Assembly: GCA_024402335.1 (NCBI GenBank)
Contig: JAKSTZ010000021.1
Coordinates: forward strand, 1-37,991
From: Bacteroidales bacterium
Lineage (GTDB): Bacteria > Bacteroidota > Bacteroidia > Bacteroidales > UBA1715
Direction of reading: 5' to 3'
DNA length: 37,991 nt
Made by a program: the position numbers and the translations under genes. The notes beneath the pieces were generated by a model that was given only the letters and a program-made list of their open reading frames with translations, searched no databases and had not been told where the DNA came from. Below, in pieces: positions 1 to 37,991 of this stretch (its first letter is position 1; each line of letters begins with the position of its first letter).

Positions 1-345
1 TACACTAATTTTTGTGCCGATATCTTCTTTTGTTATACCAAGTTCTTTTTCTACACCAAGTTCAACAGGAAGTCCGTGGGTATCCCAGCCAGCTTTTCTG
101 TGTACTTGGAATCCTTGCATAGTTTTATAACGACAAACAGAATCTTTTATGGTACGAGCCATTACGTGGTGAATACCAGGAAGACCGTTTGCCGATGGAG
201 GACCTTCAAAAAATACAAATGATTTATGACCTTCACGAGTTGACACACTCTTGTTAAATGTGTCATTTTCAATCCATTTCTGTAGAATATCTTTGTTGAC
301 CTGAGATAAATCTAACCCAGAATATTCTTTAAACTTCTCACTCAT
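1..345 (-). CDS. ileS: Isoleucyl-tRNA synthetase, N-terminal fragment
   Basis: This is a partial gene: 115 codons are visible from the ATG at 345 and the frame runs off the left edge. IleS charges tRNA-Ile with isoleucine in the cytoplasm. The translation contains [20 protein letters not shown] near residue 45. This is the class I synthetase nucleotide-binding signature in the form seen in the eukaryote-like (long) IleS group, with IHHV in place of the textbook HIGH. It is followed by a [12 protein letters not shown] block, where WDTHGLPVE is typical of IleS and its ValS/LeuS relatives. A TAnnTTTG-type -7 element (CAAATATA read on the plus strand, 370-377) lies upstream. The assignment to IleS rather than ValS or LeuS rests on the GLPGIHH context and is fairly safe. 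Confidence 0.9.
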
Positions 346-453
346 TGTAAAAAACGTTTTTTAATGGTGCAAATATACTTTATATATTTTGCTTCTTACT
401 TATTTATTTCTGTTAATTATTAAACGGATGAAATAAATCTGTTAATAAGTTTT

Positions 454-490
454 ATAAAAAAAGCCATTCATAATAGAACGGCTTTTTATA
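454..490 (-). terminator. Intrinsic terminator after the histidine-phosphatase reading frame
   Basis: An inverted repeat (ATAAAAAAAGCC at 454-465, CGGCTTTTTATA at 479-490) is followed on the minus strand by a T-run. It begins 5 bases past the stop codon at 495. The symmetric A/T flanks could let it work in both directions, but only the minus-strand gene ends here. Confidence 0.75.
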
Positions 491-494
491 AATA

Positions 495-1559
495 TTACCA
501 CCAATTGCTGTAGTCACCTTTATCTGTGTTGTAGCCGCTATCAAGATTTTTAACAGGATAAACTTCCCAAGATTTGTTAGGGTGTACAATGACAGCGATT
601 CCTGTTAGGTAGTTAATCCAATTAGGAGAAACGAATTTTATTGCATGATCAGTTGCCCATTCGGTAAGAATTAATGTTGTGAAATCGTGTGATGTAAACC
701 AAGAAAATGTTTTTCCTTCTGTAAGTTCACAAAGTGTATTTATCATATATATTGCCTTATCATTGGCTTGAGTGATATGGTTTTCGTAGTATTGGGCAAT
801 ATATGGCCATTTAGTGTTTTCGGTAAAATAGTTGCCAAGAACAACGTCGATAGGAGCATGTACGCTTGTTGTATCTTTAGGTTCAGTGTCGCCACGAGAA
901 TTTGCAATGTAATAACTTGTTTCCTTACAGCGTGGATAAGCTGTTGAGCCATAGTATGAATCGTTTATGCCTGCAAGTCCGCCTTGTAATTTTGCACCTG
1001 CAGTTCTTGCCATTTGAATACCTTCGGCAGTTAGTTTGCTGCCAAAAGAAGAATCGTCGTTTCGTTTTGAATGTCTGATTATAAAAATGATTCTATCGCC
1101 TTCTTTTAGTGAATGATACACCGTTGAAGCGTCATTAAAATCAGTCATTGAAAAATTCTTGTAGGTATTAACGGCTGTTCTTTTAAATGTTTGACTACCT
1201 ATTGTGTTTTGTAGCTGTTCTATCGCAGTTTGTAATTCGCTATTTTTAGTCTTTAATTCTTCAATTTTTGTTAGAATGTCATCCAATTGTGCTTTTGTGA
1301 TATATAAAGCGTCATTTTCAAATTCACTGACTTTAGTTGGAACTGTGACTGTTGGCACTTCATTTAAAGTGATAAAACCATTGTCATTTGTAAGTTGGCT
1401 GATTTTAGTAGGCAACTTATCTGATGTTACAAAGTTTTGGTCATTTTGAAGTTCGCTAATTTTAGTTGGAACGTTTACTGTAGGAATATCATTAGCTGTA
1501 ATAAATTGACTATCATTTGTTAATTCACTAATTTTTGTAGGGACTGTAACCGTTGGCAC
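495..1559 (-). CDS. Distal part of interrupted repeat protein: repeats, coiled coil and histidine-phosphatase domain
   Basis: This 354-residue frame (GTG at 1559) is the downstream half of the gene beginning at 3077. The frame is open back to 1664, where it meets the tandem stops TAG TAA at 1670-1665, so it is in phase with the upstream half. It contains the last repeat units, then a likely coiled coil (about residues 92-120), then a histidine-phosphatase superfamily domain (about 155-340). Visible catalytic features are the RHxxR motif (R162, H163, R166), an LTxxGxxxA segment at 176-184, R210 and a second histidine in SHD (H291). The core therefore looks catalytically complete. It has no signal peptide of its own, so translation from the GTG would leave it in the cytoplasm. 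It could be a pseudogene half, or the domain exported only when the stops are absent. The substrate is unknown. Confidence 0.6.
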   Translation of the reverse strand: MPTVTVPTKISELTNDSQFITANDIPTVNVPTKISELQNDQNFVTSDKLPTKISQLTNDNGFITLNEVPTVTVPTKVSEFENDALYITKAQLDDILTKIEELKTKNSELQTAIEQLQNTIGSQTFKRTAVNTYKNFSMTDFNDASTVYHSLKEGDRIIFIIRHSKRNDDSSFGSKLTAEGIQMARTAGAKLQGGLAGINDSYYGSTAYPRCKETSYYIANSRGDTEPKDTTSVHAPIDVVLGNYFTENTKWPYIAQYYENHITQANDKAIYMINTLCELTEGKTFSWFTSHDFTTLILTEWATDHAIKFVSPNWINYLTGIAVIVHPNKSWEVYPVKNLDSGYNTDKGDYSNWW

Positions 1560-2450
1560 TTCGTTTAAAGTGATAAAGCCATTGTCGTTTTGTAGTTGGC
1601 TGGTTTTTGTAGGAACGTTTATAGTAGGAATGTCATTAGCTGTAATGAATTGACTATCATTGGTTTACTAACTGACTTTAGTCGGAACAGTAACCGTTGG
1701 CACTTCGTTTAAAGTGATAAAGCCTTTGTCGTTTTGTAGTTGGCTTGTTTTAGTAGGAACGTTTACAGTAGGAATATCATTAGCTGTAATAAATTGAATA
1801 TCATTAGTTAACTCACTGACTTTAGTAGGAACAGTAACAGTTGGAACTTCATTTAAAGTGATAAAACCATTGTCGTTTGTAAGTTCGCTGGTTTTTGTAG
1901 GCAACTTATCTGATGTTACAAAGTTTTGGTCGTTTTGTAGTTCACTAATTTTAGTTGGAACTGCAACTGCAGGTACATCTTCAATTGTGATGAATTTTGT
2001 ATCGTTTACCAAATCGCTAACCTTAGAAGGAACATTTATGGTAGGAATATCATTAGCTGTAATGAATTGACTATCATTGGTTAATTCATTGACTTTTGTA
2101 GGAACAGTAACGGTTGGCACTTCGTTTAAAGTGATGAAACCGTTATCGTTTGTAAGTTGGCTGGTTTTAGTAGGCAACTTATCTGATGTTACAAAGTTTT
2201 GGTCATTTTGAAGTTCGCTAATTTTAGTTGGAACTGCAACAATAGGCACATCTTCAATTGTGATGAATTTTGTGTCGTTTACCAAATCGCTAACCTTTGA
2301 AGGGACATTTATGGTAGGAATATCATTAGCTGTAATAAATTGACTATCATTGGTTAATTCACTAACTTTAGTTGGAACAGTAACAGTAGGCACTTCATTT
2401 AAAGTGATAAAGCCATTGTCGTTTGTAAGTTGGCTTGTTTTTGTGGGAAC
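1290..2450 (-). repeat. Seventeen tandem ~72-bp coding repeats, period ~24 residues
   Basis: The translated repeats follow a pattern of PTKxSxLxNDxxFIT plus about nine linker residues. I count 17 units across the two halves of the interrupted gene. The first eight units form a higher-order repeat in which four distinct unit types (24+24+24+20 residues, about 276 bp) occur twice in the same order. The NDSGFIT-like style resembles repeats in phage tail fibres and bacterial surface stalks, which suggests an extended fibrous spacer. Near-identical DNA units make unequal recombination likely. These are coding repeats with no unique spacers, so they are not CRISPR. Confidence 0.9.
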
Positions 2451-3077
2451 GTTTATAATTTCTTTTGTATTCCATCTTGCTGTATCTGATGCAGTTATAC
2501 CAAAAGCAACAGATTTAAGAAATGTAGAATCGGTTGCTTTTTGTTCAGGTAATTCAATGTCAAATTCTAGTTCACTTAGTTTTGTTGGTATAATAGGTGC
2601 GCTTTGAATTTCTGAATAGTTATATGTTGGTTTTTGTTCTTCGAAAACCCATTCTGGTAATGCGTCTTTGCTTATTTTTTCTGCATATAATGCGTATGGA
2701 ACGGTTGTTAGTGGAGTTGTTAAGCTGATAGTATAGTTGGTTCCTCCGTTTAAGTCAATTTCGCATAAAATAAAGAAACTACTAGTACTCCAATCTATAT
2801 CTTCGATTGATTGCGTGCTATTACCGTTGCCGTCTCCAATAGCAAATGCAATAAGTCCATTTTGATTTGTCTTTGTTGTTCTTTCTTCAGAATAAACAGA
2901 AACTCCGGTTTCTTCGTCTGTTATAATAGAAATTCGAACGCCAAGATCTTTATCTTGTATTAGATTTCCTTGAGCGTTTCTGATTACAGCTTGGTAACTA
3001 ATTGTGTGTGGAGGATTTGCATGTGTGAAACTTATAGAAACTACACATAAGAAGATAATTGCGAATACTTTTTTCAT
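1668..3077 (-). CDS. Secreted repeat protein, N-terminal half, interrupted by tandem stop codons
   Basis: The product has 469 residues. Residues 1-20 are a signal peptide (MKKVFAIIFLCVVSISFTHA). Residues about 24-135 match a domain common at the start of secreted Bacteroidota proteins (SYQAVIRNAQG near 27, TNQNGLIAFAIGDG near 71, IDW near 94, VPYALYAEK near 126). From about residue 210 the 24-residue repeats begin. In repeat unit 12 the usual codons GAA TTA are replaced by TAG TAA, which ends translation at 1668, yet the frame continues open to 495. The full gene would have 861 codons including the final stop and would end in a histidine-phosphatase domain. It starts 3 bases after the stop of the upstream T9SS gene, so the two are probably co-transcribed. 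It may be a pseudogene, a phase-off allele or a sequencing artefact. Confidence 0.75.
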   Translation of the reverse strand: MKKVFAIIFLCVVSISFTHANPPHTISYQAVIRNAQGNLIQDKDLGVRISIITDEETGVSVYSEERTTKTNQNGLIAFAIGDGNGNSTQSIEDIDWSTSSFFILCEIDLNGGTNYTISLTTPLTTVPYALYAEKISKDALPEWVFEEQKPTYNYSEIQSAPIIPTKLSELEFDIELPEQKATDSTFLKSVAFGITASDTARWNTKEIINVPTKTSQLTNDNGFITLNEVPTVTVPTKVSELTNDSQFITANDIPTINVPSKVSDLVNDTKFITIEDVPIVAVPTKISELQNDQNFVTSDKLPTKTSQLTNDNGFITLNEVPTVTVPTKVNELTNDSQFITANDIPTINVPSKVSDLVNDTKFITIEDVPAVAVPTKISELQNDQNFVTSDKLPTKTSELTNDNGFITLNEVPTVTVPTKVSELTNDIQFITANDIPTVNVPTKTSQLQNDKGFITLNEVPTVTVPTKVS

Positions 3078-3080
3078 TGA

Positions 3081-3566
3081 CTATTCTTTAATTATTCGAT
3101 AGGTTTGTATTTCTGATTCGTTACGTGTTATTTGTAAAAAATATACTCCGTTAATATAATTTGTCAATTGAAGGGTTGTGCCGTTTTGCAAAGTTCCATT
3201 TTCTAAAAATTTCCCTTCTATTGTTGTCAATTTATAGTGATACTTTTCGTTATCTTGAAGTTGTATAGTACAATAATCTTTTGTTGGATTAGGAGAGATT
3301 TTCAATGTTATTTTTTCGTTTTCTTGTACATGTACATTTGTTGAACATATTTCGGCCTGTTGTATTCCTTCTTGTAGGCTTCCTTCTGATGAATTTGTAT
3401 TTAAATAGTTTACTTGTCCGATCGTGCAAGAAATACTACCTTCGTTTGGGATACAAACAGAATTTCCTCCCGAAACAATACCTGTTTGGGCGTAAATTTG
3501 GGAATAGGTGATAAATAGAAATATGGATAAAATCGTTTTTAAAACGGCTTTTTTAGTGTTTTTCAT
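3081..3566 (-). CDS. Small secreted protein with T9SS type A sorting domain
   Basis: The product has 161 residues from the ATG at 3566. This start was chosen over an upstream one at 3623 because it begins a good signal peptide (MKNTKKAVLKTILSIFLFIT, ending near YAQ). The middle part (SGGNSV, then ISCTIGQVNYL, then GSLQEGIQQAEI) matches a module common in small Bacteroidota secreted proteins. The last ~75 residues look like a type A C-terminal sorting domain: KISPNPTKDYCTIQL, then GTTLQLTNYINGVYFLQI, ending near RIIKE. Such domains direct export across the outer membrane by the type IX system and attachment to the surface. It is the first gene of a two-gene unit with the repeat/phosphatase gene, and a good promoter lies upstream. 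The partner function is unknown. Confidence 0.85.
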   Translation of the reverse strand: MKNTKKAVLKTILSIFLFITYSQIYAQTGIVSGGNSVCIPNEGSISCTIGQVNYLNTNSSEGSLQEGIQQAEICSTNVHVQENEKITLKISPNPTKDYCTIQLQDNEKYHYKLTTIEGKFLENGTLQNGTTLQLTNYINGVYFLQITRNESEIQTYRIIKE

Positions 3567-3593
3567 GTGTTTTTGCGTTCTGAAATGCGAGTG

Positions 3594-3623
3594 CAAAAGT
3601 ATAAATATTTTGAAATGTGTCAA
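3594..3623 (-). promoter_or_regulatory. Bacteroidota-type promoter for the T9SS/repeat-protein unit
   Basis: Read on the minus strand there is TTG (3623-3621), a 19-base spacer, and TACTTTTG (3601-3594). This fits the Bacteroidota -33/-7 consensus (TTG, 19-21 bases, TAnnTTTG). It lies 28 bases upstream of the chosen ATG at 3566, which also supports that start, because the upstream alternative at 3623 would overlap the promoter. Confidence 0.65.
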
Positions 3624-3720
3624 TATTTGTTCAAAAAATAGTAGAGAATCAGTATGTTTTACATTTGGTTGTTAGAAACATTCCTGAAAAATATATACAT
3701 TGCGTCTGCTTTTCGATGTT

Positions 3721-4203
3721 ATGAAGAAACAAAGAGGATATTTGCTTGTAGTATTGTTGTTTTTTTGCGTAGGTTGTAAAAAACAATATCCTCATTATGA
3801 TTCTGTGCCGCAGGTCGAATTTCAGGATGTGCAATTGGCTTGTAATGACTCTGATTTCTTATTACGATTTTCTTTCTTGTTGCATGATGGCGATGGAAAT
3901 ATAGGTTTGGAGCCTATAGATACAGTAGCTCCGTATGTAGGGGAGTTTCAACAAAATTTTTATGCTTATGCACATTCAATAGAAGATGGTGAAACGACAG
4001 ATCTTCCGTATGAATTCAGTTATAGAATACCTCGTTTACGAGAAGAGGGGAATGATAAGTTTATAAAAGCAACGGTTAGTGTTGATGTTACTATTGCAAG
4101 AGGTGTATTTTCATACGATAGTGTTTACTTTACATATTTTATTTACGATAGAGATTTGAATAAAAGTAATATAGATACATCAGCAATTGTTGTATTACCA
4201 TAA
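3721..4203 (+). CDS. Small lipoprotein, unknown function
   Basis: The product has 160 residues from the ATG at 3721. An in-frame upstream start at 3700 would add seven residues before the signal peptide. The N-terminus (MKKQRGYLLVVLLFFCVGCK) is a lipoprotein signal with lipobox CVGC. There is a FLLHDGDGNIGL segment near residue 50. The DGDGNIGL style recurs in unnamed Bacteroidota lipoproteins that look like single beta-sandwich domains. No catalytic motif is visible. It stands alone on its strand and ends at a bidirectional terminator shared with ilvC. It is probably anchored in the outer or inner membrane facing the periplasm, because there is no acidic export signal after the cysteine (CKKQ). 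Confidence 0.7.
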   Translation: MKKQRGYLLVVLLFFCVGCKKQYPHYDSVPQVEFQDVQLACNDSDFLLRFSFLLHDGDGNIGLEPIDTVAPYVGEFQQNFYAYAHSIEDGETTDLPYEFSYRIPRLREEGNDKFIKATVSVDVTIARGVFSYDSVYFTYFIYDRDLNKSNIDTSAIVVLP

Positions 4204-4224
4204 ATATTAATTGTATGAAAATAA

Positions 4225-4254
4225 AAAAGCCTGTACGAAATTCGCACAGGCTTT
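4225..4254. terminator. Bidirectional intrinsic terminator between the lipoprotein gene and ilvC
   Basis: The stem AAAGCCTGT (4226-4234) pairs with ACAGGCTTT (4245-4253), with A-rich and T-rich flanks on either side. It sits in the convergent gap between the stop at 4203 (plus) and the stop at 4275 (minus), so it can serve both genes. Confidence 0.85.
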
Positions 4255-4274
4255 CTTATTAGTATAAGAAAATC

Positions 4275-5753
4275 TTATTTGATGATTTCTTTCATAGCTG
4301 TCATTTCAGCACGAAGTTCTTCACCAACAACTTCGATACCGTGGTAACGGATTTCTGCATTGATGCGAACTAATTCCATGTTGTCAACGTGAGCATCTTT
4401 ACCATCGTTATAGTTTTTACCGATAACATCAGTGTCGATTTTGCTCATGAAGTCGCTCAACAAAGGACGACAAGCGTTGTCGAATAAGTAGCAACCGTAT
4501 TCAGCTGTATCAGAAATTACTTTATTCATTTCGTACAATTTCTTACGAGCAATAGTGTTAGCGATTAGAGGCACTTCGTGAAGTGATTCATAGTATGCTG
4601 ATTCTGGTTTGATACCAGATTCTGTCATAGATTCGAAAGCCAATTCAACACCAGCTTTAACCATAGCAACCATCAAAGTACCTTTGTCGAAGTATTCTTG
4701 TTCTTTGATTTCGTCGTTAGAAATAGCAGTTTGTTCGAATGCTGTTTCACCTGTTGCTTTTCTCCAAGTTAACAATTTAATATCGTTGTTAGCCCAGTCT
4801 TCCATCATAGTTTTAGAGAATTCTCCAGAAATGATGTCGGCCATGTGCTTACGGTACAATGGACGCATAATTTCTTTCATTTCTTCAGCAAGATAGAAAG
4901 CTTTCATTTTTGCAGGGTTAGATAGACGATCCATCATGTTAGTGATACCACCAATTTTCAATGCTTCGGTGATAGTTTCCCAACCATATTGGATGAATTT
5001 TGCAGCCCAAGCTGGGTTGATACCTTTTTCAACCATTTTGTTGAAGCAAAGGATAGAACCAGTTTGCAACATACCGCAAAGGATAGTTTGTTCACCCATA
5101 AGGTCTGATTTTACTTCAGCTACGAAAGAAGAAGAAAGAACACCAGCACGGTCACCACCGATAGCAGAAACGTATGCTTTTGCAATTTCCATACCGTCGC
5201 CGTTAGGGTCGTTTTCACGGTGAACAGCTAATAAGCAAGGAACACCGAAACCACGTGTGTATTCAGCGCGAACTTCAGTACCTGGACATTTAGGAGCAAC
5301 CATGATAACAGTGATATCTTTACGGATTTGCATACCTTCTTCAACGATATTGAAACCGTGTGAGTAAGAAAGACAAGCACCTTTTTTCATCAAAGGAAGA
5401 GCCTTTGAAAGAACAGGAGTATGTTGTTTATCTGGAGTTAAGTTCAATACTAAGTCTGCAGTTGGGATTAATTCTTCGAAAGTTCCAACTTTGAAACCTG
5501 CTTCAGTTGCATTTTTCCAAGATTGTCTTTTTTGATTGATAGCTTCTTGACGCAATGCATAAGAAACATCCAAACCACTGTCTCTCATGTTCAAACCTTG
5601 GTTGAAACCTTGAGCACCACAACCTAAAATTACAACTTTTTTACCTTTTAGATAATCACAGCCGTTTGCAAATTCTGAACGGTCCATGAAGTCGCATTTT
5701 CCAAGTTCTGCTAATTTAATGCGGAATGGAATTTCATTAAAATAATTTGCCAT
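4275..5753 (-). CDS. ilvC: Ketol-acid reductoisomerase, class II (long form)
   Basis: The product has 492 residues, the length of the E. coli enzyme (class II), and resembles it closely along its length. It catalyses the isomerisation and NADPH reduction of acetolactate or acetohydroxybutyrate in valine, leucine and isoleucine synthesis. The Rossmann motif GCGAQG lies near residue 44. The [14 protein letters not shown] segment near 66 corresponds to the NADPH-binding loop. [11 protein letters not shown] near 152, [15 protein letters not shown] near 212 and [20 protein letters not shown] near 351 are family blocks carrying the metal and substrate residues. It begins 34 bases after glyA and is probably co-transcribed with it. 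No other branched-chain synthesis genes are in the window, which is unusual since ilvC is often found with ilvD, ilvB and ilvN. Confidence 0.97.
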
Positions 5754-5787
5754 TATAACAATTTAATAAAAGTTAAACATCTATATA

Positions 5788-7062
5788 TTAAGCGAATAAT
5801 GGATATTGAGCCATCATTTCGTTAACAGTATTTTTTACTGATTTTATTGTAGCTTCTGTTGGGTCGCACAATACTTTGTCGATTAAGTCAACAATAGTTT
5901 TGATTTCTGCTTCCTTAACACCACGTGTTGTGATTGCTGGTGTACCGAAACGTAAACCTGAAGTTTGGAAAGCGCTACGAGTATCAAAAGGAACAAGATT
6001 TTCATTTGTTGTAATATCTGCACTTACCAATGCATCTTTTGCTGCTTTACCTGTTAATTCAGGGAATTTTGGACGTAGGTCAACCAACATTGAGTGGTTA
6101 TCTGTACCATCAGAGATGATTTTGTAACCTTTATCCATGAATGATTGAGCCATTACAGCTGCATTTTTCTTAACTTGTGTTTGATATGTTTTGAATTCAG
6201 GAGTTAATGCTTCACCGAAAGCTACTGCTTTTGCTGCAATTACGTGTTCTAGTGGACCACCTTGCATACCTGGGAATACAGCTGAGTTAATCAATTGTCC
6301 CATAGTTTTTACAACACCTTTTGGAGTTTTCTTTCCCCATGGATTTTCGAAGTCTTTTCCTATAATTATAACACCACCACGAGGACCACGCAATGTTTTG
6401 TGAGTTGTTGATGTTACGATGTGAGCATATTTTACAGGATTGTCCAATAAACCGGCAGCAATCAAACCTGCAGGGTGGGCCATGTCAATCATAAGGATAG
6501 CACCAATTTTGTCGGCAATTGCACGCATTCTAGCATAATCCCATTCACGGCTATATGCAGAACCACCACCGATAATCAACTTTGGTTTTTCTTGCAATGC
6601 AATACGTTCCATTTCATCGTAATCAACACGACCAGTTTCTTTATTCAAATAATAAGGAACTGGTTGGTAAATCAAACCAGATGTATTTACAGGAGAACCG
6701 TGAGATAGGTGACCACCATGGTTCAAATCCAATCCCATAAATTTATCACCTGGTTGAAGAATAGACAACAATACAGCACCGTTTGCTTGTGCACCTGAGT
6801 GTGGTTGAACATTTGCGAATTCAGCACCGTAAAGTTTTTTAAGTCTTTCAATTGCTAAAGTTTCGATTTCATCAACAACTTCGCAGCCTCCATAGTGGCG
6901 TTTGCCTGGGTAACCTTCTGCATATTTGTTAGTACAGTATGAACCCATAGCTTGCATAACTTGTTCACTTACAAAGTTTTCTGATGCAATCAACTCAATG
7001 CCTCGCATTTGTCTTTGATGTTCCTTCTCGATAAGGTCAAAGATAGTATTGTCTCTATTCAT
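5788..7062 (-). CDS. glyA: Serine hydroxymethyltransferase
   Basis: The product has 424 residues, normal for a bacterial enzyme. It is a PLP enzyme that interconverts serine and glycine while charging tetrahydrofolate with a one-carbon unit. The family motif [10 protein letters not shown] is near residue 23, [13 protein letters not shown] near 47, and the PLP-lysine block [14 protein letters not shown] has K222 as the expected Schiff-base lysine. [11 protein letters not shown] near 192 and PGMQGGP lie in the expected order. Upstream on the minus strand there is a TAnnTTTG element (7091-7084) with a TTG 22 bases further out, a slightly long spacing. It reads into ilvC with a 34-base gap, so it probably leads a two-gene operon. 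Confidence 0.97.
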
Positions 7063-7138
7063 TAGTTTATTATTTTATTGTTGCAAATTTAAATAATTTT
7101 TGTGTCCAAAACACAATAGTTTAATTATTTGTGAATGT

Positions 7139-8533
7139 TTATTGTAATAGCTTTTTGTATTCGTCAATAAGGCTGTCTCTTACTTTGCATAATAACATAA
7201 CTCCTTTGTCTTTCTTTTGTAATGCTATGTTAAATTTAATTCCTTGTAAGGTTTCTTGTACCATGCGTGGATAGTCAATGAACACTGGCCAAAATAGGAA
7301 TCGTACAATCCAAAATATGAACACTGTCCACCAAGGTAGGGGAACGAAAATTAACCATAATGCAACCCAAATTAAGCTTGTGATTATTCCAAAAACTCGA
7401 CCGCCAACAAACATGATTGAGTTTTTGAACAATGGGTCTTTGGCTATATGTGAAAGTTTTTTCATTGCTATATAGTCAATAGTCCATAGCAAAAGGCTAC
7501 AGAGATATAGTGGTAGGAGAGCTATGCTGAGCATAGAATTCCAAATTAAGCGGAATGCGTCGTAGCCGTTTTTAAGTACAAGATCGGTTGAAAACTTACC
7601 TTGTTGTAATGCTGCTTCAAACATGGCTGCTTTCTTTTGAACAGAAGAAATAAAAGTTCCTGTTTTATTTTCTTCATTTTCAACTATTTCGATAGTCTTT
7701 TTGTCTGCGCAAAATTCTCTTTCTGCTTTCTTTCCAACGAATTTGAATTTTTTTAGAGTTGTATCTTTGCAAACAGTTCGAAGTGTTTCAACGGTGTTAT
7801 ATGTATCGTCCATTTGAGGAATATCGATCATCACATTTCTTAAACCGTTGTCTATTGCTTCTTTGATTTCTGTTTCTGTTGCTTGTGGGTTTTCCTGCAA
7901 TGCAGCAAGGTATTGTTTCATAGGAATTGGTTCACCGAATTTAATGAATAAATTCGAACGGATTTTGCGATAGTCATCGTAGTAAATTCCCACTGGAATA
8001 ACTTGCAAATTCAATGTTGGATTCTTTTGAGAATCAAGAGAATAGTTATATGTTTTTGCTGCAAGTTCAACCATGCGAGGAATAGCTTTCTTTGTCTGTC
8101 TTAAACGACGAAATCCCCAATGTGTACCTTCTGGGAAAATGCCGACAATTTGATTTTTTGAAAGCACGTCAACGATTTTTTTGAATACCAAATCGTTGTT
8201 TTCAAGGCTTTTTAAGCCATCTCTTTGGCGGAAGATAGGTAAAATTTTGAAACTATGTAATATAGGAATAAGTGCTTTTTTATTGTATAAATCGGCACGG
8301 GCAAGCCAAATGGTTGGCCTAAAAATAATACCAACAAGCGTAAGTGGATCCATTGCAGTATTTTGATGGTTTATTGCAAGGATAGTAGGTGTATTTCTCT
8401 TTAGGTTGTTTTTTCCAATGACTGTAATGCTTTTGTACCATAAATAAAGCCAAGGTGTCATTAAAATGTGCTTTACATAGAAATGAAAGGCACTAAATTT
8501 TTCAGGTTTACCTAAGTCTAATTTATTCGCCAT
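7139..8533 (-). CDS. PlsC-like glycerolipid acyltransferase with C-terminal membrane segments
   Basis: The product has 464 residues. The acyltransferase domain covers about residues 25-230. The catalytic motif is NHQNTAMD (H56, D62; HX5D as in a Bacteroidota subfamily rather than the usual HX4D), and GIFPEGTHW (E135) is the glycerophosphate-binding block. It would acylate a lysophospholipid or glycerol-phosphate-type acceptor at the inner membrane. The C-terminal third has several hydrophobic segments (about 325-350 and 372-425). Its start lies 2 bases after the stop of lpxD, so the two are co-transcribed. This ties it to envelope lipid synthesis. The exact acceptor (phospholipid or another envelope lipid) cannot be told from the sequence. 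Confidence 0.85.
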   Translation of the reverse strand: MANKLDLGKPEKFSAFHFYVKHILMTPWLYLWYKSITVIGKNNLKRNTPTILAINHQNTAMDPLTLVGIIFRPTIWLARADLYNKKALIPILHSFKILPIFRQRDGLKSLENNDLVFKKIVDVLSKNQIVGIFPEGTHWGFRRLRQTKKAIPRMVELAAKTYNYSLDSQKNPTLNLQVIPVGIYYDDYRKIRSNLFIKFGEPIPMKQYLAALQENPQATETEIKEAIDNGLRNVMIDIPQMDDTYNTVETLRTVCKDTTLKKFKFVGKKAEREFCADKKTIEIVENEENKTGTFISSVQKKAAMFEAALQQGKFSTDLVLKNGYDAFRLIWNSMLSIALLPLYLCSLLLWTIDYIAMKKLSHIAKDPLFKNSIMFVGGRVFGIITSLIWVALWLIFVPLPWWTVFIFWIVRFLFWPVFIDYPRMVQETLQGIKFNIALQKKDKGVMLLCKVRDSLIDEYKKLLQ

Positions 8534-8535
8534 AA

Positions 8536-9594
8536 TTACTTATTGTTGAGTTGTGCCTGTAATTCAGCAACTTGTTTCTTTAGTGTATTCATTTCTTTTA
8601 CGATTTTGTCAAGGTTACGGAAATGAATAAATGTTCTTCTGTATTCACGACCATCGAAGGCAGGAGCGCCCATCACTTGTGCATTGTCTGGAATGTCTGC
8701 AGAAATTCCGGATTTTGCGGCACATTTTACATTGCTGCCAATATGTAAGTGTCCGGCGATACCTGTTTGTCCGCCAATCATACAGTTGCTTCCCATTTTT
8801 GTGGAACCAGCAACGCCCGATTGTCCTGCGATTACACAGTCGTTACCAATAACGCAGTTGTGGCCGATTTGAATTAGATTGTCGATTTTTGTTCCATGTT
8901 CTATGATAGTAGAGCCCATAGTAGCACGGTCTATAGTGGCGTTAGCGCCAATTTCTACGTTTTCTTTTAAAACGACGTTTCCTGTTTGTGGAATCTTCAT
9001 GTATGTACCGTCTTCTAATGGTGCGAAACCAAAACCGTCGGAACCTACGATAGATCCTGGTTGTAGAATACAGTTGTCGCCGATTTCACATTCATTTAAA
9101 ATAATGGAACCTGCATGGATTAAACAGTTCTTTCCAATTTTTGCGTATGGATAAATTGTTACGTTTGGATAGATTTTTGTTCCTTCTCCAATTTCTACGT
9201 GAGCACCTACCGATACAAAATCGCCAATGTATACGTTTTTACCGATTTTTGCTTTTTTATGGATTTTTGCTCTCCAAGAAATACCTTTTAAGTTCTTGCT
9301 TTCCTTTTCTTTTTGGTAGAAGACAAGTAGTTTTGTAAATGAAGAATATGGATCGTCTACTCTAATAAGGGTAGATGATATTGGTTTGTCTGGAACAAAT
9401 GTTTTGCTGCAAACAATCGCAGTTGCGTTTGTAGTATAGATATATGGGGTGTATTTAGGATTTGCTAAAAATGTTACAGAGCCTTCGCGTCCTTCTTCGA
9501 TTTTAGAAACTCTGACGATTTTTGCATTTTCGTCACCTTCAACTACACCGTTTAAAGCTTGAGCTATTCGTAAAGCTGTAAATTCAAATTTCAT
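8536..9594 (-). CDS. lpxD: UDP-3-O-(3-hydroxyacyl)glucosamine N-acyltransferase
   Basis: The product has 352 residues, close to E. coli LpxD. It transfers a hydroxyacyl chain from acyl-ACP to the 2-amino group of UDP-3-O-acylglucosamine, the third step of lipid A synthesis. The N-terminal uridine-binding domain (about 1-105) precedes a left-handed beta-helix of hexapeptide repeats (about 108-300). GSDGFGF at 184-190 and [10 protein letters not shown] with H245 as the expected catalytic histidine are both intact. The C-terminal helix (about 315-352) is present. A possible -7 element (TATTTTTG, minus strand, 9619-9612) lies 18 bases upstream of the ATG. It is the first gene of a pair with the acyltransferase at 7139-8533. 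Confidence 0.96.
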
Positions 9595-9735
9595 GTTTAA
9601 TCTTTTTTTTGCAAAAATAAAAGATAATTAGAAAATGTTGTTTTTTTTGACGTGTTATTTATAAAATAGAATTGTCTGTTTGATATTCTGAATAGAAAAT
9701 CTTGGAATAGTCGGTTAGATTTGTGCTTCTACAAA

Positions 9736-10080
9736 ATGACTATGAGATTATTGTATTTTCTATTGGAATTCTTTCTGTTTCTTGCATTACTTATCGCAGG
9801 TAGGTTTGACTTTTCCCATCCTGAAATTCCAATAGCTAAGGCAAAAACAATTATTGTCGATGATTCTGTTGTTCCAGTAGTTGGAACGAAAAATGTTTTC
9901 AATTGGAGTCAGATAGTCAGGAGTGGAAAGACGTGTAATGTTATTTATTCAAGATTGTGTTCGGAAGAACGTGAATCCGAATTACTGTGGTTAGTTTTTC
10001 ATTGTTATATTGATTACCTACAACAGGTTGTGTTGTTTGTCGGACCGAAAATTGTATTCCCATTTCATGAGTTTTGGTAG
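9736..10080 (+). CDS. Small membrane-anchored or secreted protein, unknown
   Basis: The product has 114 residues from the ATG at 9736; a second in-frame ATG at 9742 is equally possible. An upstream TTG at 9721 is unlikely because it overlaps a TAGATTTG element (9716-9723) that looks like a -7 box. The N-terminus (about residues 1-22) is a hydrophobic signal or anchor rich in Leu and Phe. The rest has no recognised motif apart from two cysteines (near C71 and C79 by rough count) and a hydrophobic stretch near the end. It lies 75 bases upstream of another small unknown gene on the same strand. Coding status is moderately supported by the uninterrupted frame and signal-like start. Confidence 0.45.
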   Translation: MTMRLLYFLLEFFLFLALLIAGRFDFSHPEIPIAKAKTIIVDDSVVPVVGTKNVFNWSQIVRSGKTCNVIYSRLCSEERESELLWLVFHCYIDYLQQVVLFVGPKIVFPFHEFW

Positions 10081-10155
10081 AGTATTTAAGTTATTCAATA
10101 TTATGTGATTTATGTCTAAAACAATATAGGTTTAATTTAAATACCAGAGATTTTT

Positions 10156-10626
10156 ATGATTACATATATAATGGGTATAGCTTTAGTTATGGTTGTTGCT
10201 GTTCCGGTAGCTATGCTGAATTACTCAAATACGAGAAGAAACTTGAAAATGAAACAGATTTTTGAAGAATTATCCAAATATGCCCATGTTGATTACAGTG
10301 AACAATGGAATGGACACATAATTGCAATCGATGAAGTGGGGAAGAAGTTCTATGCTGTTTTTCAGCAGGAGAAACTTTGTTTTTCTTGTGTGATTGACTT
10401 GCAAAAAATAGAGAGATGTTTGGTTTTTACCACCAATGATGAAGATTCTACAGTTTCTGGTTCTATTGATAAGGTGGACTTACTTTTCTTTGAAAAGAAT
10501 GTATTTCAACCTTCCTATGTATTAACATTCTATGATAGAAATGTTGATGGATATGTGCTGAATGGAGAGTTACAGATTGCAGAACGTTGGAAAAATATTT
10601 GTTCTAAAGCAATTACCTGTGAATAG
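10156..10626 (+). CDS. Small protein with one N-terminal membrane segment, unknown
   Basis: The product has 156 residues. Residues 1-22 form one membrane segment (MITYIMGIALVMVVAVPVAM), followed by a basic stretch (NTRRNLKMKQ) that suggests the remainder faces the cytoplasm. The soluble part alternates hydrophobic and polar residues (HIIAIDEVGKKFYAVF, then LVFTTNDEDS, then DKVDLLFFEK) as in a small beta-rich domain. I do not recognise the family. A strong terminator follows 17 bases after the stop. It may form a unit with the small gene at 9736. Confidence 0.65.
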   Translation: MITYIMGIALVMVVAVPVAMLNYSNTRRNLKMKQIFEELSKYAHVDYSEQWNGHIIAIDEVGKKFYAVFQQEKLCFSCVIDLQKIERCLVFTTNDEDSTVSGSIDKVDLLFFEKNVFQPSYVLTFYDRNVDGYVLNGELQIAERWKNICSKAITCE

Positions 10627-10643
10627 TTATAGCATTGGAAAAT

Positions 10644-10675
10644 AAAAAAAGGAAGTCATTTGACTTCCTTTTTTT
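10644..10675. terminator. Strong bidirectional intrinsic terminator
   Basis: A near-perfect hairpin: seven A, GGAAGTCA, a two-base loop TT, TGACTTCC, then seven T. It lies between the stop at 10626 (plus) and the stop at 10698 (minus), and the A and T runs make it functional for both strands. Confidence 0.92.
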
Positions 10676-10697
10676 ATTATTTTAATATAGTAGTTAA

Positions 10698-11867
10698 CTA
10701 TCGTAAGAATTTCTCGTTTGGATGAGGAACGGCAGAACGTCTTTGTGTAGAACCCTTGATAGCCAAATCGTGGATTTCGAAACTTAATGTTACTTCATGA
10801 GTACCACCAGTAGAAAGACCTGCATTAGAAATAGTCATATCGTAACTGTACAAGAATTGGTACAATTGTTTTTTGTCTTTAGAGTATTTGATGTAACCAA
10901 CAGTAAGGATAAGGGCATCAAAACTTTTTGCCTTTAAGCTATTGGCAATGTCTTCCAACGATTCTTTTTTGTAGTATTGTTTACGACACCACAAACCAGC
11001 GTAAAGAGAAGACATGAAAGAAATCTTAGAAGGAATAGTTGCGTTCATACCAAATGTAAGTGTTTTTGCACCTGATTCTGAACCTTTGAACCATTGATTT
11101 GCTTCAGCTTGGTTTTCGAAAATGAATCCAGGACAAAGTAAGAAGTATTTGTTATGAAAACCTTTTCTGTTGATACGGAATTGAACATATCCGTGTAAGT
11201 CGAATTTTGCTGGAAGAGGAGCTTCTTGGCCATCATCTAACCAAGACATATCTGGTTGAGTTAGGTGGTGGAATGCAACACCGAATACACCAGTTGCCAA
11301 ATATTTAACTGGAGTTTGACGAATGTTGAATTGTACAACAGCACCGGCGTTATAGTCTAATTTACCTTGGCTTCCGTAATCTTCACCTTTAGGCAATTGG
11401 AATTCTGTTTCGTAGATAGCACCGAAGCGAGGGTCTAATTGGTCTGTGAATATCATTTCACTATAGTCAAGGCTTTTGTGAATGTATTGTGCGCCGGCAC
11501 CAATTTGGAACATCAAATCAGGAAGAACACGGATTTGTTTTGCATATGCTATACCGCCTTGGAATGTGTTCAACCAGTTTTCTCCTTGAGTGCTTCTTGT
11601 TAAGAATGCACCGATACCACCTTGTGCAAGTTTGTTATCGTAATAATCTACACATACACTTTGAGTACCCCATTCACCAGGAACGTTTGTCCATAGGTGA
11701 CGGTCTGTAATAGTACCACGCAAACCAGGGTTGATACCTGTCATTGCAGGGTTGTAGTATGTCTCTTTCAAATAGAATTGAGAATAGTTAGGGTCTTGCG
11801 CCTGAACCATAGTTGCAAAAAGCAACGATGTCATTATTGCAACAATTGAAAAGTAAAATTTCCTCAT
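10698..11867 (-). CDS. PorP/SprF family outer-membrane protein (type IX secretion partner)
   Basis: The product has 389 residues. It has a signal peptide (about 1-23, ending VQAQ) followed by DPNYSQFYLKETYYNPAMTG, the hallmark start of the PorP/SprF family. The rest is a predicted outer-membrane beta-barrel with alternating aromatic and polar strands. In Flavobacterium, SprF-type proteins are needed to secrete or anchor partner proteins with type B sorting domains such as SprB. Here the gene is divergent from a giant gene with a type B sorting domain, which fits a dedicated pair. A possible -7 element (TATATTTG, minus strand, 11947-11940) lies 73 bases upstream. Family assignment is strong; pairing with the giant protein is inferred from position. 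Confidence 0.9.
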   Translation of the reverse strand: MRKFYFSIVAIMTSLLFATMVQAQDPNYSQFYLKETYYNPAMTGINPGLRGTITDRHLWTNVPGEWGTQSVCVDYYDNKLAQGGIGAFLTRSTQGENWLNTFQGGIAYAKQIRVLPDLMFQIGAGAQYIHKSLDYSEMIFTDQLDPRFGAIYETEFQLPKGEDYGSQGKLDYNAGAVVQFNIRQTPVKYLATGVFGVAFHHLTQPDMSWLDDGQEAPLPAKFDLHGYVQFRINRKGFHNKYFLLCPGFIFENQAEANQWFKGSESGAKTLTFGMNATIPSKISFMSSLYAGLWCRKQYYKKESLEDIANSLKAKSFDALILTVGYIKYSKDKKQLYQFLYSYDMTISNAGLSTGGTHEVTLSFEIHDLAIKGSTQRRSAVPHPNEKFLR

Positions 11868-12278
11868 CGTATTCTATCTTAATTATTTTCTTTATAAACT
11901 TCTTTTACCATGCCTTTTTTTATTTAATAGGCAGTTGTGCAAATATATGAAAAAAAACAAAGTATGTACGGTTTTACGATTTTTTTTTGATGGAAAGCTG
12001 ATAAAAACATGTTTTTGAGTTTTTGTGTAGTGTGTATATACTTGATAGTGATTTGTTTATATCTTCTTTTTTGTAACGGAGGTTTTATTCTGTTGTAATC
12101 TGATGCGGTACAAAACATCTTTTGTGAGTGTGTTTATTTAATCTAAGTTATTAACAATTTAGTGTTTTTTGAAAACTATCGTATCTATTATATAGTGTAA
12201 ATTCCTATTTTTGTATGAATATATTGGAATTAAAGTGTATTATTGACAATAAGTGTTTGTTTTTGTAATCTTTTCAAA
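11868..12278. other. Divergent intergenic region between the PorP/SprF-like gene and the giant gene
   Basis: This is 411 bases of very AT-rich sequence with no credible gene. It holds candidate -7 elements facing outward: TATATTTG on the minus strand (11947-11940) and TATTTTTG on the plus strand (12206-12213). Neither has a TTG at the ideal 19-21 bases, so both promoters are tentative. No clear operator or RNA structure was seen. Confidence 0.5.
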
Positions 12279-15200
12279 ATGAAAAAAATATATCTTTTAT
12301 TGTTGTCTTCGCTTGTTTTTTCTCTTTTTGCTGTGGGGCAGGCGACGACTTACAATCCATCACTGTTTATTAAGACTGACATAAATGTGGGTAATCCGGC
12401 ATATCCTTTCCCGCAATTTTTGGAATATAAGGGTGGTGGAAAGTCATTGGCAAAATATAATGCCGAAGGTGTGACACATGCCGATATGGAAAAAACTATG
12501 CGTGAAGCATACGAGATAATGATGCACCGTTGTCGTTATATGGGTGGAACGCATTGTGGTGTTCCGTATATTACGTTTAATCATGGAAGCGTACCTGGTA
12601 ACTATGGGACATTCGTTTCTGAAGGTGATGGATATGCACTTTTAGCTGCTGTGATATTTGCTGACCAAAAGACGTTTAATGGCTTGTATATGTGGATACA
12701 CGATAACCGTATGAGTGGTGTGAAACGTTTTCAGGATGGTCGTGTTCTTCGTGCGGAATTAAATGACTATGCGGGACCGTATTTGGCTGGCTGGCAAAAT
12801 GATGAAACAACAACGAGTATGTCGCCTTCTCACTCGGCTACCGATGGTGATGTGGACATTGCTATGGCAATGTTGATTGCCTATAAACAGTGGGGTGAAT
12901 GGATGGTTCAAGATGGAACTGTTGTGAAGGATTATGCAGGAAATCCTATATCGCTGAAATATGAGGCTCAGCGTGTAATTGGTGCGTTGGTAGATACTTG
13001 TGGACAAATAGATCCGGGAAATGGACAAGTAAGTGGTTGTATTAGTGGGGATATTGGTATAGATGGTTATTGTAAGAAAGGTAATTCGTGGGGTGAATTG
13101 ACTCGTTGGAGATTTTCTGCTGCAGGTCAGGCTGCTTATCCGGGTATGAATGGCCCGTATGGTAGTGGCCCGAATTTGTTGAGTCAGTATGGTACGTTAT
13201 GGATAGATTATGATGCTCCGTCGTATTTTGATGAATTTTATCGTTGGCTAAAAAATGGTGATGGTGTTGATGAAAATAATAAAGATGTAGCTGATTGGGA
13301 GATTAGTCAGTTTAAACGTGCCGCTGCGTCTGGTAATTGGTTGAATAAACAGGCTTATAATCAAGGATATTATGCTTCTATAGGTAATGTTACTGTAGGT
13401 GATCTCGGTGAAAATCCTCAATTCAATGTGTATGTCGATGGTGAAGATTTTCGATATGCATGGCGACATTTAATGGATTATTTGTGGCATGGTGACTCGC
13501 AATACGATTGGGATCCTGTAACACACCAAGTCATTGAGGGACAGGTGAATAATTCTGAACGTTTAATGGGCATTAGACATGCACAATTATTGGAGAATCC
13601 ATCTTCGTCGGGAGAACAAATATGTAGTAAAATGGGTGCGAGTCCGGATCCTGGACAACCTTTGTGGTTTGGTGTTTCGCAAATTCCGCAACAATGGCGT
13701 TTTGATGGTGGGATAACTTCGGTTTATCATACAAATTATTCTGTTGGTGCAGGTGCGCCAGCTGCTGTTATTTCCGAAAATCATTCTTTGTTGTCGGATA
13801 TATATCGTCAATGTGAAATTATGTGGGACGGTAATAATACGGCGGCAAAACTTGATCCCGAAGAACGATATATTGGTAGTACACCAAAATACTTCCATGG
13901 CTGGTTTCGTACATTGGGTATGTTGGTTTGTTCAGGAAACTTGGCTGCTCCTGAAGATATGAAGCCTATCGCCAATATGAAGGTTTATATGTCGGTAGAT
14001 AAGACATACGCGTACGAAGGTGATAAGGTTGATTACACGGTACAATATAGAAACTATGGTTCTTTAGATGCCAAGGATGTGAAGATTCAAACACCGCTCG
14101 ATCCTGATTATACATTTGTAAGTGCTACAAAAGGAGGTAAGTACGATGCGGCAACTCATACTATTACTTGGAATATAGGTACTGTGCCAGGATTTAAAAC
14201 TGGTGGTCTTGCTGCTACTCAAGATTCGGTTGCGTTTACTGTTCGTATTACAAGTTTGGAAAATGCCCGTGTTTGTGAAACGAGTACGATAACAGGTTCC
14301 AATTTTGATGAATGGGTAAGTAACGAATATCCAAATCATGCAACATATACAATGGAACGTAACTGTGTGGATGTATTGGCAAATCGTAGCTTGGTTTTGG
14401 AAAAGAATGCGAATAGAACAGAATTGAATCCACATGATGTGGTTACATTTACGGTAAATTTTGAAAATGTTTCGTCGGAAGATGCTTGGTTAAATGGTGG
14501 CCGTGATAATGTGCGTTTGTCGTACGGTAACTATTACATGCAAGGAAATGCATATCAGTTTTATCATTTATATCGTTTTTGGAATGATTCGTATGAGGCT
14601 TATATAAATATGAATAACTATCGTCTGTCGTATTTTATGTACGATGCGGCGGCACAAGGTTTATATAATGCGGCTTCGAATCCAACAGGATGGACGTTTG
14701 TGGTGGATAATCAAAATGACTTGGATAAATATGGATATAATCCGGAAACAGGTCCAATTACATTTGCATATCAGAAAATTCCGCAAGGGGAAGATGAGTA
14801 TGGTAAGTGGAACCAGCGTTTGATGATTCGTTTTGCCGATGTCTTGATGGCGCCATCTACTCATGTATATGATAAATTGGATTCTCAATATTTGTTGCAC
14901 AAAGGTGTATGGGGACCAGGATTTATACGTGCCCGTTTGGCTTCAAATCCAAATTCTGATTTGTCAACTCGTGTACAGGATGACTGGTCGTTTTCTACGG
15001 ATATAACGGCAAAAACTATTGATGGTCAAGGTGAAACATTTACTTTGGTAACTCCATGTTGGGCTAATTATGACAATCTTGGATATGAAATTGATAATTA
15101 TTCTCGTCATACTTGTAGTTCTCCGACTTCTAAGTTGAAAAACTTTGAACGTGTTTTGGTGGAAGAGTTCGATGGTTATACTTGGCGTCGTATTCAAGGT

Positions 15201-18200
15201 CGTGGACCGCTGCCAGGAAAGGAGGCCTATAATGTAACAATTGTAGATACTATTCCTCTTGAATTAGAATGGAAAGAGTTTGTTACGAAAAAAGCTCTTG
15301 GAATAGAAGCAACATATACGCCGGCTCCAGCGGGTGCTAATTATACAGGTATTGTGAAGTGGACTATTCCTGAAATGTTGGTGGGTGAGAGTGGTAAATT
15401 TGTATATACTTGTGTAGCTAAAGATCTTGGTTGTCCTGAGGTTGGTGATACATATTATATAAATGCAGCTTGGATTTATTCCGATACAGATTCTCCAGAT
15501 TCTTCTGCTGTATCATTAATGACTACTTGTACGGAATTACCTCCATATATTGAACCACAAAATTCATTGTTTAAAACAGCTTCGTCGGAAACAGCTTCGG
15601 TAGGTGATGTTATAACCTATGAAGTGAAGTATGTGAATACTATGGGATCTGTCGTAGATGAAGATTGTTCTTCTTCAACCAATTGGATGGGATTGGGAAA
15701 TAAGGCAATGCCGTCACCTTCGAATGGAAAATTTACATTGAATACTTCTGGTTCTGGTGCATATTTCTTTGGTCCTAAAAATGCCTATGGTGAAAATGGT
15801 TCCATGTATGTAACGTTTAGTGGCTGTAATTCTACTACTCAGGAATTATATTATGTAATGCGCTATGTAAGTGGTACACCTGGTGCGGCTGATTTTAAAG
15901 GTATTGCGATCAAATTGTTCATCAATAAGGATGGTGCTCATAATTTTGGATATGAGTTATATAATAATGGTACATTGGTAAAGAAAGAAGGTTCTTCGTG
16001 GGCCGATGCTATTCAGTTTTCGGGAAGTAGCTCTAATCCGGTATTTAAGTTCGTCTTAAATGATGATCATTTATATATGTATGTAAATGATGAGGAAAAT
16101 GAGTGGACAAGTGTATTGCGAGATTGGAAAGGTTTAAGTTCTGGTGCAGGTTATTGTGGTGTTTATGTGAATAGTAATGGTAACGGTCAAACAGCTCTTG
16201 ATGCGTTCCATAGTGAATTAGATTATGCGTTTGATATTGCTATATCCGATGAATTACCTGATGAACTTACATCTATAGAAAACATTTCTGGTAGTGGAAC
16301 ATATAGTGCAGGAGCAAAGAAAATAACATGGCCTGTTGTTCCTGGACCATTGGCTCCAAATGAGGAAATATCATATACATTTGATGCAACGGTATATGAA
16401 TGTAACTCATATATTAATAACTATGCAGTTGCTTCTGTTTCTGGCCAAGAAGATTTACGTGTGGTTAATTCAGTAAAATGTGGCGCTACTGTTTGTCCTG
16501 ATGCTCCTGTTACGAAAGATATTACCATTTGTAAAGGTACAACGCCTGCGAATTTAACTGCTGTTGGTACAAATTTAAAATGGTACACGACGGCAACGGG
16601 TGGAGTAGGAACAGCTACGCTAAAACCTACAACCGATGAGGCAGGTGTAACTACATATTATGTTTCCCAAACATCTAATGGTTGCGAAAGTGTTCGTGCT
16701 GAATTGGTGGTTACTGTAGTTGAAACAGAAAAACCTATTGTAGCAGAAACGGTTAGTCTTTGTAAAGGTGGCGATGTGTCTGCTTTAACAGCAACTGGTA
16801 CAGATTTGATTTGGTATAATGATAGTAAAGTTGCTTTAGCTGAGGCTCCAACTCCAGATAATTCAGTTGAAGGTTCGGTTACTTATTATGTTACACAAAC
16901 TGTAGATGAATGCGAAAGTGATTTCGCTGAAATAACAGTAACGGTTGGTGCTTTGGAAAAACCGGTGGTGGAGGCAGTTGATTTGTGTCAAGATGAAGTT
17001 GCTTCTGCTTTGTCGGCAATGGCAACGGGTACATTACAATGGTACGAAAGTGCTACGGCTACTGTAGCATTGGCGGCAGCTCCAATACCAGCTTCAACAA
17101 CGGTGGGTGAATCTTATTATTATGTGTCGCAAAAATCTGGTGAATGTGAAAGTGAACGTGCTAAATTAACGGTTACGGTAAAACCAAAACCAACGGCTGA
17201 TATAGCAAGTTCGGCAAGTTCATATTGTGGTGAAACATCTACAATAAAATTGTCGTTAACATCTGATATTGATTTAGATGATGCTACATATTCATGGGTG
17301 AAAGATGGTGAAGATATTGCCGAAACAGCAACGATATTGAATGCTTTGCAAGGTGAATATGTTTGTACTATAGATTTGAATGGTTGTTCTGCTACAACAG
17401 CGGCATTAGAAATCACTCAACATGAAAATCCTGCTTATACAATCACTGGTGGTGGTAGCTATTGTCCGGAATCGTTGACGAAAGATCTTGTGGTTATTAC
17501 TTTCACTGCTGGGGAGGCTCCGTTTACATTTACAGATGCTGTTATTGGTGAGAAAACTTCTGAAACTGAAAGTTATACAATTGAAAATCCACAAGGTGGT
17601 GTGTACCAACTAACTACATTGACAGATGCTAATAATTGTGAAATGACTGGTACAGGTGCAACTGTTGAAGTTGTAGACTTAGAAACACCAGATATCTCAA
17701 TAGCAACTATCCCGGGTATCTGCCCTGGTGATGGAACTATAGATGTGAGTGCGTATGTCACAGCAGAAAATGGTACGCTAACGTACAAAACAGATAAGGG
17801 AACTATTTCTGCTACAGGTGTTCTAAGTGATTTAACTACTTCTGGCACATATACGGTTTCGGTTACTTTGGCAGGAACTGTTGCTCCATATTGTTCAAAT
17901 ACAAAAACGACGGAGATTACTGTATTTGAATTGCCAACAGTTGTTTTGCCTGCAAAATTTGAAGCTTGTTCTGGAGTAGAAATGGAAATTACGCCAACAG
18001 TAACTCCTACTGATGCAACATATACTTATTCTTGGACAGAATCGGAAGTAGGTTTATTGAATAGTTTGTCAGCAGGAACTGTTACTGCGCAATCTTCGGT
18101 GACAGATAAAACTGATTTTGATGTAACCTTGGTGGTAACCGACAAAACAACTAAATGTTCTTCTAGTCAAGCACAAACAGTTGTGACTGTAAATCCTATA

Positions 18201-21200
18201 CCGGTTGCTACAATAGCTATGGATAAAAAAGAATTCTGTAAGTCTGATACAGAAGCGAAAACGATTTCTGCTACGGTAAAGCCTGCCGGTCTAAATGGCT
18301 CTTTTGACTGGACTAATGTAGATGCTGTTTCGGCAACAGTTGCTTCTGCAAAATTTGTTCCTAATGAAAATGCTGCTGGCGATTATGAAATCTCATATAC
18401 GTTCACAAGTGAAGCGAATTGTAAATCAGAACCAGCTTCTCTTACGGTAACGGTATTTGATATCCCAACTATTTCTATTACGCCTAATTATTCTGATGTT
18501 TGTGAAAGTGGTGTAAACAGTTCTGATATTTCTGTAAAGGCATCAAAAACAAATGGAACGTTTAATTATTCGGTAAATAATGGCGGTGTAATTTCTACTG
18601 ATGGCATTATGAAGGTAGCAGATAATGCTGTGGGTACATATACTGTTACATTGGATTATACAGATGAAAATGAATGTAGTGCTGTCGCAACGACAGATGT
18701 GACAATTCATGCCTTGCCAACAGTTACATTTGATGCAACAAATGTAACTTCTGCATGCTATAATTCATCTGAAGTAGTTTTACAAGTTTCTCCGGCACCT
18801 ACAACAGCAAAAGCTTATAGCTTTGTCGGTACTAAAGATGCAACTTCCTCGGTCTTTGCTCCTAAAACAGCCGCCGAAGGTGTGAATACAATTCAGTATT
18901 CATATACGGATGAATTTGGTTGTCAAAATTCCGCAGACTATGAAATTACTGTGGTGAAAGTGCTTGCTCCAACAGTTGATGCTCCTAATCCAAAGACTGT
19001 TACTATAGATGATGGTGGAGTGTTGTTAGACGTAACGACAATGACTGCAACGGCAAATGTTGCTACCGATGTATTGGTTTGGCAAACAGAAACTGGTTCA
19101 AAATTAACCGAAGGTTCTTCTTATACAAGTCCAGAAACTATCGAAGGTGAATATTCTTATTTCGTGAAAGAATATAGAATGATTTCTGGCTCTGCTTGCT
19201 ATAGCGATAGTGTTTTGGCTACATTGGTGTTGTCGAATTGTACGGCGAAATCTCCTATAGTTGAAAACCAAAAATTGTGTGTCGGAGACAATGGAACGGT
19301 AACTTTATCCGCTTCATTTGCAGGTGTTGCTACAGATAAGAAATTGTCTTGGTTTGAAGATAAAGCATTGACTCAATTGTTACAAGATGATACAGATTCA
19401 TATTCTACAATTGTTCAAACTACGAGCGAGGGTGTGTTTACATACTATGTTGCAGAATATGATAACAATAAAGACTGCTGGTCTGTTCCAACAACTGTAA
19501 CAGTTACGATAAATCCTTTGCCTGAAATTGCTATCAACGAAATTGGCTATCTCTGCTATGATGGTGGAAATAAAACAGCGACGGGTCTTATAAATTCTGT
19601 TGCTTCAACTGCAGGAACATGGTCGGTTGTTGATGATAAAATTACTGTAGATGCACAAAGTGGTTCTATCAATCCAACATCGGCAGGAAAAGTTGACGGA
19701 ACTTATACGATACGATATTCATATACTGATAATAATGGTTGTACAAATATGGCAGAAAAAGATTTTTCTGTTGAATATGTTGAAGTTCCTACATCTAAAG
19801 GTTACCTTGGTATAGTTTCTAAACCGGAAGAGGTAGAAGTTACAGTTGAAACTTCGTCTTTGGAGACGGGTTACTCTAATGTGAAGTGGTATTCTGCATT
19901 AGCTTCTGCTTCGGAATCTGCTACTGGTCTTTCTTGGAAAACAGGTGATGATCCTGCTGTAGAACATGTTGCTACCTATTATTTATCACAAGTGGTTAAT
20001 GGCTGCGAAAGTGAAAAAGGTGAGGCTTTGGTGCAAATTGTAAATTGTCCGTTTGCTAAACCGGAGGTTGTTTCTGCTGTTGCTTGTCAGAATGATGTTA
20101 GTTTAGATGATTTACAGGCAAGTCTTCCGGTAAGCACAACTGTTGCTGCCGATAAATGGATTTGGTATGATGCCAATAAAGTTGAATTGTCTTCAGGAAC
20201 AGCTAATACATTTGCTTCGGGTGTATCGACAAGTTTGGCATCTACAACAACTTTCTATGTCGGCTATCTTGCTACAGAACCTACAACACAAGAACAATGT
20301 CCGAGTCCATTAACAGAGGTGACGGTTACAGTAAATCCATTGCCTGAGGTTTCGTTTGTGGCTTCAAAGGAACTTGTTTGTTACGATGAGGGCGATGTAG
20401 TTTGGAAAACAAGTGCAAATGGTGGTGTGTGGACTGTAGATGGTGTAGAACAAAATGGTATGTCTGCCGCTGGAGTATTTAATCCAACAGCATACGGACA
20501 ATCAACATCGACACATACTGTTTCTTATACTTACACAGATACAAGGACATCATGTGTTGCAACAATAGAAAAAGATGTTACGGTACAATATACTCCAGCT
20601 CCTATAGTTAAAGGTCATTCTGCTTTAGTGGAAGATAATCTTCCTGTTGTTGTAACTGCAACTGCAGATGCCGGGGCACAAGTAACATGGTATAATGAAT
20701 TAGGTGCTGTTGTTTCTAAGGCAAATCCTTATACAACCGACGACAATCCATCTGTTGTAACGAACAAGTCATATTTTGCAACACAAACAATCAATACTTG
20801 CGAAAGTGAACAAGCAGAGGCGAAGGTGTCTATTATTCTTTGTCCGGTGCCAAAACCTATAGTTGTACAACCAAGTACAATTTGTAACTATGATGATGTG
20901 CCAGAATTGAGTGCTTCTTTGGGTGAATGGGCTTCTCGTCCAACTACTGTTATGCCAGAAGTATTCAATTTTTACGATGTTGAAGTTGGTGGAACTCCAA
21001 TTTCGGCTAGTCCTTCGGGAACGTTTACTCCTACAATAGATGTAACAAAATCTGCTACTTATACTTATTGGGTTGCCGAATATAATGGAAATATTACTCC
21101 TTCGGCTTGTGAAGGTAAACGTGCGAAAATAACGCTTACAGTTAAGAAGACGGAACTTCCGTCTATTTCTGTTGCAGATGAAACTGTATGTCAAAATATG

Positions 21201-23606
21201 AAGAATCCAACGTTCACGGCGGTAGGAAAGGGCTCTGTACAATGGTATGAATCAGAGCCAACGTCTCCGGATATGTTTGCTGATGCTTCTGGAAATAGAT
21301 TTGTTCCTTCTTTTGATGAGGTTGGAAAACATACAGTTTGGGCAGCACAAGAAATCGATGGCTGTTTGTCGGAAGCTGTTTCTGCTGAATTTGAAATTAT
21401 TGCTATTCCAACAGCTCCTTCGGTTGTCGATGCCTCAATTTGTTATGGCGATGAAAATAAATCTGTTTGTGTAGAGGATAATGTAGGTCAGGTAACGTGG
21501 TATTCTAATGCTGACAAGTCTGGAAAACTTTCCGCTACAACTTGCTATAAACCTATGGTTGAATATGCGGGTGTATATAATTTCTATGCGACACAGACAG
21601 TCTCTGGTTGCGAAAGTGAAGTTACTCAGGCAACATATACTATCACTTCATTACCTTCGGTTCCTATAGTTCAAACAGAAAAGACGTCATGCGACTACGA
21701 TGATGTACATGTGCTTACTGTAAAAGAACAAGCAGGCGTTGAGGTTTCTTGGTATTCTTCTTCTGAATTATCTTCATTGCTTGCCGTTGGAAATACGTAT
21801 ACTCATACAATCCAAGGAAGTGGTAAGCAAACGTATTATGTACGTCAAACGGCAAATGGTTGTACGGGAACATACGTGACTGCTTCATTCACTGTTGTTG
21901 AACGTCCGGAAATGCCAACGGTTACAAACGATATGGTTTGTGTTGGTGAACTTGCAACTGTGGCAACAAACGGTCCAAGGGATTACTGGTATTCCGATGA
22001 AGGTCTGACTATGTTAGAAGGACAAGGAAGTTCTTTCTCGGTTCCTGATGTGGCAGGAAATACAATTTTGTATGTTGTAAGAGAAAAAAATGGTTGTCAT
22101 AGTGTTCCTGCACAAGCAAAAATTTCTGTAATTGCTATTCCAACAGTTTCTATAACTGTTGATGACGAAGATGTTTCGTTGGTAAAACGTTGTATCTACG
22201 AAGATGAGAAAACATTGGTTGCTTCAGTTTCTCCAGAAGCTAATGCTGGAAGTTATGTTTCGTGGTACATTTTCCCGGGTAATGTGACTGTTCAGTCTGA
22301 TTCATTGTTGTTGTCGGACTATGTATCAGTTTCTTCTGGTAATACGTCAAATGTAAACTATACAGTTCGTGCACAATACATGGTGAAAAATCCAACAAAA
22401 GATGCGTATTGTGCAAGTGTAATGGATACGGTAAAGGTTTCTACAAGTGCGAAAGCTCGTAAACCTATAGTTTTGTCTAAAATTATTTGTCAAGGTGAGG
22501 AGATAGAACCATTGACGGCCTTAGGCTCAAAAAATATTACTTGGATGAGTATGAGTGGAATTGAGCCGCCAATAGCAACAGGCCGCCGCTATATTTTCTC
22601 TAAAAACCAAACTTTGGAAGTTGGCGATTATTCCTTCCTTGTATTTGATATGGATACAACAACAGGTTGTAATAGTGACAGCGTTTCTGTAACGATGACT
22701 GTAGCTCCTGCTGCAAAGACGAAGATATTTGGTAGTGATTCTGTTTGTGTTGACAACACCGAGTCTTATTATACGCAATTCAGTGCAAATAGTACATATA
22801 GTTGGTTTGTTACGGGTGATAATGTGAATTATTCAAAAGATGCGTTGTCTCAATCTGTACAATATGTAGATTGGAATAAACCGGGAATAGATACTTTGGT
22901 GGTTTATGAACAAACATGGGCTGGTTGTCAAGGTTTTGATACTTTGATTGTAAAAATTGCAGATAAGCCACGTGCACGTTTCGTGTGGTCATTACCTGGT
23001 TCCTCGAATGTGATTGAGATGATAGATAGCACAGTACAGGATTCTTTGTATAGTGTAAACGAATTAGGTGAACCATACGCAACTGAAATTCCATATACAC
23101 TTCATTGGAATTTTGGTCATATTGGTTCATCTAACGATTATGATTTAGATGTTCCTTACGAAAAACGCCATAAACCAATTATTGAAGGCGATTATGTCTA
23201 TGGTTACAATTGTCCTGTATTAACGGTAGAAAACTCATTTGGTTGTGAAGATTCTTATACCGAATGTGTGTTCATAAATATCACATCTGGCTTGTATATG
23301 CCGACAGCATTTGCTCCGACAAATCCTGCACATAGTGTACGTTATTTCCAACCTAAAGGCTACAATCTAAAAACGTGTCAGGTTTCTGTATTCGATAAAT
23401 GGGGTAACCTTGTTTGGTATTCCGATGCTGTTGAAGATGGCATGTTTGTTGGAAAATGGGATGGTACTTGCAACGGAAAAATGATGGCTTCCGATGTGTA
23501 TATCTGGAAAATGGAAGCAACATTTATCGATGGCCAAATTTGGGAAGGATTTGATGTTGGTGGTGGCAAAAAGTCTAAGTTCGGTAATGTTACATTGTTG
23601 AGGTAA
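12279..23606 (+). CDS. Giant secreted GH8-like glycosidase with DUF11 and Ig-like repeats and T9SS type B sorting domain
   Basis: The product has 3775 residues from the ATG at 12279, which begins a signal peptide (MKKIYLLLLSSLVFSLFAVG); a longer frame from TTG at 12243 is not credible. Residues about 25-555 look like glycoside hydrolase family 8: SEGDGYALLAAVIFAD with E115 as the likely acid, SATDGDVDIAMAMLIA with D189, D191 and D193, and EDFRYAWRHLMDYLWHGD near 389, matching the family DAxRxxWR block with the usual base Asp position apparently Glu (E389). DUF11-type domains start near 561, 702 and 1094; the last two are split by inserted domains. From about 1405 to 3470 there are many ~80-residue Ig-like domains, often with WY near the start and NGCES near the end. 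A PKD-like segment (about 3477-3561) leads to a type B sorting domain (about 3672-3775). It is probably exported by T9SS to the cell surface. The substrate could be beta-glucan, xylan or chitosan. Confidence 0.9.
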   Translation: MKKIYLLLLSSLVFSLFAVGQATTYNPSLFIKTDINVGNPAYPFPQFLEYKGGGKSLAKYNAEGVTHADMEKTMREAYEIMMHRCRYMGGTHCGVPYITFNHGSVPGNYGTFVSEGDGYALLAAVIFADQKTFNGLYMWIHDNRMSGVKRFQDGRVLRAELNDYAGPYLAGWQNDETTTSMSPSHSATDGDVDIAMAMLIAYKQWGEWMVQDGTVVKDYAGNPISLKYEAQRVIGALVDTCGQIDPGNGQVSGCISGDIGIDGYCKKGNSWGELTRWRFSAAGQAAYPGMNGPYGSGPNLLSQYGTLWIDYDAPSYFDEFYRWLKNGDGVDENNKDVADWEISQFKRAAASGNWLNKQAYNQGYYASIGNVTVGDLGENPQFNVYVDGEDFRYAWRHLMDYLWHGDSQYDWDPVTHQVIEGQVNNSERLMGIRHAQLLENPSSSGEQICSKMGASPDPGQPLWFGVSQIPQQWRFDGGITSVYHTNYSVGAGAPAAVISENHSLLSDIYRQCEIMWDGNNTAAKLDPEERYIGSTPKYFHGWFRTLGMLVCSGNLAAPEDMKPIANMKVYMSVDKTYAYEGDKVDYTVQYRNYGSLDAKDVKIQTPLDPDYTFVSATKGGKYDAATHTITWNIGTVPGFKTGGLAATQDSVAFTVRITSLENARVCETSTITGSNFDEWVSNEYPNHATYTMERNCVDVLANRSLVLEKNANRTELNPHDVVTFTVNFENVSSEDAWLNGGRDNVRLSYGNYYMQGNAYQFYHLYRFWNDSYEAYINMNNYRLSYFMYDAAAQGLYNAASNPTGWTFVVDNQNDLDKYGYNPETGPITFAYQKIPQGEDEYGKWNQRLMIRFADVLMAPSTHVYDKLDSQYLLHKGVWGPGFIRARLASNPNSDLSTRVQDDWSFSTDITAKTIDGQGETFTLVTPCWANYDNLGYEIDNYSRHTCSSPTSKLKNFERVLVEEFDGYTWRRIQGRGPLPGKEAYNVTIVDTIPLELEWKEFVTKKALGIEATYTPAPAGANYTGIVKWTIPEMLVGESGKFVYTCVAKDLGCPEVGDTYYINAAWIYSDTDSPDSSAVSLMTTCTELPPYIEPQNSLFKTASSETASVGDVITYEVKYVNTMGSVVDEDCSSSTNWMGLGNKAMPSPSNGKFTLNTSGSGAYFFGPKNAYGENGSMYVTFSGCNSTTQELYYVMRYVSGTPGAADFKGIAIKLFINKDGAHNFGYELYNNGTLVKKEGSSWADAIQFSGSSSNPVFKFVLNDDHLYMYVNDEENEWTSVLRDWKGLSSGAGYCGVYVNSNGNGQTALDAFHSELDYAFDIAISDELPDELTSIENISGSGTYSAGAKKITWPVVPGPLAPNEEISYTFDATVYECNSYINNYAVASVSGQEDLRVVNSVKCGATVCPDAPVTKDITICKGTTPANLTAVGTNLKWYTTATGGVGTATLKPTTDEAGVTTYYVSQTSNGCESVRAELVVTVVETEKPIVAETVSLCKGGDVSALTATGTDLIWYNDSKVALAEAPTPDNSVEGSVTYYVTQTVDECESDFAEITVTVGALEKPVVEAVDLCQDEVASALSAMATGTLQWYESATATVALAAAPIPASTTVGESYYYVSQKSGECESERAKLTVTVKPKPTADIASSASSYCGETSTIKLSLTSDIDLDDATYSWVKDGEDIAETATILNALQGEYVCTIDLNGCSATTAALEITQHENPAYTITGGGSYCPESLTKDLVVITFTAGEAPFTFTDAVIGEKTSETESYTIENPQGGVYQLTTLTDANNCEMTGTGATVEVVDLETPDISIATIPGICPGDGTIDVSAYVTAENGTLTYKTDKGTISATGVLSDLTTSGTYTVSVTLAGTVAPYCSNTKTTEITVFELPTVVLPAKFEACSGVEMEITPTVTPTDATYTYSWTESEVGLLNSLSAGTVTAQSSVTDKTDFDVTLVVTDKTTKCSSSQAQTVVTVNPIPVATIAMDKKEFCKSDTEAKTISATVKPAGLNGSFDWTNVDAVSATVASAKFVPNENAAGDYEISYTFTSEANCKSEPASLTVTVFDIPTISITPNYSDVCESGVNSSDISVKASKTNGTFNYSVNNGGVISTDGIMKVADNAVGTYTVTLDYTDENECSAVATTDVTIHALPTVTFDATNVTSACYNSSEVVLQVSPAPTTAKAYSFVGTKDATSSVFAPKTAAEGVNTIQYSYTDEFGCQNSADYEITVVKVLAPTVDAPNPKTVTIDDGGVLLDVTTMTATANVATDVLVWQTETGSKLTEGSSYTSPETIEGEYSYFVKEYRMISGSACYSDSVLATLVLSNCTAKSPIVENQKLCVGDNGTVTLSASFAGVATDKKLSWFEDKALTQLLQDDTDSYSTIVQTTSEGVFTYYVAEYDNNKDCWSVPTTVTVTINPLPEIAINEIGYLCYDGGNKTATGLINSVASTAGTWSVVDDKITVDAQSGSINPTSAGKVDGTYTIRYSYTDNNGCTNMAEKDFSVEYVEVPTSKGYLGIVSKPEEVEVTVETSSLETGYSNVKWYSALASASESATGLSWKTGDDPAVEHVATYYLSQVVNGCESEKGEALVQIVNCPFAKPEVVSAVACQNDVSLDDLQASLPVSTTVAADKWIWYDANKVELSSGTANTFASGVSTSLASTTTFYVGYLATEPTTQEQCPSPLTEVTVTVNPLPEVSFVASKELVCYDEGDVVWKTSANGGVWTVDGVEQNGMSAAGVFNPTAYGQSTSTHTVSYTYTDTRTSCVATIEKDVTVQYTPAPIVKGHSALVEDNLPVVVTATADAGAQVTWYNELGAVVSKANPYTTDDNPSVVTNKSYFATQTINTCESEQAEAKVSIILCPVPKPIVVQPSTICNYDDVPELSASLGEWASRPTTVMPEVFNFYDVEVGGTPISASPSGTFTPTIDVTKSATYTYWVAEYNGNITPSACEGKRAKITLTVKKTELPSISVADETVCQNMKNPTFTAVGKGSVQWYESEPTSPDMFADASGNRFVPSFDEVGKHTVWAAQEIDGCLSEAVSAEFEIIAIPTAPSVVDASICYGDENKSVCVEDNVGQVTWYSNADKSGKLSATTCYKPMVEYAGVYNFYATQTVSGCESEVTQATYTITSLPSVPIVQTEKTSCDYDDVHVLTVKEQAGVEVSWYSSSELSSLLAVGNTYTHTIQGSGKQTYYVRQTANGCTGTYVTASFTVVERPEMPTVTNDMVCVGELATVATNGPRDYWYSDEGLTMLEGQGSSFSVPDVAGNTILYVVREKNGCHSVPAQAKISVIAIPTVSITVDDEDVSLVKRCIYEDEKTLVASVSPEANAGSYVSWYIFPGNVTVQSDSLLLSDYVSVSSGNTSNVNYTVRAQYMVKNPTKDAYCASVMDTVKVSTSAKARKPIVLSKIICQGEEIEPLTALGSKNITWMSMSGIEPPIATGRRYIFSKNQTLEVGDYSFLVFDMDTTTGCNSDSVSVTMTVAPAAKTKIFGSDSVCVDNTESYYTQFSANSTYSWFVTGDNVNYSKDALSQSVQYVDWNKPGIDTLVVYEQTWAGCQGFDTLIVKIADKPRARFVWSLPGSSNVIEMIDSTVQDSLYSVNELGEPYATEIPYTLHWNFGHIGSSNDYDLDVPYEKRHKPIIEGDYVYGYNCPVLTVENSFGCEDSYTECVFINITSGLYMPTAFAPTNPAHSVRYFQPKGYNLKTCQVSVFDKWGNLVWYSDAVEDGMFVGKWDGTCNGKMMASDVYIWKMEATFIDGQIWEGFDVGGGKKSKFGNVTLLR
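16490..22690 (+). repeat. Array of divergent Ig-like domains within the giant gene
   Basis: The translated region repeats a pattern of a cysteine near the start, a WY or equivalent about 20 residues on, then TYYVSQT-NGCES and a TVTV-like strand, about every 75-95 residues. Copies are divergent in sequence, so this is an old array rather than a recent expansion. The paired cysteines suggest disulphides and a rigid stalk. In Bacteroidota such arrays usually occur between a functional head and a type B sorting domain. Confidence 0.8.
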
Positions 23607-23625
23607 TACAATGAGGTGTAAAATG

Positions 23626-23660
23626 AAAACGGCGAAATCATAATTGATTTCGCCGTTTTT
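23626..23660. terminator. Bidirectional intrinsic terminator after the giant gene
   Basis: A perfect 15-base stem, AAAACGGCGAAATCA (23626-23640) with TGATTTCGCCGTTTT (23645-23659), a four-base loop TAAT, and a T-run on the plus strand. It lies between the stop at 23606 and the convergent stop at 23681. Confidence 0.92.
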
Positions 23661-23680
23661 ATTTTTAATACTGTTGTTGG

Positions 23681-24244
23681 TTATTGGATTTTCTTTCCGT
23701 CTGCAAATGCATTTCCAACTCGTTTTCCTAATTGGATGTAGCCCATGTGAATAGGGTCGAATGTGATGAGGTTCATTTTCTCCATGTCTGGTTTTCCGTC
23801 TTCGCCAAGATATTTTTCGTCAACAAGTATGTTTACGATTTCGCCAACAAGGTTGTAGCCACCTTCTGTTTCTCCAATCTTTTGTGTAATACGACATTCC
23901 ATAGTCATAGGGAAGTTTGTGAAAACAGGTGCGTTTACATTTGGTGCTTTTTCTACTGTCCAGCCTGTCTTTGCAATTTTATTAGGCTCTTTGCTTGCAC
24001 TTACAATTCCAACATAATCCGAAGCTACCATAGTTTCTGTTGTAGCGAAAGCTACGGTAAATTCATTGTTTAGGGCAAGATTTTCAGTTGTTGCATGTGA
24101 ACCCATGGAAATCATTATTTCATGCATATCCCATTGACCGCCCCAAGCTGCATTCATTGCGTTTGGTTTACCGTCTTTGTCGTATGTGCCGATAATTAGC
24201 ACTGGTTGTGGAAGTGTCCACGCTTTTGATTTAAAAGATTTCAT
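23681..24244 (-). CDS. Flavin-reductase-like FMN-binding protein (flavoredoxin family)
   Basis: The product has 187 residues. It matches the flavin-reductase-like split-barrel family: PVLIIGTYDKDGKPNAMNAAW near residue 15, then ISMGSHATTENLALNNEFTV near 45 and VAPVFTNFP-like segments (NAPVFTNFPMTMECRI) near 110. Members bind FMN and pass electrons between NAD(P)H or ferredoxin-type donors and acceptors in the cytoplasm. It follows the TIGR04076-like gene by 7 bases, so the two are probably one unit. It lies next to, and divergent from, the Hdr-like cluster, which is also a redox system; a link is only inferred from position. Confidence 0.88.
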   Translation of the reverse strand: MKSFKSKAWTLPQPVLIIGTYDKDGKPNAMNAAWGGQWDMHEIMISMGSHATTENLALNNEFTVAFATTETMVASDYVGIVSASKEPNKIAKTGWTVEKAPNVNAPVFTNFPMTMECRITQKIGETEGGYNLVGEIVNILVDEKYLGEDGKPDMEKMNLITFDPIHMGYIQLGKRVGNAFADGKKIQ

Positions 24245-24251
24245 ATTTGTA

Positions 24252-24554
24252 TCATTCTATTGTTTCTATGTAAAAGCTAACTGGACGAAAACCGTCATTG
24301 CAACTAATCATTGCACTATTGGGATTCTTCATCCAACCATCGTAAAAATTGCCTTGTCCGTTTGCTAATGCTTCCACAAATTCTTTCATGGTTTTCCACG
24401 CTTCACTGCAAAAACCTTCTGGTTTTTGTCCGTTTCTGCTAATCCACGATTGTCCTTTACATACATCACAAGTATGTTCTATGGGATTTTCGTATAACTC
24501 CATTAAATCTGAATGATTAACAATACGAACGGCTGTTATTTTTACCTGTTTCAT
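24252..24554 (-). CDS. TIGR04076-like small cysteine-containing protein
   Basis: The product has 100 residues from the ATG at 24554. A longer frame starting at 24707 adds 51 residues unlike the family, so the shorter start is chosen. The pattern is MKQVKITAVRI at the start, then THTCDVCKGQ-like cysteines (HTCDVCKGQ), GQKPEGFCSEAW, and a final ISCNDGFRPVSFYIE block. This matches the TIGR04076 family of about 90-100 residues. Its function is not known to me; the conserved cysteines suggest a metal or redox role. A TAnnTTTG-type element (TATGTTTG, minus strand, 24579-24572) lies 17 bases upstream. It precedes the flavin-reductase-like gene with a 7-base gap. Confidence 0.8.
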   Translation of the reverse strand: MKQVKITAVRIVNHSDLMELYENPIEHTCDVCKGQSWISRNGQKPEGFCSEAWKTMKEFVEALANGQGNFYDGWMKNPNSAMISCNDGFRPVSFYIETIE

Positions 24555-24735
24555 TATTTTGATATAATGTACAAACATACAATTTTCTTGGATTGTTTGT
24601 ATGTGCATTGTGAATGTTCTGTGGATATATTGTTTGTTAAATAGGTATTTATACCCATCTGTATGAAAATGAGAATATATATTTTTATTGCGTTGAAAAA
24701 TAGGCATTGTAAGGATGCCTTTAGAATTCGTTTTT

Positions 24736-25437
24736 ATGGATTATGTAGCAGAACTCGAAAAAGATGTGCGCTTTCAAGAAGCAATGCATTCCTGCTTGAA
24801 TTGCGGGATATGTAGCGCTATTTGTCCAGCGGCAGAATTTTATAATTACGATCCGCGAATGATTGTCACTACGGTTCATCGTAGAAATAACGATGAAATA
24901 GAACAATTGTTACGATCAAATACAATATGGTATTGCGGTCAATGTATGTCTTGTAAAACACGTTGTCCTCGTGGAAATGCTGCTGGTATGGTTATACAGG
25001 CATTACGATTGTTGTCGCAGAAATGTGGTTTCTTTACGGAAAGCGAGAAAGGTCGTCAGCAATATGGATTAAAGAAAACTATAGGCGAGAGTATCTTGAA
25101 ATATGGATATTGTGTACACCCGATATTAGTAAAACCGGAACTTCATCCTGAACAAGGTGTTATTTGGGAATGGGTGATTCAGAATAGAGATGCTGTGTAT
25201 GACCGTCTTGGGGCGAATCTGTATAAAGAAGGTGCAGGTGCAATGCGCAAGATTCATCAGAAAAATTTGGATGAATTAGACGAAATCTTTAAAGTGACAG
25301 GCGGTCACGACTTCTACAATGTAATTGAAGAAGAATCGAAGAAAAAAGCACAAGAAATGAATATGAGCACAGATGAAAATAATAATGAATATTTACTTCA
25401 TGTGCTTACATATAATAGTAATGAACACCAAGATTAG
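24736..25437 (+). CDS. HdrC-like dicluster ferredoxin subunit (C1)
   Basis: The product has 233 residues from the ATG at 24736 (MDYVAELEKD). An in-frame ATG at 24715 is also possible; neither has a well-placed ribosome-binding site. Numbered from 24715, two 4Fe-4S motifs are complete: C27, C30, C33, C37 (CLNCGICSAICP) and C74, C77, C80, C84 (CGQCMSCKTRCP). This is the HdrC arrangement, wiring electrons between an HdrA flavoprotein and an HdrB subunit. The C-terminal ~140 residues form an extra domain (GAGAMRKIHQKNLDELDEIF) that is longer than in methanogen HdrC. It is the first of five Hdr-like genes and has a 3-base gap to the next. The divergent flavin-reductase unit starts 160-180 bases away. 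Confidence 0.88.
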   Translation: MDYVAELEKDVRFQEAMHSCLNCGICSAICPAAEFYNYDPRMIVTTVHRRNNDEIEQLLRSNTIWYCGQCMSCKTRCPRGNAAGMVIQALRLLSQKCGFFTESEKGRQQYGLKKTIGESILKYGYCVHPILVKPELHPEQGVIWEWVIQNRDAVYDRLGANLYKEGAGAMRKIHQKNLDELDEIFKVTGGHDFYNVIEEESKKKAQEMNMSTDENNNEYLLHVLTYNSNEHQD

Positions 25438-25440
25438 ATT

Positions 25441-26508
25441 ATGAATTTAGAGGGAAAAAAGCAAATTTGGAGTTCTTACCAAAAGGAGATAGCAGACGAT
25501 AACTATTACTATGCACGTAGTTGCATACGTCAAAATTTCTTTCCTGCTTCGGAAGTTGCATTCCTACGCATATTACGTGAGGAACTTGGTAAAAATATAT
25601 TCGATGATCCAAATCATACAACTTGTACAGGTATCGGTTATCATTCCGACATAGTTCCGTTCGATACTATACAAACAGTTGTGGCCCGTCATTTTGCTTT
25701 GATGACGGAAGCTGGGTTGGAAAATATTGCGATTTCATGTGTTACGTCGTTTGGAATGTACACGGAAATACTTGATTTATGGGAACATTTTCCTGAACAA
25801 TTGGAAAAAATTCGTGAGTATTTGTATAAAGCGACAAAGCGTGAGTTTAATATTCCGAAAAATATTGCCCATACGAGTGATATCATCTATAAATTCCGTA
25901 ATGAAATCGCGCAAAAGGCTAAATATCAATTAATAAATAAAGAAACGGGTGAACCGTTACGTGTTGTAGAACATATTGGTTGCCACTATGCAAAAATGTT
26001 CCCAACCAAAGGCGTTGGCGGTGCGGAGTTTCCACAAGTTTTAAGTGGCATGATTGAATCCTGGGGCGGAAATGTGGTTGATTATCCGGAACGTCGTCAC
26101 TGTTGTGGATTTGGTTTCAGAAATTATTTGGTACAAGCGAATCGCGGCTATTCAGTTTCGAATACGAAGAAGAAATTAGAGTCGATGAAACCATTCAAAC
26201 CTGATTTTATAGTTGCAAACTGTCCGGGTTGTGCAATGTTCATGGACAAATGGCAATATACATTGGCAGAAATGGAAGGTGTCACATACGATGAAGACGG
26301 ATATGGCATTCCTGTACTCACATACGAAGAAATGGCTGGACTTGTACTTGGCTATAATCCATGGGATTTAGGCTTGCAAACCCATCAAGTACAATGTGAG
26401 TCACTTCTTAATAAAATAGGCATAGAATACGATCCGAAAGCCAAATATTTGGACAAAAACGGAAACCAATTGCCAATTCCTGAAAGTCCAATGAACTTAA
26501 AGGTTTAG
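25441..26508 (+). CDS. HdrB-like CCG-domain subunit with degenerate first CCG motif (B1)
   Basis: The product has 355 residues. The second CCG (cysteine-rich) motif is intact: C181, then C221-C222 (RRHCCGFGF), then C261 and C264 (NCPGC). In HdrB this kind of motif binds a non-cubane 4Fe-4S cluster where a disulphide is reduced. The first motif is degenerate: C28, a single C62 (TTCTGIG) in place of CC, and a single C100 (ISCVTSFG) in place of CxxC. The subunit could therefore hold one active-site cluster rather than two, as in the B1 subunits of sHdr-type complexes in principle. It sits directly after HdrC1 and is separated from HdrA by 121 bases containing an AT-rich tandem repeat. Confidence 0.87.
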   Translation: MNLEGKKQIWSSYQKEIADDNYYYARSCIRQNFFPASEVAFLRILREELGKNIFDDPNHTTCTGIGYHSDIVPFDTIQTVVARHFALMTEAGLENIAISCVTSFGMYTEILDLWEHFPEQLEKIREYLYKATKREFNIPKNIAHTSDIIYKFRNEIAQKAKYQLINKETGEPLRVVEHIGCHYAKMFPTKGVGGAEFPQVLSGMIESWGGNVVDYPERRHCCGFGFRNYLVQANRGYSVSNTKKKLESMKPFKPDFIVANCPGCAMFMDKWQYTLAEMEGVTYDEDGYGIPVLTYEEMAGLVLGYNPWDLGLQTHQVQCESLLNKIGIEYDPKAKYLDKNGNQLPIPESPMNLKV

Positions 26509-26592
26509 TAGTAAATGTTTAGTGATTAATGATAAATGTTTAATGAAAAATTGACAATGGAGAATTTATAATTATAGTTATGTGTAGTTGTA

Positions 26593-26620
26593 ATTTTCAA
26601 TTATCAATTTTCAATTATCA
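26593..26620. repeat. 14-bp AT-rich tandem repeat in the hdrB-hdrA gap
   Basis: ATTTTCAATTATCA occurs twice without interruption (26593-26606 and 26607-26620), then ATTAAA leads into the HdrA start. Just upstream the gap also has two near-copies of TAAATGTTTARTGA (around 26512-26546). Similar ATTATCAATT pieces occur at 36497-36525. Such intergenic elements look like mobile or slipped repeats in AT-rich Bacteroidota genomes. A role in processing or attenuation is possible but not shown. Confidence 0.7.
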
Positions 26621-26629
26621 ATTAAATAT

Positions 26630-27661
26630 ATGATAGATGTTTTAATAATTGGTGGTGGTATAGCTGGTTTAGAAACGGCTTGTTCGCTACAGGATTTAGG
26701 ATACGAAACTGTTATAGTTGAAAAAGAAAAAACTATAGGTGGTCATTTGAATGATTGGGATACATTGTTCCCAACGCATAGACCTGCTTCGGAAGTTCTT
26801 GAACATTATACAGAAGAAACACGTAAACGTGCATTGACAATTTATTTGAATACGTATGTAATATCAGTGAAAAAACAAGCTGATGGACTTTTCGAGGTTC
26901 AAACATCACGTGATGTTGTCTTTCATTGTAAATCTGTTGTCTTAGCTTCTGGTTATCAGTTGTTTAATGCAGAACGTAAAGAAGAATATGGATACAAAAT
27001 CTATGATAATGTATTGACTTCTGCTGATTTAGAGAAAAGATTGAAAAATTTGCAAGGGGAATTCACAACACCAACAGGTGTTTCACCTAAACGTATCGCT
27101 TTTATTCATTGTGTTGGTTCTCGTGACGAAAAATCAGGAAATCATTACTGCTCAAAATTATGTTGTGTAACTGCTGTTAAGCAGGCAATTCACATGAAAC
27201 AAATCTGTCCGCAAGCCGATGTATTTTGTTGCTATATGGACTTACGTATGTATGGCCCAGGATTCGAAGAAATGTACCGCGAGGCACAGGAAAAATATCA
27301 CGTGCAATTTATTCGCGGACGTTTGTCTGAAGTTGCAGAAAATGCAAACGGCTCTTTACAATTGAAGGTAGAAGATACGCTTGCTGCTCGTCCAAGCCGT
27401 TTACAAGTAGATATGCTTGTGCTTATGGTTGGAATGGAAACTGCAAAAAGCACTGAATTGTTTGCTCAATCTTGTGGATTAGAATGTGCATCAAATCGTT
27501 TTGTGAAGACAAAAGATCATCATATTGGTTCTAACCAAACTAATGTCGATGGTATTTTTACTGCCGGCGCAAGCATAGGACCTTTGTCTGTTTTCGATAC
27601 AGTGAATCATGCAAAATCAGCTGCTTTTGCTGTGAATGATTATTTAAAAGCTATGAAATAA
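26630..27661 (+). CDS. HdrA-like FAD subunit, short form
   Basis: The product has 343 residues, far shorter than methanogen HdrA because the ferredoxin and selenocysteine-type insert domains are absent. The FAD-binding motif GGGIAGLE lies at residues 8-15 with the acidic end VEKE near 30. The HdrA cysteine block is present as C161 (HCVGSRD), C174, C178 and C179 (YCSKLCC). A closing FAD motif appears as GIFTAGASIGP near 308. The size resembles the HdrA of sHdr complexes and QmoA-like proteins. Its expected job is to take or give electron pairs (from NADH or another donor) to HdrC. The stop codon overlaps the next ATG by one base (TAATG), so translation is coupled to HdrC2. Confidence 0.9.
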   Translation: MIDVLIIGGGIAGLETACSLQDLGYETVIVEKEKTIGGHLNDWDTLFPTHRPASEVLEHYTEETRKRALTIYLNTYVISVKKQADGLFEVQTSRDVVFHCKSVVLASGYQLFNAERKEEYGYKIYDNVLTSADLEKRLKNLQGEFTTPTGVSPKRIAFIHCVGSRDEKSGNHYCSKLCCVTAVKQAIHMKQICPQADVFCCYMDLRMYGPGFEEMYREAQEKYHVQFIRGRLSEVAENANGSLQLKVEDTLAARPSRLQVDMLVLMVGMETAKSTELFAQSCGLECASNRFVKTKDHHIGSNQTNVDGIFTAGASIGPLSVFDTVNHAKSAAFAVNDYLKAMK

Positions 27662-28020
27662 TGAGAAATTTTGGCTTTTCAACAACAAAATCACGAACGA
27701 TAGATTACGAGAAAATCGATAATCGCTTGATACGTTATGTGCTTGAAAATGAGCCTACATTCAATGCGTGCCTTTCTTGTGGGTCGTGTACTGCTATTTG
27801 TAGTGCCGGAAATCTTACTTCATTCAATATTAGACGTTTAAGTTTACAGATACGATTAGGTGAGTTGGAACATGCTCATGAGGAATTGGACAAATGTATG
27901 TTGTGCGGAAAATGTCTGTTGGAATGTCCACGTGGCATAAATACGCGTAATGTCATTATGTTGATGAAAAAAGGATTGTATTTGATAGAAAGCGAAAGCA
28001 AAGAAAAAAATGATAGATAA
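27661..28020 (+). CDS. HdrC-like small dicluster ferredoxin (C2)
   Basis: The product has 119 residues. Two complete 4Fe-4S motifs are visible: C37, C40, C43, C47 (CLSCGSCTAICS) and C79, C82, C85, C89 (CMLCGKCLLECPRG). The spacing of ~40 residues is typical of HdrC. It overlaps the preceding HdrA by one base and the following membrane subunit by 11 bases, so it belongs to a tightly coupled translational unit A-C2-membrane B2. It probably hands electrons from HdrA to the membrane subunit. Confidence 0.9.
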   Translation: MRNFGFSTTKSRTIDYEKIDNRLIRYVLENEPTFNACLSCGSCTAICSAGNLTSFNIRRLSLQIRLGELEHAHEELDKCMLCGKCLLECPRGINTRNVIMLMKKGLYLIESESKEKNDR

Positions 28021-29782
28021 TTTATTTATACTTCCGTTTACATTGGGAATGATAACTTTGTTTGTCATTCTCTTTATTAAATATGGTTTATGGATTAGCC
28101 GCTTGTCTAAAATAGACAAGTTACGTATTGTACAAAGTTTATTCTCACGACGTACTTTGGCTGCAATTTCCGAAAGTTTTATGGAAGGTTTGATTCACCG
28201 TAAAATGTTTCGTCGCCATGGTTTGTTGGGTTATATGCACATGAGTTTGGCTTTTGGTTGGTTCCTTCTTATTGTGTTTGGACACATAGAAGTGTTTGTA
28301 CAAACTGGTTCGTTTTCGACATATCCTTGGATACCAATTTTCTTTAACTATTTCAACCATGATTCTTTCCCAGGTGAACGAATTATGGCAAACGTTATGG
28401 ACTTTTTGCTTTTGTTCGTCTTAAGTGGTGTGTTGTTGGCATACTTTAAGCGAATAAATAGTAAGGTTTTTGGTATTAAGAAGACGACTAAATTGAAACC
28501 AGGCGATAGATTTGCCATGGCTTCGTTGTGGTGCATTTTCCCATTACGTCTTTTTGCTGAAAGTGCCACTGCGGCATTATATGGAAATGGTGGATTTCTA
28601 ACAAACACGGTTGCATTATGTTTTCAATGGGTTACTCCTGAAGTGGAAACAGGTCTTTGGTGGGCGTATTCCATTAGCTTGGGCATTTTCTTTGTCTGTA
28701 TGCCGTTCTCTCGCTATATGCACATCTTGACGGAGATATTGTTCATATTCCTTCGACACTATGGAATCAAATTGAAGAAACAATTCAATTCATATTCCCG
28801 TATTCAGGTATATTCTTGCTCTCGCTGTGGAGTTTGTATCGATGTGTGCCAAATGCATATCGCTAATATTTCGAACAATCAGTCAGTGTACATTTTGAAG
28901 AATATGCGTGATCATGACTTGACAGCACGTAAATTGTATAACTGTATGCTTTGTGGACGATGCGAAAGTGCTTGTCCTGTTGGTATTAATTTGAATGACT
29001 TACGTATTTCTCAACGTATTAAGGCTTCGAAAGAATACAATTCTGATTATGCATTTCTACAAACTTTGCCATGCGAGCCTGTAGTGGAAGATAAGAAACC
29101 GGAAGTTATCTATTTTGCTGGTTGTATGACACACATGACTCCTGGTATTAAGAAATCTGTTGTACAGGTTTTAGAAAAAGCAGGTGTGAATTATCAGTTC
29201 ATGGATAAGGAAAAAGGTGCTTGTTGTGGTCGTCCGCTTATGCTTGCCGGACAGTATCAAGCTGCACAAAAGTTGATAGAATTTAATCGTGAGAAAATTA
29301 TAGAATCAGGAGCAACTACATTGTTGGTTTCTTGTCCGATTTGTTACAAAGTATTCCGCGATGACTATGAATTAGGACAAATTACTATCAAACATCATTC
29401 TGAATATTTCTTGGAATTGGTGGAACAGGGTAAAATATCATTGAAGAAGTCCGATAAGTCTATTGTATATCACGATCCATGTGAATTAGGACGTGGTTGT
29501 GGTGTATATATTCCGCCAAGAACTTTGCTAAGCAAGACAGGTACGGTGTTGTCAACTGAACAAGAGAAGGTTACGTCGTTGTGTTGTAGTGGTTCGCTTG
29601 GTGATTTAAGTCTTTCTATGGCAGATAGAAACATTATTAAGGCTGAAACATTGAAGGTACTATTGAAACAAAATCCTGATGTGCTTGCGACGGCTTGCCC
29701 GTTGTGTAAGAAGACTTTTGTAAAGGGAGTTGATATTCAAGTAAAAGATATTGCAGAAATTATTGTCGATGCAATGGAATAG
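28010..29782 (+). CDS. Membrane cytochrome-like + dicluster ferredoxin + HdrB-like (two CCG) fusion subunit
   Basis: The product has 590 residues. About residues 5-260 are membrane helices (near 8-28, 75-95, 128-146, 170-190, 215-232) with histidines H77, H92 and H238 that could bind b-type haem, as in NarI/DsrM/QmoC-like subunits. Two 4Fe-4S motifs follow (C270, C273, C276, C280 and C312, C315, C318, C322). Two complete CCG motifs follow (C372, C405-C406, C442, C445 and C491, C525-C526, C563, C566), an HdrB/HdrD-type catalytic unit. The protein would link the cytoplasmic Hdr module to the quinone pool at the inner membrane. The gene overlaps HdrC2 by 11 bases. Which disulphide or other substrate is used is not known. 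Confidence 0.9.
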   Translation: MIDNLFILPFTLGMITLFVILFIKYGLWISRLSKIDKLRIVQSLFSRRTLAAISESFMEGLIHRKMFRRHGLLGYMHMSLAFGWFLLIVFGHIEVFVQTGSFSTYPWIPIFFNYFNHDSFPGERIMANVMDFLLLFVLSGVLLAYFKRINSKVFGIKKTTKLKPGDRFAMASLWCIFPLRLFAESATAALYGNGGFLTNTVALCFQWVTPEVETGLWWAYSISLGIFFVCMPFSRYMHILTEILFIFLRHYGIKLKKQFNSYSRIQVYSCSRCGVCIDVCQMHIANISNNQSVYILKNMRDHDLTARKLYNCMLCGRCESACPVGINLNDLRISQRIKASKEYNSDYAFLQTLPCEPVVEDKKPEVIYFAGCMTHMTPGIKKSVVQVLEKAGVNYQFMDKEKGACCGRPLMLAGQYQAAQKLIEFNREKIIESGATTLLVSCPICYKVFRDDYELGQITIKHHSEYFLELVEQGKISLKKSDKSIVYHDPCELGRGCGVYIPPRTLLSKTGTVLSTEQEKVTSLCCSGSLGDLSLSMADRNIIKAETLKVLLKQNPDVLATACPLCKKTFVKGVDIQVKDIAEIIVDAME

Positions 29783-29815
29783 GATATTATTGTATCTTTA
29801 CAAAAAAAATCTGTT

Positions 29816-32053
29816 GTGTCACATTTACCGACATTAGTTTATGATTTAGCCTTAATCCTTATTATGGCTGGTGTTGTTACTTTGATTTTTAAGAAGTTGC
29901 AACAGCCATTAGTGTTAGGGTATATTGTTGTCGGTATTATTGCAGGACCATACATAGATTTATTGCCTTCGGTGAGCGATAAATCGAATATTTCTACTTG
30001 GGCGGATATCGGGGTTATTTTCTTGTTGTTTGCCTTGGGATTGGAATTCAGTGTAAAAAAACTGATGAATGTCGGCGCTTCTGCTTTTATAACGGCATTT
30101 ACGGAAGTCGTTTCCATGTTGGTCATAGGTTTTCTTTTTGGAAAGCTTGTAGGCTGGGGAAATATGGAAAGTATTTTCCTTGGAGGTATGTTGTCGATGT
30201 CTTCTACGACCATCATAATCAAGGCTTTTGACGATTTGAATATACGTGGACATAAATTTACCGGAGTCGTTTTTGGAACTTTGGTAGTAGAAGATATTGT
30301 GGCTATTTTAATGATGGTTATGTTGCCGACAATAGCTGTAAGTCAACAATTTGCGGGAATGGAAATGATAGAGAGTTTCTTCAAGTTGGGCTTTTTTATG
30401 GTGCTCTGGTTTATTGTTGGTATTTTCTTGTTGCCGTCTTTCTTCCGTAGGGTAAAGCCATTGCTTAACGACGAAATGCTTTTGATTATATCGTTAGGAC
30501 TATGTCTCGGTATGGTGATTTTTGCCGTACAAGTTGGCTTCTCTGCAGCCTTGGGTGCGTTTATAATGGGCTCTATTTTATCGGAAACGATAGAAGGACA
30601 AAAGATAGAACATCTTATAAAAGGTTTGAAAGACTTTTTTGGTGCCGTATTCTTTGTTTCTGTCGGTATGCTTGTCGATCCATCGGTACTATTGAATTAT
30701 TGGGGCACCATTTTGATTATCACTTTGGTTGTTGTTTTCTTTAAACCAATCTGTTCGGCACTTGGCGTGTTGCTTTCTGGACAAGATTTGAAAATTGCGG
30801 TACAGTCGGGTATGAGTTTGGCACAGATAGGTGAATTCGCTTTCATTATCGCATCTGTTGGTATGTCGATGAATGTGATAAGTGCACATATTTATCCGAT
30901 AATTGTTGCCGTTTCGGTAATTACTACTTTTACGACGCCATATTTTATACGATTGTCTGATCCATTATATGACTTGATTCAGAGAAAGTTACCAAGCAAT
31001 ATTTTGTCTAAAATCAATAAAGTAACACAAGGTACACGAATTTTGAATCAGGAAAGTGATTGGAAAAAGTTCTTAAAAACAACATTGGGCCGCGATGTGA
31101 TTTATTGCGTTATAATGTTGACTATCCATGTACTTGCTTTTAATTTTCTGACACCATTGCTGCAAAAATTCGTTCCTGAAGGTTGGGTGAAAATAATTGC
31201 TGGTTGTGTTGCCTTAATTGCTATGGCACCGTTTCTTCGTGTGATGTTGATGAATAAAGGCAACGTGGAATCGTTTATGAAGTTATGGGGACAGAATTAT
31301 TTAAATAAAGGTGGCTTGATTTGCGTTGTTATTTTTCAGGTTGGAGTAGCGTTGTTTTTTATATGTACCGTATTGGCGAAAATGTTTAGTTTGTCACAAC
31401 GGGTGGAGATTTTGGTAGCATTTTCGGTATTTATTATGATAGTTCTTTCACGCCATTTGTTACGCGGATATAATAGGATAGAACGGAGATTTGTGGACAA
31501 TCTGAATGTGCGTGCCGAAAATGAAGAAGATGCCTTAAAACATAGTTTTGATACACATTTGTTGGATAGAAATATCCACCTTGCCGAGGTCACGATACCT
31601 GCTGCATCGGTTTATATTGGTAAAAAATTGTTGGAAACGGATATTAAACAAAAGTTTGGCCTTTCGGTTGTGAAAATTATGCGTGGATCTATGGAAATAG
31701 ATATTCCTGAAGCTACAGAAATAGTATATCCGCAAGATATTTTAATTGTCTTAGGTAATGATGAGCAAATAGCCTCGTTTTCTGATTTTCTTGCAGTTGA
31801 AAATCAACAATTTGAAAAAAGAACACGTTCTGAAATTACATTGGAATCTTTGCTTATAGAAGAAAATTCATTCTTGTGTGGACAAAGTATCATGCAATCT
31901 GGTTTAAAGGAACAAGTGCACTGTCTTGTCGTTGGAATAGAACGTCAAGGTAAATCTGTGATGAATCCACATTTTACTATGGCTTTCGAGGCCGGAGATT
32001 TAGTGTGGATTGTTGGAAATAAGAAACGATTATATGAATTCTTAAAAAAATAA
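29816..32053 (+). CDS. CPA2-family cation/proton antiporter with two TrkA-C domains
   Basis: The product has 745 residues from a GTG start at 29816. About residues 1-400 form the Na+/H+ exchanger domain of the KefB/CPA2 type, with about 12 helices; LGYIVVGIIAGP near 34, FALGLEFS near 72 and GTLVVEDIVAIL near 153 are family blocks. A second hydrophobic region lies at about 435-555. Two TrkA-C-like regulatory domains follow (about 585-655 and 665-745); there is no TrkA-N Rossmann domain. It exchanges K+ or Na+ for protons across the inner membrane and may be gated by a small ligand. It lies 33 bases after the Hdr cluster on the same strand, so co-transcription is possible. A terminator overlaps its stop codon. 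Confidence 0.9.
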   Translation: MSHLPTLVYDLALILIMAGVVTLIFKKLQQPLVLGYIVVGIIAGPYIDLLPSVSDKSNISTWADIGVIFLLFALGLEFSVKKLMNVGASAFITAFTEVVSMLVIGFLFGKLVGWGNMESIFLGGMLSMSSTTIIIKAFDDLNIRGHKFTGVVFGTLVVEDIVAILMMVMLPTIAVSQQFAGMEMIESFFKLGFFMVLWFIVGIFLLPSFFRRVKPLLNDEMLLIISLGLCLGMVIFAVQVGFSAALGAFIMGSILSETIEGQKIEHLIKGLKDFFGAVFFVSVGMLVDPSVLLNYWGTILIITLVVVFFKPICSALGVLLSGQDLKIAVQSGMSLAQIGEFAFIIASVGMSMNVISAHIYPIIVAVSVITTFTTPYFIRLSDPLYDLIQRKLPSNILSKINKVTQGTRILNQESDWKKFLKTTLGRDVIYCVIMLTIHVLAFNFLTPLLQKFVPEGWVKIIAGCVALIAMAPFLRVMLMNKGNVESFMKLWGQNYLNKGGLICVVIFQVGVALFFICTVLAKMFSLSQRVEILVAFSVFIMIVLSRHLLRGYNRIERRFVDNLNVRAENEEDALKHSFDTHLLDRNIHLAEVTIPAASVYIGKKLLETDIKQKFGLSVVKIMRGSMEIDIPEATEIVYPQDILIVLGNDEQIASFSDFLAVENQQFEKRTRSEITLESLLIEENSFLCGQSIMQSGLKEQVHCLVVGIERQGKSVMNPHFTMAFEAGDLVWIVGNKKRLYEFLKK

Positions 32054-32077
32054 AGGCAGGATTTCTCCCGCCTTTAT
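32050..32077. terminator. Intrinsic terminator between the antiporter and methyltransferase genes
   Basis: ATAAAGGC (32050-32057) pairs with GCCTTTAT (32070-32077), extended imperfectly by AGG with CTCC. It overlaps the antiporter stop codon (32051-32053) and lies 6 bases from the convergent stop at 32083. The T-run is short, so strength is moderate. Confidence 0.65.
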
Positions 32078-32082
32078 AGTGA

Positions 32083-32856
32083 CTATCGTTTTTGTACGAT
32101 AAAGAATACGTAACCATACATTTTTCCGTATAATTCGTATTGTTTCATTTCCTTTATAAAATTCTCTGTGAGAAATTTCGCAAATTGTGAATTCGGGTTT
32201 TCTGTAAGAAAATCAGGTATTCGTTTCTGCATAGGTTTATAGTAATTTTCCGTCCAACTATTTGAAGAAATCACAAATGTTTGTTTTATAGAATAACCAC
32301 ATTGTTCAATAATGGAACATTTGTTTTCTATGCTATCAATTTCCTCGAAATTCTCGTAAAACCACTCTGTGTTTGTTGGACGATTGTTACTTAACCAACA
32401 ACAGTCGGAAAAAACAAGAAAACCGTTTCCTCTTAGAAATTTAGACCAATATTTTAGGCCTTTTTCCAGTCCAATATGGTAGATGGATCCTTCAGCCCAA
32501 AATAAATCGAATGAATTTGTTTGAAATGGTAGTTCTGTCATATCAGCTTGTAGAGCGGTGATATTTGTTGCCTTTTCATTCTTGATTCTTTCTTGCAATC
32601 CATCTATAGCTTGTTTAAGAAAATCTACGGCAATGATGGTAGAATTGGGTAGGGATTTTGCTAAAACGACAGTTTGTCTTCCTGTTCCGCAACCAATGTC
32701 TGCTATTGTAGCCTTGCAAGGTAGTTCATTTTGTATATATGATAGCGCTTTGATTGTCTCCTCGTTGGAACCAGGTCCTTGTTGAGGCATAGCTTTGAAA
32801 AAATCTCCGATAAGGGAAATGTCGAAATCGAAATTATTTATAGTGTTATTTTCCAT
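32083..32856 (-). CDS. Class I SAM-dependent methyltransferase, substrate unknown
   Basis: The product has 257 residues. The SAM-binding motif I is IADIGCGTGRQ (about residues 51-61), with an acidic residue at the end of the next strand (IIAVDF near 75). Motif-like segments NITALQADMTELPF (about 97-110) and FDLFWAEGSIYHIG (about 116-129) follow as expected for small-molecule methyltransferases. It begins with a poorly conserved N-terminus (MENNTINNFDFDIS) and contains no membrane segment, so it acts in the cytoplasm. It stands alone on the minus strand, with a 255-base gap containing two palindromes upstream. The substrate cannot be predicted from the sequence. Confidence 0.85.
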   Translation of the reverse strand: MENNTINNFDFDISLIGDFFKAMPQQGPGSNEETIKALSYIQNELPCKATIADIGCGTGRQTVVLAKSLPNSTIIAVDFLKQAIDGLQERIKNEKATNITALQADMTELPFQTNSFDLFWAEGSIYHIGLEKGLKYWSKFLRGNGFLVFSDCCWLSNNRPTNTEWFYENFEEIDSIENKCSIIEQCGYSIKQTFVISSNSWTENYYKPMQKRIPDFLTENPNSQFAKFLTENFIKEMKQYELYGKMYGYVFFIVQKR

Positions 32857-32893
32857 AGTATTATAATTTGAATTTTAAACAATAAAAACCACA

Positions 32894-32955
32894 CATAACA
32901 AATAAATAGTTGTTATGCAAATTCAAAGCCTCGTCAAATAGTTATAAACTATTTG
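32894..32955. repeat. Two perfect palindromes upstream of the methyltransferase gene
   Basis: CATAACAA (32894-32901) pairs with TTGTTATG (32910-32917) across an 8-base loop. CAAATAGTT (32935-32943) pairs with AACTATTTG (32947-32955) across ATA. Both lie 38-99 bases upstream of the methyltransferase ATG, inside the otherwise empty 32857-33061 gap. They could be operator sites or the 5' leader structure of that gene. No TAnnTTTG with good spacing was found here. Confidence 0.55.
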
Positions 32956-33061
32956 TGCGAGATTATAATACCGTATCCAATGTAGAATATAACATCCAAT
33001 AATTTTACAACCCAAAGATAGAAATAAAAATGTTTGGGGTGAATTGATATGGACAAAAAAA

Positions 33062-33086
33062 AGAGACGATGCCATGCATCGTCTCT
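33062..33086 (-). terminator. Intrinsic terminator of the B12 uptake operon
   Basis: A perfect 11-base stem, AGAGACGATGC (33062-33072) with GCATCGTCTCT (33076-33086), has a three-base loop CAT. On the minus strand it is followed by an eight-base T-run. It sits 26 bases downstream of the BtuG-like stop at 33112. Confidence 0.92.
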
Positions 33087-33111
33087 ACAAAGAACTTATT
33101 TGTGTTAGTCC

Positions 33112-34185
33112 TTATTTTGTAACTACCATTTTTGGATAGTTTCCAACAGTTTGTGCTTGTGCTACAGTTCCGTCTGCGTTGTATAATGTTGCAGTGTGTG
33201 CGCTTCCGTAAGGAGTTGCAAGAACCCAGATGTTTTTTGATTGAGAATCAATAGAAACACCATATACGTTGTAGTCTTCTACTACAGTAGTGGCATTGCC
33301 GCCATTTTCGCTCAAGCTAATTAAGCCACCGTCAAGGTAGTAGATAGTTCCATTATTGTATGCCAAAACGTTTTCTCCATAGCAAGAAATTTGGTGGTCA
33401 AAATCTTTTATTGTTGTAGTTGATAAAGAATTTGCATCGATTTTTACTAATGTTGAATTGCTAACAACTTCAGAACCAAGATAATTACCTGCAGCATCGT
33501 AGTTATATACTGATAAACCTTTGCAAAGAACAAGTACATTACCGTTGTTGTCAACTTCAAGGTCGGCAGGAACATCACCTACAGTGATAGTTTTTTCTAC
33601 AGCTAATGTCTTTACGTTTATTACAGTGATAGTGTTGTCGTTAGTGAAACCACCCATATTTGCAACGAATAGTTTCCCGTTAGAAATTACCATTGCGTTT
33701 GGTCCTGCACCTGTTGCAACAGAGTCAACTTTTTCTAATGAAGCGTTGTTTACAACATACACATAGTCGCTACCAAATCCGTTGCCGTTAGTTACGAAGA
33801 TTTCGCTGTCGTTGCGCTTTTCTACATAACGTGGGTACGAAAGACCTTTGATAGTTCCTTCGCTTTCGAATGTGTTAGCGTTTACAACTTCTACTTTTTG
33901 TGAGTTGTTTACAACTATATAAGCTTTGTTACCGATAATTTTCATTGAGTTAGCAACGTCGCCAAGAGGACGGTCGTTTGTCTCTGCGAAAATGTCTTTT
34001 TGTAAGCCATCTTTTGTAATAGCATACACATCTGCATCGTTGCTGCTGAAGTTTCCTTCGCATACTATGAATGTTGCAGAAGAAAATTCTCCTTTTGGTT
34101 TGTTTTCATCATCCTTGTGACAGGAAGTTAGGATTGCTGCACTTGCTAAAAGCAAAGTTGAAAGTCTGAAAATGTTTCTTTTCAT
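33112..34185 (-). CDS. btuG: BtuG-like surface lipoprotein for vitamin B12 capture (beta-propeller)
   Basis: The product has 357 residues. Its lipoprotein signal has lipobox ILTSC with C22, followed by HKDDENK. This acidic pattern resembles the Bacteroidota lipoprotein export signal, so surface display is likely. The remainder is a YncE/DUF5074-like beta-propeller, with repeated blades such as VYAITKDGLQ, KVEVVNANTFESEGTI, NTITVINVKTLAVEKTI and SVYNYDAAGNYLG. In Bacteroides thetaiotaomicron the BtuG lipoprotein binds cobalamin very tightly and hands it to the TonB-dependent receptor BtuB. Here the gene starts 11 bases after a BtuB-like gene and shares its cobalamin riboswitch, which strongly supports the same role. 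Assignment by family alone would be weaker, because propeller lipoproteins have many uses. Confidence 0.85.
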   Translation of the reverse strand: MKRNIFRLSTLLLASAAILTSCHKDDENKPKGEFSSATFIVCEGNFSSNDADVYAITKDGLQKDIFAETNDRPLGDVANSMKIIGNKAYIVVNNSQKVEVVNANTFESEGTIKGLSYPRYVEKRNDSEIFVTNGNGFGSDYVYVVNNASLEKVDSVATGAGPNAMVISNGKLFVANMGGFTNDNTITVINVKTLAVEKTITVGDVPADLEVDNNGNVLVLCKGLSVYNYDAAGNYLGSEVVSNSTLVKIDANSLSTTTIKDFDHQISCYGENVLAYNNGTIYYLDGGLISLSENGGNATTVVEDYNVYGVSIDSQSKNIWVLATPYGSAHTATLYNADGTVAQAQTVGNYPKMVVTK

Positions 34186-34196
34186 TGTTTAAATAT

Positions 34197-36104
34197 TTAG
34201 TTAATAAAAATTTGAATACTGATTTCGTAATTTCGTTTTGGAAGAGGGTAGGAACGAATTTGTTCGTACACTGTATTTGTGATATTATTTATTTTTCCTC
34301 CGATAACCAATTTTGTTTTCTGAAAATGTATGGTATGTTGTATGCCTAAATCGGCTAAAAAGTATGCGTTAAGATTTTTTTCAAGCGCATAGTAACGCTT
34401 GCTTTCATAATGGAAATGTAAACTAAGATTTGTATTCCAAATCTCTATTTGTGGTCGGTATGCTAATTCAAATTTTGGTACATAATATAATTGGTGACCA
34501 ATGTTGTCGCTGTCGTCGGCATCGTACATTTTTGTGATGTGCGATGTGTTTAGATTTATAGCAAAATTATTGCGAATAGTAAATTTGTTAAATGTTTTGT
34601 TGAAATTCGCATTTAGTTCGATTCCTTGTAAAACCGCTTGTGCAGTGTTGTTGGGGTGCCATACGGCTCCTTGTTGCGTCCACATTATCATGTCGTTGAT
34701 AGTAGCATGAAAAATGGTGAAATCTGTTGTCAATTCGGTTGAATCTTTCGCTATGATTTTGTAAGTAAAACCACTTTCTGCCGAAAATCCATGTTCTGGT
34801 TTTAAGTCAGGATTTCCCCATGCTACCCAATACAAATCGTTAAAGGTAGGGGTTCTGTATTTGTTTCCTGCCGTTGCGCGAATTATAAGTTTTTTGTGCA
34901 ATAAAGCATAGTCGGCACCGATGTTTACGATATATGGAATTATGTATTGCGAATTCCATTCCTTGCGAATAGAAAATGAACTGGCAAAGTCGCTTTGTTT
35001 GTATTGAATTGCCGCAATTCCGGCAATGGAGTTTTCTCGTTTTTCGCCACCATAATCGCCGACATTTGCTTTAGCTATTTTTCCTTGGGCCTCAGCACTA
35101 AATGATAGAGTTTTGCATAATCGTTGCCGTAATTGCAGTGAATGCATGTTACTTATGTTTGCTATTTCGCTATAAGTAGTGTACAATTCTGCCGAAGGAG
35201 TGATTTTTTTAGTATATAGTTCATAGTCATTTATATACATGGTCTTGTAAATGACTCTTGTTTTTGGATAAATCATTTGCAATGACGCAACAGCACGGAA
35301 CAGTGAATCGGTTTGTTTTTCGGCATTGTTAGGGTCGCTACCTAATAACGCAGGCAAGTTCGATTTATTTACCTGATACCAAAGAGCACCATGGGCAAAA
35401 ATGTGTTCCGAGAGTTTTATGTGCAGATTTTGTATCGTTCCCCATTGGGTGAATTCGGCATTTTTGCGTCGTTCGTTTTCTAAGCGCACATAATCATAAT
35501 ATTCAAAATCGCTTTCAGATGTTGTATAAAATATTGAACCTGAGTATTGAATGTTTTTGTTTCCGATGGTATATCCAACGTTTGTTTTGTATGTGTCGAA
35601 ACTTGCGGCAGAAAGTAGGCACGATGCTTTTACTTGTTTTCTCCAAACAGGTTTGTTTTTTAGTTCTATGGCGCCGCCGAATGTGCCGTTTCCGAATTGT
35701 GTAGCCGATGCGCTATGGTCAATAGCTATAGTAGAGAAGCCGGAAACAGGTATTTGCGAAATGTTGTTTTCGCCATTTGAATTTGCATTTAACGGAAATC
35801 CTTCCCACGAAATCTGCGTACGTGTAGCACCGCCTCCACGTAGTGAAACAGAGCTGGACATTCCTTCCGTTCCATAATTTTTAAGTATGAGTGCGGTAGA
35901 ATGGGATAGTAAGTCGCTTAATGAACTGCTGAGGGTTGTTTGTAGCGTAAGTGAGTCAAACTCAACTCGTTTTGCACCGTCGTTAAAGAATGACGGTTGT
36001 GCATAAATCGGCACAATGTCAATTTGAACCGTATCGGTTACGGATTGACATAGCACAGGAATAGCTATAAGCAACGAAAAAAGTACACTCAGTTGTCTTT
36101 TCAT
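34197..36104 (-). CDS. btuB: BtuB-like TonB-dependent outer-membrane cobalamin receptor
   Basis: The product has 635 residues. It has a signal peptide (about 1-19, ending VLCQ), then a plug domain (about 50-160) with LLSHSTALILKNYG, SVSLRGGGATRTQISWEGFP and IDHSASATQFGNGTFGGAIEL, which are hallmark TonB-receptor plug blocks. The 22-strand barrel follows, including the typical TFNDLYWVAWGNPDLKPE near 415, and ends in an aromatic-terminated strand (SIQIFIN). It imports substrate across the outer membrane using TonB energy. The cobalamin riboswitch in its 5' leader and the BtuG-like gene 11 bases downstream point to vitamin B12 or related corrinoids. It is small for a SusC-type receptor, consistent with BtuB. 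Confidence 0.92.
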   Translation of the reverse strand: MKRQLSVLFSLLIAIPVLCQSVTDTVQIDIVPIYAQPSFFNDGAKRVEFDSLTLQTTLSSSLSDLLSHSTALILKNYGTEGMSSSVSLRGGGATRTQISWEGFPLNANSNGENNISQIPVSGFSTIAIDHSASATQFGNGTFGGAIELKNKPVWRKQVKASCLLSAASFDTYKTNVGYTIGNKNIQYSGSIFYTTSESDFEYYDYVRLENERRKNAEFTQWGTIQNLHIKLSEHIFAHGALWYQVNKSNLPALLGSDPNNAEKQTDSLFRAVASLQMIYPKTRVIYKTMYINDYELYTKKITPSAELYTTYSEIANISNMHSLQLRQRLCKTLSFSAEAQGKIAKANVGDYGGEKRENSIAGIAAIQYKQSDFASSFSIRKEWNSQYIIPYIVNIGADYALLHKKLIIRATAGNKYRTPTFNDLYWVAWGNPDLKPEHGFSAESGFTYKIIAKDSTELTTDFTIFHATINDMIMWTQQGAVWHPNNTAQAVLQGIELNANFNKTFNKFTIRNNFAINLNTSHITKMYDADDSDNIGHQLYYVPKFELAYRPQIEIWNTNLSLHFHYESKRYYALEKNLNAYFLADLGIQHTIHFQKTKLVIGGKINNITNTVYEQIRSYPLPKRNYEISIQIFIN

Positions 36105-36137
36105 TTGTTACAAAATGATTTTCACGCTCATTTGGTA

Positions 36138-36318
36138 AGTATGTAGATTTGGCAGGTCTTCTGACTTATCCCATTCTATACTGATCTTCCCATTCAAAAG
36201 AACAGTGATGCCCGTTTGTATAGAACTGTATGGAATTAACAGCTGCGGAAACAGTTCAGGTTTTGCACCTGATTCCCTTTTCACATCCACACCAAAGTGT
36301 GTCAGCACCAATTCTGTG
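36138..36318 (-). ncRNA. Cobalamin riboswitch (AdoCbl-type leader)
   Basis: Read on the minus strand the leader contains GGTGCTGAC (around 36309), GGGAATCAGGTGCAAAACCTG (around 36275-36255), CTGTTTCCGCAGCTGT (the conserved core, around 36254-36239), ATCACTG near 36210, and the B12-box part GTCAGAAGACCTGCC (36165-36151). These are the conserved blocks of cobalamin riboswitches in the right order. It ends about 35-45 bases before the BtuB-like ATG at 36104. On ligand binding it would lower expression of the receptor and the BtuG-like lipoprotein. An 85-residue reading frame on the same strand lies wholly within this structure and is not a gene. Confidence 0.95.
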
Positions 36319-36319
36319 A

Positions 36320-36349
36320 CAAATGTAATAAATAGGTGGGGAAATTCAA
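36320..36349 (-). promoter_or_regulatory. Bacteroidota-type promoter of the B12 uptake operon
   Basis: On the minus strand there is TTG (36349-36347), a 19-base spacer and TACATTTG (36327-36320), a perfect fit to TTG-N19-TAnnTTTG. Transcription would start within a few bases of the first conserved riboswitch block, which supports both calls. Confidence 0.75.
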
Positions 36350-36722
36350 GAAAAAATAAATCCAATATTCTCCAACCCGCTCAACAATCCCGTAGGAGTT
36401 GCATCGTTTTTATGATTGAGGATTTTATAGAAAATGAAAGAGTTTCAGGAAAACGACATAGAACTACAAGACTAAAGTGGATAGTTCCGAATAATTATCA
36501 ATTGTCCATTTTATGTTATCAATTATTTTTATATATTTGTATAATCAGTAATCAATTGTGTGGGAATAGCGAGATTAAATAACAATTTGTGCCACAATTA
36601 TTTGGAAAATCCAAATGGTTGTATACACATGTGTAGTGTAACCCTATCTTATTTTGAATTATGGAGTGACTTTTCTGCGCAAGCAGGGGAGTCGCTTTTT
36701 TGTTTAATTTAATTATATAATC
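36350..36722 (+). other. Non-coding gap between the B12 operon and the variable lipoprotein gene
   Basis: No credible gene is seen; a 125-residue plus-strand frame here overlaps the riboswitch and shows no protein-like pattern. The stretch has a short hairpin ATTTGG-AAAAT-CCAAAT (36600-36616), the palindrome ACACATGTGT (36625-36634) and an ATTATCAATT piece near 36497. A terminator-like hairpin lies just before the next gene and is listed separately. A segment near 36385-36415 (CCCGTAGGAGTTGCATCG) looks like a dispersed Bacteroidota intergenic repeat, but I cannot confirm that here. Confidence 0.5.
36664..36701 (+). terminator. Terminator-like hairpin in the leader of the variable lipoprotein gene
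   Basis: AGTGACT and AGTCGCT pair (one G-T) around an inner stem CTGC-GCAA-GCAG with a GCAA tetraloop, followed by six T. The structure ends about 21 bases before the ATG at 36723. No plus-strand gene ends upstream, so it is more likely a leader attenuator or the end of a small RNA than a normal terminator. A minimal frame ATGGAGTGA (36661-36669) overlaps its 5' arm. Confidence 0.6.
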
Positions 36723-37895
36723 ATGAAACATTTCTTGAAAACAATTGCTATGTTCTGCTTAGGTGCAATAACAATGGCGTCGTGTGGTGACGAACCGACA
36801 CCAGAAGCAAAATTGGAGGTTTCGAAGACGGAACTTGGATTTTCTCAGAATGCCAACTCCAAGGTTGTAAGTGTAACAACTACCGGCGTATGGTATGTTG
36901 AGAACAATTCCGACTGGATTAGCATTTCTCCAATGGGCGGCAAGGGTAACGGTGCGATTACGGTTTCGGTTTCCCAAAACGCAAGCGGCCAATCCCGTGA
37001 ATCGTATTTCTCTGTTGCAATAGATTCCGATTCTAAGGTTATCGTTGTTTCACAATCTGCAACGGATACTCCTGAGGAAGAAAATAATAGAGAAGAGACA
37101 GGTGGCAATGAGGAGAACGGAGAAAATGGTGATTATGCAACAGGAGCAGTACAAGGATATTTTTCAGTAAGTGCAAGCAGCAAGGTTGCCTTTTCTCAAG
37201 GCAATTTGCAATATCAGGCAAGTGCAAACACGTGGCGCTTTGCGGAACACCAATATGATATGATAGGTGATGCTAACGAAAACGTTTCTTCTACGTACAG
37301 CGGTTGGATAGACTTGTTCGGTTGGGGGACAAGCGGTTATAACTCAAAATATCCGTATATGACAAGTGGAAATTATATTTTTTATGGTGTTGTAGGTGAT
37401 GAATATGCCGACATAGCAGGAACAAACTACGACTGGGGCGTATATAATAAGATAAGCAACGGTGGAAACGTAGCAGGTCAGTGGAGAACGCTAACGTATG
37501 AAGAATGGGAGTATGTATTAAATAGAAGAACTAATGCGGCTTTATTGAAAGGCTTGGCAACCGTAAAAGGCGTACATGGAATGATATTATTTCCGGATGC
37601 TTGGTCAACTCCAGCAAGTGTAGCTTTCAAAGCAGGTATGAATGGTTTTGAAAATAACATTTACACGGTAAACGAGTGGGCCAAGATGGAAGCGAACGGT
37701 GCAGTTTTTCTTCCTGCTGCTGGGCGCCGCTACGGTACGGACGTGTATAGCGTGGGTTCCCACGGGTACTACTGGTCGTCTACGGCCTTCGACTACGTCG
37801 ACGCGTGCTACGTGAACTTTAACAGCGGCGGTGCCGGCGTGTTCAACTTCGGCCGCAGCGGCGGGCACTCTGTGCGTCTTGTGCGCAGTTTGTAG
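36723..37895 (+). CDS. Surface lipoprotein with BACON and C-type-lectin-like domain; likely DGR target protein
   Basis: The product has 390 residues. Its lipoprotein signal has lipobox MASC with C21, followed by GDEP, which could favour surface export. A BACON-type beta-sandwich covers about residues 31-113, then a Glu/Asn-rich linker (about 114-139). Residues about 144-390 resemble the formylglycine-enzyme/C-type-lectin-like fold seen in Bacteroidota DGR targets: VAFSQGNLQYQ near 155, WIDLFGWGTSGYN near 195, YDWGVYNKISNGG near 238, WRTLTYEEWEYV near 257, then LPAAGRR, YYWSST and SVRLVR at the end. Codon use changes sharply at about residue 335: the last 57 codons are GC-rich with mostly NNC codons. 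This suggests a ligand-binding face diversified by retrohoming. Without diversification it would be an ordinary member of the same fold family. Confidence 0.85.
   Translation: MKHFLKTIAMFCLGAITMASCGDEPTPEAKLEVSKTELGFSQNANSKVVSVTTTGVWYVENNSDWISISPMGGKGNGAITVSVSQNASGQSRESYFSVAIDSDSKVIVVSQSATDTPEEENNREETGGNEENGENGDYATGAVQGYFSVSASSKVAFSQGNLQYQASANTWRFAEHQYDMIGDANENVSSTYSGWIDLFGWGTSGYNSKYPYMTSGNYIFYGVVGDEYADIAGTNYDWGVYNKISNGGNVAGQWRTLTYEEWEYVLNRRTNAALLKGLATVKGVHGMILFPDAWSTPASVAFKAGMNGFENNIYTVNEWAKMEANGAVFLPAAGRRYGTDVYSVGSHGYYWSSTAFDYVDACYVNFNSGGAGVFNFGRSGGHSVRLVRSL
37725..37895 (+). other. Putative DGR variable region (VR)
   Basis: This is the 3' end of the lipoprotein gene, residues about 335-390. 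By hand count, the 59 codons from 37719 to the stop hold 111 G or C of 177 bases (63%), and 32 of the codons end in C, against an AT-rich background with many T- and A-ending codons. The putatively variable positions read cgc, tac, gac, cac, tac, ttc, gac, tac, gtc, gac, tgc, tac, ggc, gcc, ttc, cac and similar. This is what adenine mutagenesis of AAC template codons produces, and NNC codons can never be stops. Fixed framework residues (YWSST, FNSG, SVRLVR) sit between them. The template repeat and reverse transcriptase are not in the window. Confidence 0.75.
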
Positions 37896-37938
37896 AATTT
37901 ACCATTTCCTGGCCAAAGAACAACAAATATAATAAACC

Positions 37939-37991
37939 CCGAAGAATGGCGGTTACCAGCCACGGAGTGGCCCAAAACCGCCAGCCTTCGG
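37939..37991. other. Nested 53-base hairpin downstream of the putative VR, at the window edge
   Basis: Three perfect stems are nested: CCGAAG (37939-37944) with CTTCGG (37986-37991), GGCGGTT (37948-37954) with AACCGCC (37976-37982), and GCCAC (37959-37963) with GTGGC (37967-37971). The loop is GGA, and symmetric internal loops of 3/3 and 4/4 bases separate the stems. It begins 44 bases past the stop codon and may extend past the edge, because CC precedes the outer stem. In the phage BPP-1 DGR a hairpin just after the variable region promotes homing. It could instead be a terminator without a T-run or a structured RNA. Confidence 0.8.

Follow-up and report, generated by a model that had tools for sequence, protein, structure and literature searches.

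The stretch of DNA analysed here (the window, 37,991 nucleotides from a Bacteroidales bacterium) ends at position 37991, 96 bases past the stop codon of a predicted lipoprotein gene, the last codons of which depart in composition from the rest. The locus thus raises the question whether this gene end is the variable repeat (VR) of a diversity-generating retroelement (DGR), in which a reverse transcriptase (RT) copies a template repeat (TR) with errors at adenines, and, if so, where its TR and RT are to be found. An earlier note, made from the letters alone, had proposed such a reading, and its description of the gene end proved accurate: G+C content is 62.5% over the codons at 37725-37892 vs 42.9% before them, 32 of these 56 codons end in C (59 of 334 before), and the framework words YYWSST, FNSG and SVRLVR are found in the protein. 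The variable stretch itself is real as well, although its start had been placed slightly late, as the repeat that aligns with a TR runs from 37707 to 37886. We assigned the following features to the gene and its flank:

36723..37895, + strand: target gene, predicted outer-membrane lipoprotein of 390 aa, with an N-terminal BACON domain and a C-terminal VR-bearing domain
36723..36785, + strand: lipoprotein signal peptide with the lipobox Cys21 at its end, followed by G-D-E (read by eye)
36813..37061, + strand: BACON domain, residues 31-113
37143..37892, + strand: VR-carrying C-terminal domain with the VR at its end, possibly C-type-lectin-like (of the Lcl_C/FISUMP kind)
37707..37886, + strand: VR; mismatches to the TR of the sister genome G006 at 28 of 50 template adenines vs 6 of 127 other bases (Fisher p 1.5e-13)
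37869..37895, + strand: conserved 3' end of the VR including the stop codon, likely the IMH (from sequence comparison)
37896..37905, + strand: AATTTACCAT directly after the stop codon, common to nine VR sites in five genomes (G000, G002, G003, G004 and G006)
37939..37991, + strand: long interrupted hairpin with stems of 6+8+5 bp, truncated where the contig stops; candidate for a DGR target hairpin or for a terminator

The N-terminus of the encoded protein is a lipoprotein-type start (MKHFLKTIAMFCLGAITMASC before GDE), and the G-D-E after Cys21 is reminiscent of the acidic signal by which surface lipoproteins are exported (PMC5080379). Judging from the lipobox and these acidic residues, the protein is probably surface-exposed, where it may bind ligands as an adhesin or receptor. 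An AlphaFold2 model of it reached a mean pLDDT of 84.2. Fold searches with the full model were filled by the BACON domain, the matched rows spanning residues 25-116 only, and a phmmer search of the C-terminal part against the PDB gave a best E-value of 1.6. A match to FISUMP scored 0.073, and the translated TR of a second sister genome, G003, matched Lcl_C (PF07603, of which we take DUF1566 to be a synonym) at 2e-4, both below the cut-off; the C-terminal domain is possibly C-type-lectin-like.

Matches to the VR at E <= 1e-6 were obtained in 7 of the 60 genomes searched; these seven are the genus, the window's own genome (G000) included. A cassette with both TR and RT is present in two of the six genus-mates, namely Bacteroidales bacterium UBA1715 (G006, on contig C8) and RGIG7965 from water buffalo rumen (G003, on contig C87), and runs in both from the end of a target gene through a MutS-like accessory gene (178 to 184 aa) to the TR and the RT. 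The VR in cis differs from the TR at 16 of 46 template adenines and 0 of 122 other bases in G006, and at 28 of 56 and 0 of 115 in G003; in-frame indels add a 9-base loss and a 3-base gain, respectively. In other words, a DGR-like RT, a TR and a VR with mismatches at adenines only, indels apart, adjoin one another in both genomes, and the TR matches the window in its framework and differs from it in an adenine-directed manner, which bears out the VR reading of the earlier note. Both RTs keep YVDD and IGNLTSQ, and a profile built from them found 8ub7 ('Reverse transcriptase') as the nearest solved structure (2.4e-35; next 5.9e-10). We take 8ub7 to be the RT of the BPP-1 DGR, and on that identity the BPP-1 RT likely belongs to the same family. 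The accessory had been expected to be Avd-like; scans of Pfam, PHROGs and NCBIfam gave no Avd match, and the protein appears related to MutS domain I instead and looks MutS-like. All 37 MutS-like accessories keep the motif G-x-F-x-R-A, the Arg of which perhaps sits at the position of the Glu with which MutS reads mismatches. MutS-like proteins are a known type of DGR accessory (PMC10053308).

Across the genus, RT and accessory were found in two of the seven assemblies and are missing from the other five, which are 92-99% complete; relatives of the RT at E <= 1e-30 occur in 28 of 393 sampled genomes of the order. The G006 cassette lies beside rpsL, upstream of it, and the G003 cassette about 1 kb from tRNA-Pro and 1.5 kb from trxB, with trxB of G006 and rpsL of G003 located on contigs other than the cassette contigs. 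The G003 cassette contig begins within its VR, and that of G006 stops within the target gene. The site just upstream of rpsL, where G006 has its DGR cassette, varies in sequence among the genomes examined (L057, L071, L073, L074, L076). A viral origin was considered and dropped, as a scan of viral_contigs gave one distant RT only (30%).

To what extent the window VR follows the adenine rule can be read from its alignment with the G006 TR, the TR of a sister species rather than of its own (GNRNGTDVNNVGSYGNYWSSTANDNNANYLNFNSDNANMNNNNRNNGQSVRLVR in the TR, GRRYGTDVYSVGSHGYYWSSTAFDYVDACYVNFNSGGAGVFNFGRSGGHSVRLVR in the window). Of the 34 mismatches, 28 hit template adenines, where 9.6 would be expected and none of 200,000 permutations reached as many, and six lie on other bases. 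Adenine alone is enriched, C, G and T template positions not being so (p >= 0.98), and with the roles swapped, so that the window serves as template, none of the 23 adenines on the window side is mismatched. As a control, we set the 308-496 bases of the gene upstream of the VR against the G006 orthologue and three paralogues, and saw no such bias in any of the four comparisons (p 0.2 to 0.94). At the level of codons, 16 of the 19 Asn (AAY) codons of the TR are changed in the window, with the third base kept in all 19, just as had been anticipated for NNC codons derived from an AAC-type template. The G006 TR contains no stop-capable codon, and its potential protein diversity is about 10^29. Taken together, the last 60 codons match the TR of a sister DGR save mainly at template adenines, and we estimate a probability of about 0.93 that they were written in trans by the error-prone RT of an element of this kind. 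Because of this TR/VR relation to the sister cassettes, and because the VR family is dispersed (see below), the window gene looks like a remote target. In the homing reaction that we picture, TR RNA from a cassette of target, MutS-like gene, TR and RT would be reverse transcribed and template adenines would be copied to any base, turning AAY codons into NNY; the cDNA would then take the place of the VR, with the conserved GTGCGTCTTGTGCGC end as its anchor and possibly with aid from the hairpin that follows the stop codon. The C-terminal binding face would thereby be altered, with the BACON domain and the framework parts constant.

Positions 33112-37991 of the window are orthologous to a locus on contig C27 of G006 (93.8% identical). 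The VRs of the two orthologues differ at 28 of 50 template-adenine positions and 5 of 127 others, and where both are mutated they share the derived base in 9 of 16 cases, with 6.9 expected. These values fit a rewriting of the VR in at least one lineage, and probably in both, after the window and G006 split. In keeping with this, two pairs of sister-species alleles from protein records, neither from the window's species, differ at 0 of 74 upstream residues vs 25 of 56 VR residues, and at 3 of 329 framework vs 5 of 24 VR residues. Within the window gene, the part at 37012-37611 is 14-16% diverged from the G006 orthologue vs 0.3-8.3% before it, a step that suggests sequence exchange. The G006 locus also bears on the expectation that a cassette would follow to the right of 37991: it continues with other genes, a KilA-N-like ORF and uvrA (names by eye), with no RT within the approximately 5 kb read beyond it and the sole related RT of G006 on C8, and a cassette just past 37991 is therefore not expected. 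Elsewhere in the window, a cobalamin riboswitch (RF00174, 89 bits, 36134-36327, - strand), which makes the overlapping ORF calls probably spurious, stands ahead of a TonB receptor (34197-36104) and a YncE-like propeller (33112-34185, match below cut-off), a BtuB/BtuG-like unit. A 3787-aa ORF at 12243-23606 (+) has seven Ig_7 stretches, DUF11 and a GH8 match, and is adjoined by a PorP/SprF gene at 10698-11867 (-).

The end of the VR reads GTGCGCAGTTTGTAGAAT in the window and has an altered counterpart, GTGCGCAGTTGTAGCAC, in the G006 TR. The hairpin downstream has a folding energy of -32.1 kcal/mol (z -4.9); over the nine sites, two of them in G004, where the inner C6 copy lies inside a longer ORF and is not counted, z ranges from -1.7 to -8.2, C13 of G000 being the weakest. 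Its stem starts 43 bases past the stop codon, farther than in phage DGRs, where, according to PMC3240598, a hairpin or cruciform lies 4-34 bp after the VR and BPP-1 homing is efficient only with a hairpin there. When the 99 bases that begin at the window's stop codon were searched for across the genus at the DNA level, eight matches came up at E <= 0.001. VRs stand immediately before those on C14 and C13 of G000, C5 and C27 (both strands) of G006 and C6 of G004; a 27-base match on C7 of G004 follows a VR-like copy without adenine bias, and a 28-base match on C9 of G006 falls outside the hairpin; in G000, the element was matched only behind the two adenine-biased VRs. When five of the nine sites were aligned, 92% of the cells paired and 4 of 18 pairs were changed on both sides (0 of 500 shuffles as high), a covariation support that is modest because the related sequences are few. 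The hairpin is also a candidate terminator. The presence of AATTTACCAT and the hairpin element does not divide real VRs from relics: the AATTTACC start that accompanies it is missing from 26 of the 35 adenine-biased copies.

These 35 copies come from a census of the genus, for which loci were collected by DNA similarity to the window VR (E <= 1e-6) and, within the window's own genome, from protein matches. The input was 43 loci with a motif match in a wider pass; eight loci gave no census row, having no motif match or duplicating another locus, the two TRs were set aside, and more diverged copies were missed. Each copy was scored against whichever TR gave fewer non-adenine mismatches. The census holds 46 VR-like copies in seven genomes, 35 of which are adenine-biased (p < 1e-4), and biased copies are present in all seven (biased/total: G000 2/5, G001 7/7, G002 7/8, G003 7/11, G004 3/5, G005 6/6, G006 3/4). 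There are thus 3 to 7 adenine-biased tails per genome in six genomes and 2 in G000, and the 11 copies without bias include 3 of the 5 of G000. Non-adenine mismatches range from 0% to about 23% among the biased copies, and amount to 3.9 and 4.7% in the biased VRs on C13 and C14 of G000. VR length varies in frame from 54 to 67 residues among the biased VRs (n = 34, excluding the truncated copy on G003 C87); we do not regard such changes as new, since slippage by threes in AAC repeats has already been proposed (PMC12875486). On C6 of G004, two tandem VR-like ends share one long ORF (L060:5456-8611); of these, the inner is decayed (30/127 non-adenine mismatches) and the terminal less so (8/127).

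The G000 assembly comprises 2.48 Mb in 86 contigs and is 94% complete. A DNA search of it with the VR recovered paralogues on C13 (75%, strong) and C12 (66%, weaker), further short matches having E > 0.8, and there was no template among these matches. Searching for the TR as a pattern, with as many as 3 mismatches allowed, recovers the TRs of G003 and G006 and gave no match in G000 (one TR-like match on C66 of G004 was an unrelated sequence). Nothing in G000 corresponds to the RT and accessory of the sister cassettes except a distant RT on C15. An RVT_1 profile found two RTs in G000, on C15 and C28. The latter we discarded as a source: it lies in an ORF of 571 aa next to a helicase-like gene and looks by eye like another kind of RT. 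The former belongs to a second DGR, of the prophage type (L009:7418-10996, - strand), with an RT of 347 aa and a target ORF of 728 aa, the TR and VR of which are identical at 104 of 123 positions and differ mostly at template adenines by eye. Since it has an RT, a TR and a target, this DGR might be thought to write the window VR in trans; its TR, however, is unrelated to the window VR, with no significant blastn match, and we give this reading practically no credence. A matching TR together with a DGR RT in the same genome, as the earlier note had asked for, was thus found in the sister genomes and is absent from the assembly of the window's own, which we do not class as holding a complete DGR of this family. 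The absence touches the refuting condition set in the earlier note, but an assembly 94% complete in 86 contigs may simply lack them. It is also very improbable that ordinary paralogue divergence, gene conversion or positive selection produced the variable end without reverse transcription. The family is indeed large, with 7,389 relatives among 8,000 scored candidates, and the divergence step at 37012-37611 suggests exchange, but none of this accounts for mismatches enriched at template adenines alone (p 1.5e-13) in a gene with an unbiased upstream part.

If the VR was written by a DGR, its cassette may since have been lost, leaving the sequence frozen, or it may be present and unassembled, with the VR diversified now. 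For the former, to which we assign slightly less than even odds, speaks the absence of the TR, a closely related RT and the accessory from G000. The cassette neighbours of G006 and G003, rpsL and trxB, are both assembled there, on C2 and C6, and such an RT was found neither beside them nor elsewhere. Likewise, G001 (99% complete, 30 contigs) has 7 adenine-biased VRs and no RT, and such targets are known from Treponema denticola isolates that lack the RT (PMC4891356). A frozen VR sits less well with the intact IMH-like end, hairpin and reading frame, and its decay is not visible, because its 6/127 non-adenine mismatches are about the inter-orthologue level of 5/127. The fragmentation into 86 contigs, and the end of the window contig so close behind the VR gene, also weigh against a loss. 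An unassembled cassette comes similarly near to an even chance. The cassette contigs of G003 and G006 and the window contig all break in or near VR genes, as if the repeats break assemblies, and the low non-adenine mismatch of the C13 and C14 VRs speaks for it as well; against it, G000 holds no direct trace of RT, accessory or TR, and the best 120 protein matches include no RT at 81%-100% identity to that of G006. As the protein entries were clustered at 90%, a close RT could hide in the cluster of 5 to which the G006 RT belongs.

The DGR reading places the window gene among systems that resemble it in part. The LdtA DGR of Legionella is reportedly a cellular DGR acting on a surface lipoprotein, and is alike in both respects, a likeness by description rather than by sequence. 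A lipoprotein target in Legionella is cited in PMC8144416 and PMC10907252. The Treponema denticola DGR (TvpA and others) has the same arrangement, with lipoprotein targets, several of them remote from the cassette, template changes mainly at Asn codons, and leftovers in isolates without RT and TR (PMC4891356), so that remote lipoprotein targets and leftovers are of a kind already known. It differs in phylum, in its accessory (HRDC, between TR and RT, whereas here it is MutS-like and upstream of the TR) and in its targets, the one here bearing a BACON domain. The BPP-1 DGR shares adenine mutagenesis, the IMH, a hairpin behind the VR (a candidate one here) and the order accessory-TR-RT (PMC3240598, PMC12875486), but has Avd in place of the MutS-like protein and a hairpin of 7-10 bp with a GRNA loop, shorter than the one here, which internal loops interrupt; the target here is a cellular lipoprotein, and targets are dispersed. 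Bacteroides gut DGRs belong to the same order and likewise have surface targets first made as lipoproteins, which are the tip pilins of type V pili (Macadangdang et al. 2024, cited in PMC12632263) rather than BACON lipoproteins of rumen relatives. DGRs with DUF1566 targets also have several target genes per TR (PMC6642488), and the TR translation here resembles Lcl_C. In the present genus, however, the targets are spread across contigs and for the most part have no cassette close by.

The analysis adds a rumen-associated Bacteroidales genus, with a MutS-like accessory, in which a single DGR family appears to have rewritten many protein tails. We can also picture, though we consider it rather unlikely, that the genus keeps a standing, dispersed array of surface proteins that is served in trans by one small cassette which comes and goes and changes place; the targets would stay primed, and gain or loss of the cassette would start or stop their diversification. 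The mismatched duplex of TR and VR would, in this picture, be protected or guided by the MutS-like partner. Cassettes with such a partner, putative in its role, are supplied by G003 and G006, and the gradient of non-adenine mismatches among the targets could date the last rewriting of each in a clock-like manner. With the RT in 2 of 7 assemblies and adenine-biased targets in 7 of 7, a DGR search centred on the RT would miss most of the targets in this genus.
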